64,000 nt of DNA, taken from positions 16,884,527 through 16,948,526 of the forward strand of contig OX485808.1 in NCBI GenBank assembly GCA_950295325.1, written 5' to 3'. A program made the translations under genes and the position numbers. Each line of letters starts with the position of its first letter. The stretch's first letter is position 1. The notes under the pieces are model-generated. The model was not told the DNA's origin, did no database searches, and was given only the letters and a program-made list of their open reading frames with translations. Source of the DNA: Polytrichum commune. Its lineage: Eukaryota > Streptophyta > Polytrichopsida > Polytrichales > Polytrichaceae. Positions 1-64,000 of this stretch are shown here, one piece after another.

Positions 1-1934
1 CCAAGTTGGAAAAACCTCCTTCCATGTTAGGTTTGTACCAACCTTCGCCGACCAAGTGCTTGGAAGATTTGGCCAATCAAGAATCCATTTTGCTACCCTT
101 AACTCAACGATTTATGTCATCAATGCAAAATCGCATGGCACATGGTTGTGGGAGTGGTATTCTTTTTTCATGCTTGTGTAAGTGGGCACATGCGTGCCAT
201 GTAACACTTCCCAAGCTTGGGTTTGCATGGATTGTCATGTATTGGCTTGCGATACTTAACATTCTTTTTTGGAGGGATAAGGCATGAATAAATAAATAAA
301 ATTATATGCACACACCCAATCTCCTTGGCAATGATGAACTCCTCGATGTGAGCCCTAGTGGACCTTGTCTTTCAGCTGGATATGAAATAGTTTACCTTGT
401 CCGGATGATGAGAATTGTATTCGAACCCAAGCGGCATACCAAGGTTCCTCTTTGTCAATCCAAACAATTGAGACCTCTCTAGTGCACAATTGTGTATGAA
501 TTCATAGCCTCTGCCAACAAATTGGGATCTTCGGTGTGTGCTGCAGCCTTCAATTTCAAAAACGCTTGGTCAAGTGTTTTATTGATGGAACCACCTTTCA
601 ACCAAGATCGGTAATTGGTAACTACATGAATGCTCGAATCATGTCATCAACGGTGGCCTTGTATCAAGAAACTCTTCTTCTTCTTCTTTTTTGGGGGGGG
701 AGGGGTGTATCCTCCTAGTCCAATGTTTAGGTTTATCTGGAACCCAAAAAGTCCAATTTTCTTTATTGCAAGCTTTTTGGTGAACAACATAGAGAGGAAG
801 ATCAAAGAAAAAAAAACCAAACAAGAGTCTCTTGTATGCAAGAAAATTATTTTGAAATTTTCTAACCTCCCTGGTCCAATGTACTAGGACTTTTTAATGG
901 GAAAAAAACTCTTGTTTATAGATAGATAGATAGATGGGATTGTTGAAGCAATCACGGAGACGCGTCGTGCGGTCACATAACCTGTGAAATGTGGATTTCT
1001 CATTGCACACATGAAATGGAGCAAGGTATCAACTTTGTGTTAGAATCATACAACTGGACCAACGAAATGAATCAAACAACTTGGCCAACGCTTCTACATA
1101 CATGTACGTGGTCGGTTCAACAATCCCATGTAGATACACGAGATTCATAATCATAGGAAAACACACATGAGTATCATTTAGTCGCCAGCAACGTCTCCTC
1201 CAAACCAATGATGCCTCTTTTCCAAGGGTCGCGAAATCGAATGATTTTTGTGGGCTTTGAATCCCATGATCATCATGTAATTGCCATTATCCCTTCGATC
1301 GGGCGTACATTGGGTGTGTGTCAGCGGCACAATGTGCACTCAATTATGTCCCCCGAGGGCTCAAAACGATTGCCAATATCATAAGCACTTTGCATGATTA
1401 TGGGTGTCCTTGGGATGACAAGCCCGTCCTTGCACACTTCCGGCACGGGCATTCTCACTCATGAAGTTCAAAAATAACAAACCCCACGGCCATTAGGTAC
1501 CTCGTTAGCATTAAGTATGTACCCTATGTGGCTCCAACGGGAGCCGGCGAGGCATGTGGGTGGGTGTTAGTTTGGTTCGTTTAATTGTTCGTGTTCTCCA
1601 ACTTCTATCAATTAGTTAGGTTTACATAACGAAACTCGTGTTGCATTCGCACATCTATGACGAAGCATCGGCGAGAATCGGACCTCCCTCGATTCAGATA
1701 TGATTATCGGAAGTGCATGTTTGTTGATTCCTCGACTGAATGTACTGGTCCTCCCAACCGCGTTCATTGTTGAGTGTGCAGTTTCTTTCTACTAGAATAT
1801 GAAGACGTAGTCCCGATCCCTTTTTTTTCTTCCCTAAATGTATGGTATTTATTCTTTGATTCCTCACCGAACCACACACGAATCAAATGTAGGTGTTCAA
1901 TTAAGAAAAGTGACCGACAAGCACCTACATTCAA
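1..1934. other. Gene-free AT-rich stretch
   Basis: Only short chance reading frames are present, none with a recognisable domain or splice structure. It contains a CTT-run followed by a G-run near 668-702 and a short GATA run near 919-934. I see no RNA gene and no complete mobile element here. Confidence 0.6.
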
Positions 1935-2165
1935 GGATCGGGGAGAACCGGCAGTTGGGTACAGATGAACCGGTTGAGTTTGAGAAATAACCAGTTGAAG
2001 TTCAAGACTGCAGGAAAATCACCGATCATTCTAGAGAAATTTATAGAATATACCCCAATTTAATAAAGGAAAACCAGAGGATGTCAACATGTAACCGGTT
2101 GGACTTGCAAACACTAGGATCTCAACCGATTATGCCCAAAAATCTCCCCGATCACTGCCTACATT
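1935..2165 (+). repeat. ACCGGTT-rich dispersed repeat, copy 1
   Basis: This segment matches, in order, the units at 5,560-6,820 and 7,395-7,800: a GGGGAGAACCGGC start, two CCGGTTGA-type blocks, a block reading like 'ATAAAGGAAAACCAGA', then TAACCGGTTGGACTTG and a CCGATTATGCCCAAAA end. No coding potential is seen. Decayed copies in the opposite orientation lie near 32,515-32,690 and 41,680-41,880. Confidence 0.75.
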
Positions 2166-2708
2166 CCTTACCTTAAATCCTATAAAGTTTGGTTGGAGAA
2201 TATCTTTGTAATGACCCAACACTTGGCGCTCCATGTAATCAGGAAACTTCTGAGGTGGAAATCACAATGCTTTATTTTATTTTATGGGATTGCAAGCTTG
2301 CTTGATTTCACTGTACGTATGACTTGCAATTGACCAGCCAACCCAATGCATGTAGACTTAGGGCCACTTCGCATGAGGCCCGTGACCATTGCATTCTAAG
2401 AACTCTCATTGGTCGAAAAGGTCGAGACCATCCAAATTCACTTCACACTTGAAGGTGAAAGCCTAAGGGCCTAAGAAATTATTATGGATGGAAAATCTAC
2501 ATGGATTCCTACATGGTAAATTATGGATAATGTTTCGTTGTTTATCGGATTTTGCGTCAGGTTCATCTCCAAGAGGAAGGTGTGACGCAAATTCTGGCAT
2601 ACCATGTCAATTAAACAATTGGTATCGCCTTTGGATGAGAGTCAAGGGCTCTCAAGATTACATGGTCACGGCCCTTGGCTAATGTGTGAAGTGACGCTTA
2701 TTTAGTCA
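2166..2708. other. Gene-free stretch
   Basis: No coding frame, RNA gene or clear repeat can be supported here. Confidence 0.5.
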
Positions 2709-2999
2709 CGTTTAACATGACTAGAGCTAGACACCCGCCTCTTTACATTGGGACCCCACCACTATTACCGAGGTAAAGGGGGTGTAGTAAAAACATGACT
2801 CTCATAGGTATGTGGTTTATTCAGTACAAGCGGGTCCCTCTATGGTTTAATTTGACACCTTTGATGCTAATTTTGGAATCAAAATTTTCCAAAACAAAAA
2901 TATATATGCTATAATAAAATTACATGTGTTTTCACCTAAGGTAATAGTGGTCGGGACCCGACTCGAAGAGGTGGGTGCCTAGCCCTAGCCGTTGAACAT
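2709..2999. mobile_element. Fold-back MITE (CTAGAGCTAGACACCC ends)
   Basis: The arms near 2,709-2,775 and 2,936-2,999 are imperfect inverted complements. They share GTTYAAC, CTAGRGCTAGRCACCC and ACCACTATTACC blocks in mirrored order. The interior is short, AT-rich and non-coding, so a small non-autonomous fold-back element is the best reading. I could not settle a target-site duplication. Confidence 0.65.
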
Positions 3000-4490
3000 G
3001 GGTCTAGCTCCCAAAAAGTCCTACATCCTTCCAAAAAAAAATCTTTAAAAAAAATCTTCCAAGTAGAAAACTTACTAATGGGAGTTTCAACCAACTTTTG
3101 AAATTAGGTTTTGAAAACATATTCATGAATGGACTCTTAATAGCAAAGTCTTGCAAAGGGGCATGAAAGTCTGTATTGGCGCATTCTTAGATGACTTTAT
3201 GGACAACTTCGTTTGTGTCCGAATTTCCAATTGAACCATTTTTGATCCATTGATAATAGTAGGTCAAGACGAGTCCCTAAGATAAACATCAAACACACAT
3301 TTGAGGAAATCAATGTTATTGCCATACAATATGCTATGTCCATAATCCTACACAAAAGAAGAATAGAAAATAATGAGCCACTGTCAACAGACACACAACC
3401 ATCATAAAAACCCCAAATACGCCAACTAGTGAATTAATAATTAGGATGAAAAGAAGAATAAATGCCCACTTAAGTTAAGGAAATATACCCAATAGCTAAG
3501 TGTCCATAGGCACCTGGCCAGTTTGGTTACTATAGTGCCCACCCCGAGAGGGGTTAGTAGTCTTGCACCATTGGTATTATGCTCTGAGGGTATAATACCA
3601 AGGGTGGGTCGAACGGGCATTCCAATCACGCTGATCACATGGTCAACGTTTCTTCTCTAGGTCAAGACGATTCCATTAAATGCTCCTAAAGACCCACAAT
3701 GCCACATAGGTATGGACTTTGGAGGTTTTCCTCGGTCATGTCCTAAACCTACAAGTTATTAAATTATAAGTAGCATTTGGTTGATGCGGCCAAGGCAAAT
3801 TGGGTTTGTATGAATTTGAGTAAAGAAGCCCAAATAATATAAGGAATACCATTAACTCAATCTTTGCGAATTGTACATTGTTGCTTGAACACATGCTGTC
3901 CCGACTTGTTGCACCCATACATATGAATCATGAATCACTTTCACTTGCACCCCACATGATGGTCCAAGCAAACCCATGCCTACCACCTCGTCATTTATAT
4001 CACTATTTTATTCTTGGAAATTAATCCTTCGTCGACCTACACAAGATATCTATACAATTCAAACAATGATTTTTTGTCGAATAGAATTCAAAATACACGC
4101 TCCACATAACAATAATAAGATCTTCAAGTGCGCTAGGCATGAGGCTATCATTGATGTAACAATCATGATGACATTGTCAAGTTGGAGAATACAACATGAT
4201 GTTTGGATACACATCTACAAAACACCTTATAATTCTTCCATAAATTATAATCCCTAAGTGTCTAAGAGGCCCAAAGTGGCATTTAGAAAACTTAAGTCAT
4301 TCGTGATGGACACTTCTTAAATTGGTTGAATACCACAATGTATATCGAGGTTTCAAGTTCAAATACATGACTTTTAAGTGCAAACATGTACTTAGTATAT
4401 TGATCACATGTGTCACGTAAGACTACATTTGTACTTTCTCCTTGACATAAGATAGCATTCCAAACAATGGATTAAACCAATTAATAATGA
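3000..4490. other. Gene-free AT-rich stretch
   Basis: No supported gene; the short frames have no domain and no consistent splice context. Nothing structural beyond base composition was recognised. Confidence 0.5.
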
Positions 4491-4675
4491 TTATATATAT
4501 ATAGATAGATAGATATAGATATATATATATATCTCTCTCTATTATATATAGATATATATATCTCTCTATTATATATAGATATATATATCTCTCTATTATA
4601 TATAGATATATATATCTATATATCTATTATACATAGATATATATATCTATATATCTATATATCTATATATATGCA
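4491..4675. repeat. TATAGATA/TATC microsatellite cluster
   Basis: Interrupted AT, GATA, TATC and CTCTCTATTATATATAGATA units run almost continuously for about 180 bases. Within it a unit of about 33 bases is repeated roughly three times. Confidence 0.9.
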
Positions 4676-5559
4676 AAATTTAAAGACTTGGTGAAGACTT
4701 GTGGAAACGGTGTTTATAGGTCGTACAATGGGCTTCTTATACATTAATGGATAAAGCCCAAAATGTTGAGAAAACATAGTGTCAATATTCAACAAAATGT
4801 TTGACATTTGAGGCCGTTTTACACACATACCAAGAGCCCTGACCATTAAAAGCTCATGCCCTTTGAAAATCATTTAAAGATAGTATTGCGGGAAGTATAA
4901 ATTTTGATTTTGCAATTGATGGGCCCTAGAGCTTGGTGTAAAGTGGAAGTGGACCATGTTGAAGGACCGCAACATATATTTAAGTTCGGGTCCTCCACAT
5001 GGCAATATAAAATTTCTCGAAGACAATGACATTTTAATCGATTGCCACGTACCCTAACTCTTTCATTAGATCCACCTCTTTTTGATAGACCTCCCACAAT
5101 ATCCAGCAAACCTTGACTTGCCGCTATACAAAACACCACGTAAATTTTCCATCCATTCGAATTCCTCGAATCCCTTAGGCCGAGGGTAAAGTAAACTTGG
5201 ACCTTCTCCAAGTTCTAGACGAATCACATAATTCTTATATCACGGGTCAAGGGCCCTCAAGCTAGGGTATAAAGCGGCCCTTGAAACCAAGTCGAAAGTG
5301 ACTCACACGTCGAGTTTCGAAATAATGCGATGTTTAACCAACCCTTTCAATAAGAGTATTTGGTAGGGGTTCGGTAGAGGTTGGGAGGTGTGAACATTTA
5401 TGGTAAGGGATGGGCACGGTAACGTAGAGGAATAGAATAGAATATAGGGGGAAAGAATAAATACTTTGGATTGCTTGTAAACACAAGGGCCCTCGGGCCC
5501 CGGGCCCCGAGGATCGGCACTTTCGAAGGTCCATCGGATCGAGAGAGTGGGAGATGCAC
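4676..5559. other. Gene-free stretch
   Basis: Reading frames on the minus strand reach 113 codons, but their composition is unlike a protein and no homology is recognised. A run of G/C-rich palindromic bases occurs near 5,486-5,515. Confidence 0.5.
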
Positions 5560-6820
5560 TTTTGAGTGGCTCCCTCGAAGTGAAGCAATGAAAGGGGGAG
5601 GGGGAGGGGGGGGGGAGCCAACCGCCATGGGATAGTTATAGTTGAACCGGTTTAAAGTTTGAAAATTAACCGGTTGAACTTCAAGATCTCGGGAAAAATA
5701 AGCGGTGTTTTTAAAGAGGAATCTATGGAATGTACCTCGTTTTAATAAAGAGAGACCAAAAGAAGGTAACAAAATGTGACCGGTTGGAGTTGGAAATGTT
5801 AGGATTTTGACCGATCGTGCCCAAAACTATGGACGGGGAGAACCAACCGCTAGTTCGAGATGAACCGGTTGGGTTTGGAAAGCAACCGGTTGAACTTCAA
5901 GATCTTGGGAAAAATAAAGCGGTGTTTTTAGAGGAATATATGGAATATACCTCACTTTAATAAAGAGAAACCAAAAGGAGATCACAAAATGGAACCGGTT
6001 GGAGTTGGAAACACTAGGGTTTTGACCGATTATGTCCAAATACAATGAACGGGGAGGACCAACCGCTAGTTGCAGATGAACCGGTTGAAGTTCAAGACCT
6101 CTAGAAAAATAAAGCGGTGTTTTTAGAGGAATCTATGGATATACCGTAGCTCTCTAGCGGCTCCGGCACTTGTTTGCCTAATAATTGATCAAAGTGCGAA
6201 AGTAATTTAGTCAACCCATAAAATAATATTCTAAGATTCAGTTGACTCATAAAGTAATTTTAAATAATTTAGACATTTATCCAAGTCATTTTTATAATTC
6301 ATGGATGGTTTTCCTAACTTCATCCATGGCGGCTACGATGAATATCACTTGCATTATTGTGATTTTAGGCACTCTTTGAATGTTATTTCTTTTTCGGGGG
6401 GGGGGGACACTCAACAAAATGAATTTCCCATAAATTTAGGCACCTTTAGAATTAATTATTTTCTGCCCAAGTTGCTAGAGAACTACGGTACCTCAAATGG
6501 ATAAAGAGAAACCAAAAGATCACAAAATGTAACCGGGTGGACTTGGAAACATTAGGATCTCCACCGATTATGCCCAAAACAATGGACGGGGAGAACCAAC
6601 TGTTAGTTAGAGATGAATTGGTTGAGTTTGAAAAAACAACCGGTTGAAGTTCAAGACTTCAAAAACATTACTGACCGTTATAAAGGAATCTATGGAATGC
6701 ACCTCAAATCAACAAAGAAAAACCAGAAGATCACAACATGTAACCAGTTGGACTTGGAGACACTAGGATTTTGACCGATCATGCCCAAAAACAATGAACG
6801 GTGAGAATCACCCATTAAAT
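5560..6820 (+). repeat. Tandem array of the ACCGGTT-rich repeat
   Basis: About four to five head-to-tail units of roughly 230 bases. Each has GGACGGGGAGAACCAACCG, AACCGGTTGA twice, an 'AAAGCGGTGTTTTTAGAGG' block, AATAAAGAGAAACCAAAAG, and ACCGGTTGGA-type then GACCGATYRTGCCCAAA blocks. The array is split by a 349-bp inverted-repeat element at 6,142-6,490. Units differ by point changes and small deletions, so the array is old. Confidence 0.8.
6142..6490. mobile_element. TACCGTAG-end MITE inside the ACCGGTT array
   Basis: The left end reads TACCGTAGCTCTCTAGC and the right end is its imperfect complement (GCTAGAGAACTACGGTA). The repeat-array sequence resumes on the far side at AATGGATAAAGAGAAACC, showing insertion into an existing unit. 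It shares ends with the 947-bp element at 11,165-12,111. The interior is non-coding. Confidence 0.75.
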
Positions 6821-6835
6821 TGTTTTCTTTAATTA

Positions 6836-7380
6836 ACTATGGGTAACCGTTTGGAGATAAGGGTTGCTATAACATTTTACCAACATTATCGCTTTTTACC
6901 AATTAAGTCATATCATATTCTTGGGTGTGCATACTAACTACACTAGTTAGTGCCACCAACTCTAATTGTCTTGCTCAATACTAATTGGAAATTGTGGTGT
7001 AGTGTCACCAACACTAACATTATTTGTCATTCCTTGTGACTTCTTTGGATGATTGTAGGTTTACAATGCTGCAATTGTTGTCACTCACCAAGTGGTTTTT
7101 CATCCACATTTCAGTCATCCATGAAAAGATTTCATCACAAGTTGCTGACAAAAGAAGCTAGGGTTTTGGCCAATGGATGAACCTGTCCATCATCGTGACA
7201 TTATTTGTTCACTTATTCAGAAGAAGAGTCATCTGAAAAGTTACCATAATGACATAAAATACCATATGACACTAAACATCATATTTACTGCAGTTATGTT
7301 ATTTGGGTACAAAATGATACTCTCAATAAAATCGTTATAACAATGCGTAACTCCAAATGGTAACCCCACACAAATAAGAC
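6836..7380. mobile_element. GTGTGGGTTACC-family MITE (probably with an internal insertion)
   Basis: The left end (GGGTAACCGTTTGGAGATA) is complementary to the right end near 7,340-7,375 (TAACTCCAAATGGTAACCCC). Next to the left end the interior resembles the 29,656-29,864 element. The middle holds extra inverted CACTAGTTAGTG-type sequence, suggesting a nested insertion. Confidence 0.55.
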
Positions 7381-7394
7381 AAAACAATGTAGTT

Positions 7395-7800
7395 ACAAAT
7401 GAACCGGTTGAGTTTGAAAAAATACCAATTAAAGAACATACTTAAAAAAAATTACCAATCATTTTAGAAGAATACATGGAATACACCCTCAATTTATAAT
7501 GAAAAACTGAAAGATGTCAAAATGGAACTACACAAAATATGATATTAAGTGTGACTTACTGTTCGGAGTTACATGTTCCTATATATTTTTACTAATAATG
7601 TACTCTTTTACCAAGTAAAGATGTTAATGTTCTATAGTGTCGAAACAACCAATTTGACCATGGTTGGTAAAAAATGAGATGCACATTACGCATTTATAAC
7701 ATTGCGTAATTCCAAGTAGTAAGTCACACTAAATATCATATTTTGTGTAGTTGGACTTGGAAATACTAGGAATTTGACCATTGATGCCCCAAAATCCCCT
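7395..7800 (+). repeat. ACCGGTT-rich repeat copy split by a MITE
   Basis: Sequence blocks of the 230-bp repeat occur at 7,398-7,527 and continue at 7,752-7,800 (TTGGACTTGGAAATACTAG), with a 224-bp inverted-repeat element between them. Confidence 0.7.
7528..7751. mobile_element. ACTACACWAAATAT-end MITE
   Basis: Terminal inverted repeats of about 40 bases: the left end starts ACTACACAAAATATGATATT and the right end is its near-exact complement. The interior is AT-rich and non-coding. Relatives with the same ends lie at 18,773-18,995, 33,162-33,389 and, more distantly, 31,909-32,302. Confidence 0.85.
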
Positions 7801-10800
7801 TGGACACGCCTCCTTAGAACACCAAATATCGCCATTAAACATATTGGTATGTGGGCCTAAAACAACTACTTTACCTAATTAGTAGCCCACTTCTCCTTGG
7901 TCTACGAGCATGTGATTCAACATGTAATTGCTATACGGTGAGGCTGCAGTCACTTTTCCACAACTTTATGGAGCTCAAATGTTGAATATGTTAGTCATTA
8001 TTGAAGTAAAGATTTGCTTTCTTCTTGAATCATCATATATGTAGGTCTTCGGATCTATGTTGACTACCGTAGGTTGATAGCAAGTTGGGCAAATTTTGTT
8101 AAAAAAATTACTTCACTTCAAGAAGAGGGTTTAGGCAGTCCGTAAAAACGTTCATGGAAACTTAGGCAACTATGTATATGTATGTTTATTCATTTAAGCA
8201 CATAGGATATCTTACATACAAATCCATGTATTGTAACTTATTTTTCATGCATTTATGACAATTAAGTACATGATGTTAGCCTTGATGGTTTAGAGTAAGC
8301 CGTCTTAGTGCACTAATTAGGGTTGTGAACGATGCTTAAGTCGTTTTGTGCTCATCATACTAGTCGCATCCTTCAACTTGCAAATGCATGCCCATGTGCT
8401 TGGTACTCGAAATTGGGGAGGGGGGTGGGGGGCATTCTCTTTTAGAATGGCCGCCTCTTATTAAATTCCTCTACATATAAAATAAATAGATATGACCAAT
8501 ATGAATCATTGCTCACACAAATCATAGACTACATAATATTCACATGTATGAATATAATAATTCTGATTTTTTTTGGGTAGTACATTGAAATTTCCACAAT
8601 AGTTCAAAAGTTGTATCCTCATTAAATATCCTTTTGTTAGCTCTGCCAAAATCAATCACCAACTCACGGAATTTGAATGGCTTAATCAACCACCATAAAA
8701 TCTCGGTGAACCACCTCACAAACAATCGCAACTAGGTTGTTGGTGCCTATAAAAGGCCAAATCAACAGAGTGCATCACAACATCAACATGATGCCACATC
8801 TCAAGGTGTAGGTGTGTCTTCACCTGCAGGACATAAGCTTGTTGATCAGTTGATGCCACATTACTATTCTACATTAAGAAAACCATCTATTGTCTACCCC
8901 ATACAAGGATGTGCAAATAGACGTGAAGCAACCTTCCCGTGGCCTCTGGCATCACAACAAGTGACAACGGAGATGACATGATGACTTGTAACGTGGAATT
9001 AAAAACTACCACAATGTTGACTCTAGTCATTTTATTCTATTTATCTTCTTGGTCAACTGCTAAGAATTGATGGCTTCAAGAAAAGTGTATATGAGAATTT
9101 AAAAACTCAAAACCATTTACATCTTGTTAGGTGCAAGATCCAACAGTCCATAATTGTTTTTGAAGATTTTGGTTCTTTCCTTGAAGCCAATTTCTCAAAT
9201 TTCTCAAATTTAAAAATCAATCATTGTATGACCTCTGAAAAGGATGTTAGATTTCAAATCTTTTGCATAAGCTATGAACATATTTCAACAATCTTTTTTG
9301 GGACATTTAGAAAGACCAATCAATACACATAAAGAACACAATGTGTAAGCAACATACTTTTGGAGGTGAATTATGCAAAGAAAATGATTTCCTTTGGTTT
9401 TGTGTCCAAAGAAGAAAGGGTTGAATATCAAGCAAAAATTTCCTTCAAAAAGGAATATTTTTTATTTGAATATTTTATGCATGAGTTATGCACAAATTTA
9501 TGGAAGAGCACTACTAGGGCTTCATCTCAAATCTACAAATCCTACATGCATTGTGAACGCTACTCCACTGGGGTCCACACTTGTTTGAAGGGCAAGGCTT
9601 CCACCCAAAGTTACAAACTGATTTATGATTTGCGATGTCAATACATATTGATTGGTTGTTGATGGACAAGCCGAATACATAAAATGAAAATTGAGACAAG
9701 AAGTAAAATGATATGACATAACGATTGTTTATTTACTTTTTTAAGTATTTGGTAACAAGTTGTTAAAAAACCATTTATGATGGTCACCCTTATTTTTCAT
9801 TGAGAAAACATGTTAAGGTTGTCTCAGTACATCACCGAACATTATCCATTTCAAGAGATGTAGGACCCCATATCACTTTCTCGTTTATTATTTGACATGG
9901 TCAGGTTTCATTTCGACGACTTTCCATGGGATCGCCACTCATTGTACAACCAATGAGAGAATCTAGAAAACAATCATCACGGCCCTTGATCACCAGTGTA
10001 AACATGCCCTAAGAACAAACAAATCCATATATTTCTTATAGAAATGTTTTACATTATTGTGCAATGAATACGTGACCTATGAAACTCACGTGCTACTACT
10101 AGGCATGACAATAAAATATCAACCTTACTACTTATTGTACACTATCGACACTAAAACCGTGCAATTCGAAAAGAACATCATGTACAAATCACAAATGTTA
10201 TAAGGGTTTTGCCAACGACGGACACTTTATCTTGTGAAGAACAACATCTCATGTGTGAAAATTGTGAATATTGAACACCATCTATGCCTTGATTCTTTGA
10301 AATTTCACAAGCCATGATTGCACAATACCTCATGTACAACCTTGCATCATGAGGTTCTTTCTATACACAATGGACGTCTTGTGAAACTTGTGTAATTCAC
10401 ATGAAACCCACTTAGGTACACGGTCGAGTGTGACTTACAAAGTATGGACTCATAATTACCTATCCCACAAAGGCTTAAGGTAGCCGTGTGTTAATCACAT
10501 GCTTTTCTCTCTACACTCACTTCGTACATGATACAAATCTCACAATTAGTGCAAGATAATTAGCAAATCTAAATCATGTCTATAGTCATTTTTCTCATAA
10601 TCTTCGGAGCTCATGTAAGTATGTTTTCCATTATCACGTGAAGTTAGTGGTACTTATCACGTAGGTCCCCCCAATCATGTTGACTTTTGATTTTAGAATG
10701 GTCAGCGAATGGTTAACATAGTTTTAGGATGCATTTCAACATTTTTTTTACGTTCGTTCTTATATTCATATCTAACCACATACAATTCAAATTTAGGTAT

Positions 10801-11164
10801 CCTGATTGTTGTGTTGGATTTAGGCATGTCTATCTTAACTTCTAGAAAAAAAATACATTATAAGATGAGATGGCAGCTCATGGTGGCAAGCTCTCTCAAC
10901 AAGACAATTTATCAATCTCTCATTATGTTCTCATTCTCTACTTTTACTTGTGGGTATGATATCAAACGATATTTCTTGACAATGTGAATTAGGAGACAAG
11001 ACATGCTTGGTGTTTACGGAAGGTTCTTCAAAGTATTTACAAGCTCAAGTGTGTTGTGTGTGTGAAAAAATGCCAAGGTTTGAAGGTCATATCACTTTGA
11101 GCATTTGGAGGTGTTTCATGGGCAACACCTGTATTGGCACACGATTGCTTGCATAATACCTAAC
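7801..11164. other. Gene-free AT-rich stretch
   Basis: No gene can be supported. A lone left end of the TACCGTAG family appears near 8,064-8,095 without a matching right end. The segment near 9,475-9,570 resembles the interior of the 11,165-12,111 element. A G-run lies at 8,416-8,432. The remainder shows no recognised structure. Confidence 0.5.
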
Positions 11165-12111
11165 TACCGTAGTTTAATAGCAGGTTCGGCACAAAATAAT
11201 TCTAAAAATAAATTACTAAAATTTTGGAATATTATTGGCATTTTTTGCCGAATATAAAATTAATTATTTTTCAAAATTGCCTAAAAGTAAGAAATTTTTA
11301 CTTCTCACTAGAGTTTTACTTATAATGGAAGCATATGTGAATTTTGAAGGAGAGAAGGTGCTCCTTTTGTAATCAAGCTCACGTACATTAGTCCACAAAG
11401 AATATGGGTTAAGAAGTAGCAAGACTCTAGGCGAGGCTTTTCAAATGTGTTGTACACAAATTTTTGGAGTCCAATTGAGCATAGAAGATGAAGTTTTATA
11501 GAATTTTGTCCAACTAACAAAAGTTGAGAAATCAATCCTTCTTCCACCTCCAACAAATTTTGTGTCAAAATAAGTCTTTATGCAAAAGATATGGACAAAA
11601 CATTGCAGCCGTGTAAAGATCAAAAAATTAAAATGCGTTCATAACAGTTTTTTGGAGCTCATTTGTGCATAGAAGATCAACTTTTTTGGAATTTTGTTGG
11701 TCTAAGAAAAGTTTAGAAATCAAGTAATATTTCACCTCCAACAAATTTTATGTCATTTGAAGACTCTATGCAAAAGTTATGCGTGTTATAAAAATGATGT
11801 CTAACTAGGGGCTTCACCTCAAAGTTTACATATCCCATATGCATTGTTGAACACAACTCCACTCTACTTGCATAAAGCACATAGCATTCTCAACTCTTCA
11901 CTCACATCTTACTTGTCATTCAATGCAAGAGAGATGTACAAGATTTAAGTTGAAATAGAAAATTAAAAATGAATGTAAGCCGAATTTTTAAAAATTAAAA
12001 GAGAAAATTGCCGAAAATATGAATATACTATTTTTAGGTGCCGAACCTACTTTTTGAACTTTAATTAAATATTAGGCAGCAAGTTGCCTAACCTGCTAGT
12101 AAACTACGGTA
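11165..12111. mobile_element. TACCGTAG-end element, 947 bp, with internal duplication
   Basis: The left end TACCGTAGTTTAATAGCAGG and the right end CCTGCTAGTAAACTACGGTA are inverted complements with few mismatches. The interior has two tandem copies of a segment of about 185 bases (near 11,458-11,645 and 11,649-11,790), both containing CACCTCCAACAAATTTTRTGTCA. No transposase reading frame is visible, so it is non-autonomous. Confidence 0.8.
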
Positions 12112-12860
12112 CTACATAACCCTTAAAGGTCAAGAAGAAGTTCCATTTGCCCAAGCAACCACATGTGCCCTGACCATAGCAACGTATATGTTTACGAGAT
12201 TAACTTTCGATTTGGGAAATGTGGACATTTAAAATTTTGTGTGAACAATCCTAATTTTATAAAGAAGTTGTCTACATGATCAAATCCATCATTAAAGGTA
12301 CAAGTTTTTTTTAATAAGTTGTTGAATTGAGATAAACTTTTACGACAAATTTTGGGAGATTTCACTTGGTCCTTAAGGGGGACAAGGCCCCTTTCAATTC
12401 TAAATACAACCCCCCCCCCCCCAACCCCTATTATTCACCACTGGCCACAAACTTTGTGTTACCCAAGCCCCCTCCCCAAATACACACAAAAAACATGTGA
12501 CATATTTCTTGGACAAAGATTGAGTATCGGTATCATGCATTCACCTACATGCTAGCAAAAAAATATTATTCCCTCAAGTTTTTGCCACGTTTCGATCCTA
12601 AATTGGTTAGCACGCTCTTGAATCCCATGTGGAAACTACGATCCGGCACCAATCAAGATCAAATAGAATGCCCTCTTTGGTATATTGGTCCAACAATGGC
12701 ATCCAAGAACCGGTTTATAGCACGGCGAAGAAGCGCATAGATCAATCAATAATTTTAGCCCAAAACAAGATTATTTGAGACTACGGTGGTATGGGGGACA
12801 AGCTGGAAAAAACGGTACAAAAATGCCTCAAGTTAAAGTTCTCCTGGGACCAAGTTTCTC
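12112..12860. other. Gene-free stretch
   Basis: Contains a C-run at 12,410-12,422 and no supportable gene. Short plus-strand frames near 12,352-12,740 have no recognisable domain. Confidence 0.5.
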
Positions 12861-12867
12861 GTCTAAG

Positions 12868-13112
12868 GGTCTAAAGTTGCCCAAGAAACTCGACCTCCAG
12901 AGAACTCCCCCTTCCCCAATCAAAAAAGTGTTGCCATATTAGCAGCCGTGTTATTTTTTTTGGCATTCACGCTTGGAGTCCTTCACCCAATAAGTTTTGA
13001 CCGTATTGTAAACCATGAACCTGTGAAAAACCCATTTCATAGCCAATCATATTGCTCCATTCCCCTAAACCTCTTGACCGGTGCACTTTTCCACTACAAT
13101 CCAAACCGGCCC
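12868..13112. mobile_element. Truncated copy of the GGGCCGGTTTACAC MITE
   Basis: The right end reads CCACTACAATCCAAACCGGCCC followed by TAA, matching the right end of the intact element at 13,684-14,056. Blocks such as CAAGAAACTC, AAAAAGTGTYGCCAT and CTTCACC follow in the same order. No left terminal repeat is seen, so this is a 5'-truncated, diverged copy. Confidence 0.6.
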
Positions 13113-13436
13113 TAAATCCCAACGAAACGTGGAGTTCGGGACCGGTGCCCGGTGGGTTAGTTGGTCCTTTTCCGTCGGTCCGCCCGACCAAGTACGGTTC
13201 AAATATAAATATATTTGGAGTCGGGCATGGGCATGGGCCCAAGCCAACGGGCCAGTGAGTGGGCCCAAGCCCAGTCCTGGGGGTCCAGCTTTTTGACTCC
13301 GTCCAAGTGCCCGCAATTGAGAACAAAATTTGACCGGGCACGGTGGTCCTAATAACAATACGTATACGTAACGTTCGTGTCACCTTTTGAATATATACCA
13401 CATTTCATGCCCAATAACCTCACCAATTTGTCCTAG
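13113..13436. other. GC-richer gene-free stretch
   Basis: Overlapping frames exist on both strands around 13,050-13,400, caused by locally high GC content. They carry no domain and are not called as genes. Repeated GGGCCCAAGCC-type words are present. Confidence 0.5.
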
Positions 13437-14220
13437 TAGTGTGGGTTCCATTTGAAGTTACATGTTGTATTTAGAATTTAAAAACTACGATAATCGTTTT
13501 CAACTTTGATTAAAGGAATATTCATCCTAATCGCATTTACTATTGTGGGTTGAAAGTTGTCATGGGTAAAAAACAATATCGTAGCCTACTAAGTTTTATG
13601 TGTGAGTTGATTTTCATGGGTTGTGAATGCATGATATTGTAGGCTCAAAAATGGGCCAAGGAAAACTTTTATGATCAAACTTAGGGCCGGTTTACACTGC
13701 GGTGGAGAAGGCCTCCGGTCGGTCAAGAATGCTTGGCCAAGACATGGTTATATGAGGCAAATGGTGGATGTGCCGGAGAAGAATTAAAGGCAATAAAATA
13801 TTTTTATTGAGTTGGGCTTCTCCGGCCTCTTGAGGCCGGACAAGAAACTCCTCCTCCGGAGAAGCCCAACTCCAAAAAGTGTCGCCATGTAGGCGGCCAT
13901 GTCATTTTATCATCCATGAGGAAAGTTCACCATCATTGTGTTCTTCACCTAGTGTAAACACCCACCAGTCAAGAGTTGCATTTTCGACCAATCACAATTG
14001 AGAAACGCCCTTTTTTCATGACCGGTGGACTTCTCCACCGTAGTGTAAACCGGCCCTTATTTTGGTACGTCGGACTATATAGTGGGCCACCGTAGTAAGT
14101 GTGAAAGGTGTGGTATTCACATCAAGGAATAGGAAATAATTGACTCACTTGATAAGAATGGTATTCTCAATAAACAAAACAAGTATAATAATTTGTAACT
14201 TTAAATGGGAACCCACACTA
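13437..14220. mobile_element. GTGTGGGTT-family MITE hosting a second MITE
   Basis: The left end TAGTGTGGGTTCCATTTGAA pairs with the right end TTTAAATGGGAACCCACACTA. The 373-bp element at 13,684-14,056, with its own target duplication, sits inside, so the two are nested and the inner one is younger. Confidence 0.7.
13684..14056. mobile_element. Harbinger-type MITE, TTA target duplication
   Basis: Near-perfect ends: GGGCCGGTTTACACTGCGGT at the left and its complement at the right (ACCGTAGTGTAAACCGGCCC). It is flanked by TTA at 13,681-13,683 and at 14,057-14,059. A 3-bp TWA duplication and a GGG-type end are typical of PIF/Harbinger (Tourist-like) MITEs. The 373-bp interior has no coding sequence. 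Confidence 0.85.
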
Positions 14221-14669
14221 ATAAAAACAAACCGGTGTTGCCTTGCTCCTCGAGCTAGGCCCCCCGTTGATCATCACTAAAGGTAGAATGGGTCTTGTAA
14301 AACATGCCCTTCCTTCTTCCCAATGTGGAGCCTTCCACACTAATTTGGGATCTTCAATTCTAATTACGGAGTCAATTCACCTTTTACAAAAATTGGATGA
14401 TTTGTGGACATGATCGTTGCAATAATTTAAATCCAAACAATTAGATCACATTTAAACTTACACGGGAGTAATCGAAATATTTTTCAAGGCCGAAAGAAGA
14501 TCCCGTGTTTGTTTGTGATTAGAGTTTTTTGGACTCCACGCTTCTCTTAACATACTATATCTACATGTTGATCATTTCTTACTTACAAACGCAAGATTAG
14601 GTCCAAGTCTTAAAGGACTTTACTTTTAAACTCAAGATCGAACTGAAGACCACCGAAGTCTCATACTAA

Positions 14670-15286
14670 GGGGTTGTTTACACCGGGGACCACGAAGTCA
14701 TCCCAAGGCCCCTTGTAAAATTTGTGATTGGTTGTTGAAGTCATCCGGGGACCACTTCAGTTTACACCAAGGAAAAAATGTTAAAGTGACCATGGAGTTT
14801 GAGGTTCCCGAAAGACATATTTTAAGGCCGACATTGTCCACTGACATAGTCCAACGAGTTTTGTGTGGGAGAGGCGAAAGTGGTGCTCTAGTAGAAAAAA
14901 AAAACAAGGGCCCATGGTAGAGAGATGTTATTATAATGATGTTTTAATTCTTTTTATTTTTTGACGGGGAGAGAAGATGAAGGCAAGAGAAGACAAGCGA
15001 ATGATCGAACTTGGTTTCTTTTTCCATTTCAAAATTGCCTTTTTTTGGACATATATTAAAAAAACCACCACATTCACTTCTTGGTGCATGTTCATTCCTC
15101 TTGGTCCACATTGGGTTTACACCTAGTGAGGGGCCCAAAGGCTTTCAAATCAATTTCTCAAGAAACCGAACTATGGAAGTTGGACCATGAAGTCGTACCA
15201 TGAGAGCTGGACCACGAAGTCATACCCTAGGAAAAGACCACCAGCGTCCCTGATCCGACTCCACGGTCCATGGTGTAAACTGACCC
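14670..15286. mobile_element. Harbinger-type element, 617 bp, TAA target duplication
   Basis: The left end GGGGTTGTTTACACCGGGGA and the right end TCCATGGTGTAAACTGACCC are related inverted repeats of the GGGCCGGTTTACAC family. TAA flanks both sides (14,667-14,669 and 15,287-15,289). Blocks such as GACCATGAAGTC, CTTCACTT and 'TTGGTCCACATTGGGTTTACAC' are shared with the longer elements at 43,747 and 51,629. Non-coding. Confidence 0.8.
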
Positions 15287-15289
15287 TAA

Positions 15290-15863
15290 GAACGACCACT
15301 TTCTTGAGTGACAACCAACAATATTTGACAAGACAATGATGTTGCGTCGGCCGTGGCCATTTTTTCCATACCTTGGACCCAGACCCTGGTGCAACCCCCG
15401 TGGGCCCCACAAACATTTTGGGCTCTCGGCCAATGGGATGGCTCGGGTGTCGTTTGGGAGTTTCTTTGGTCTTGGACCGACCCTAGTGTAAACCCACCCA
15501 TAGACCAACATGGGGTGGGCCATCACAACAAATGGCCACTCTATCTTATTGGGCCACTCTATGTAAGGTATTGGGAAGAAGCCGCGAGGAAAAGTTGGAA
15601 GTAATGGCTGACAACCCCAACACACACGATAAACAACAACAACAATAATAAGAATAAGAATAATAAGAATAATAAGTTACCATGACTGTCGTCGAGCTTG
15701 AGGACTCCCGTATCTCATACGCCTTTGAGTTTTCTCTTTATACCACGTTCACATTACAATAAGAACTTCAATTGGTACACGACTTCAATCATAGGTCTTG
15801 CTCGTAAGTGCCTAGGTCGTATTTAGAGCTAGCCGGCCACAAAGGAGTTATATGTAACCCTAG
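15290..15863. other. Gene-free stretch with AAT/AAG microsatellite
   Basis: A CAACAACAATAATAAGAATAA-type simple repeat occupies about 15,634-15,677. The GGACCGACCCTAGTGTAAACCC block near 15,474 resembles an eroded end of the GGGCCGGTTTACAC family. The overlapping reading frames at 15,227-15,625 have no protein signature. Confidence 0.5.
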
Positions 15864-16383
15864 TTCACCATTCGTGGTGTTTCGTGTCACGTACACTATT
15901 TGCGAAGGGCCTAACTACACTAGTTTGGTCTAATTGGTGTGGGTGGGAAATTATTGTGGTTCACATTCATATTATAGTTCATACTCTCATTTATATCATG
16001 TTGGATGAAACCTGTACTATCGTCTCAAACGCTTCACCCAGATACATTAGTTTAAATGATCTGAGTGGATAGTTGCAAACTACAGTTTGATGCAAATCTA
16101 AATTTCTTTCCAAATATGGAGACGAAAAGATCGCACTAATTTTTTACATTGAAAAATATAGGGGGCCACCTCAAACTGTAATTTAAAATAATAATGTGGG
16201 TAGTTGGGGATTATTGTGGCCCACACTAATTAGACTAAACATACTCGTGCCCAAATGTTAGTAAGCACGCTTGAACGCAAAGTGTCATGAGGTGACACTA
16301 ATGGTGAAGTTGTTGGTCAATAATGTAAGCTAGCATGTGCCTCAAAATAGGGTGGTGACACTAAGTACCATGAACGGTGCAAC
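15864..16383. mobile_element. TTAGTGTCA-family non-autonomous element, diverged copy
   Basis: Begins with GTGTCACGTACACTATTTGC and AGGGCCTAA as in 42,208-42,706. Ends with GTGCCTCAAAATAGGGTGGTGACACTAAGTACCATGAACGGTG-type blocks, as in the relative at 30,524-31,071. The centre differs, suggesting replacement or a further insertion. Non-coding. Confidence 0.55.
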
Positions 16384-16464
16384 TAGGTTGATTTCACAAA
16401 GTGGTTTTGTTTTATTTCTTGTTTTTTGTTCTTTTGGGACCGTAAGTAAATGTACTTGTGATAT

Positions 16465-16593
16465 ACTTCAAATCAAAAATCAAAAATCAAAAATCAAAAA
16501 CCAAAATCAAAATCATATGTAGCCTTTGTAGATTCTCAAATTGCAGACCAACATTGGTCCTTATTCTATCTTGTAGGGGGGGGGGGGGGGGGG
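16465..16593. repeat. CAAAAAT short tandem repeat and G-run
   Basis: Several copies of AAATCAAAA lie near 16,470-16,510. A run of G, broken once by A, lies near 16,577-16,596. Confidence 0.8.
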
Positions 16594-16596
16594 AGG

Positions 16597-18117
16597 GTTA
16601 AGTACTCAAAACTTGAGATTCAATTGTCACCATGCAAGTTGGTAAAGCATCTAACCTCGGATATAAATATAGTATACCAAGTAAATATAATATGGTAAAC
16701 CAAGTTTGTTTCACACTCGACCCCAAATGCTTTTAGGACAACTTATACTAGCGCTTTTAAGTCCAAGGTACTATAAGGACCTTTTACCTTAAGTATGCCT
16801 AGTGTCTGACCTTGCAAGGGCATCTAAGGTACGTGGGTGTTATTCAATTTGTTTTTCATGTTCTTTATCTTCTACCAATTAGATTTACATAACTAAATCT
16901 TGTTTGCATTGGCAAATCAACTATGCAGCATCCAACATCAGATTGAAAACCGGACCTCCCCTTATTTAGGTTTGGTTATCTAAGGTGCATGTTTGTTGAT
17001 TCCTTAGCTTACCTACATAAGTCTTCCCAATTGTTATCACTTTTAGGTGTGGAGTTGTTGATTAAATTTGAAGACATACTCAAATATGTTTTACGCATTT
17101 GTCTTTTGGTGTTTGTTCTATGATCCTCATTGAACCACACACTATTCAAATTATATATACAGTGATGAAGAAAGTAACATAATAACACCTACATCCCTTA
17201 TATTTGAGTGGTGTATGGGTGTGAATCTAAGTCTTGACCCCAAAAAACACATGTTGAAAAGAGATTGGACCACGTCTTGAAATTTTTGTTAGCCCATATT
17301 AGACACAATAGTCAACATAAATTGGGGGCAGGGAGGACCTATATATGGTCAATTAAAAACACATAGGACCTTCACTTTGACAATGGATGAGATATTCATA
17401 TAAACCCCAAAACTTGTGAGGAAAGTGACTACGTATGCAGTTGGATTTGCTAATCATCTCACTAATTGTGTGATTCATATCTTACAAGAAGTGGTGCAAA
17501 GAGAGCATTTTCCACTCAAAGAAGTATGGTCAAGAGGACTCTTATATCAAGTTTGAAGTCTCTAATAATGAGTTGGATACATGTTGTGGCGAAGGCTTAA
17601 GATGGTAGAAATTATATGGGAAATAAATACCAAACAAATCCCTTTGTGAGGAATGGGATTATGCAATCACGATACATGAGTGGTTCACTTATTAGCTAGG
17701 CTTACACAAACTTTGGCGAAGAGTGCTACACTAAATATGGCATTTAGTGTCAAGAACCCATTTACAATCTAGTTTGACATTGAAAACACTTGATGCATGG
17801 ATGCAAATTTTGTTGGCGGATACTCTTATTGATGAAATCGACTGGGATGATGTCATATTGTTATGGAGAAATATGTTGGACCAATGAGTCAACCCTCTTG
17901 AATGATATGGTAATATAATATAAATGTAATTTTCTAAATCTTAAACTAGTCCTCCACCTTTGATTTTTGGGCCGATATTTAATATCATCACAAGCTTGTA
18001 CACTCTCTTTGTTTTCCTACTACCAACAACTTATGGTTGGATGCTTACCTTTTACAAGAAGCTACATGGAGAAGTGAATGTCAACAAATTGGTTCTTCAA
18101 TGTTTGTTGTTGGTTTA
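16597..18117. other. Gene-free AT-rich stretch
   Basis: A tRNA-like word (GTTGGTAAAGCATCTAACCTC) lies near 16,638-16,658 but lacks a matching stem set and a clear downstream B-box, so no tRNA is called. The rest has no supportable gene. Confidence 0.45.

Positions 18118-18156
<39 letters not shown>
18118..18156. repeat. GT/TA compound microsatellite
   Basis: An uninterrupted GT run passes directly into a TA run. Confidence 0.95.
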
Positions 18157-18157
<1 letters not shown>

Positions 18158-18772
18158 CAATAAAATTCAAGTTTATAGCAAAACATGTGCACGTAATTGA
18201 TGAATTTACACAAGACCTTTGACTTTACTCCTCACGTAACGTCCGGAACAAGTTCATGAGTCCGATTCTCGACACCGCCTTTAGTGAGGCATGCGTATAA
18301 TAACATGTTAATAATAAATGATTGAAAGCAAAGGATGGAGGTCGAGTCGTGAAAGGTACCTCAAGGGGAACTAAAAGACAAACACAAGCCATTGCGTTGG
18401 GTTCCGTGGCATCCATGGCAACTTAATAAGCTCGTAGCAATAAGATACCTAGAGTACTCATCACCCCCCACGTGAGACAAAATTAGTTAATTACATTTTT
18501 GTCAAATGAAAATTGAAATCCTACATCCAAATTAGGGCATATGAACCATATGGCGGGATCCCAGGGTGCCATCGGTCCCTGGCTCTTGCGTAAACTCTGT
18601 AGCATTGCCAATATAACCCCAATTCTTTCTACAAAGGCGGCAATTGACTGCTCACATCATGAGCTACACGAGGACATTCATATCAAAAAATAAAAAATAA
18701 GAATGATGATGCAATTAGTCATTTTTAGGGGTATCATGCTCTTGGACATAGTCTTCGGACTGCCAACCATGA
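18157..18772. other. Gene-free stretch
   Basis: No gene, RNA or mobile element supported. Confidence 0.5.
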
Positions 18773-18995
18773 CCACACTAAATATTGTCTATAGTGTCAC
18801 TTACTATTTGAAATTACACGATGCTATATATATTTTGTTATAGATGTAAATATTTACCAAGTAGAAATGTTAATGTTCTATAATGTCCAAAGAACCAATT
18901 TGACCTTGTTGGCAAATAAAGGAGATCACATAATAGTTATAGAATTGTCTAATTCCAAATAGGAATGACATTAAATGCAATATTTAGTGCCACTA
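18773..18995. mobile_element. ACTACACWAAATAT-end MITE, diverged
   Basis: The left end CCACACTAAATATTG and the right end CAATATTTAGTGCCACTA are inverted complements. Internal blocks GTCACTTACTATTTGAAATTAC and AATTCCAAATAGGAATGAC also mirror each other. The size matches the family member at 33,162-33,389. Confidence 0.75.
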
Positions 18996-19833
18996 ATCCT
19001 AAATCATTTGTGTCGATTGTGTAGTAAAACGACCCTTAATACGTACCACTTTTTGTTGCACAATTCTTTCTTTCTTTCTTTCTTTCCCTTTTAACGAATA
19101 CTTGCATAAATATCTTACTACCGTAGTCAATCCACACACAAGATTTCCACTCATCAACACCTCAATGAAACTCATGAATGGGTGGAAGAGGCTTCCGCCA
19201 TGTACCTCATACTCTTATGACACGTCTTTGAGTTTTTGAGGGAGTTGATCATAAACCTATTCAATGCACCCATTCATTGCTTATGTTATTTTTGTTTTGT
19301 TTTTATTTTCCCCATAACCTAATCATTCATCCGTTACTGTCATTCACCGCCTTTGCCTCATCATTCTCAAGCCGACATCCTCATCCACATGCAATGATTT
19401 CCTAGTATGTGCCGTCTATAATCTAAATCTATTCAATACTTATCCTATTGGATTTATGTTCGTCATCCACACTTGAATGGTGTTGTATTCAACATCCAAT
19501 TGTGCAATTTGTACCAAAGCTTTAAAATTTTGGGCTTATTATAAAAAGTGCAATCATAAGTTTGTTGTTCATAACATTACTAAGCAGATAGACGATGGTC
19601 TATTTCCAAAGAAACAACAAGCGATTTTTCAAAAAAAACTTTGACAAATCATAGTTGCTTGTTGGAAACTGTACAATACACATCCGAAGTGCTCCCCATA
19701 AACAAGGAATCCCGGAATTAAAGGAGAATTTTGTTTGCATGATGTCTAGTCCCATGGAACACAACTTAGAAGCTAAAAATTTGTTATGTTTGTTTGATGT
19801 CTTTCCTATAATCCCTCACAACATGGACATATA
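18996..19833. other. Gene-free stretch left of the Tc1 element
   Basis: Contains a short CTTT microsatellite near 19,066-19,085 and no supportable gene. A plus-strand frame at 19,655-19,852 runs into the transposon end and has no domain. Confidence 0.5.
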
Positions 19834-21241
19834 CATTGACTCTCAAAACTGAGTCAATTAGCAAGACATCAAATTTCAGGAAGCCATATTTGGAAGAGTA
19901 TTGATCTTTTGACAAACTGTAAATTTGGTCACATGCACAACCAAGTTGGCTATCATACTTTCAAATTTTAGCTTGTGCACTATAGCAATGAGAGAGAAAT
20001 TGCATTTCCAATGAGCTTAGATTTATTGACTCAATTTTGGAATTTTTTTCATCACTCACCTTCAATTGCAAAAATAAGTTCACAACACCACCCATGGTTT
20101 TACCTCTAACTTTCGGTTAGTAGTGTGGTCTCTTGGGACATTTTTCTTTTACAATTGTGAAGGTTCTCTTTGCCCATTAGAGCATTACCAGAAGGACAAG
20201 AGATTGAATGCTATAGCCATGACTAGATAACGTTGTAGACGTGAGGAATGCTTTGAGTGAGCACTTGAATATGGTAGTGAGCACCAACACAGTGAGGCGT
20301 GCACTTCATGAAGCATGTATTGGGTCATCAGAAAAGCAAAAGAAGTCGTTGCTCACGGCTAAGAATGTCTATTACAAGTTGGAATTTGCTCAACATCCTC
20401 AAGATTAGACTATCCATGATTGGTATAGGGTGATTTTTGATGATGAGACTAAGATCAACCGATTTGAGTTTAATGGTCGCGCTTGGTGTTGGGTGAGAAA
20501 TGGAGAACCTTAACTACAAGCTCATCGTGTGAGTCAAACAGTTAAACATGGAGGTGGTGAAATTTTGTGTGGGGATGAATGACTTCCCATGACATGGGTT
20601 ACATGTGCAAGGTAGAGGGAAGATGCACAAACTTTGTATATTAGCATTCTTCAAGATGGGGTCATGAAGACAATTGAATGATACCGATTCAACCCTTCTT
20701 ATGTCATATTTTAGCATGATAATGATCCTAAACATACTACAAAATCAGTCAAGTAGTGGTTGTCAAAGCGAAATTTTGATGTACTTACTTGGCCTCCTCA
20801 ATCACTTGTCCTAAACCCAATGAAGCATATGTGGGCACTTGTGAAACAAAAATCAAATGAGTATCCAACGCCAAGGAAATGAATGCTTCAATTATGGGAG
20901 CATCTGCAAGCTTCTTTCCATTTCATCACTCCTTCGCAATGTCAAAAGTTCTATCATAGAATGCACAAGCTAATCCCAATTGTTTTAGCTTTTAAAGGAC
21001 GGTGGAAAAATTATTGAACTATAGTTAGATCTAGGTCACAAACCGAGTCAATGTATATATCTCTTCAAATCATTGGTTGTCCATGTGTAATTTAGCAATA
21101 GACATGACACATTGAAAATCGTGTACTATACCATGACTATTAACTTACACAAATAAAATTTTGTATGTTCTTTTCATTTACCTGGCATTATGTGTGAAAA
21201 ATTGATGTGGTGAGTCATCGACTCAGTTTTGAGAGTCAACA
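19834..21241 (+). mobile_element. Tc1-type DNA transposon, complete ends, dead
   Basis: The ends are inverted repeats of about 24 bases. The left reads CATTGACTCTCAAAACTGAG and the right is the complement of TGTTGACTCTCAAAACTGAG, differing mainly at transition positions. A TA dinucleotide flanks each side (19,832-19,833 and 21,242-21,243), which is the Tc1/mariner target duplication. The 1,408-bp length is normal for the superfamily. The single transposase frame inside is destroyed (separate entry). Ends and duplication define a whole insertion. Confidence 0.9.
20277..21017 (+). pseudogene. Tc1 transposase, DD34E type, pseudogene
   Basis: One continuous frame reads through recognisable Tc1 landmarks: a VSTNTVRRAL helix region; VIFDDETKINRF with the first catalytic Asp; TVKHGGG; DNDPKHTTKSV with the second Asp; and LNPMKHMW, where the catalytic Glu should lie 34 residues after the second Asp. 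That Glu is Lys here. The frame ends with GRWKNY and TGA. Eight in-frame stops (TAG, TAA, TGA) interrupt it, all of types reachable by one C-to-T or G-to-A change. The N-terminal DNA-binding part upstream of 20,277 is too eroded to delimit. In the intact family this enzyme cuts and reinserts the element at TA sites; this copy cannot. The sequence style is closest, from memory, to fungal impala-like Tc1 transposases; that affinity is an inference. Confidence 0.88.
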
Positions 21242-21243
21242 TA

Positions 21244-21905
21244 TGACACTTCCTATTATATTAGGTCATTTCTATTTGAAATTCCCAATGGATATAAGAA
21301 TTGAGTCAAAGTTGTGTTTGAGATCTCACATCCTAGTGTAGGATTGCAACATGCTTGAGTTGTATGGATGAATACGTTGATAGAATTGCAAATGTGGGTA
21401 CATGATTATGACACCAATATCCAAACAAATATTTTCCTTCTTTGTAGTTTAGTTTCTTTTGTCTTCGAACTTAGGTCAATGTATTCTAGAAACGTGTCAC
21501 TTCCGCTCATCCTCCCTCCCAAGCCTGGTTTGAGGTAATCAGGTGGTTGTGTGTTGTACATTTACATTCAATGATATTACCTTTCATTTCAACAAACCAT
21601 TTAAAGAATCCCAATATTATGATCAATAAATTAAAAATATTATCAAAAAATAGTAGCTTAAATAAACGTGAAAATTAGATTACTACTTCATTTTCATGAA
21701 ATTCCAATATTTTTAACATCCAAATACACACCGAGGATTCACATATCACTCATGAAAATTAGACAAATGAAAATTGTATGAGCATACCCATTCTTAGAAT
21801 TTTGTTAGCCAAAAGTTTAGACTGTACAAGATATAAAAACCCTCCTTTTATTTTAAATATGAGTTCTATGGTCATGGGTGTATTGGTCTGTCTCTAGCAC
21901 ACTTA
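21244..21905. other. Gene-free stretch
   Basis: No gene or recognisable repeat between the Tc1 element and the next MITE. Confidence 0.5.
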
Positions 21906-22063
21906 TAGCCCACCCACACTTACTGGTGCGGGCCACCAGTGAACGGTTCTTACCAACATTGGTTACATCTAGTGGCTCTCATTGGCTAAACCAACTCTAA
22001 AAGTGGCCCCTGCCAGTAGAAACTGTTTACTGGTGGCCCGCATCAGTAAGTGTGGGTGGGCTA
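21906..22063. mobile_element. 158-bp hairpin MITE, TTA target duplication
   Basis: The arms of about 44 bases, starting TAGCCCACCCACACTTACTG, are inverted with very few mismatches. TTA flanks both sides (21,903-21,905 and 22,064-22,066). The loop is short, so the whole element can fold into one hairpin. The 3-bp duplication points to the PIF/Harbinger (Tourist) group. Confidence 0.88.
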
Positions 22064-22066
22064 TTA

Positions 22067-24039
22067 GTCTCTTTCAATCACGGCTCCTTTTGGGGTCCTA
22101 GTGCCTTGATTGTATTTGTATTTTCTTCAATACAGTAGAAACCCGTGTGATCAAATGAACAAAACAAAATACTTCTTTTGATAAGATGACTTCACATGAG
22201 TGCAAACTCAATATTTTGACGAAGGTTCCAAGCTAGTTCATGAACCTTCCAACAAATGTTACCACAACATTTTATCAATTTCATGAACCTTCTAGATTAG
22301 TTCAGGGTTCTTCTAAACCGACTTGACATGTGGCACACCTCAATTTCATGATATTTCTATCAACTTCATGAATCTTTTATAACCAATTTCATGGTTCTTT
22401 CCTCACTTGTGGTTTTTGTGTGCTCAACTTCTTGCCTCCTTGTTTCACATTCTTTGTCTTCTCGGTGTTCGTTGGTTCCTCTTTGTTATGTGTCTAGCCT
22501 TGATGTCGAAATTTCCTTGGTCTTTCATTAAATTACCCCAAAGCCAGAAGCAAGTAGTATCGGTTCTTCTATGGTCTTTGATTACTATACATCGAAAACA
22601 AGCAACACAAACCCAATGTAGTTGGAGTGTGCAATCTCATGGATTGAGAGTGTAGTGTGGATGTGGATCTGACTGTGTGAAGAGTGTGGTGTCAAGTCGT
22701 GTGGCGTGGGGAGTGATTAGGAGAATCCTATACATGATGTGATGTTCTTTGTGAATTGAAGCTCTACGTCTCATGAAATTGATTTTGTGAAGCTGTGAAT
22801 ATAGGTACCAAATCATGAAATTGTTCACAACATGGAGTGAAATTGGTTGAAAGTTATAGTTGAATCGGTTGTCTATGTAGTGAACTTAATTCGCGATTCC
22901 AATGAAATTGGTAGAACCTATTGCTAGAATAGTTTATTAAATCACGAAAGTGAGTTTGCACTTCTGTAAAATCATCTTACCAAAGGAGTAAACAAACTAG
23001 AACAAACATGTGTTCCCAAAATATGATATAGAGACATGAGTTGGTGTAAGTTAGAAAGCAATGCACATTCACCACTAGAGCTAAAATGTTCACATTTGTA
23101 CTAAATTATTGGGATGGACTTACAGATTGTGAAATGTAGTGATAGGCCTACAAGACTCTCTATCTCATCTTCATACATTGTCAGGATGTAGTTTCCATGC
23201 GGGATACAAGTGAGTCTTAGTGAATCTGAGCATGACACATGGCAAAATTTGACTAGGAGAGGGGGGTAATTTTGTGTCGGAAGAGAGAGCCCTCTACGAT
23301 AGATGGGACTTCTAGAGTGAAGTAGGTAACTTATGGAGGCCAATGTTGTGTACCCGAGCCATCTTTTGCAAGGGCATTGAAGATAATGTCTCCCAAACTG
23401 CCCATAAAACAAATCATAAACCATGTGTCTGCTCGTGGAAGCATAAATGTGCCATGGGCCTAGATTCTAGAGGCCATGTGAGACAATATTTGAAGGGAGA
23501 GCGCCTGCATCAACTATATATATATTATTAATCAATGGCTTTTGATTTACACACGGCACCCATGAAAGAAATTGAACAATTATTTCGAGGAATGCGTGGA
23601 CTTACTAGACTTTGGATGGCAATAGTATGGATGAATGGAGATGTACATACGCAATGATGAAACTTGGATGAAGTAGAGTCAACGAGGAGCGAAAACTTGA
23701 AGTGGAGCCAAGGGGGGGGGGTTACATGCATTTTTAAAACTTTATTTTATTTCCGGACTCCTTTATTTCGTGCCAAATTCCTTCAAAAGTTCACCATGTG
23801 AATGGATATGGTACCACCTTTCCCAAGGCGACTACGGAGCTGACCTTATAACATGGCTTGAATGTCTAAAGGAATCCGATGACTCGAGTATATACCTGAA
23901 GTTGTCAATCACACTCAAACTCATGACATTTGTAAGCTTCTTATTGGGCACCTTGTGGACGAGGAATCAAAAGCCCTTTGCAAGGAGGGCGGTTGCCCAA
24001 TTCCATGTGGATTCTAGTTTCAAGTCCAAGACGACCCTT
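22067..24039. other. Gene-free stretch
   Basis: Short frames at 22,407-22,655, 23,101-23,424 and 23,770-24,147 lack domains. Several TTCATGAACCTTC words recur near 22,230-22,400, forming a weak local repeat. No RNA gene is seen. Confidence 0.45.
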
Positions 24040-24285
24040 AACTACCGGGTGATAGTGGAGAGGTACCCATTTCCAAATGAACTGGTTGGCAGTTCGATTC
24101 CCGCAGTGAATTCTTCTCTCTACTTGAGGGGGGGGGGAACCAGCTAGGTAGGTAGGAAGCCAAGAGCCTACCATTGTAAGGTAGGCAGTAAACCCCACCC
24201 TGCACCAAAAGGATTCTGGAGCAGGGTAGGGCCAACGGGCTCAAATTCATGTCGGATTGCCCGACGTTGGTTATTTATTTATTAA
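24040..24285 (+). mobile_element. Candidate tRNA-derived SINE
   Basis: An A-box-like word TAGTGGAGAGG (about 24,052-24,062) is followed after a tRNA-like spacing by a B-box-like GTTCGATTCCC (about 24,090-24,100). The segment ends in a TTATTTATTTATTA tail. These are the marks of RNA polymerase III-driven SINEs. A G-run at 24,127-24,136 interrupts it and target duplications were not resolved, so this remains tentative. Confidence 0.4.
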
Positions 24286-24336
24286 ACTATTGAGTTTGGT
24301 GTACTCGTGTTTAAGTTTACTTGAAATATAATATAC

Positions 24337-24627
24337 TACACTGAATAGTCCTATTAGTGTGGGTGGAAATAATTAATTCGGGCCATCATTATTTTGCTAG
24401 TCAAGGTGGAATTAACGTGGGTCAAAGACCCCAAGCCTTCTCCTAAGTCTTCATAAAGATTCCAGACCAACACATTGAATGTTAGGTTTAAGGAAAAACC
24501 AACACAAATAAAACAATTACCCAAACTTTTTTAAAAGAGAATGTGGGTCATGTTATTTTTCATTATAAGAATTAATAGGGGCTTTAGAAAATTACCATGG
24601 TCCATTGTAATAGGATTATTTAGTATA
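24337..24627. mobile_element. Possible eroded TIR element
   Basis: The left sequence TACACTGAATAGTCCTATTA and the right end near 24,605-24,627 (TAATAGGATTATTTAGTATA) are partly complementary. The interior is non-coding. The mismatches and an unclear target duplication keep confidence low. Confidence 0.4.
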
Positions 24628-24950
24628 GCTTGTCTAAGTTACATGTCTAGGTAGAAGGGTTAGCATACTTGGGTCTTAACAAATGTTATGTTGGTGTACA
24701 TCATAAGGTCTTTTATATAGCAGACAATGGCAAATATCTTAAGTTGTAAGTCATCAACATAACGAAGACACGGGAAGGAAAATTTTAATCCTACAACGAG
24801 ATTTTGGGAAGATCTAAATGTCACAAAGTTGAAGTCATGTAAGTTGGCTAAACCACTGAAAATAATGTTAATTTTGATTCTAGAGGACTCCATGCCATCC
24901 ATAGAATTGGATGCAACCCATGAATTACAAAGACCATAAATGCTTAAAAG

Positions 24951-24984
24951 ACTACATACATACATACATACATACACACACATT
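24951..24984. repeat. CATA/CACA microsatellite
   Basis: Seven or so CATA units pass into CACA. Confidence 0.9.
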
Positions 24985-26794
24985 TGATTTTTAAAACTTT
25001 TTTTCAGAGGTGGTCATGGTTCATTGACATGGTAATGGATGTCTCTCATATTAAAGTTGAATGCCCATCTTTAAAACATGTTTGATTTGGATTGATGCAC
25101 AAACTGGTAAAGATGGTGGACACTTCACCCACGAGCAAGAAAATGCGACCCCTTGCATGACTCATGTGACCTTCTATGAGCATCAAGATAGATAGATAGA
25201 AACTCCGACCCCTTTCAAGCAAGGGGCCGGCATGAATAAAGTGTCCGTTCGTAATGCCAATGACCCGATGCCCACCGGACAAGGGGACATTGGGACAAAT
25301 ACTACTCTCCCCTTTCGAGGATGGACACTATAGTGACACACTATACAAGTTCCTAGCTAGCCACTAGTGCCTTGAAGATACTGGACATGGTATCCCCCCA
25401 AAGGGCTTTGAGGTACACATACAACAAGATCCAAGGACCCCCCACCATAGTTGGGTGGACTAAGGTGGTGAGCACCACGCCGGCATCTATGAGCATCAAA
25501 TTTAATAAGGACATCGTTCTCCTTCCAATCAAAGCGAACTTCAACAAGACTTGCACCTACCTGTTATTGAAACATGTAAAAACCCTTGGACCATTGGAGA
25601 CACTTAAGGGTAAGACACACTACTGTTCAGGCGATGCTCATCATAAATTCATCCAGAAAACAAAAAAGAAAACTCCAACACCATGCATTCTCGCCCGGGA
25701 TTACAACCTGACTTAAGATAAGAATGCCCATCGTGTTTGTACGATAACAAGTCTCCTTAGAGTTATGAGATATCTTGTCGTACAACTGCAGTTGTGTTTC
25801 TTATTGAGGCCTGATTCGGTTACTTATCTCAATCGAACACCTATATTTGAGTGGCGATGGATAGTGTGGGCCATGCTAGAGACAACACTTCGTGTACGGA
25901 TCGCCTCTTGTCGAGTAGAAACCTTATACTAGGGGCGTCGAGGGTAAACTAATTTCACGGCCAATGAGAACCACATTTCATGGGTGTTTTGTGAGGCTTT
26001 GCCTGAACTTTACAGTTATGGCAGCTTCCCAGGGAATATTATGTTGGGTCATTTATGAGCTTCCACATGTATGCCAGCTCATCTCCGCTCAAAGGAAGGC
26101 CACTATCTTATACAAGAGTACGCCTCATTCATGAGTCATGGTCCGAAACATAAAAGCCATGAAATAGTATAGTATGCGGCCTGGATGCAGTGGTGCTCAA
26201 GATCGAAGCCTTCAATGCCCTTCAAACGCGATTTCGGCCCCTTCAAAATAAGTTATCCCTCTCTCAAAACGAGCCTTCAAAACGCAACCCCAAATTGGAA
26301 ACGAAGACGTCGCTTGAAGTCCTCAATGTAATATGCCCACCATGAGAACCAACGAGCGTAGGGCACTGCCACTACAAGAAGTGGAGTTAGATGGTTGTTT
26401 CTTGATTCTTCACATTATGCTGGAAACATGTACCATATGATTCATGCACGAGTTTCGTATGAGTTTTGTATTTCATTTCTATGTTCTTAGATTGATGTCT
26501 TGGATTTGAACCAACCCTTCAACTGAGGAGCTAAAATTTGAGAGCCCTTCAAAACGACACTCGTATGAGGGCTTTCAATCTTGAACACTGCCTGGATGAT
26601 ATTATTTTCAAGTTTATTTGACACCCATAAGTAGCTTTAGTTTGGTTTACTTGAGGTGATTTAGTAAAGACAAATTGACAACAAAACCTTGATGGGGGGG
26701 GGGGGAGAGGGTCAAGTTTTTGTTTTTTTTTATGTTGAATGAATAAGAAGTTGAATGTGAATTATACGTGAGGCGACAATTCACACCACCCCAA
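24985..26794. other. Gene-free stretch
   Basis: A 114-codon plus-strand frame (25,372-25,716) is the best open frame here. It has no recognised domain and no splice partner, so it is left uncalled. A G-run lies at 26,695-26,704. Confidence 0.45.
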
Positions 26795-27105
26795 TGTTAC
26801 TTACCGTACCTTGAATCATAGACTTGCCATTGGAACTAGACAATGGTTGACTATCCCAATCACTAGAGATCATAACAAATTATGTCCATGTTGCTCTTAT
26901 AATGTGGTTGAAAATGAGGCTTGTTTTGTGCTGGAATGTCCCCCTATATAACTCCATTAGAGATAAGTTTCAATTGCTATTTGAGAATGTGGTGTTAGGG
27001 ATTATTAAATCTTTCTTTCAATTAGACCATCAAGCGATATGAACCTCTATCTCAACAAAGGCTTCCGCACTCCACCACTCTAGGGAATTAGTCAGCTTGA
27101 CACCA
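26795..27105 (+). pseudogene. LINE ORF2 C-terminal remnant (zf-RVT region)
   Basis: Reading near 26,811 gives LNHRLAIGTRQWLTI, then LCPCCS...VVENEACFVLECP, the conserved C-x2-C...H/C zinc-binding tail that follows reverse transcriptase in non-LTR retrotransposons. After the ECP motif the frame shifts by one and continues as YNSIRDKFQLLFENVV. It ends in a SLYLTKASALHHSREL-like block, which I recognise as a common end of plant LINE ORF2 proteins. The reverse transcriptase and endonuclease parts are absent, as expected for a 5'-truncated LINE copy. Stops and the frameshift make it non-functional. Confidence 0.75.
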
Positions 27106-27879
27106 TCTTGGTGTCCTTTTAGTCCCACGGGTTCCTTGGCTTTAAAGTCAATTTCATTTCATTCCTCACCATGTTGTTGTTGAGTTCAAACATCATGTGA
27201 AAAGGCCCAACTCCAAACTCTTTTTTTCCAAACACAAATTTTTGTTTGGCAGACTCACATGAGCTTGGGAGACTATACGGGTAGTGGGCGAAGATGGAGG
27301 CAACAACAATCCGTGCACTCCATTCAAGAATTACTATTGTTTTGTGCCAAATTGACCAAAGAAACATGAATTCTTTGCGGGAGCACCCCCCCCCCCTCCA
27401 CACACACACACACTAATACACACTAATGGCCAATTGAAGAACTAACATTCGTTAGCAAACATTCAATAAGAGAATAATCCAACACCAAAATGAGTTAAAT
27501 CAAGAACCGAGAAGACACATCCACTTGAAGGGAAGGCGGATGTAAACTAATATCGTATCAAGTTTATATGTGTGATTTTATAACATTCTTCAAGGGGGGG
27601 GGGGTTAGGGATTTGTTTTCTATGCCCGGCAAGCCTCCTACCCCACGCCCACCCAAACACATGTTATCCTAATGTTGTTCCTTGTAACAAACCTAGCCAA
27701 CTCGGTTGCATACACAACTCATTGATAAGTTTAGGCCTTGATGCCAATGTGTAACATGCTCGGAAGTTAAATTTAAGCACACATTACCGCATACGACGGT
27801 CACACTAGCCTTGCACCATGTTAGAACCGAGATGGTTTTAAACCTATACTTGCACATCATGGAAAAAGTGTAGGCATCT

Positions 27880-27933
27880 TTGCCCCTAGGTGCTAGCCTC
27901 ATTGCACTCCGCCTAGGGGCTAAAATAATGTGT

Positions 27934-27977
<44 letters not shown>
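27880..27977. repeat. Inverted repeat followed by a 43-base T-run
   Basis: GCCCCTAGGTG and CGCCTAGGGGC form inverted arms at about 27,881-27,920. They are followed by an uninterrupted T-run of 43 bases. A T-run on this strand could be the poly(A) tail of a minus-strand retroposed sequence, but the adjoining sequence shows no LINE or gene similarity that I can name. Confidence 0.6.
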
Positions 27978-27978
<1 letters not shown>

Positions 27979-28324
27979 AGGTGGAACAAAGGAGGTGCAT
28001 TTTTTCCGTCAAGTAGAGCGAAGCAGTGTGTATTTTTGACAAAGTTTTTGCAAGTTTTTGACATTTGGCACGAAACACTTGCACAAAAATAAACTGCACG
28101 TCAATTGACACACACAATTTAGATTTTGACATGTGGTGTGACTTGTGAAGAAAAAAACCACATGTCAATTGACACTGTAGTGATTGAGATGACACATACT
28201 ACTAGGCATGTGACATTTTCGAAGAAAATGTAGATGTCCATTGACATTCATTTTCGTTTTGTACGATGTCACGTGACACTTTGTATTTGAAGCTGAACAT
28301 CAAGTGAAACTTGTCAAACATACA

Positions 28325-28425
28325 TACTGGAGCAAAGATTTCACAGCTGGGAATCAAACCACCAACCACCCGGTCGTTTAATGTCATCTAATTAGACGAG
28401 TTCCGCCCGTTGCCCAGTTAATCAA
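28325..28425 (-). mobile_element. Candidate tRNA-like SINE head
   Basis: On the minus strand a B-box-like GGTTTGATTCCCAGC is preceded by an A-box-like region. Only the head is visible; no tail or target duplication was resolved. It could also be a degraded tRNA pseudogene. Confidence 0.35.
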
Positions 28426-29655
28426 ACAAAGATGAGAATTCTACAACACTAAATGCTAAAGAAGAAGACAACAACAAGAATAGAACAAGAATAAATCCAA
28501 AGAAACAACACGCCCACTTGAAGGGGGGCCACCTTTTTGTTTTGTTCTAGTGCACATTAATTTGGTATGCTACTACTATTATACATCCACATCCTTTTCA
28601 TCCGTCGGCGAAAATGTAGGCTAGATAATTTAGATGTTGGGATAAATGAGGCCAAAATTAGGCTAGGCTCCTTTCCCCAAGTCATGAGCTAGCCCCCAAA
28701 TGATGAGCCCCCCCTTAGCCGCCTCCTTAATGGCTAATAAATGCTGGCAGTAGGAAATAATAATAAATAATAAAGTGGTAGTGTACACACAAACTGAGAA
28801 CGACTCCCTAGGCAGTATGTATACAAGGGCCACATCACACACGGGCCAAGAGCCGTGACCATGAAATTGTGAGAGCCCGAGAGAAAGTGTCCCAAGGCAC
28901 CTCCACAATCATCCAGTGTGGTCACGGGCCCTCAAGTGTTGTGTGAAGTCATATGTGACCGGGCCCTCAACCAAATGCTATTTCAATTCATTTCTTCTCA
29001 TGCGGGTCCTCACACATGATAGAATAAAATAAACCATCGGTTGTGAGTGTTCGGAGTGCCATGGTCTCCCAGTTTTGTATTAAGCCTATCTCCAAAAGGT
29101 GGTTTTAGAAAATAAATCAAGTGACCATGAAACATGATCCATTTGATGCCACGTAGGACTCCATGTGGACTTTACATGCATCTTGCATTCACATACTCCG
29201 TTGGTCCCTCAAGCGTAGTGTGAAAGTGAACTTGGACCGGCTCCTCCTTTTTCCACCAATGAGAGTGCTTGAAGTGTTTTGGTCACGGGCACTAGGTGGC
29301 CCTAAGCCGTGGCCTACAATTACAACTAGTAATAGTAGAGTGCGTAAAACGGTTAATTTAATTTCCATTCGTAGCTTAAATTGGCAAATCCGAGACCAAG
29401 GTAGGAAATGCCAGGTGGCAACTAGGACCTAGTCCAGGTGAGGGTGATGATGATGAGCTGGATGGAATGTTGTACAAGTTAACTATATGTAGTCAAATAT
29501 AGTCGTTTATATAATTTGAGAATATGCTTCCAATTGTCAAAACAAACCATCATGCCCAATGGAGACTTGCCACGTGGTCAAACGCCACGTGGACGTCCTC
29601 TTTCACCTCCTTTTGGGGTGCAGCAGCACCCAAGCTAAGTTACATATGCTGCAGT

Positions 29656-29864
29656 GAATTGTCCTCTTTGGTGTGGGTTACCATTTGGAGGTAATTTTTT
29701 TAAAAATCAACATTATCCTTTTTAACCAAGTAAGTTATCTCATGTTCTTTATGTGCATTCTAACTATTTATGTAGCTTGAGTAAAAAAAAATCCATACTA
29801 TGTTCAGTAAGATGTTATAAACATGTGTAATTCCAAATGGTAACCCACACTAAATAGGACAGTT
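29656..29864. mobile_element. GTGTGGGTTACC-family MITE
   Basis: The left AATTGTCCTCTTTGGTGTGG, continuing GTTACCATTTGGA, is complementary to the right TCCAAATGGTAACCCACAC followed by TAAATAGGACAGTT. The 209-bp element is AT-rich inside with no coding sequence. Confidence 0.8.
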
Positions 29865-30523
29865 GAAAGTGGTCGCGGGTTGAGTTCCTTCTTGGGAGGA
29901 AGCTTGAAAGAATATAAATATAAGTATAAAAGGGACAAGCATCCCGAGCGTCGCCATGTGTCGAATACATGCCACACGCAAAAGTTGTGGCATTGGTGTA
30001 TTCTTGTTTGTACATGATCCTCAAAAATACTTTTCAAGTGGGAAAAGTTGTACGAAAGTTCCTATTCAGGTTTATGTTGTCTGTCACTTGTCACCACAAC
30101 CATCGTTTATGGTATTCATATCATGCGCACACTATGACCAGTGACTGGCCTGCACCAATGGGAGGGTTTCCATCTTGATAGGAGTTCTTGTATTGTATGC
30201 ATTGGTGAAACTACAGTATGCTTCATCCAATGAGGTTATCGTGAGTAGGATGGAAAATCTTTATTGGAAGTAGGAAATTTTGGAAAGAGATGCACTTTCC
30301 CTATCAAGAGGGGCTACCTCTTGCTGCCTAGGACCAACGACTAGGTCCTAGTGTGGGCATGATATTAGTGTCATTTAATATTTGGAATTACTGTAGGTTT
30401 CAAAAAAGTTACCAACAAAAATTAAGTAGGTTGTTTCAACATCATCCAACATAAATGACTTTGCTTGATAGAAACATACATTCTTATTACAAAAAGTATC
30501 GTGTAACTCCGTACAGTAAGTGA
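29865..30523. other. Gene-free stretch, possible MITE at its end
   Basis: No gene. Near 30,351-30,530 a TAGTGTCATTTAATATTTGG block and a GTGTAACTCCGTACAGTAAGTGACAC block face each other, like an eroded member of the ACTACACWAAATAT family. Confidence 0.45.
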
Positions 30524-31071
30524 CACTACTACCATGAACGGTATTTAGTATCACATGCGTAATACTTTCACTTACTCTATTTTGAGGCGTATGCTAGGCT
30601 ACATTGATGATTAACAACCTCACCATAGGTGTTACACCATGGCACTTGGCGTTCAAGTGTGCTTACTGATATCTTGGCATGAGTATGTTCAATAGTGTTA
30701 CGAGGTGCATGCCTGTGTTGCACAATGGTTTACAAGTTGACTAAAGTGTACACAAATGACACTTGCCATAAGTATGTTCAAAAATATCTTCCTCTTGCAC
30801 ACTAAAATGTACACGCATGACACTTGCCATTAGTACACTCCAAAATATCTTCTCCCTTGCATACTAAAACGCAAGACTATCATATAAAGCATCCCAATGT
30901 GCTTCTCTAGATGACATAATGTAAATATTTTTCACTTAAAGAAGCTACTTATGGTGACAAATGGAGTTGTATTAGCAATTAACAGCCATGACACTTTCAA
31001 GCCTTAAGGCATCTAGTTTAGGCCCTTGGCATATAGTGTACGTGACACTAAGTACCATGAACAATGTAGTG
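30524..31071. mobile_element. TTAGTGTCA-family element, reverse orientation
   Basis: The interior matches the complement of 42,208-42,706 and 49,672-50,149 (AAGAAGCTACTTATGGTGAC, ATATCTTC near CTTGCACACTAAAATG, and TGACACTTGCC blocks). Ends CACTAC...CCATGAACGG and ACCATGAACAATGTAGTG are inverted. Non-coding. Confidence 0.7.
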
Positions 31072-31649
31072 AACTTCTAAGATAGACATATCTAATTCCA
31101 ACGTAGTGACAATTATGTCACTAATGTCTGAGTGGAATGTAATTAGATGTATATCAAAGAATGGACACCAAAAGGACATGTTTGATAAAAAGATTGGACT
31201 TCTTGCTCAAAATATGCATTCTCTTACTCCCAAACTTGATGGAGCGACCCAATACGGTTAAGGCCCAAATTGATTTCCCTCCCCCTTTTCCCCTTCCCCT
31301 TGTAGTGGGAGATGGCTAACCAACTTATGTAACTCCCCATGCACCGAGTTGTTATGTAACTTACGGTGGGAGTTAGTGCCGCTTTGATCATGCATAAATG
31401 GGGTCCTTAATGATGGCGTTAAGTGTGTGAGGCCCCGAATTATGATGACACATAATTAGGAGGTTGTTGGCCATGCATGAAGCCTATAGAAAGTGGTGCA
31501 CCCTCGACGGATCTCGGTTGGGATCCTCATATCAAATCAACGGCTACTGTACACTCTACTAATCGGGCGGGATCGCCCCAAATAACATCCCTTAATGCAT
31601 CCGATCAAAAAGAATATATATATATATATAAAATTCACCCCCAATAAGA
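31072..31649. other. Gene-free stretch
   Basis: Ends in an AT microsatellite near 31,613-31,631. No gene or recognisable repeat otherwise. Confidence 0.5.
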
Positions 31650-32450
31650 ATGTTGGTGTTTATTTTGGACACCCAAACTGAATTGCGAAACATAAATAGC
31701 CTTGCGCTTGTTTCCGGGTCCTACTCGTCCTCCATGCGAGGATCCCCACATGGAAGAATGGGGGCTATCCTTTATATCCAAGGCAAATCCAAGCTCCCGA
31801 GTTAGGAAACGTAAAAGAAAGCGGAAAGAAAAGTAGCTTTTGCCAAAGGAAAACAACATAGGTCTTGATGGAAACGGAGAAGCCGGCGCGGGGTCTAGAG
31901 AGAGAACACACTACAATGAATATTGTGTTTAGTGTCATATGGTATTTTATGTCACCGTGGTAGCTTTTCGAATGACACTTGTTATCCAAATGCCAATTTT
32001 GTAACAAAGATTGGTTTATTGGCACATTTAGTGGCATATTGGCACATCCTTACATTTTTGCAATGAAAAGTTGTCATGTGTGTTCGAAATATGGATAAGA
32101 AACCACTCGGTAAGTGACAGCAATTGCAACATTGTGAATGTATAATGCCCAAAGTGTTTTTTAGTTTTTTTACAGAAGGAATGACAAATAATGTTAGGTT
32201 TACATTTAGTGTTGGTGACAATAGACGGGTGGTTTACTTTAGTATTGAGTTAGAGAAAAACAAATAGAATTGGTGACACTAGATACAATATTTAGTGTAT
32301 TATTGGCCAGATTACCACTGTGCCCATGGCTAAGGTCTAGTAGTTTCCTAGATGGTGTAATGCAAATGTACGACTGAGGTAGATGTTGAAGTTTGCAATG
32401 TTGTAGTTTCTACTAGCAAGGGGAGTTTGGATGGCGGACAGATAGCGTGT
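31650..32450 (+). repeat. Diverged duplicate of the 33,395-33,700 segment, split by a MITE
   Basis: Blocks in common and in the same order: GGGGGCTAT...ATCCAAG, CAAATCCAARYTCCCRAGTTAGGAAA, AAAGAAAAGTAG, GAAACGGAGAARCCG, GGTCTAGAGA, GAACACACTA, then GGCC.GATWACCACTGTGC and TTTGCAATGTTGTAG. In this copy a 394-bp inverted-repeat element separates GAACACACTA from GGCCAGATTACC. Confidence 0.7.
31909..32302. mobile_element. MITE inserted into the duplicated segment
   Basis: The left end CACTACAATGAATATTGTG and the right end CAATATTTAGTGTATTAT are imperfect inverted repeats, with GTGTCA and TGACAC next to them. The uninterrupted second copy of the surrounding segment (33,590-33,612) marks the insertion point. 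Confidence 0.75.
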
Positions 32451-32514
32451 TTCCGGGATCTCTTTGGCCTTCATGTGAGGACTCCGGTCACAAGAGAGAT
32501 TTTGAGCGAATTGG

Positions 32515-32690
32515 TTAAGATCCAAGTGTTTCCAAGTCCACCCGATTACATATTTGATATATTCTATAATCTCTTTAAAAAGGATTGAAAATTTAGCCCA
32601 AAGTCTTGAATTTGAACTAGTTATTTCTCAAACTCATGCCCCAATCACATCAAACTATCTGTCTGGTTTTAGCTGTGGAATCGTTGGGGA
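32515..32690 (-). repeat. ACCGGTT-rich repeat, eroded reverse copy
   Basis: On this strand the order AAGTGTTTCCAAGTCCACCCGATTACAT, ATTCTATA, CTTTAAAAAGGATTG and TTATTTCTCAAACTCA is the reverse complement of the 230-bp unit, with strong divergence. Confidence 0.55.
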
Positions 32691-33161
32691 TTATGTTGAG
32701 AAATAGATTTTGGCCCACCACTTTTCACATTGTTATAGTCGGAGATGCTGATGGATGATGCTAGAAGTGGATGGTGTGATCAATCCCTCAACTAGCTCAT
32801 CCATAAGATTTGTGAGTGTTATTTGGTGTGTCTTTCATATTCTTTCATTTATATTGCTTAGAACTCCACAATGAAACTCGTGTTGCATTGGCAAATCTAT
32901 GATGACGCATCATCATATATCGTGTTGACAATCGGACCCCACTTGATTAAGTTATGGTCATCAATTGTTGATTTCTTGAGTGAATACATATAGGTCCTCT
33001 CAATTATGTTCATTATCTGAGTGTGGAGTCTGAAGACATGATCCGATGTCTTTTAAACATGTGCTTTTATGGTCTTTGTTCCTTGATCCTAACCTAACCA
33101 CATACCAATCAAATACATGGGTCCAATCAAGAAAAGTAACCAAATATCACCCGCATACCCT

Positions 33162-33389
33162 CACTGCACTAAATATTGTAATTGGTATCACTCACTATTT
33201 GAAATTACGCAATGCTATATCTATTCACTATATATCTCATATTTAACCAACACTTGTCAAATTGATTGTTGGACAATATAGAACATTAATAAATTTACTT
33301 GGTAAAAAGGTACATCAATAATGAAAAGATATAGCATCGTGTAACTCCAAATAGTAAGCGACACTTAAAACATCCTATTTAGTGTAGTG
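33162..33389. mobile_element. ACTACACWAAATAT-end MITE
   Basis: The left end CACTGCACTAAATATTG pairs with the right end CCTATTTAGTGTAGTG. The inner blocks CACTATTTGAAATTACGCAATGC and GCATCGTGTAACTCCAAATAGT mirror each other. 228 bp, non-coding. Confidence 0.82.
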
Positions 33390-33394
33390 CTTGG

Positions 33395-33700
33395 ATCTCT
33401 CCAGAAGGGGGGCTATATATCCAAGTCAAATCCAAATTCCCAAGTTAGGAAAACCGCCCAACAGAAGATCTCAACAGTAATAGCAATCGATGTAAAAGGT
33501 AAAAGTAAGACTACGTGTAAAGAAAAGTAGTGCTTAAAAGAAAAAGTAGCGGACTGAGAAGAAACGGAGAAACCGTCGGGTCTAGAGAACACACTAGCTG
33601 GCCGGATAACCACTGTGCGCAAGGGGTAAGATCTAGCCGATTCCTAGATGATGCAACACAGATGTATCCCTAGGTAAGATTTTGGGTTTTGCAATGTTGT
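33395..33700 (+). repeat. Second copy of the 31,650-32,450 segment
   Basis: Uninterrupted copy of the segment described at 31,650-32,450. It precedes the tandem-repeat region upstream of the RopGEF gene and has no coding potential. Confidence 0.65.
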
Positions 33701-34095
33701 AGGTGGAGCTTGGCCGATGGAGGAGAGAAAGAGAGCCGTAGCGGTGATCATCCGCGGTGATCTTGTGGAGCTTCGGGGGCGAGAAAAATTTGCGGAGTTC
33801 AGGTTTGAGGTTCAGTGTAGTGGAGCCATGAGGCGCCGAGAATTACTTGCAAAACGACGGCTGGGAGGCCGCGTGCGGTGGTGAAATGAAGGCGGACGGT
33901 AAGTTAGTGGTAGCGTTTTGGTAGTGGATTCGAGTTGGACTGGAGGAGCTTGCCGGGAACAGCTGAGAAGCGGCCGAAATAGAGGCGAGGAAGTAGAGGT
34001 GATGGCAGGATTGATGATGGTGATGAGCTGAGGAGAATACAGCTGATAGGCGGTGAGCGAAAAGAGTTTCCATCAAGAAGGGTAGGATAGGGGGG

Positions 34096-34805
34096 GAGCT
34101 CCGGGCCTGATTTTATTGCGGAGCCCGGTTTCTGATTTTGCGTTGTCGCAAGTTCCGGATTTTTTTGGAAAACGACGAATGAAAGGCCGCGGGGAGCGGG
34201 AAGTTGAATGTTAACGGTAGCAAGTAGCGTTTTGTCAGGTGGAGGTTGCAGAGAGGATTCAAGTGTGGCGAAGAATGTGAAGCGGAAGTTTGTTAAGGAG
34301 CTGAACAGCTTACATGTGGAGCTCTGGGCTTGATTCGTTTCATGGACTCTGTTTCTGGTTTTGCGTAGTCACAAGCTTCTGGAAGGTTTGTTGCAAATCG
34401 ACCGATGGAAGGCCGCGGGAGGCGGGTAGTTGAATGTTAACGGTAGCAAGTAGACTTTTGTCAGGTTGAAGGTTGCAGAGGATTCAAAGTGTTGGTGAAG
34501 AATGTGAAGCGGAAGCTTGTTTAGGAGCCGGAAGGAGCTGTTGAAAGAGCTGAACAGCTTAAGCGGAGCTCCGGGCCTGATTGGTTTTGCGGAGCCCGTT
34601 TCCGGTTATGCCTAGTCACAAGCTTCTCGAATTTATTTCCCAAACGACGAATGGAAGGCTCGCGGGGAGCGGGAAGTTGAATGTTCACGGCAGCAAAGTA
34701 GCCTTTTGTTAGGTGGAGGTCGCAGAGGATTCAAGTGTGGCAAAGAATGTGAAGCGAAAGTTTGTTTAGGAGCCGGAAGCATCTCTTGAAAGAGCTCAAC
34801 CGCTT
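34096..34805 (+). repeat. Three-copy tandem repeat, unit about 240 bp, upstream of RopGEF
   Basis: Units near 34,096-34,311, 34,312-34,560 and 34,561-34,805 each run GGAGCTCYGGGCYTGATT, CGACGAATGRAAGGC, GGGAAGTTGAATGTTAACGG (or a close form), GCAGAGGATTCAA, GAATGTGAAGCGGAAG and GAACAGCTTA. A weaker fourth unit precedes them (from about 33,840). GC is higher than in the flanks. No reading frame is kept across units, so this is non-coding. Confidence 0.85.
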
Positions 34806-36407
34806 AAGCAGGGGCCGAAATAGAGGTGAGGGTACAGACGTGAGGAAATAGAGGCGACGTGAGAGGTTGGCAGTGGACACCGAGCGTTCGTGGAAAGATA
34901 GCAGGGGAGAGACAGAGCTTCAAACCTACGGGGGCAGATATTTCACTTCTTTTTTCTTCCTCCAGAACTCCGGAGGTTTATTTTTATATATCCAATTTAT
35001 TCTTCCACCTCTCAGTCCACCTTCGGCTTTGTCTTGGCTGATGCGACGACTTCAAAGTGAGCTTGCACATCGACTCACTAAAATTGCTCTGACTCATCTT
35101 AGCTGTGTTATTGTTCGTGTTCGGAATGCACTTACGGCGACCGAATGATAGCGAGGGCGATCACGCGTAATTTCTACTTCCAATGCAGAGAAATGCATTG
35201 ATATGTGCCTAGTTCTTTGGTGCTCACTTCATCGTGGCTGGCTAGCTGGCAGGTTACTTCTGACACACTGCACTGCGTTTAAATTTCAATGGTGCATATC
35301 CCATGTATGTAGCGCTGCAGAAGGCGATCGAAGCTTCTCTTCTATGGGAAGGGTGTCCATTCAACGTTCTGGACAGCTTCTCACACAAACAAGGATACTT
35401 GGAGTTTGTCGCAAAGACCACTTGCGAAGTTCTCATCCCAAAAGATTACTTACGTAGGAGAGTAACTTTAAGTTAGGGGCACCTGCCGTGCTTCAAAACT
35501 CTTAAACAAACGCAGAGGAGCTCAGTGGACTTCCCTTCTAGTTGCGGCAGTGACGCAAATGTTCCTGATGATTGACACTGTAAAATTATGGGAAGATATG
35601 GCGTTGATATGGCGCTTGCCAGGACTGTGAGGAACATGATGGCGACCATGGAAGGGGTGGGAATGGGAAATAGGTAGGGATGGAACAGGGAGGTCCACAC
35701 GAAGAAGCTAAAGCAATAGAAGAAGCAGAATCAGTGGGATGCATTGGTGTAAGTCGACGAGGCGGCCCTCCGTTAATTGGTTACACGTTATTGCGACTCT
35801 TCAGAAATATTACATGGTCTAAGGGGCTGCGGATTTGGCATCGCTTGGCAACGCCAGTTTACCAGCATCATCGACCATCCGGTACTCCTCTTTACTTTTC
35901 CGACGGCAAGGTTGTGCGGTGCTGCGCTACTTTTTGTAAGTACGTCCCTCAAGGTCCACCTCCACTGTTTCCGAGCTATATTGGCTTTACCGGCCTCTTT
36001 TTCTCGCCCGACATCCTCCTGATTAATCTTTAATCTGTGTGCCTGTCTGAACCAGTCATGGCTGGATCTCCTGTCCTTTCATCTTCGTTTTGTCTCTTAA
36101 GTGCTTCGTGTGTGCCACTGTGAAAATCTGTTCTTCTAATATCCTGGGCTAAATTAGTAAGGGTCTCCTTCATCTGTTGACTGCTTTGTGTCCATTCTCT
36201 GAAGGTGAATGTCTTGGTCAAAAATATGATGGGTATCAGTTTTAGCCCGTTGAGTACGGTCTGCGTATATGATGGTCATGAGGTAGCTGTGTGTGCAGCA
36301 TAATTTGTTCGGAGTTCATTGACATATTGAGATACGTCACATGATTTCAGACAATTTCTTACATTTTCCTGCCCTGTGGTGTTGGCTGTCCAGATTTTGT
36401 GCCAAAG
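34806..36407 (+). other. Region upstream of RopGEF, probable leader, no clear gene
   Basis: GC is higher than in the preceding 34 kb, consistent with a promoter and transcribed leader. Frames such as 34,867-35,148 and 35,680-36,033 have no domain. A plausible splice acceptor (ATGATTTCAG) lies at about 36,341-36,350, after which the RopGEF frame is open. Part of this region could therefore be untranslated exon plus leader intron. No transcription start can be fixed from sequence alone. Confidence 0.4.
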
Positions 36408-39400
36408 ATGAAAGGACTACGGGGTACTTCGATGACTGGGTCAGGAAGAGTAGCTACGGATGTCGGATCCGAGGATAGATTTGAGATTCGAAGCATGGAT
36501 GGAACGAGTTCATGCCTCAGTATGGAGGGTCTTAGCTTAGACTTGATTGGTGACGGGGATATGAGTTGTAGTGTGACACATGGAGATGACGGAGCCAGCA
36601 GCTCAGATGGTTCCTCTCCCTTGGGCTGGCCTTTGGCGCGAAGGGATAGGTTGAGTTCAGCTCCTTCTCCTTCTTCATCAAATTTAACAAGCGTAAGCAA
36701 AAATTTTATGTGGGAAGAGAAAAGGGAGAAGCGGGAAACAGGACTCTCAGGTTGGCCATTTTACATTTTTTAACGTTTTCGTTCGTATTGCTAGTAGGAA
36801 AAGGGCCCTTCCGGGCGTGCTTCTGGTGAAGAAAAAAAGTCCACGTTGCAATAATATTTGCAAGTATGACATGTCTCATTGTCCTAACTTGTTTCGCTCC
36901 ATACTACTTTTCACAAGGATGAGCTAGGATTGTCAGTAATTGTAAGCGATGGCTCTTCATATCAATCATTTCTTTAAGATCTAAATCGTCAAATTTTTGT
37001 CAACCTACAGAAGTGGAGATGATGAAGGAAAGGTTTGCAAAGCTGCTGCTTGGAGAGGACATGTCTGGTGGTGGTAAAGGGGTGTGCACTGCGTTAGCTA
37101 TCTCTAATGCTATTACTAATCTTTCAGGTATAAAGCAAAGCTTCCTGCGGTCGAGTTGTGAATAATGAAAGTGCACGCAGTATTGATTATTTAGTCCTCT
37201 TCACTCCCATGGTGTGCCCTAGAAGGAAGTGATCATGGTTATGGACTGCTGAATTTGATTGGTTCCTTTTTATTGATGCTGCAGCGTCAGTGTTTGGGGA
37301 ATTATGGAGGTTAGAGCCACTCTCTGTGGAGCGGCGGACTATGTGGAGACGAGAGATGGAATGGCTTCTCTCTGTGAGTGATCATATTGTGGAGTTGGTA
37401 CCTTCTTGGCAAAGATATCCAGACGGTAGCACTTTGGAGGTGTGTACTATGGTCCTAGCTACTGTGCCCTGATTGTAGATCTTTTTGCAAATGGTTGATC
37501 CATTTCTGTAGAATTCAATAGCGCAGTCAACCTCGATTATTGTTCACTGGATGATCTTATTTAAAACGCTTTGATCCATTAGAATAGTTCCTTTCCAATG
37601 AAGCATGATGGGTATCTAATGGGAGGGGGGGGGGGGGGAGGGGGGGAGAGATATCAAAGTTGACATCTATTGCGAAGTATCATGAATTCAGTTGGCATGT
37701 ATTTATAATTTCTGTGCTCTTGTTTGAAAAGCCTCTTCTGGGCATATCATACAATTTTCTGGTTAATATCTAGTGAAAAATCTTGCAGTTTGTTGAGTTG
37801 TGCAATTTGGACGCAGGTTATGGTGAGCAGACCCCGATCAGATCTTAACATCAATTTGCCAGCTCTCCGAAAGCTGGACAGCATGCTCCTTGTAAGCCTC
37901 ATCTTCTTGTGTAGCTTTTGTTATCTTGGTATCCACCCTACCGAGGACTCCAGATATTTCCTAATTATCCTTTTTATACTATTATTACTTTCCGAAATTG
38001 CTGCTTGGGCATCGAGGTTGAATGTGGCAATGAGGATACACAGTTTCTCTCCTGCTAGGCATGATATTCAACCCGAAAGAACAGCAATTCCCCCTAGGAA
38101 TTTTTGTCCAGTTCCGAGTAGCTGGTCATGATTACGAACCCAGAAGACAAATATGAAAAGTTGGAAATGAGGACAAGCCATTAGCTGAATAAGTACTGCA
38201 GGGCCCTGTTCACAGAGTTCATTATTTTCTATAATCCATATTTTGTCCATGAAGTACTGGCTCTGTCTTGATGGTTCAGTTTGCAAAGAACAAATAAAGA
38301 GCTCATTGTCTATCTCCTTTCTCGTAGGTTTCTCTACGGATGCTGGTGAACAGAAGCGTGCATTTATTCTAGAACTTATCTTCACAGACACTTGATGCAC
38401 AGGAACTAGTCCTCCAGTGTGAAGAAGCACCTGCTTTCTCCACTGGGCTGACCTCTTTTGAACACGTGATTGTGGTTTTGCAGGACTCGTTAGAGAGTTA
38501 TCATGACACAGACTTTTGGTACGTGGACCGTGGTATTGCAGTAGCTGAGATAGACAGCAGAGGTGTGAGGCACTCCATGCAGCGACAAGAAGAGAAATGG
38601 TGGCTGCCAACCCCAAAAGTTCCTCCTAATGGTCTTTCTGAAAATTCAAAGAAACATCTTCATAACCAACGGGATGCCACAAGTCAAATTCTTAAAGCAG
38701 CCATGGCAATCAATGCTCAAACCTTGCTTGAAATGGAGGCCCCTAGCATGTATTTTGACTCTCTTCCAAAGGTATTACTTATATGAAATTTCTCGCTCAT
38801 TCGTCAACATAGTTGCTGGAAATGATGCTTCTGAAAAACAATTCCTCTTTCTATTACCTAGGGGGTTGGATATACATTATAGATGCCACTTGCATATCCA
38901 ACTAGATAGAAAGAAAATGATTCTTGACCTTCTAATTTTTTTGTAAAGTGACTCTACTGTCACATCCTTCATCGCTGTTGTACTCTTCCTATTCGTAGGT
39001 GCTAAGACTGAGCGATTAGTGTCCAGAAGATTCTCTTTCTGAGTGGTTGAAAATATTTTGTATGAAAGGTTCTCCTTCTAACAAGTGACTCCGTGCCCAA
39101 TAATATACCCGTCTACTCACTGTAGTGATTCCACAGGCTTTTCTTTATTTTCTAATGTTCTGAAGACTCCGCCATTTGTTTCTCTTCAACAAATAGTTTT
39201 GATTGTAGTTCTTAGGTGCTTTTAGGAGCGTCTTCCTTTTTTATCACAGCATCATACTCGGTGACTTACGTAGATTTTATTATATTCCGTGTTGCAGAAT
39301 GGCAGGGCATGTCTTGGGGATGCACTTTACCGAGCTATTGCCTCAGAACACTTCTCTCCAGACCGACTTGTTTCGGAACTGGACATTGCTGATGAACATA

Positions 39401-40456
39401 ATATACTAGAGCTAGCAAATCGGCTGGAATCTGCTGTACTTCTGTGGCGACGGAGAGGTCAAACAAAGACCACACAGGTGACCCCGAGAGAGAAATTCAA
39501 TGCCAAAAGTTCATGGGGGAAAATGAAAGATCTGGTGGGAGATATGGACAGGAGGGGATTGTTCGCGAATAGAGCAGAGAGTCTACTTGTGCGGCTAAAA
39601 CAGCTTGTCCCAGGGATGGCACAGACAATGTTGGACACAAACAAAATTCAGTTCAACAGGGTAGGTTTCTTTCTGGGCCCTGGAACCTTGATTTTGCAAA
39701 TATAGCTGAATTGTAGATGATAATTTGTGCAGCTGGTAATGTCTGCCTTTCAGTTTCTCTTCGATGCTAACACACAGTCCCCCATGTTCCTAGTTTCCTG
39801 TTAACTTATGACGATCACCTTAAGGCAGCGAGAACCATGCTGTCTGCCTTTCTCTAGCAAATGGGTGGCTGAAGTAGAGATTTCAATTATACTATCAAAG
39901 CTGCTATAAAATAGCTTCAAGTGGTGCAAGTGGTTCTAAGTTTCAGCTGGTGGCTGTGCAGGATGTGGGACAGTCAATTTTGGAGAGCTATTCTCGAGTG
40001 CTAGAGAGTTTAGCATTCAACATCATGGCACGCATCGATGATGTACTCTATGCTGATGATATGGTGAAGAAGACGTTGGCACCTCAAGTACCCTTGGGTC
40101 GTGAGCGTTCCATCTCAAAACGCATGTATTCCAGCCGGAAAAGGTCAAATGGGTCTATGCATTTCACCGCCCTGAGCACACCCTATGTGACACCGTTCAT
40201 CTCCCCTGATAATTCCCCATCTCCGAGTCCTCTAAGAACAACGCCCTGCTCTCCTCGGGAATATGCAAAGCCAGGACCCATTCTAGTCCCTTCCCTAGGT
40301 AGAGCTCTGTCAGACTACCTAGACTTAACAGAAGGGGATGCTGAGCAGGAACAAGAGGCACAACGGAAGTTCTCAGCAGAGGCTGCAAGGCCTTGGACTT
40401 ATGCGGGACACCTCGAGAACAGCAATGCTCTACACAGCCCACCAGGGCGCGACTAG
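36408..40456 (+). CDS. Rop guanine nucleotide exchange factor (PRONE domain), seven exons
   Basis: Activates plant Rho-type GTPases (ROP/RAC) by swapping GDP for GTP at the plasma membrane, in polarised growth and receptor-kinase signalling. Exons: 36,408-36,750; 37,011-37,127; 37,285-37,439; 37,817-37,891; 38,484-38,771; 39,298-39,660; 39,962-40,456. All introns are GT-AG and the joined length is 1,836 bases (611 codons plus stop). PRONE starts with [20 protein letters not shown] at about residue 115. It shows [32 protein letters not shown] with the WW pair, [24 protein letters not shown] and [19 protein letters not shown], ending near VLYADD. The N-terminal 114 residues and the Ser/Pro-rich C-terminal tail are variable, as usual for the family, and the tail is where such proteins are commonly autoinhibited and phosphorylated. 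No stop or frameshift is seen. The start is the first ATG after an open-frame acceptor-like site; an upstream coding exon is not excluded. Confidence 0.95.
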
Positions 40457-41206
40457 ATGTAGTTGGAGATTTTGGGGAGTTTCAGTTTGTCCTTTGTACA
40501 TTACCAATTCATCCGTCACTTCCAGAAGGCCAACTTTGAGGATGTATATCTGGCTGTTCCTTGCCTGGATGCTCACCCCTACGATTCTTGTTAGGGTCAT
40601 ACACAGGAGTTAGGTCTCCGTTTTCTGCTCACAGCATGTATATCTGCGCTCATCCTCTTTTAGGAAGCCGTGGGATGTTTTGAGTCATTTGTAGCATCCT
40701 ATTTATCTAGTCAATTCGAATCTGGCTAGGGTTAGAATCATCTGCACCCGCAGGCAACAGGTGCAGCAGTGTGCTACCTTACATGTTGTTTGCAAACTCT
40801 GCAACAATTTGGGCTCGACCGGTCAATGATATGTGGGTGCACTGAAAAATATGATTGTGTGCGTGCAGTTTACTTCATACATGGTTCAATACATTTCTGA
40901 GATTATGGTGAACTTTTTTATAATGTCTTGTCATGTCGTGTTGGACTCTGTTGCTAAGGTCCTGCCATGGGCAAACGAATACTTGAGTCAAGGAGTAACA
41001 ACCAACAGGCCAAGGACTACCTACTGACCAATCTGTCTATTACAATCGGTGATGTTTGTCTGGCTGTCTTGTTTCAGATCTCTCATCCGACGCACCTGTT
41101 CAAAGCCTGCACCGTGGCAGGGACTCTATTGATATGCAATTGAGAGGGGAGATCACTCACAATGCATCTTCTATTTGAAATCTCGAGGGATTTAAGACAC
41201 TCTCAG
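40457..41206 (+). other. RopGEF 3' flank, likely untranslated region then unassigned DNA
   Basis: No further coding frame. The first few hundred bases resemble an untranslated exon in composition. No unambiguous polyadenylation signal was picked out. Confidence 0.4.
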
Positions 41207-41690
41207 GCGTGCAAGTTGCAAGTATCAAAAACCTTAGTGTCACTTTGGTGTCCTATAAACTGCAGAATTGTGATTGACCCTATTCTGCAGTAGAATCAGC
41301 TGAGCCAAGTCCAAGTTTTGGAAAACTTCGGTTTAGAAATCTTTGGTGTTGCCAAGATTTAACCTAACTCAATTTACGTGCGATGGAATGTCTTCAACAT
41401 TTGGTGGTCGAGGGTTGTGAAATTTTGGAGAAGCTCCAAGTGTGTTGAAGAGGAGTGCATGCCCAGACTCCATTATCTCAAACTTGGTGCAAACTATGTA
41501 TTTGAGAGTGCACCCACAATTTGGCGGTGCACAAAGTGGGTATGTGTGGAAATTTCTCGTTGTCTAAAGTTATTGCTTAAATGCATGGATGTTGAAGCCT
41601 GTGAAAAGTTGGAATTTCTAGCAATTAAGGGGTCATGTGAGATGAGTCAGGGAGGTTTTGGGCATTATCAGTTAAAATCCTAGTGTTTCC
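41207..41690 (+). pseudogene. Probable leucine-rich-repeat remnant of a resistance-type gene
   Basis: One frame from 41,207 gives VASIKNLSVTLVSYKLQNC and, after two stops, LNLRAMECLQHLVVEGCEIL. A shifted frame then gives EECMPRLHYLKLGANYVFES and CMDVEACEKLEFLAIKGSC. The alternation of leucines with C-x-x-L-E-x-L blocks is the style of LRR regions of plant NBS-LRR proteins. Stops and a frameshift show decay. It lies 5 kb upstream of the TIR-NBS gene on the same strand, so it would belong to a different gene copy. I recognise no NB-ARC part next to it. Confidence 0.45.
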
Positions 41691-41880
41691 AAGTACAGCC
41701 GGTTACATGTTGTGATCTTTTGGTTTTTGCTTCATTAATTCAAGATACATTCTATAGATTGCTCTAAAGTGATTGGTAATTTTCTTGAAGTGTTGAACTT
41801 CAACTGGTTATTTCTCAACCTCAACCGGTTCATCCGAAACTAGCGGTCGGCTCTCCCCATTCATTGCTTCAAAAGCAGCA
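41680..41880 (-). repeat. ACCGGTT-rich repeat, reverse copy
   Basis: Reads as the reverse complement of the 230-bp unit: CCTAGTGTTTCCAAGTACAG, CCGGTTACAT, TTGGTTTTTGCTTCATTAA, GAACTTCAACTGGTTATTTC, CAACCGGTTCATC and CTCCCCATTCATTG in order. Confidence 0.8.
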
Positions 41881-41941
41881 TTGACCTAAAACTTGCAAGT
41901 GCTGGACATGGTGTTTTGAAACTTCATGATTGGCAATCAAT

Positions 41942-44706
41942 GACTTGTGAAAGTGTGAAAGAGAGTGGGTTGGCATGAAGGATCTAATTCTGAATACAAG
42001 TTGGCTTTCAACAAGGATCCCAATGAAACACATCTTAGAAAGAAGCATAGGGGGTCGCTATCGCATGTGGTTCAGTATGGGAGGAATTTGACACAAATCT
42101 TTCTTTATACAATCTTTCCTAGAAGAGCTTTAAAGTTCTGGAAAATTTGAGTGGGCTTGAAGAACTTTTAAAATAATTAAAATAATAATAATTGGGATGT
42201 GCAAATTCATTGTTTATGATGTTTAGTGTCATGTACACTATTTGCAAAGGGCCTAAGCTAGATGCCTAGAGGTCTCAAAGTGTTAGGCTTGCTAATTGCC
42301 AATATGATTCCATTTGTCAACATAAAAGTAGCTTATGGTGAAAAGATATCTATATCATGATATATGGAGGGGCACATTGGGATACGTCAAATGACAATCT
42401 TGCGTTTTAGAATGTGAGGAGAAGATATTTTTGAGGGTACTAATGGCAAAGTGTCATGCGTTTACATTTTTAGTGTGCAAAGAGGAAGACATTTGTGTGC
42501 ACTTTTTAGTCAACTTGTAGACCATTGTGACACATAGGCATGCACCTCATGACACTACTCAGGCCAAGATATTAGTAAACGTACTTGAAGGCCAAGTGTC
42601 ATGAGTTGACATTTATGGTGAAGTTGATCAATATAGTAACCTAGCGTACGCTTGAAAATATGGTAAGTGACACTATTAAACACCAAATACCATAGATGGT
42701 GTAGTGGATTCAGGTATACTTTGCTTGGAAGGTTTCACAATTCTTAGAAAGCTCACAATAGCACATGGCAATGTGCATACTATCACCATCATTGGGGTCT
42801 GGACTTTGGAATGCCATAGCGATTTCGACATAAATTGGATAAGCTCCGAAATTGAAGGAAATGTTTGGAATTATTTAAATTTCAAAATAAAATTTGTACA
42901 TAAAAGCTTCCAAAAAAGTTTAACTTTCTGTTGAGCCTTGGTAATTTTTTCATTAAAGGCCAAAAAGGGCGCATCCCGCTTGAACACAAAGTGTATTTTG
43001 GGAGCAACATGTCCCATCTCATTGTGTTGATTTTGTGCAATTTTTGTTTCTCTAATGAGTCGCTAAGAATTACACAAGTATTCATACACATTCCACCCAA
43101 TTAAGTGCGATTGACTGTAATTAAGTCTAATTAATTCTGATTAATCCTAATTAAGCCCAAGTATGCATACCAAATTAAGTAAGCCTGATTAGTAATAAAA
43201 TGTAATTACTGGAATTAAATAAAATTAATTCGAGTAATTACATCGATTAATTAATTAATTCCAGTAAGTACATTTTATAATTAATTGTGTATGAATACTT
43301 GTGAAAGTAGACGGAATTACATAAAGTAGTATAAAATATACATAGTAAATCAACACACTAAATTGAAGTGTCATTTCAGAATGACAAAGACAATTTCAAA
43401 TGGTAAGTCATAAAAATTATAACCTCAATGTTAATGAGGATTTTGTAATTTTTTTTGACCTCCAAATTAATTACGTGCTTCATTAATGGTTTCACTTCTG
43501 GAATGAAATCCCAAACAATTGCTTATTTATTGATTGGAAGTGCACATATATATTGGATTTTAGACCCTGAGGGTGAAGTGCACTCAATATGGGATTTGTA
43601 ATCAAACGGCCTTCAAAAATGCAAGGGAAATGTTTTTTTCGAAGTTAGGTGGGGCGGGCAGCAATTTTCGGTCGGGTTCAGAAATTTTCCTAGAGGGCTG
43701 CCCCAACCGGGATCTGACAACCCCCATAGTTCGTAGGGGGGACTTAGGGCCGGTTTACACTATGGACCATGAAGTCGGACCATGGAAGATGGCCTTTGTC
43801 AATGGTCCGAGTTCATGGTCCCACTCCATAAAAAAATTAGTATTGAGAGCCTTGGGGCCCTCACTAGGTGTAAACCGAATGTGCACCAAGAAGAATGACC
43901 ATGTACCAAAAAGTGAAGGTGTTGATTTTTTAAACACATGCCCCAAAAGGGCAATTTTGAAAAAAATACACGGTCGACCATTCTCTTACCTTCTCTTTGG
44001 CTTCACTTGTCTTCACTTCTTGCTAAATGTGTTGAGGATATGGCTTGCAAATCTTCTCACAAAAAAATTCATAAAAAAATGAGCAATTTAATTTGTACAT
44101 GTTCAATGTAATTTACATGTGACATGTACCTTGTGTTGTCACTACACTAAATAGGATATATATAGTGTTTGATTATATTTAATTTTGTTACCACCCTACC
44201 TTGCTCAACACTAAAGTTCAATTCTTTGATAATTAGTGTTAGAAGATTTCCCACTGCGGTTTTTTTGACCACCCTCATCTATAGTCATTAAACGACTACA
44301 TATTTTTCTTTTTCTTTTTGCAACTGCAATTTTAGAAAAAATTGGGCGTGTAATATACCGTTGGAATATTACAACGGTATATTACAAGCCCCCAAATTCT
44401 AGACATTATAGTTGGTAGAGCAAAAAAAACATCTGCACTAAAATTCTTGAGTTTTAGATGTCCCACGTTGTTTGGTGAAACACGTGGGAGCCGGTTTAAA
44501 GGGTAGAGCACGGTAGTAAAGGTATGACTCATGGGCTATAATGTGATTGAGGCACATAGAGGGTAGATCCATATAAAAAATTAGTAGAATTGCATTTCTT
44601 TGCCATGGGCCCTTGCCTTTTCCTATCAGACCACCTCTCTTGCCTCTCTCACCGCAAAACCTGTTGGACCAATTCAGTGCATTTATTAGGCCTTAAAAAT
44701 TATATT
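41942..44706 (+). repeat. 2.7-kb direct duplication, copy 1
   Basis: From GACTTGTGAAAGTGTGAAAG to TTAAAAATTATATT this segment matches 49,406-52,587 almost base for base apart from scattered substitutions, a few small indels and one 449-bp MITE present only in copy 2. It contains a TTAGTGTCA-family element, an AT-rich part with many TTAATTA words, and most of a Harbinger-type element. No gene lies inside. Confidence 0.92.
42208..42706. mobile_element. TTAGTGTCA-family element (within duplication copy 1)
   Basis: Left end CATTGTTTATGATGTTTAGTG, right end ACCATAGATGGTGTAGTG; GTGTCA and TGACAC face each other inside both ends. Same family as 30,524-31,071 in opposite orientation. Non-coding. Confidence 0.7.
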
Positions 44707-44823
44707 TTGGGGACCTCAACCTTCATGGTCCCTTTGACATTTTTTCCTTAGTGTAAACCTAAGCCAATCAGATGCCTTGTAGAGACCTGGTCCAACGTCA
44801 TGGTCCAGAGCGTAAACCGGCCC
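43747..44823. mobile_element. Harbinger-type element, 1,077 bp, complete copy
   Basis: The left end GGGCCGGTTTACACTATGGA pairs with the right end TCCAGAGCGTAAACCGGCCC. TTA precedes the left end and GTA follows the right, probably a mutated 3-bp duplication. The interior is non-coding. The element extends past the right border of the 2.7-kb duplication, so only copy 1 has both ends. Confidence 0.8.
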
Positions 44824-44943
44824 GTAATGTCCGCCGGGTTCTCCTGGGGTTCTGCTGTGATTCTTCTGGGGACTTGCTGCGAGGCTTCTGGAGTTTGGCA
44901 AAACTGCTGGTACTGTTGTTTTTGGCAAAACTGGTGGTACTGT

Positions 44944-45337
44944 GTTTTTGGTATGACGATTACTCGTTTGATATACTGGTGGTATCTGCCTGTGGCTTCA
45001 TATTTTCCTACATAAGATTCCAAGAGATCGTGGGAATTATAAGTTAGTGCAGTGTTCGTAATGTATTTCCGTCGTCCTCCTTAGATCTGGACGGCACTGA
45101 AGGTGTGCGGAGGATCTGTGAAGAGAGCGTTTCTGGCGTTTTTGGGTGTGACGATTACTCGTTTGATATACTGGTGGTATCTGCCTGTGGCTTCATATTT
45201 TCCTACATAAGATTGCAAGAGATCGTGGGAATTATAAGTTAGTGCAGTGTTCGTCATGTATTTCCGTCGTCCTCCTTAGATCAGGCCGGCAGTGAAGGTG
45301 TGGCGGAGGATTTGTGAAGAGAGCGTTTCTGGCGTTG
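44944..45337 (+). repeat. 195-bp tandem duplication
   Basis: Two head-to-tail copies (about 44,944-45,138 and 45,139-45,337), each running TGACGATTACTCGTTTGATA, CCTACATAAGATT, GTATTTCCGTCGTCCTCCTT and GAGAGCGTTTCTGGCGTT. Few mismatches, so it is recent. It lies upstream of the TIR-NBS gene. Confidence 0.9.
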
Positions 45338-46642
45338 AGATGATTGGGAAGTAAAAGTTAGTACCAATTAGAAGACGATACTCTAGGAACCAAGTGCAGG
45401 TTGCAGAGCCAGACGTTTTTCCTGATTTGCCAAGTCGGGAAGTGTTGAGAGCTCCAAGGCTGTGTGGTTCTTGTTTGGTATTACGAAGGTACTTGTCGAG
45501 ATTATGGCATTATGGTTCAGGTTCCTCAGGATGTGTGTAGTATACTAGGTGTTTGGCTGGGTTTGTCGGTGTGAAGGGACAATTAGCAGAGGGAAATCTT
45601 GAATTAGTTCTTGGAAGGTGGTCCTTCAAAACTTTGTTAGAGTGTAAGTTGATAGATTTGTACGATGCTGGCAACATTTGATATCCTCTTAAACTCTTAA
45701 GGGGTTCGGAAATTTAATTCTCGCGTTGCGGAGGTAAAATTTCAGGGTTATCACGTGCGAGTTGTTTGTTGGAGTTGCTAGATCACTGTAATGGAGGGGG
45801 ATGTGGAGGGTGTGTTTTGAAGTTCACTAGCTTATAGAGGCACGGGGTTTGGCTGGATGGATGCAGGGGGTGAAGCCTGGGCCTTTGGTGAACACGAAAG
45901 AGTGAGATCTTGAAGCCGGCCGTGCAGGATCTCTGGTGAGCTCGTTAGGGTTTCGTTTGGTTCACGGCGAGAGGGGGTGTGCATCATTTGAGCTTGGTGT
46001 AAGAAGTCGAGCATGGTGATCATAGCAGAGTCGGAGGACAGGGCTGGCCGCGAAAGGTGGGTGCAACTTGTGAGTAGATAGTGTGTAGACAGGTTATAGT
46101 TGACATCTTCTGACTTACACTGGCAACCCTTCTTCATATCGCCCCGTCGCCAAATCAGAGCCTTAAGTTCATCAGGTCGGGCTGTATCTAATACAGAGAT
46201 AAGAGGTGCTACTGCTGAAAGTGGTGCATCTACCCTGATCCTAGATGTTGGAAGAGAGGTGATGATTTATAGGGCCTCTGTGTTGATTCATGTATCTATG
46301 AATATGATTGATAACCAATAATTGTGATAGATCATCTGGATTGAGTACAGAGGAGTGCAGTGGGCAAAATTTACTCGCTTCTGCGCGTTGCAGTAGACCC
46401 AGCACGAACATGACGTTTTCCTTCGGTTTCATTGAGTACAATACCGGAGATGGATGCGATTGGTTTAGTTTTGTTGTAAATTGCACATGAGAAGCTTAGG
46501 CCGTTGTTAAATTGTCAACCCATGCAGCCTCTTCGTTGTCGTAGTTCACATTTTCGTGTCCACTTGTTGATGAATAGATTTGTAAGGATTTACCACAAAT
46601 CTCCAGGAATAACTGGTTTGGTTGTTGGCGAGCCCATTACAG
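45338..46642 (+). other. Upstream region of the TIR-NBS gene
   Basis: Probably contains the promoter and the missing first coding exon of the TIR-NBS gene. The TIR exon has no in-frame ATG after its last upstream stop (TAG at 46,575-46,577) and an acceptor-like CATTACAG lies at 46,635-46,642. I could not decide which upstream ATG is used. Confidence 0.4.
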
Positions 46643-49414
46643 GACGTCGCCACTCCAGTCCAAGCATGAGGTTTTCTTGAGTCATAGTGGAGCGCAGAAG
46701 GACTTCGTACACCAACTTAGCCTGGACTTAGAACGAGAGGGCTACTTCCCTTACTTCGATAAATTGTCCGATTGTCTACCCAAGGGAGAGAGATATCCAA
46801 ATCTCATTTTCGAAGCGGCTGAGCAATGCAGTATGGCAGTGGTTGTCTTGTCACCAGAATACATGACTGCAAAATGGCCTATGATGGAGTTAAACGCATT
46901 CTATATGGCTCAATCTTCGACGAGACCGGAGTTAATACAATTTCCGGTCTTCTACAAGTTGCAGCCTGGGGACTTGAGTGATAAGAGCAAATTAGATGCA
47001 TGGGAGGAGGAATGGAAGAAGCATGAGAAAGAAGATACGTCTGGCAGGATTGATATAGAATCATGGAGGAAGGCTGTTCGGTACCTCCGTGGTATAAATG
47101 GTTTAAGATTTTCAGATTTTGGGAATTCTGAGGTATCGTATAGAGAAAGACTTGTGGAAGAGATTTATGGCAAACTAAAACCATGCTTGGGATATGATCT
47201 TTCACGTATTCAAGGGTGCAATCGGCTTTGTGAGGTATGTAACGCATGCACATGACTTGAGGAAGCAATTTATATGTTTCTTTTAGTTGCATGATGTTTC
47301 CTTCTGCTTTGAAGTTTCAGAGGCGAAGCGATGCTTGGGTATATTTCTCATTATACAGATTGGCGATATTGGTGATATAGGACGGTGAATCAAGCAGATC
47401 AATGTGCATTTACATTGAAGGACTCCGTTGCATAATGAGTAAACATGAAGATGTTGTATCGATTCGTGCATGATTGTGCGTGAGATGTTAAAACTTCTGG
47501 TATTACTGATTTCTGGAAGACTTATTCCTTCTGTATCCATCACTATGGCAGATTGTCGAGGGAATGTTTGAGGCTACTACCAATGGTAATGCACAAGGTG
47601 TGCAAATGCTGGGATTATATGGCATGTGCGGTGTGGGAAAGACAACGATGTGTAAAGCCCTTTGCAATCACTTTCAAAACCGATTTCAAGGAAGGGTGTG
47701 CCATGTGGAGCTTGGACCACGTGAGAAGTATCTGGACTTGCAAAAGAAGGTCCTGAAGAATCTCACAAATTTAGAGGATCAGGCATTGCAGGACATTACG
47801 GATTCAAATCAGGTAGGTTGCCAGATTTTGCGGTGGCAAATTTGTAGAAGAAAATTGAAAATATATCTGGGAGTCGTAATGCCAGGTTGCTACGGCCAAC
47901 CAGCCACATACCGGTTCAAGTTCTCCTGCAAGCGGCACTTCCTCCCTGTGATTCACATGGTCAAATGGACGAATAATCAATCAGTTAATTACTTGCTAAG
48001 TGTGCAATTCTATTAACCTTGTTTTTTTGAAATGCTATTAAAAATTGTTACGAATAGATGAGTAAGAAGTTAAATTTGTTCACGGGACGCAGTATAGAGG
48101 TTACATTATGGTGAAGATGGGGTTGAATGGACAGCATGGAATCTAGTGCGGAGGTTACATAAAGAACAAAGGGTTTTGAATAGTAGACTAATTGACCAAA
48201 TTTCTGTAGACCTAAGTGAAGTGGTACTACCATTAGTGAGGTGTAGGGAATTTGGAACACCACTTGGCAGCGTGTAAGAGACGGCATTGAGAAAGGGGAT
48301 AGTTATACGCTAACCCTTGACTCCAGGTGATGGTTACATTATGGAGGCATCTACAATGATATGAGATTTAATGGAAGTCCAACAATATGGTGGTGGAATA
48401 GGCCACCAAAGTTGTGGTGCTAGGAAAGATCCCCCAAGGGTGTGCGGCAGTTTGGCCGTGGGTAATTTGTGAATTTGTCAGCCGGACTCAGTTGAGAGTT
48501 GGGTCCTGCCAATTTAGTTAATTTTCTCTGGGATAGGAACCATGAAAGGAATGCAGCTAGTAGTTGGGACTACTTGTGCCAAGTGTTTAGAGCTCTAACA
48601 CGATGAACACATGATGGGGCACAATTCCACTTGAAGGCAGTCTGTGGTTGAAGCTGGTTGTGTATGACAAATCAGGGGAGTTTCATTCTTGAATTTGAAC
48701 TCATACTAGACAAATATGTTATCATGTACATAACATGTTATTATCAAACATATATGTACCTTTAAGAAAAGTTTGTTGCATCACGGAAGCCTCCAAGAGT
48801 AAATCCTAGTTTGGGGTGTGGTTTGCTCCGAATCTAATAGGTACTCCTGGATATGGGACAATAACGAACCAAGTCTTGGTTGTTCGTTATTACAGGCCCA
48901 GTTGCAGATGAAGAGACGGATGGGAGGACAAGATGTGTTCTTAGCTGTGGATAACGTGGAGAATGCTGAACATTCTCAAGAACAAGCGCGAGATTTGCTC
49001 AAAAGCACCTTCAGTGCGGGAAGCAAGCTGCTGGTCACAGGTAGAAGCTCTTCAACTGTGAGGGATGTGCTTCGACAGGATGAGAAAAAATTCTGTAAGC
49101 CTTTTCCAAACGTGAATGCTACTGAAGCTTTATCAATATTTCTGGACAAAGCAGCCCCTGGAAGGTCCATTGCATCACTTTCAGCAGAGGAGATATCTGT
49201 TGTGGTGGAATGCGTGAAGGAGGCGTGCTTTTTAGGAAAGTATCATCCGTCCGCCCTAAGAGCGTTGGGTTCTGATTACAATAAGGTGGATGCTCGAAAT
49301 CCCTTGCGTTGGCAGAGTCACCTGAATGACATCCATAAGCTTCGACCATGTGGAGAATCTGAATCTGGAACTATCTTTCAGATACTTGGGTTGGGGTTTG
49401 ACAAGGACTTGTGA
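46643..49414 (+). CDS. TIR-NBS resistance-type protein, truncated in NB-ARC
   Basis: Intracellular immune-receptor type. Exons: 46,643-47,234 (TIR), 47,552-47,812 (P-loop), 48,896-49,414 (rest of NB-ARC), joined by GT-AG introns in phase. TIR begins HEVFLSHSGAQKDF and has the family's conserved W-x3-E-L (KWPMMEL) with the glutamate that serves NADase activity in plant TIRs. NB-ARC shows GMCGVGKTT (P-loop), VFLAVDNV (kinase 2) and LLVTGRSSS (RNBS-B). The GLPL site is altered to a YHPSALRALG form. The protein stops 13 residues after CGESESGTIF because sequence from 49,406 belongs to the 2.7-kb duplication; the stop codon itself lies in that repeat. ARC2 and the LRR are therefore missing. It may be a pseudogene or a short TIR-NBS protein. 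The true N-terminus is in an unresolved upstream exon. Confidence 0.85.
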
Positions 49415-49671
49415 AAGTGTGAAAGAGAGTGGGTTGGAATGAAGGATCTAATTCTGAATGCAAGTTGGCTTTGAACAAGGATCCCAATGAAACACATCCT
49501 AAATAGAAGCATTGGGGGTTGCCATCGCATGCAGTTCAGTATGGGAGGAATTTGACACACATCTTTCTTTATACAATCATTCCTAGAAGAGCTTTGAAGT
49601 TCTGGAAAATTTGAGTGGACTTGAAGAACTTTTAAAATAATTAAAATAATAATAATTGGGATGTGCAACTT

Positions 49672-50149
49672 CATTGTTTAGTGTCATGGACACTATTTGC
49701 AAAGGGCCTAAGCTAATGCCATAGAGGTCTCAAAGTGTTAGGCTTGCTAATTGCCAATGTGATTCCATTTGTCAACATAAGTAGCTTCTGGTGAAAAGAT
49801 ATCTATATCATGATATATAGAGGAGCACATTGGGATATGTGAAATGACAATCTTGCGTTTTAGAATGTGAGGAGAAGATATTTTTGAGGGTACTAATGGC
49901 AAGTGTCATGCGTTTACATTTTTAGTGTGCAAAGAGGAAGACATTTGTGTACACTTGTAGACCACTGTGACACATAGGCATGCACCTCATGACACTACTC
50001 AGGCCAAGATATTAGTAAACGTACTTAAATGCCAAGTGTCATGAGTTGACATCTATGGTAAAGTTGTTGATCAGTATAGTAACCTAGGGTACACCTGAAA
50101 ATATGGTAAGTGACACTATTACACACCAAATACCATAGATGGTGTAGTG
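49672..50149. mobile_element. TTAGTGTCA-family element (within duplication copy 2)
   Basis: Counterpart of 42,208-42,706, with small internal deletions relative to it. Confidence 0.7.
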
Positions 50150-50751
50150 GATTCAGGTATACTTTGCTTGGAAGGTTTCACAATTCTTAGAAAGCTCACA
50201 ATAGCACATGGCAATGTGCATACTATCACCATCATTGGGGTCTGGACTTTGGATTGCCATAGCGATTTCGACATAAATTGGATAACCTCCGAAATTGAAG
50301 GAAATGTTTGGAATTATTTAATTTTCAAAATAACATTTGTACATAAAAGCTTTCAAAAAACTTTAACTTTCTGTTGGGACTTGGTAATTTTTTCATTAAA
50401 GGCCAAAAAGGGCGCATCCCGCTTGAACACTAAGTGTATTTTGGGAGCAACATGTCCCATTTCATTGTGTTGATTTTGTTTCTGGAATGAGTCGCCAAGA
50501 ATCACACAAGTATTCATACACATTCAAACCAATTAAGTGCGATTGACTATAATTAATTCTAATTAATTCTGATTAATCCTAATTAAGACCAAGTATGCAT
50601 ACCAAATCAAGTAAGCCTAGTTAGTAATAAAATGTAATTACTGGAATTAAATAAAATTAATTCTAGTAATTACATCGATTAATTAATTAATTCCAGTAAG
50701 TACATTTTATCATTAATTGCATATGAATACTTGTGAAAGTAGACGGAATTA

Positions 50752-51200
50752 CAGTCCACCCTCTATAAATGTTACACCTATAAGTGTTAACCCTCTCTAA
50801 ATGTTGATTTTCTTCTACTCCCCACATATTGCACACTATAAATGTTAAATGTGTTAATTGTTAACAAAATGGTATTCCCTTCTTTGTAAATTTGACTGTA
50901 TAAATGTTAACGAATGAAATACAAACATAATATTGATGATAAAAACTACACATCCAGTTACATTCCTCTCTCTCTCTTGCAAGTGATTTGTAAACTTGAT
51001 ATTGAATAAAGTTTTGATTGGGTTTGCAATTTTATGAATGGTATTCTCTCACAAGGACTCTTAACAATTGCTTATATTTATAAATGTTAAGATTTGTATA
51101 TTGCTCAAAAAAGTAATTTTATAATTGTTAATTGTTAACACCTCTATAAATGTTAACTTTGATCCACTCCCGAGGGTTAACATATATAGAGGGTAGATTG
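50752..51200. mobile_element. pogo/Emigrant-like MITE with TA target duplication
   Basis: The ends are inverted: CAGTCCACCCTCTATAAATG at the left and the complement of CAATCTACCCTCTATATATG at the right. TA flanks both sides (50,750-50,751 and 51,201-51,202). Copy 1 of the duplication has a single TA at 43,318-43,319 with matching flanks, which is the empty site. A CAGT start followed by CCTCTATA is the signature I know from plant Emigrant/pogo MITEs. The interior is AT-rich with repeated TATAAATGTTAA words and no coding sequence. Confidence 0.9.
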
Positions 51201-51628
51201 TACATAAAATATTATAAAATATACATAGTAAATCAGCACACTAAATTGAAGTGTCATTTCAGAATGACAAAGACAATTTCAAATGGTAAGTCATAAAAAT
51301 TATAACCTCAATGTTAATGAGGATTTTGTAAAATTTTTGACCTCCAAGTTAATTACGTGCTTCATTAATGGTTTCACTTCTGGAATGAAATCCCAAACAA
51401 TTGCTTATTTATTGATTGGAAGTGCACATATATATTGGATTTTAAACCTTGAGGGTGAAGTGCACTCAATATGGGATTTGTAATCAAACGGCCTTCAAAA
51501 ATGCAAGGGCAATGTTTTTTTCGAAGTTAGGTGGGGCGGGCAGCAATTTTCGGTCGGGTTCAGAAATTTTCCTAGAGGGCTGCCCCAACCGGGATCTGAC
51601 AACCCCCATAGTTCGTAGGGGGGACTTA

Positions 51629-52587
51629 GGGCCGGTTTACACTATGGACCATGAAGTCGGACCATAGAAGATGGCCTTTGTCAATGGTCCGAGTTCATGG
51701 TCCGACTCCATAGAAAAATTAGTATTGAGAGCCTTGGGCCCATCACTAGGTGTAAACCGAATGTGCACCAAGAAGAATGACCATGTACCAAAAAGTGAAG
51801 GTGTTGATTTTTTAAACACATGCCCCAAAAGGGCAATTTTGAAAAAAATTCACGGTCGACCATTCTCTTACCTTCTCTTTGGCTTCACTTGTCTTCACTT
51901 CTTGCTAAATGTGTTGAGGATATGGCTTGCAAATCTTCTCACAAAAAAATTCATAAAAAAATGAGCAATTTAATTTGTACATGTTCAATGTAATTTACAT
52001 GTGACATGTACCTTGTGTTGTCACTACACTAAATAGGATATATATAGTGTTTGATTATATTTAATTTTGTTACCACCCTACCTTGCTCAACACTAAAGTT
52101 CAATTCTTTGATAATTAGTGTTAGAAGATTTCCCACTGCGGTTTTTTTGACCACCCTCATCTATAGTCATTAAACGACTACATATTTTTCTTTTTCTTTT
52201 TGCAACTGCAATTTTAGAAAAAATTGGGCGTGTAATATACCGTTGGAATATTACAACGGTATATTACAAGCCCCCAAATTCTAGACATTATAGTTGGTAG
52301 AGCAAAAAAAACATCTGCACTAAAATTCTTGAGTTTTAGATGTCCCACGTTGTTTGGTGAAACACGTGGGAGCCGGTTTAAGGGGTAGAGCACGGTAGTA
52401 AAGGTATGACTCATGGGCTATAATGTGATTGAGGCACATAGAGGGTAGATTCATTAAAAAATTAGTAGAATTGCATTTCTTTGCCATGGGCCCTTGCCTT
52501 TTCCTATCAGACCACCTCTCTTGCCTCTCTCACCGCAAAACCCGTTGGACCATGCCAATGCATTTATTAGGCCTTAAAAATTATATT
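51629..52587. mobile_element. Harbinger-type element, right-truncated copy
   Basis: Same as 43,747-44,706 but lacking the last roughly 117 bases, including the right terminal repeat, because the duplication border lies within it. Confidence 0.8.
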
Positions 52588-52990
52588 CGAGGAGAAGTCT
52601 ATGGGAGGCGAACCAGGGTTCTGACCTCTCGAGAGGCCACGTCGCCAATTCGAAACCTTGAAAACATCGTAAATCTACCAATCCTAGTATCTTTGTATTG
52701 CCGTCATTTTTTGTCTTCCCTGTTTGTTGCTTCGCCTACGGCTCCCTCTTCGGAATCGTTTCTTTCCTTCGCTCCGCATGACTCATCGGAATCTTGTTTC
52801 GTTGTTGTGTTTCGTTTTTCATCAAGGTTTGCAAAATCGAGCGACCCTACTTCGGCTGCCACATTTGCAATTTCCCCTACCTAGATTTTTGCAGTGTTTT
52901 GAGCTCTTGAAGGTCTACATGTGAGACCTGTCTCCATTTATATACAATGGATTTCATGTTGCTAATTATCTTCTTGCACATATACTGCAG
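52588..52990 (+). other. Unassigned sequence before the transporter exon
   Basis: A plus-strand frame gives a Ser/Phe-rich peptide (about 52,720-52,884) with no domain. The segment ends in a good acceptor (TATACTGCAG). It could be leader exon plus intron of the transporter fragment. Confidence 0.35.
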
Positions 52991-53294
52991 GTGCCACTAG
53001 GATTGGCGATACAGTAGTGTGGACTTATGCATTCTTACTTACAGAGACCAAAGATTATACTTATAAGAACTGTGACATCAACTTGCGCAATAACTCTACA
53101 ACTATATTAACACCATCATGTCAGAAACATATGACAAGGATGATGAGTCGCCGAACAGATACTTCTAATGCCGTAGAGTCTGCAGCTTGGTTGTGGGTTC
53201 CTTATCCATTTCAATGTGGGGTCCCTACTTTTCATTGGCATACTGTAGTGATTATGATTGTGACATCAATTATCGCCACAGTAGATTCGGTACA
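52991..53294 (+). pseudogene. Nucleobase-ascorbate transporter (NAT) exon, isolated
   Basis: NAT proteins are membrane carriers for purines, uracil or related substrates with about 12-14 membrane spans. After a TGCAG acceptor the frame reads VVWTYAFLLTE, NCDINLRNNS, a CRTDTSNA-like RRTDTSNAVESAAW, then VPYPFQCGVPTFHW and TSIIATVDSV. These match, in order, the central part of the NAT11/12 group as I remember it, including the YPFQWG-type and VDSVGTYH-type motifs; here the sequence diverges just after VDSV. A GT donor may lie at about 53,289-53,294. The upstream and downstream transporter exons with the substrate-binding NAT signature are not found. It is therefore an exon fragment or pseudogene next to the duplication border. 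Confidence 0.7.
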
Positions 53295-54442
53295 GTTCTC
53301 TTATTCTGCCATTCTTGGAGTCTGATGCCTTTCTCTGTATTGGTAACAAACTTAGGTTTGGGATATGATGTTGGTTTTGAAATCACTCCAGGGAAGAAGA
53401 GGAAAACAAGTTTCAGAGGCCTTAATGTGTAGCTTTAATGTTTAACCATATGTCACTCAGGAGGAAAGCCTAATTAATTGTGCAAACATTATCTGATAAT
53501 GAGCGGTATCTTTCAAATTCAATTGATGCTATAGGTCTCGGCTTCTTTAGCTTTCTTATGTATGGTGTGCAGAATGTCCAATACGAAAACATCGAAGCCA
53601 CACTACCAGCTTGGAAAGCCAAGACATTGCTTAAGACGGTCGTCTCTGGAGATTTGGCGCCACACCAAATGTTCTGTTTTTACAATGAATTTGGATCACC
53701 GACATCACAACATAGTCCGATCTGTTCGAAGATCGCGCAGAATTTATATTGCGTGCAATGAAGGAATAAAACATGCAGATGCATATCGATACAGTGGCCC
53801 CTATTCCCCCAACTGCAAATTCAATCTTTAGTGTGGGGTCCGATAATGCGCCGGTTCTAGTTCCTACATGAACTTTTCATCACAAAAATGGGAAGCGCGG
53901 TCCTTGATCGTCTACACTATAACCTATATGTACACCTCGTTTATCACGTCTATAATTTTGTATTTATGACTCATCGTTACATTGGATATAATTTTTAATA
54001 CTCACTACATTGCATAATTCATGTTAGGGACAATGGACGAGTGTTCGTAACCAAACGATATGGCCACACATGTGACTACATCAATACGCATGGTCCCCAT
54101 CTCTCAAGATGAGGGGCGACGCTAGACTATACGTTTTATTTACACAACATTTCCATATCGATGTTGTGTATATGACTACTTGAAAATATCTAGCTCTTAG
54201 GAAGGAGAAACAACTAATACGTATGTACCAATCGGAGTCCTTGCGAACACTCAAATTGCCATAACTCCTAGCTCACATATCTAGTTGAGGTGTTCTTGAG
54301 CTTTATGAAATCACCACGCCATAAGCTACGCATAGCTCATGGCCCTACCCTCGTGCATCCTAGTCTCCGTGGGTGGGATGCGATCCGAACGCCCGGGGCC
54401 CTTGCCCACACTAGGATCACTTGGGCCCTCTTACCAACGTCG
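53295..54442 (+). other. Unassigned stretch between NAT exon and retrotransposon
   Basis: Frames at 53,480-53,761 and 53,562-53,831 have no recognised domain. The part after 53,870 is ordinary AT-rich DNA, with GC-richer sequence near 54,340-54,450. No further transporter exon was recognised. Confidence 0.45.
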
Positions 54443-54548
54443 TGTCGTGTAAATAGCGATCGTGTGTCACTGCAGCTCGAGTACCAACCACCACTAACAA
54501 ACAACACTAAAACATATCCAAGTCACACATAAACAACACACCTCGACA
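54443..54548 (-). repeat. 106-bp duplicate of the LTR inner edge
   Basis: Identical to 54,885-54,990 except for about two substitutions. It begins (minus strand) TGTCGAGGTGTGTTGTTTAT and ends at the TTTACACGACA block. It directly abuts the outer side of the proposed 442-bp LTR, so it is either a partial tandem duplication or part of a second LTR. Confidence 0.9.
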
Positions 54549-54990
54549 GAGAAGGAAGAGAGTAGAACACTCGTAATAGCTCTAAATCTCTCTTCAAATG
54601 CACACAATTAGTCAAGCTATCTCTCACTCCACCAAGGGAGAATCCAAGAGTGTAAGTAGAGGGAGAAGAACTCAAGATTTATTGCAAAATCATGCAATCT
54701 ACACCTCACACAAGCTCTCTCCACACACTAACTCACAAGACTTGACTTGGCAAGAATGCCAAGCCAAGGAGGAGGCTCCTCACTTAGGAGCCTTCCTCTC
54801 CACATCTAGATTCATCCATCCAAATCTAGATGGATGAAATCCAACGGATAAGGTGCGGCCGTCGACGCCGCATACCGTGACAGCTGTCGTGTAAATAGCG
54901 ATCGTGTGTCACTGCAGCTCGAGTACCAACCACCACTAACAAATAACACTAAAACATAGCCAAGTCACACATAAACAACACACCTCGACA
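54549..54990 (-). repeat. Candidate 3' LTR of the gypsy element
   Basis: In element orientation it starts with TGTCGAGGTG at 54,990, immediately after a purine-rich CTGAGGGGGGGCA (54,991-55,003) that fits the polypurine tract. It contains an AATAAA signal (about 54,683) and a GAGGAGCC hairpin. I found no matching 5' LTR within the window and no clean CA terminus, so the outer border is uncertain. Confidence 0.55.
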
Positions 54991-55319
54991 TGCCCCCCCT
55001 CAGCTGACTAGGGAGTCCCGCCAAGCAGCTAGGACCAATGCCAATCTAAAGGGCATGGATAATAAAAGATTGCTCCGCAACTAACTAGTGTGGTAAACGT
55101 TATTCCAAGGAATTGTAGGCTGGGTGCAAGGTGAGCCCCATCCTTAATCGCCTCTGATATTTGGCCATCAGATCCCCAAGAATTAAATCCACCGCCTCAT
55201 GTTGATTGCGTCTCTAAGCCATAACTCCTCATTTTCCATTTGGGCAGACACAAGATGATGAAAACCACACATGATCATTGAGTACGATTGGTGGAAGCAC
55301 CAAGTACTGAAGATCCTCG

Positions 55320-55454
55320 ACAGCGAGGACAACTCCACTATCCAGATGGTAGAGAAGCCAAGGGTGGCCTCAAGCATGCCATGTGTCAACCGCGTTGACA
55401 CTGATCACACAAGAGCATAGTAGCCGCTCCTTTCTTCTCTCCACACACAAAACA
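55320..55454 (-). pseudogene. C-terminal PHD finger of the gypsy polyprotein
   Basis: After the integrase the frame reads CFVCGEKKGAATMLLCDQC, then HMAC, then WSCPRC. The order C-x2-C, C-x2-C, H-x2-C, C-x2-C, with tryptophan two before the last pair, is the C4HC3 PHD pattern. The usual aromatic before His is replaced by a TGA (55,386-55,388), as from TGG, and a TAG (55,338-55,340) sits before WSCPRC. PHD fingers bind histone H3 tails. Here it occupies the place where many gypsy integrases carry a chromodomain, so a role in choosing insertion chromatin is inferred. Confidence 0.85.
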
Positions 55455-56720
55455 TGGAAGACCCTCTGGCACGACAGCCAGTTCAGGATGAACTGTACCC
55501 TCAATAGGTAGATAACATGGGGCACAGTTTTTGGAATACTCGCGACATTCCCTGCCATCATTGCCTTCCAACAACAACAAAGCACTCGGCAACACCTCCT
55601 TCACCCGAAGGATAGTGCGCCCCGCCCTGACATCCAATATCGTAGGCGCCTCACGTTGAAGATAAACATAATCCCCTTGCCAAAATCTCCGCAACTGAGG
55701 TCGGTAAGCACCACTGCGAATACGTGCATAACGCAATGTGTCACGGTGCTGAGCAATGGACAAATTCTCCATGGCCATAGGCATGGCTCTCTGGAAGAAT
55801 TGAGCCCGCTCCTGCAAACACTTTGCCCAAATGTTTGGGTCATCCAAGTCCACAACAGGAGCTAATTTTTCCCGAATAAAACTTGGGAGAGTAGGCTCAC
55901 GTCTATACAATAACTGATACGGGCTGTAGGATATAAAAGAGGTCTGCCTACTAAATCGATAGCCCATAGCAATCCAAGGCAACATAAGGTCCCAATCTCG
56001 GTGGCTTCCCCGAAGTAATCCATACTTCCTCAAGCCACGCTTGGTTGTTTGAACAACCCGTTCAGCCAAGCCATCTGCCTCCGGATAATCCCGAGAGGTG
56101 GTACGGTGATCTATGAGCGCCTTAGTGCACAACTCTTCAAAAGCACTAAGGAACTAGCTCCCTTCCTTGGTCTGTCAACACCTCAGCCGGTGCTCCAAAA
56201 CGTGCTAACACACGATCCAAAAAGGCGGCCGCGGCCAACTCTGCAGAGTTTTGGGATAGAGCAACAAGCTCAATCCACTTGCTAAAATGCTCCACCATCA
56301 CCAAAACGTACTTTGCTCCACGTGGTGTAACCACCAACGGCCCTGCAAAGTCCAGCGACCAACGGTAGCCCAATCCCATGATAGGTAAGGGCTGTAACTC
56401 TGAGGTGATAAGGTGTTAAAGCTAGACTTGACCCGGTGACAAACTTCACACCTCCTGACATAGGCAGCCACCTGCTGATACATGCCAGTCCACCAATATT
56501 GGCCACGCAACATCGAATGTGTCCTGCGTATGCCAAAATGGCTAAGTTCCTCGTGCACTTGTCGCACTAAGGAGGCTCTCTGATCCGGCCTAGGAACAAT
56601 ACGCCTTGTCCCATCCGGCCACAATCGAAATAACAAACCGTTCTCCCAACGGAACCTTGTTATTCGATGTCCAATCCTATCCCTTTCCATTGCCGAAACA
56701 TACAAAGGAAAGGTACCCTG
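55455..56720 (-). pseudogene. Integrase (HHCC zinc finger, DDE core)
   Basis: Inserts the cDNA into the chromosome. The zinc-binding HHCC part reads VHEELSHFGIRRTH and then CEVCHRVK near 56,420-56,570. The core has RWSLDFAGPL (first Asp), VLTDQGRE (second Asp) and DGLAERVVQ (Glu), so the catalytic triad is present. It is followed by an FWQGDYVYLQRE-type DNA-binding C-terminus. The core between about 56,400 and 56,146 is in a different frame from both sides, implying one small indel near 56,395-56,415 and another near 56,143-56,160, where CTAG looks inserted. The PHD finger continues directly after it. Confidence 0.9.
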
Positions 56721-56899
56721 TTGAAGCTTATGCAATACGGGAAGATCCTCCCATATATCCGCAATAGCTTGAGGCCGATCAGTCTCATCATCCGAGCCCT
56801 GTATCGGAATCTCAACAGATGCACCAGAAAATAAAGTGAGGTAAGCAGCCGCGTGCCAACCTGGAACCGCCTCTCGATCACAATCTCCATGCCACCTGG

Positions 56900-57560
56900 C
56901 CCCGGTCAAGTCCTCATCTGAAGGACTTGGATTGCGTGAGAGTCCATCTGCATCCATGTTGGTAATCCCAGCACGGTGTACCACCTCAAAGTCATACTCC
57001 TGGAGCAACAAAGCCCACATGGCAAGCCTGCCAGTAAACTTATCCGACTTCATGAGCCACCGTAACGGCTGATGGTCAGTCACTAAAGTAAAGTGCTGAC
57101 CATAAAGATACGGCCGAAAATGAGCAATAGCTCATACCGCCGCCAATGCTTCTCCCTCGTAGGATGAATAATTAGCCTCCGCCGTGTTATTGCTTCGCGA
57201 AGCGTAAGCAACAACATACTCCCGGCCAAAATCATCCTTCTGAGTGAGAACTGCTCCCAAACCCAATGAACTCCAATCCGTATGCAACTGGAAAGATTTG
57301 GAGACATCTGGACGTCGAAGCACTAGAGCCGTACCCAATTTCTGCTTCAATGTCTCAAACGCCTGTTGTTGCTCACGACCCCAAATCCACGGTTGGTCCT
57401 TGCTCGTAAGAATGGTGAGAGGCTTGGCGATCAAGCTAAAGTTCTTGACGAATCGCCGATAGTAATTCGCCAAGCCCAAGAAAGCACGAAGTCTCGGCAC
57501 ATCAACCGGTGCCGGAATCTTCTGCAAGGCGTCCACCTTAGCTTGTTGTACACCAAGACC
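56900..57560 (-). pseudogene. RNase H domain and connection
   Basis: Degrades the RNA strand of RNA-DNA hybrids in reverse transcription. After the thumb-like AFLGLANYYRRFV and the bridging KPLTILTSKDQPW come FQLHTDWSSLGLGAVL (first Asp), YEGEALAAV (Glu), LVTDHQPLRWL (Asp) and DADGLSR (Asp), so all four acidic sites are present. A TGA at 57,132-57,134 stands where this family usually has Trp after EALAAV. Confidence 0.88.
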
Positions 57561-58427
57561 TCATGGAACAATCATATGTCCCAGATATGCCAGCCGGTCA
57601 TGGAAAAACTTGCACTTGCCGTGGTGCAAGAGCAATCCCCATCGCTGCAACCGTTCAAAAACGGCCTGCAGATGCCTCACATGCTCCTGTGGTGTTGTGC
57701 TGATGATTATCACATCGTCTATGTAACACCGAGCAAAGGGTAAGCCAGAGAGAACCTGATCCATCACCCGCTGAAACTCAGCGGGTGCATTCTTCAAGCC
57801 AAATGGAAGAAACTTCCAATGATAAAGTTGATCTTTCCCATCTTGATCAACTCCCCAGAATGCGGTTTTCACTCGATCTCCCGCAAGTAATGGGAGTTGG
57901 TGATAGCCGAATCTCAAGTTTAGGGTACTAAAGACTCGAGAAAATCCGATGGCATCGAACAACTCCTCGGGGATTGGCATGGGATACCGATCCGACTTGG
58001 TCTTCCGATTACCTGGACGGTAATCCCCGCACATCCTCTTCTCCGTCCAATTGCCAAAGATTTCATTCTTCGATGGCATCACCGTAGCACAAGCATACTC
58101 TTCGTTGGAAAGTTCGATTAGTTTTGTTGCCAAGAGCTCTCGACAACGGGCCTGAACGCCAATCCGCTCGGAAACACTGAGTCTATAAGGTCTCCGAAAA
58201 ATGGGATGGTCGTCCTCCAACTGAATGTGGATGGGTTTTCCTTTATAACCTTCAAGATCCTGAAGGCTAAAAGCAAAACACTTACGGTACGAGCGAATAA
58301 ATGCTCGTACTTTCTGTGCCTCAGCACCAGTGAGATGAGGGCCCAATTCCAATGGCCAATCATCAAACTCTGTGGTCTCCCTTTCCACTAGAAGAGAGCC
58401 ACCTGGTGCTGGCACGGACTCTAACTG
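57561..58427 (-). pseudogene. Reverse transcriptase, active-site Asp lost
   Basis: Copies element RNA into DNA. It shows FRRPYRLS, MPSKNEI, RMCGDYRPGN, STLNLRFGYHQ, KTAFW, FLPFGLKNAPAEFQRVMDQ, YIDDVIIIS (57,714-57,725) and AYLGHMIV in standard gypsy order. The first catalytic Asp of the STLDLRSGYHQ-type motif is Asn (AAC at 57,918-57,920). The domain is bounded by a TAG at 58,428-58,430 and a TGA at 57,561-57,563, both in frame with the neighbouring domains. Apart from these changes it is well preserved. Confidence 0.93.
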
Positions 58428-58724
58428 CTAATGAAAGGAGGGGACATTAACCATGCCCCCAAACTCCGTGCTAGCAATAGAGTCCATCCCCTCTTCATCA
58501 CCACCAATATGTGATGATGAAGCCACCACCGGAGGTGAAGAAACCAAAGCAATATAAACTCGTTGAGCTCGGAGCTCCTCCATTACCTGCTGCTCGAATC
58601 GAAAAATTCGTTCGGCTCCTTCAACCCTGACATCAATTCCCTCCTCCATGGATGTGGACCGTTGTGCCCCCTGACCAGAATCCTCTGCCCCCAGAGACAA
58701 TAATTGGTCACCATGATGCCATTG

Positions 58725-59687
58725 CAATGCAAGGCATAAACTAACAGTCCACACCATGGTATGGAGATCCATGGCTTGGCCCAATACGAAGCTTCGTTGG
58801 CCCTCAGAAAGGCCAGGAGCTGCGGTGGTACCAGTGCGGAAGCCCATGGCACGCTCTTGTTCATCAGCCAAGGGATCGGTGTGGGTTTTGGTTTTAGCAT
58901 CCCACACCATACCCGGCTCCTGATCGCGGAAGGCGAATGATTGTGGAAACGTCATAAAGGTGGGAAATGCCCTCCGTGGTGCCCCCACTTTGTTGACCAA
59001 TGCCAACGGGGGTAAATCATCTCGACCAACCGGCAAAGAGGTCCGGTTTGGATCCAAGATGTCATCCATCTTCTGATCCAAAGGTGGAGGCACTGCAGAA
59101 AATGCTGCAGCTAAAGTAGATGACGGTGCGAGGTTGGTCCAAATCCACCGAGGCCGGTGGACATAAGAACCAATGCTCGCGGCATTTACAAAAATGGAAT
59201 CTCCAAGGTGTTGACGAACATAATGATCGCCTTCCAACACCTTATCCCGAGAGTCTCCCAACAATGGAACATTCTCGAAGATATACCCTGGAGGGGTACG
59301 TTGGTGGGAAAACCACCACTACATGAGGCGGATGAGGTCCCAAAATAGACTAGACCTGGGATCCTCTAGACCTCGGCCGGCTCCAGCACGTGAATGGCCC
59401 TGGCATGGCCATCCCGCAATTACCATATCCACCGAACCCAAGTGTCGTAAGTCGGCATCACTAATGAGTGTGACATCACGAGGGAGACGTGAAAAACACC
59501 CACGAATGGCAGTTGGAGGTAATTGGTGGGGGTATAATACCATCAATTGGTGAAAATGGTGACGAGCCACACGGGTGGACATTTGAGAGTTGTCCACATA
59601 GACATACCGTCTAACTGTGAGGCCAGCCTCTAATACGGCTGCTAAGCCCGTGCCGATGCCCCCAAACAGTTCGACCAAAGTAATCCC
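58725..59687 (-). pseudogene. C5 cytosine DNA methyltransferase domain inside gypsy pol
   Basis: Transfers a methyl group from S-adenosylmethionine to carbon 5 of cytosine. Motifs in canonical order over about 320 residues: I, LVELFGGIGTGL (cofactor loop); II, YVYVDN; IV, DMVIAGWPCQGHSRAG with catalytic Cys at 59,403-59,405; VI, FENV at 59,268-59,279; VIII, HRPRWIWTNL; and X, LGQAMDLHTMVW near the end. The only break is a TAG at 59,319-59,321 between motifs IV and VI, in frame on both sides. The motif order is not the permuted order of plant DRM enzymes. Motif IV (PCQ with GHSRAG) is DNMT1/bacterial-like, while motif VIII recalls DNMT3, so the source is unsettled. It sits between protease and reverse transcriptase in the same frame as the latter, so it was part of the polyprotein. 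Confidence 0.93.
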
Positions 59688-60149
59688 CGCGTCTGGCGGC
59701 TGCCATAAAATGGGATGTGCCAATGCTGAGAGGGCATCCGGTATGACCGGTGTCCGAGGAGTGAGAGAGTGAACAATATCCTCACACCTCCGGAATAGTT
59801 CGGCGGAATTACGCCAAGGAGGAAGGGGATCCTTGGGATGGCGCATGAATGCATACTTAGGTGTCATATCCCGTGGATCGTCTGTATTCCCCATGAATGC
59901 CAATGACTCTTCCAACAATGCGGAACCATAAGGCAATGTGTCCACAATAGCACCACATCCAAAAACCATGGATAATGGTGCTATGGTCGCGGCCGCCGCG
60001 AAAGCCACAGGAATAAGTTCCCTGCGGCCATCCCCAGCCGACCAACCTGGTCGGATCCATGCCCCCTCTGTCCAGTTGTCCAAACCAAAACCAAAAGGGT
60101 AAAGTGCTTGGTGACCAACTAAAATGTCATAGTTGGTCGCATCCGTCAC

Positions 60150-60958
60150 CGCACACCTAAGAAGAAGAGGTGCGGGTGATATTGTGATATTGTGCGGAGT
60201 GAGAAAGTGAACAATATCCTTACACCTCCGGGTGGATCTTCAGGCTTCACTCGGAAGCTAAGTTGTAATGGCTCCCGAGTATAACCCGTGGCCCGCTCCA
60301 CGTGACCAATGGATGTGACAATGGTGAATGGACAGGGAGCCAAATCCTCGGCCGCCAACCCCAACTCTTGGGCAAGCCTCTTGCCGATCATAACTGGTTG
60401 TGCCCCTGAATCCATCATCACACAACGGGGAGCAACCCGAGTAGCATTGCTCCCAGTGCGACTGACCACCAAAATGCCGGTATCATTCACCATACGCACA
60501 ACGCCGGGTCGAATGCCGCGGTGCTCGCGGGCAGGTCTAGCAACGACATCAGACAGATAAGCTGCTCCCGCGGATACTGGTGAATCATAAGACGTGGTCG
60601 GTGCCTTGTCATCTAAGGTGTGTGCGTCAAAAGACGCAATGGTCTCTGCCGCAAGTCTCGCTCGCCGTTTGGTCACCTCCTCATGATCTTCAGAAGCAGG
60701 GATGTCCGTAGTAGCTTGAGCCACGGTCTGAGAAGGTAAGGATGCCTTCCCTTCCAAAATCCTACCTGCTAAGTGAAAAACCTTAGCAGGTTGGAACTCT
60801 GGCGACGACCACTCCATTGCCGTGAACAAAGGTGTGTGCAACACCTTGGATGCCAATGTGTACGCCATGTCGGTCGCTGAATGTGAAACCTCATTGTTCG
60901 GATGACGACCACTGACAGATTGGACGGCATCGGCCAATCCAAAAGATAATGGTAGTCA
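60150..60958 (-). pseudogene. Retroviral-type aspartic protease
   Basis: Cuts the polyprotein. MMDSGAQPVMIG carries the catalytic Asp (60,410-60,412), followed by LAQELGL and a PFTIVTSIGH strand. The end of the domain (TNYDILVGHQALYPFGFGLD) is in the next frame, starting near 60,149. The frame changes within 60,150-60,235, where a 36-base segment copied from 59,758-59,793 is found. Upstream the frame is continuous with gag apart from stops. Confidence 0.85.
60196..60231. repeat. 36-bp microduplication (partner 59,758-59,793)
   Basis: The two segments differ at two positions only. One copy is native coding sequence between protease and methyltransferase; the other lies where the protease frame breaks. 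Confidence 0.9.
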
Positions 60959-61132
60959 TGCCTGACCAATTTGGTCCGCGGGCGTATTGTCCCGAGCTCG
61001 CGAGCTTGCCACATACTCATTTGTGGTCGAAGGTATGGCTTGTGACACGGCTTAAATACGTGTCACGGCTGCGGAACTCACCACCTCGCCCGAGGCTCCG
61101 AACATATAGTAATCCGACGTGGAAGAACTAGC

Positions 61133-62566
61133 CTAAGCTCTGGAGGAAGACGGTGAGGCCAAAATTTGGCCGGATGACGTTAAGCTTTTGAACCTCTCCT
61201 CCATGGCTCCAATCTTCGCCTCCAACGTCTTCTCCCGGTCAGAAGGATGTTTCTCAGGATGGAGAGCAAAGCAGTTCTCGACCACGTGATTGTTCCGCCC
61301 ACAATGAGAATACTTCAACTGCTTGGGTAACTGATTATCCGTTGTCCCCTTCGCCGAGCCCTTAGCGGGAACAAATGGTTTCCGCTTCGGAATAGTGACG
61401 GTTTGGGCTTGCCTTTGCTTCGAAGGACAGTCCTTCTTAGCGTGGTCGGCCTGCCCACAAGACCAACAATACATGGTCTTGTCTACCTCAGCCTCCGCCA
61501 ATCCCGCAGCCGCAACCGGAACTCTTTGGGATTTGCTAGAATCTACTAGCAGGGACACCAAATCAGTGGCATCATGCTGACACAATGCACGATCACACTG
61601 CTCGACAATGGCGAAAGCCTCTGCAAGTGTCGCCCGACCACCATAATCCATGATGATCCTGGGCAGCACTAAGTCAATGAGGCGTTTGTCAATCTTGGAC
61701 AAAAATACCTTCACCAACTGGCTCTCTGCGAAAATACCTCCAAATTCTCTTGCAAACCTCGCCAACCTCGTGTACATGGTACGAGGTGTGTCCTCTTTCT
61801 CCCGTCGAAAATCCTGGATCCGCTGCATTTGATCTCGGCGGAAACCTCCATATTCCTCCTCCAAATGGAGTTGGAATTCATGCAGAGGATCAAATTCAAG
61901 CGGAGCCCCTAAAGAGGCTAATGCTGCCTGGGTAGCCTGGGCATACCGAGAGAGTGGAAGACTCGGACTCGACATACTCGCAGATGCGGATGTGGGAGCC
62001 TGATCTTTAGGCCCACTGGGAAAACTCCCCTCCACATCCACTACAACGACGCCCTCGGCTTGCTCTGGCTTCACCACAGAAGCGGCCAATAAAGTAGAAG
62101 ATGCGCCTTCCTTTAATGCGGAAACAAGCTCCACCCGAGTCTCCCAGTATCGCTCCACCTAGCGCAACACCATCCAATAAGCATCCCTCCATTGCTCATA
62201 AGTCTGGAGCGCCTCATGCTCCAAATGTGGAGGTAGTAACTCAAACGCATACCAGTCATTGAAACTGGTATTGCGTTGACGCTTCTCCCTCATCCATGTC
62301 CTGAACCGAATTTTCCAATCTTGCAGGGAAATGGTCCCTGCTCGACCGGAAAATCGGTGACGGATGCCGCCTCGCGTTTCCTCCTCCATCTCGTCAAAGG
62401 ATCCCACCCAAATGACGTGAGACCGAGTAGCAATCTCCCACGCCGAAATAGGCTGAAAAGCCTCGTCGGGTGCTACCACAGGTTCACTGTCCAAAAGGTC
62501 CGAAGATCGACCTTACGATGATGCCGGAGACGGAGAACGATAATGTTGGCTCCGAGTTGTAACCAT
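61133..62566 (-). pseudogene. gag with CCHC zinc knuckles
   Basis: Capsid and nucleocapsid part of the element. The start is an ATG at 62,564-62,566 (MVTTRSQHYRSPSPASS), after which the frame is open except for TAA (62,513-62,515) and TAG (62,159-62,161). The capsid-like helical part includes FRRDQMQRIQDF and ARFAREFGG. The first knuckle CWSCGQADHAKKDC is intact. In the second, YSHCGRNNHVVENC, the first Cys is Tyr, a single G-to-A change. The frame ends with a TAG at 61,133-61,135 but remains readable into protease, with further TAA (61,052) and TGA (60,956). Confidence 0.88.
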
Positions 62567-64000
62567 AAACCCGCAATGGATTTGGTCATTGGAGCCAACA
62601 ACCTAAACTAATGTGGTATTAGGGTAAAGGCAACCTGTACCTACAACCACCACCAAATTTTATGGTCTGCTGGTCATCAATCCAGCCTCACCATAAGGGA
62701 ATACAAACACTGCCCACTTGGTGCACACACAAGGGTCTCGTCGATCATTACTCCGACCTCACCCCCACAATACCCTATCACAAACTAGGACAACACAAAA
62801 TGGGGCAATGTTGGAAGACTCCAACACAACAACCCGCAACGGGGGAAGGTACCACAACAAAATACAATGAACAATGCAATAACCGCACTGGATCCTCTTC
62901 TCCAAAATAACACTTAAACAAAAATTGAAAGCGACCATGACCAACCGGCACCCGCCTACGGTTGGTGGTAAAAAAAGAAGAGCCCCTGTTGCTTAAGAAA
63001 AGAAATTGTATAAGCACATCGCTCATCTAATCTACAACATAAAATCCTCTCCTCTCTGAAGTCCCTGGAATCTGTGTTTCTCAACACAATTCGCTCTTAA
63101 CAATTATCTTGTTAAGTCGAATGGGGATTCTATGTGCCAATTTGCTTTACCCCTAGGCAATTCCTCAACAATCTATTAAACCTATCCCCAAAAAATCCCA
63201 ACACAATCCCTCAAAAGAAATCCCAAGTATTTTTAATATTTCATAAGAGCTTAGGTTTTCTTCTTTGTGTCCTTGATTAATGAGCCCAAGAAATTAACCT
63301 CTTAGAGAGAAGAGAAAAAAATAGAAGTTGAAAGGAAACATAAACTAATTACTTAATTAATTTAATTAAAATTAAATAATTAAAATAAAATATCCGGTTT
63401 TAATTGTTAAATTAAATTAAATTAAATTAAGTCCGATTTTAATTCATTAACGTATTGATTAATTAAAACAAAAACAAAAACAAAAACAAAATAAAATAAA
63501 CCACAACCGGTTGGACTTCATGCATTCGGAAATCAACCGATTACGCCCACAAATCTCTCCAATCATAACTCAAGTCTGCAGGCAGCAGACGGTAGACGTA
63601 GACAACAAAAAACGAAAAAAAATTTAAAGTTTGCAGACAGACGCCTGCAACCGCATACAGACGCCGACAGATGCCGACGCCGGCAGTTGCAGGCAGCCTG
63701 CAGACCAGGGCCAGGGGCCAGGCTGCAGAGGGAGGCAAGCTGCCTCCCTCTTCTTTACAATTTTTTTTAAAATTTTTTTTTTGGTCAAAAATTGATCCTT
63801 CTTGAGAATCAAGAATGCCTCCTCCACCTCCTACTTCACAAATTCATGCTTGTAGGCAACTCATAACAAGAAATTCCGTGTAGTATTGAGAAATTTCTCA
63901 CCACAATTCAAAATGATGTGCACACATCACAAGCACACCTTTTTCCTCCTTGTTTCTCCGCGAATCCGCAATGTTTGTCTTCCTCCACTCCAAAATCTCG
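62567..64000 (-). other. Leader or 5' LTR region of the gypsy element, unresolved
   Basis: No coding sequence. It includes an AT-rich TTAATTAAATTAAAT stretch (about 63,340-63,440), an AAAAC run near 63,468-63,495, an ACCGGTT-type fragment near 63,506-63,560, and a CTGCAG/GCAGGC-rich palindromic part (about 63,569-63,745). No part matches the candidate 3' LTR, and no primer-binding site was convincing, so the 5' LTR may lie past the window end. Confidence 0.45.

What the first reader, a model, noticed from the sequence alone, without database searches (positions are those of the whole stretch)
58725..59687. Complete C5 DNA methyltransferase embedded in a Ty3/gypsy polyprotein
Seen: motifs I, II, IV (catalytic Cys), VI (FENV), VIII and X in canonical order, between protease and reverse transcriptase and in frame with the latter. 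Known: host DNA methylation normally silences retrotransposons, so an element encoding its own methyltransferase is unexpected. From memory, methyltransferase-bearing retrotransposons have been reported in a charophyte alga and in dinoflagellates; one in a genome with TIR-NBS genes and embryophyte-style RopGEF would extend or parallel that. Inference: the element may methylate its own copies to limit damage to the host or to persist silently.
Basis: partly seen in the sequence, partly recalled or inferred. Interest (0 to 1): 0.95.

Follow-up and report, generated by a model that had tools for sequence, protein, structure and literature searches.

The report
Plant retrotransposon carrying its own DNA methyltransferase
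A decayed jumping gene in a plant genome carries a DNA-methylating enzyme, and intact relatives in liverworts, moss, algae and environmental DNA show that this enzyme is a long-kept part of the element, placed just before a stop signal that ribosomes may sometimes read through.

Summary
The methyltransferase is real. It lies on the minus strand (59687-58737) between a DSGA protease and a Ty3/gypsy reverse transcriptase, motifs in canonical order. This copy is decayed: a TAG (59321-59319) interrupts the domain, with further stops and frame changes around it. It is not a one-off capture: searches returned 14 Gag-protease-MTase proteins of 1252-1451 residues, five Marchantia entries, and homologues in Calypogeia, Sphagnum and Closterium. 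A relative with open frames (L001) shows the plan: ORF1 Gag-PR-MTase, a stop, then same-frame ORF2 RT-RNaseH-integrase-PHD finger. The stop has the TMV-type leaky context UAG-CARYYA in both DNA copies at hand; 26 of 30 tabulated rows end ORF1 88-157 residues after motif X. Sequence and a confident model place the domain nearest DNMT3A/3B among solved structures. Methyltransferase-bearing gypsy elements are known from the alga Klebsormidium (2018). New, as far as my paper searches reach: land-plant copies, the Gag-side position before a putative leaky stop, the PHD finger, and relatives with the MTase between RNase H and integrase. Self-methylation of the cDNA is the favoured but untested role. 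The window's host was not identified; the own-genome search did not complete.

The parts
58737..59687 (-). C5 cytosine methyltransferase domain (motif I to motif X), 317 codons counting the internal TAG, DNMT3-like
   Evidence: DNMT3 class (made with relatives' sequences)
59319..59321 (-). In-frame TAG inside the MTase domain, between motifs IV and VI (lesion of this copy)
   Evidence: open at this place in intact relatives
58428..58430 (-). Conserved stop between MTase (end of ORF1) and RT (start of ORF2): TAG CAG TTA, fits UAG-CARYYA
   Evidence: same context in L001 (TAG CAA TCA)
60146..60955 (-). Frame with the aspartic protease (DSGAQP about 60417-60400), in another frame than the MTase in this copy
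   Evidence: no Pfam hit in this piece itself; relatives score Asp_protease_2 / gag-asp_proteas
61133..62158 (-). Gag with CCHC zinc knuckle (CWSCGQADHAKKDC)
   Evidence: no Pfam hit; matches Gag part of L001 ORF1
62159..62512 (-). N-terminal Gag piece; an ATG near 62567 lies upstream with a stop between
   Evidence: L001 8702-8972 matches
57561..58427 (-). Reverse transcriptase (YIDD box)
   Evidence: PF00078 E 6.2e-26
57132..57560 (-). RNase H, first piece
   Evidence: PF17919 E 2.9e-26
56298..57131 (-). RNase H end and integrase H2C2 zinc finger
   Evidence: PF17917 E 4.4e-13, PF17921 E 7.3e-19
55386..56153 (-). Integrase C-terminal part and start of the PHD finger
   Evidence: no Pfam hit; 85% identical to L001 ORF2 over 255 codons
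55319..55460 (-). PHD finger at the integrase C terminus (two stops inside in this copy)
   Evidence: PF00628 E 1.5e-12 with X at the stops; intact in L001, E 4.3e-10
54991..55000 (-). Polypurine-tract-like AGGGGGGGCA just before the LTR
   Evidence: same place in L001, (read by eye)
54549..54990 (-). Start of the 3' LTR (TGTCGAGG...), homologous to the L001 LTR start; followed by a second partial LTR start 54548-54443

Best explanation
It is a decayed copy of a Ty3/gypsy LTR retrotransposon family in which a DNMT3-class cytosine-5 methyltransferase is a stable component. The first ORF encodes Gag, protease and methyltransferase; a single in-frame UAG in the CARYYA context ends it; the second ORF, in the same frame, encodes RT, RNase H, integrase and a C-terminal PHD finger. 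Shown: the order, the conservation, the DNMT3-like fold (predicted), the recurring end of ORF1 and the leaky-type context in two DNA copies. Inferred: most ribosomes stop after the MTase, so it is made in Gag amounts and enters the particle; a minority read through to make the replication enzymes; protease frees the MTase, which methylates the double-stranded cDNA before integration (probably at CG, by analogy with SymbioDIRS-Dnmt3 and DNMT3A); the PHD finger helps steer integration by reading histone H3. Newly inserted copies would then arrive already marked like silent host DNA, which lowers harm to the host or shields the cDNA. My odds: identity 0.97, readthrough 0.75, cDNA self-methylation 0.45.
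Against: No activity, expression or methylation data. KnitGypsy-Dnmt3 showed no activity in yeast, which its authors call inconclusive. Only two junctions are known at DNA level; for the rest I have only protein ends, some from gene models. One relative, P0202, runs from MTase into RT with no stop, P0143 runs from MTase into a stretch that weakly matches the RT start (25% over 79 residues), and P0206/P0207 carry the MTase between RNase H and integrase, so the Gag-side position is not universal. dS is saturated, so the constraint estimate is rough. A subset has E in place of the P of the PC motif (12 of 140 rows), so activity may vary. The PHD-to-H3 reading is by similarity and recall only.
Confidence: 0.6

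Rival explanations
1. The MTase protects the cDNA in the cytoplasm or nucleus from host nucleases or deaminases (counter-defence), and later silencing is a side effect.
For: Same anatomy; de Mendoza et al. offer this among their readings (PMC5890265 Discussion). A Gag-side position would give many MTase molecules per particle (inference).
Against: No plant cytosine deaminase or methyl-sensitive cDNA restriction was looked for here; retrotransposons without a DNMT still move in the genomes studied (same Discussion).
Confidence: 0.25
2. The MTase methylates host DNA or RNA in trans, or reshapes host silencing, rather than the element itself.
For: The DNMT3 fold is a general de novo enzyme (fold); de Mendoza et al. 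raise RNA methylation for the LINE version and host effects for Symbiodinium.
Against: The recurring place within Gag-PR-MTase argues for action in the particle; Klebsormidium has a land-plant-like methylome despite such elements.
Confidence: 0.15
3. A host DNMT fragment was inserted once into this single copy.
For: None found; this copy is broken by stops.
Against: The same PR-MTase order in many proteins from many sources and in megabase contigs of liverworts and a moss; constraint on the MTase.
Confidence: 0.01
4. The stop between MTase and RT is not read through; RT is made by re-initiation, splicing or a second RNA.
For: One Marchantia gene model (P0201) runs from the MTase into RT while two others (P0199, P0203) end at the corresponding place, so an annotator probably placed an intron across the boundary (inference).
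Against: Same frame on both sides in both DNA copies, and CARYYA in both; gypsy elements of rice are cited as readthrough candidates (PMC2754532 passage citing RIRE2).
Confidence: 0.2

Closest known systems
KnitGypsy-Dnmt3 of Klebsormidium nitens (de Mendoza et al. 2018, PMC5890265; abstract, sections 9-11 and term passages seen)
   Same: Gypsy-type element with an intronless, unrearranged Dnmt3-class MTase under purifying selection.
   Different: Described as in the Pol polyprotein ORF, with repeats arranged as in DIRS elements. Its main text does not contain 'PHD', 'readthrough', 'Marchantia', 'gag' or 'protease'; its figures and supplements were not seen.
SymbioDIRS-Dnmt3 and SymbioLINE-Dnmt of Symbiodinium (same paper)
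   Same: Retrotransposon-borne cytosine MTase; the DIRS version methylates CG in yeast.
   Different: Other retrotransposon classes (DIRS, LINE).
Chromoviruses (chromodomain Ty3/gypsy; recalled)
   Same: Integrase with a C-terminal chromatin-reader domain (from established knowledge).
   Different: Reader here is a PHD finger; no chromodomain was hit in L001 ORF2.
Type I stop-codon readthrough of TMV and BNYVV; rice gypsy elements as candidates (PMC2754532 passages)
   Same: UAG followed by CARYYA between two same-frame ORFs.
   Different: Here an MTase precedes the stop; leakiness not measured.
Animal and moss DNMT3
   Same: Catalytic fold and motifs of animal DNMT3. Moss DNMT3 sequence not compared.
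   Different: About 20-25% identity to DNMT3A/3B in the structure matches; the ORF1 of L001 has no PWWP or ADD hit, and the PHD finger is on the other ORF.

Membership tests
C5 cytosine methyltransferase (PF00145) | Motifs I, IV (Cys), VI (ENV), VIII and X in order | tested here: met
   but the frame of this copy is broken
DNMT3 class | Closer to DNMT3 than to DRM, DNMT1 or bacterial enzymes | tested here: met
DNMT3 class | Canonical, not rearranged (unlike DRM) motif order | tested here: met
Ty3/gypsy LTR retrotransposon | Gag, PR, RT, RNase H, integrase in that order | tested here: met
Ty3/gypsy LTR retrotransposon | Two matching LTRs | tested here: inconclusive
   3' LTR start found; 5' LTR not found, it may run past 64000; L001 has overlapping ends and one LTR-sized stretch
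Ty3/gypsy LTR retrotransposon | Polypurine tract before the 3' LTR | tested here: met
   read by eye
Ty3/gypsy LTR retrotransposon | tRNA primer binding site | not tested
   no search for a PBS was made
Ty3/gypsy LTR retrotransposon | RT falls within the Ty3/gypsy clade of an RT tree | not tested
   no RT tree was built; assignment rests on domain order and Pfam hits
KnitGypsy-Dnmt3 | Homologous RT and MTase sequences | not testable with these tools
KnitGypsy-Dnmt3 | MTase inside the Pol ORF | tested here: inconclusive
   Here it ends ORF1 before a stop in 26 of 30 tabulated rows; P0202 has it fused to RT
Type I leaky stop | UAG followed by CARYYA | tested here: met
   2 of 2 junctions known as DNA
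Type I leaky stop | Measured readthrough | not testable with these tools
   needs a reporter assay
PHD finger | C4HC3 zinc pattern | tested here: met

The most novel reading that the evidence does not exclude
A streptophyte-wide gypsy lineage, living on in liverworts and moss, makes a DNMT3-type enzyme as a Gag-level particle component by placing it just before a leaky UAG, and pairs it with a histone-reading PHD integrase: a self-contained write-and-read kit that pre-methylates its cDNA and lands in matching silent chromatin. In a deep branch the enzyme moved to between RNase H and integrase while the PHD was kept.
Probability: 0.3. Interest if true: 0.87.

Novelty: new variant of a known kind. 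Interest (0 to 1): 0.72.

Why it matters
Cytosine methylation is the host's main brake on transposons, so an element that carries and conserves the brake itself challenges simple arms-race accounts. The described cases I found are algae and dinoflagellates (PMC5890265); a 2019 paper says that DAM- and DCM-encoding Ty3/Gypsy and DIRS elements occur in several algal groups including charophytes, but that such transposons are not present in land plants such as tracheophytes (PMC6338049 passages). Copies in Marchantia, a laboratory plant with gene editing, would make the question of why a transposon keeps a DNA methyltransferase directly testable. The Gag-side position predicts where and when the enzyme acts.

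Tried and rejected
Single-copy host-gene insertion: rejected. Bacterial or phage origin: tblastn of P0044 found 406 phage and 63 plasmid records, all below 60% identity and none covering 80% of the query in one place; five bacterial-type loci score 32.5-35.3 bits in their best segment on the family profile against 62.4, 15.3 and 9.8 for three segments of DNMT3A. The genome-contig scan gave five loci, L001 and four partial Streptomyces matches. Viral contigs: no relative with the window piece or with L001 ORF2; with the MTase alignment six partial matches. Self-comparison did not find a 5' LTR. Rfam and tRNA scans of the window: nothing. Copies in the window's own genome: not completed.

What was dropped or capped: protein searches scored only the 7996 and 7993 candidates sharing most words, and each sees a limited range of lengths. 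The tree used 44 rows picked by hand: 41 of 207 database proteins, the window, DNMT3A and L001; of 193 profile hits 60 covered most of the domain. The motif counts come from 203 aligned domain rows of 193 sequences, which include DNMT3A, five bacterial-type loci and the window, and count only rows with a letter at the place. The tabulation used 30 rows chosen by me; P0189 ends with an unrelated tail, and P0198/P0199 are gene models. Closterium models P0165 and P0170 lack the motif IV stretch. The deepest part of the tree is unsure: DNMT3A, P0163, P0207 and the Closterium row are long branches.

Papers: PMC5890265 abstract, sections 9, 10, 11 and term passages; PMC6338049, PMC12344493, PMC2754532, PMC10508981, PMC10952607, PMC2836005, PMC5408684 term passages only; others in search listings only. 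Figures and supplements were not seen. Ten paper searches were answered; I saw no title or abstract there that reports this family in land plants or a PHD integrase in gypsy elements, but most listed papers were not opened. PMC12344493 (2025) surveys DNMTs and says that some DNMT3 members are embedded in retrotransposons of streptophytes and dinoflagellates; whether its supplement already holds bryophyte copies I could not see. PHD fingers are reported in other mobile elements: a Ginger1 DNA transposon (PMC2836005 passages) and, by a reference title only, CR1-like non-LTR retrotransposons. The library lacks most subscription papers.

Full report
What is there. The stretch 58725-59687 read on the minus strand encodes a cytosine-5 methyltransferase. 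PF00145 matches the upstream piece at E 3.4e-10 with the catalytic motif region; the downstream piece has no Pfam hit of its own but carries motif VI (FENV), motif VIII (HRPRWIWTNL) and motif X (LGQAMDL) and aligns with intact relatives. By alignment to L001 the domain runs from 59687 to 58737, 317 codons. Around it, on the same strand, lie Gag with a CCHC knuckle, an aspartic protease motif DSGAQP, reverse transcriptase, RNase H and integrase, and at the integrase C terminus a PHD finger that the finding did not mention (PF00628, E 1.5e-12 with X at its two stops). A polypurine stretch and the start of the 3' LTR follow at 55000-54990.

State of this copy. It is decayed. Eleven in-frame stops occur between 60239 and 55200 in the MTase/RT frame. 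One, TAG 59321-59319, is inside the MTase. One, TAG 58430-58428, marks the recurring end of ORF1. The last, TGA 55277-55275, lies near the end of ORF2 in L001 and may be its natural stop (inference). The others are nonsense changes or follow from frame changes in the integrase part. Protease and MTase stand in different frames here.

Intact relatives. A genome-contig scan returned L001, a 9285-base contig in a bin called Synechococcales AVDCRST_MAG81, most likely eukaryotic contamination in view of its content (inference). Its ends overlap by 127 bases, as expected when an assembler closes an element with one LTR into a circle. It holds an open ORF1 with Gag, protease and MTase, then a stop, then an open ORF2 of 1047 residues in the same frame with RT, RNase H, integrase H2C2, rve and PHD. 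Protein searches returned 110, 119 and 29 hits, the last two from a capped candidate list. P0183-P0196 are 14 proteins of 1252-1451 residues, each with a CCHC knuckle, a protease motif and GWPCQ (P0189 lacks the N terminus). Named land-plant hits: Marchantia polymorpha P0199 (contig of 27.0 Mb, 18 member sequences), P0201 (23.9 Mb), P0200 (2.9 Mb), P0204 (1.9 Mb), P0203 (0.17 Mb); Calypogeia fissa P0198 (8.8 Mb); Sphagnum troendelagicum P0153 (15.3 Mb). The alga Closterium NIES-53/54 gives P0108, P0165 and P0170 on contigs of 29-375 kb. Calypogeia and Sphagnum are Embryophyta by taxonomy.

The stop. In 26 of the 30 rows tabulated the protein, or in the window the frame, ends 88-157 residues after motif X; the other four (P0163, P0202, P0206, P0207) run on. 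DNA is at hand for two junctions only: window CAT TAG CAG TTA and L001 AAG TAG CAA TCA. Both fit UAG-CARYYA, the six-base context reported as essential for leakiness of the TMV stop (PMC2754532 passages). None of the other ten in-frame stops of the window fits. Of 61 TAGs on the element's sense strand only this one fits, of 101 in L001 only this one, and of 1745 on both strands of the whole window 4, this one included. I take readthrough as likely (0.75), which would place the MTase on the abundant side, with Gag.

Constraint. Window against L001: MTase 65% identical residues over 316 codons, pN 0.235, pS 0.748; RT 83% over 287, 0.099 and 0.663; Gag 53% over 277. dS is near or beyond saturation, so the ratio near 0.06 is only a sign of purifying selection, much of it on the L001 branch and on the ancestors of the window copy. 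Catalytic Cys is kept in 135 of 141 rows with a letter there, motif VI Glu in 104 of 110 and Asn in 105 of 110; the residue before Cys is E instead of P in 12 of 140.

Tree. On 44 rows the window groups with metagenome rows P0050, P0002 and P0021 (100/100), then with the ten-row L001 group that includes P0189-P0191 (97/91), then with the eight-row group of P0192-P0196 and kin (100/98). Marchantia, Calypogeia and Sphagnum form another clade with P0197 and P0140 (100/99). Deeper rows include P0202/P0162, P0143/P0156, Closterium and P0163/P0206/P0207. P0206 and P0207 carry the MTase between RNase H and integrase yet keep the PHD finger; their RT, integrase and PHD match L001 ORF2 at 39-43%. So either the MTase moved within the lineage or it was taken up twice; long branches leave this open.

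Mechanism. The sequence shows an enzyme kept with its catalytic residues in a recurring place upstream of the replication enzymes. From de Mendoza et al. I take that SymbioDIRS-Dnmt3 methylates CG in yeast and that the KnitGypsy domain gave no signal, which they call inconclusive. My inference is that Gag-PR-MTase builds the particle, the MTase acts on cDNA before integration, and the PHD guides integrase. The PHD is most similar to CHD4, PHF12, KMT2D, UHRF1 and KDM5 fingers among others; several of these read H3 unmodified at K4 or R2 (recalled), and in L001 the place two before the zinc His is Gly, not the cage Trp of the H3K4me3 readers (recalled), so reading of unmodified H3 is my guess.

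Novelty. The kind is known: a Dnmt3-bearing gypsy element in Klebsormidium (PMC5890265). The variant is new as far as the ten answered paper searches reach (listed in Tried and rejected): land-plant distribution, Gag-side position before a leaky-type stop, PHD on the integrase, and a second arrangement. A 2019 paper says such transposons are not present in land plants such as tracheophytes; bryophyte copies qualify that. A 2025 survey notes DNMT3 members inside retrotransposons of streptophytes and its supplement, not seen, may hold some of these. Whether KnitGypsy-Dnmt3 is the same lineage could not be tested. The host of the window is not known; TIR (E 3.5e-16), NB-ARC (6.9e-8) and PRONE (1.1e-15) exons in the window fit a land plant.

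Noticed in passing
55319-55460 (minus strand); P0206, P0207: PHD finger at the C terminus of a Ty3/gypsy integrase, where chromoviruses have a chromodomain (recalled); also in the relatives with a differently placed MTase.
   Followed up: yes
P0206, P0207, P0163: Relatives with the MTase directly upstream of integrase (in P0206 and P0207 after RNase H) instead of between protease and RT: a domain move or a second capture.
   Followed up: partly
P0143, P0171, P0174, P0156, P0162, P0202, P0206, P0207: A subset has E-C instead of P-C at motif IV while keeping the catalytic Cys; P0171 alone stands for 156 member sequences.
   Followed up: partly
41938-44706 and 49402-52587: A pair of direct repeats in two blocks of about 1.39 kb at 92.7% and 98.3% identity flanks the TIR/NB-ARC exons; recent duplication or long repeats of an element.
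   Followed up: no
54443-54548 and 54885-54990: Two copies of the first 106 bases of the LTR, 98% alike, 442 apart, as if the 3' LTR is cut into by a second partial LTR.
   Followed up: partly
39878-40456 and 46578-48016: PRONE (RopGEF) exon, and TIR plus NB-ARC exons, on the plus strand.
   Followed up: partly
L001 (CADCWO010000201.1); P0035: Probable eukaryotic retroelement sequence sits in bacterial genome bins (Synechococcales MAG81, Obscuribacterales MAG), one annotated as a bacterial DNA cytosine methyltransferase: contamination.
   Followed up: partly
P0153, P0199, P0201: Sphagnum and Marchantia gene sets list these element proteins as ordinary genes (for instance DNA (cytosine-5-)-methyltransferase for P0153), which could inflate counts of host DNMTs.
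   Followed up: no
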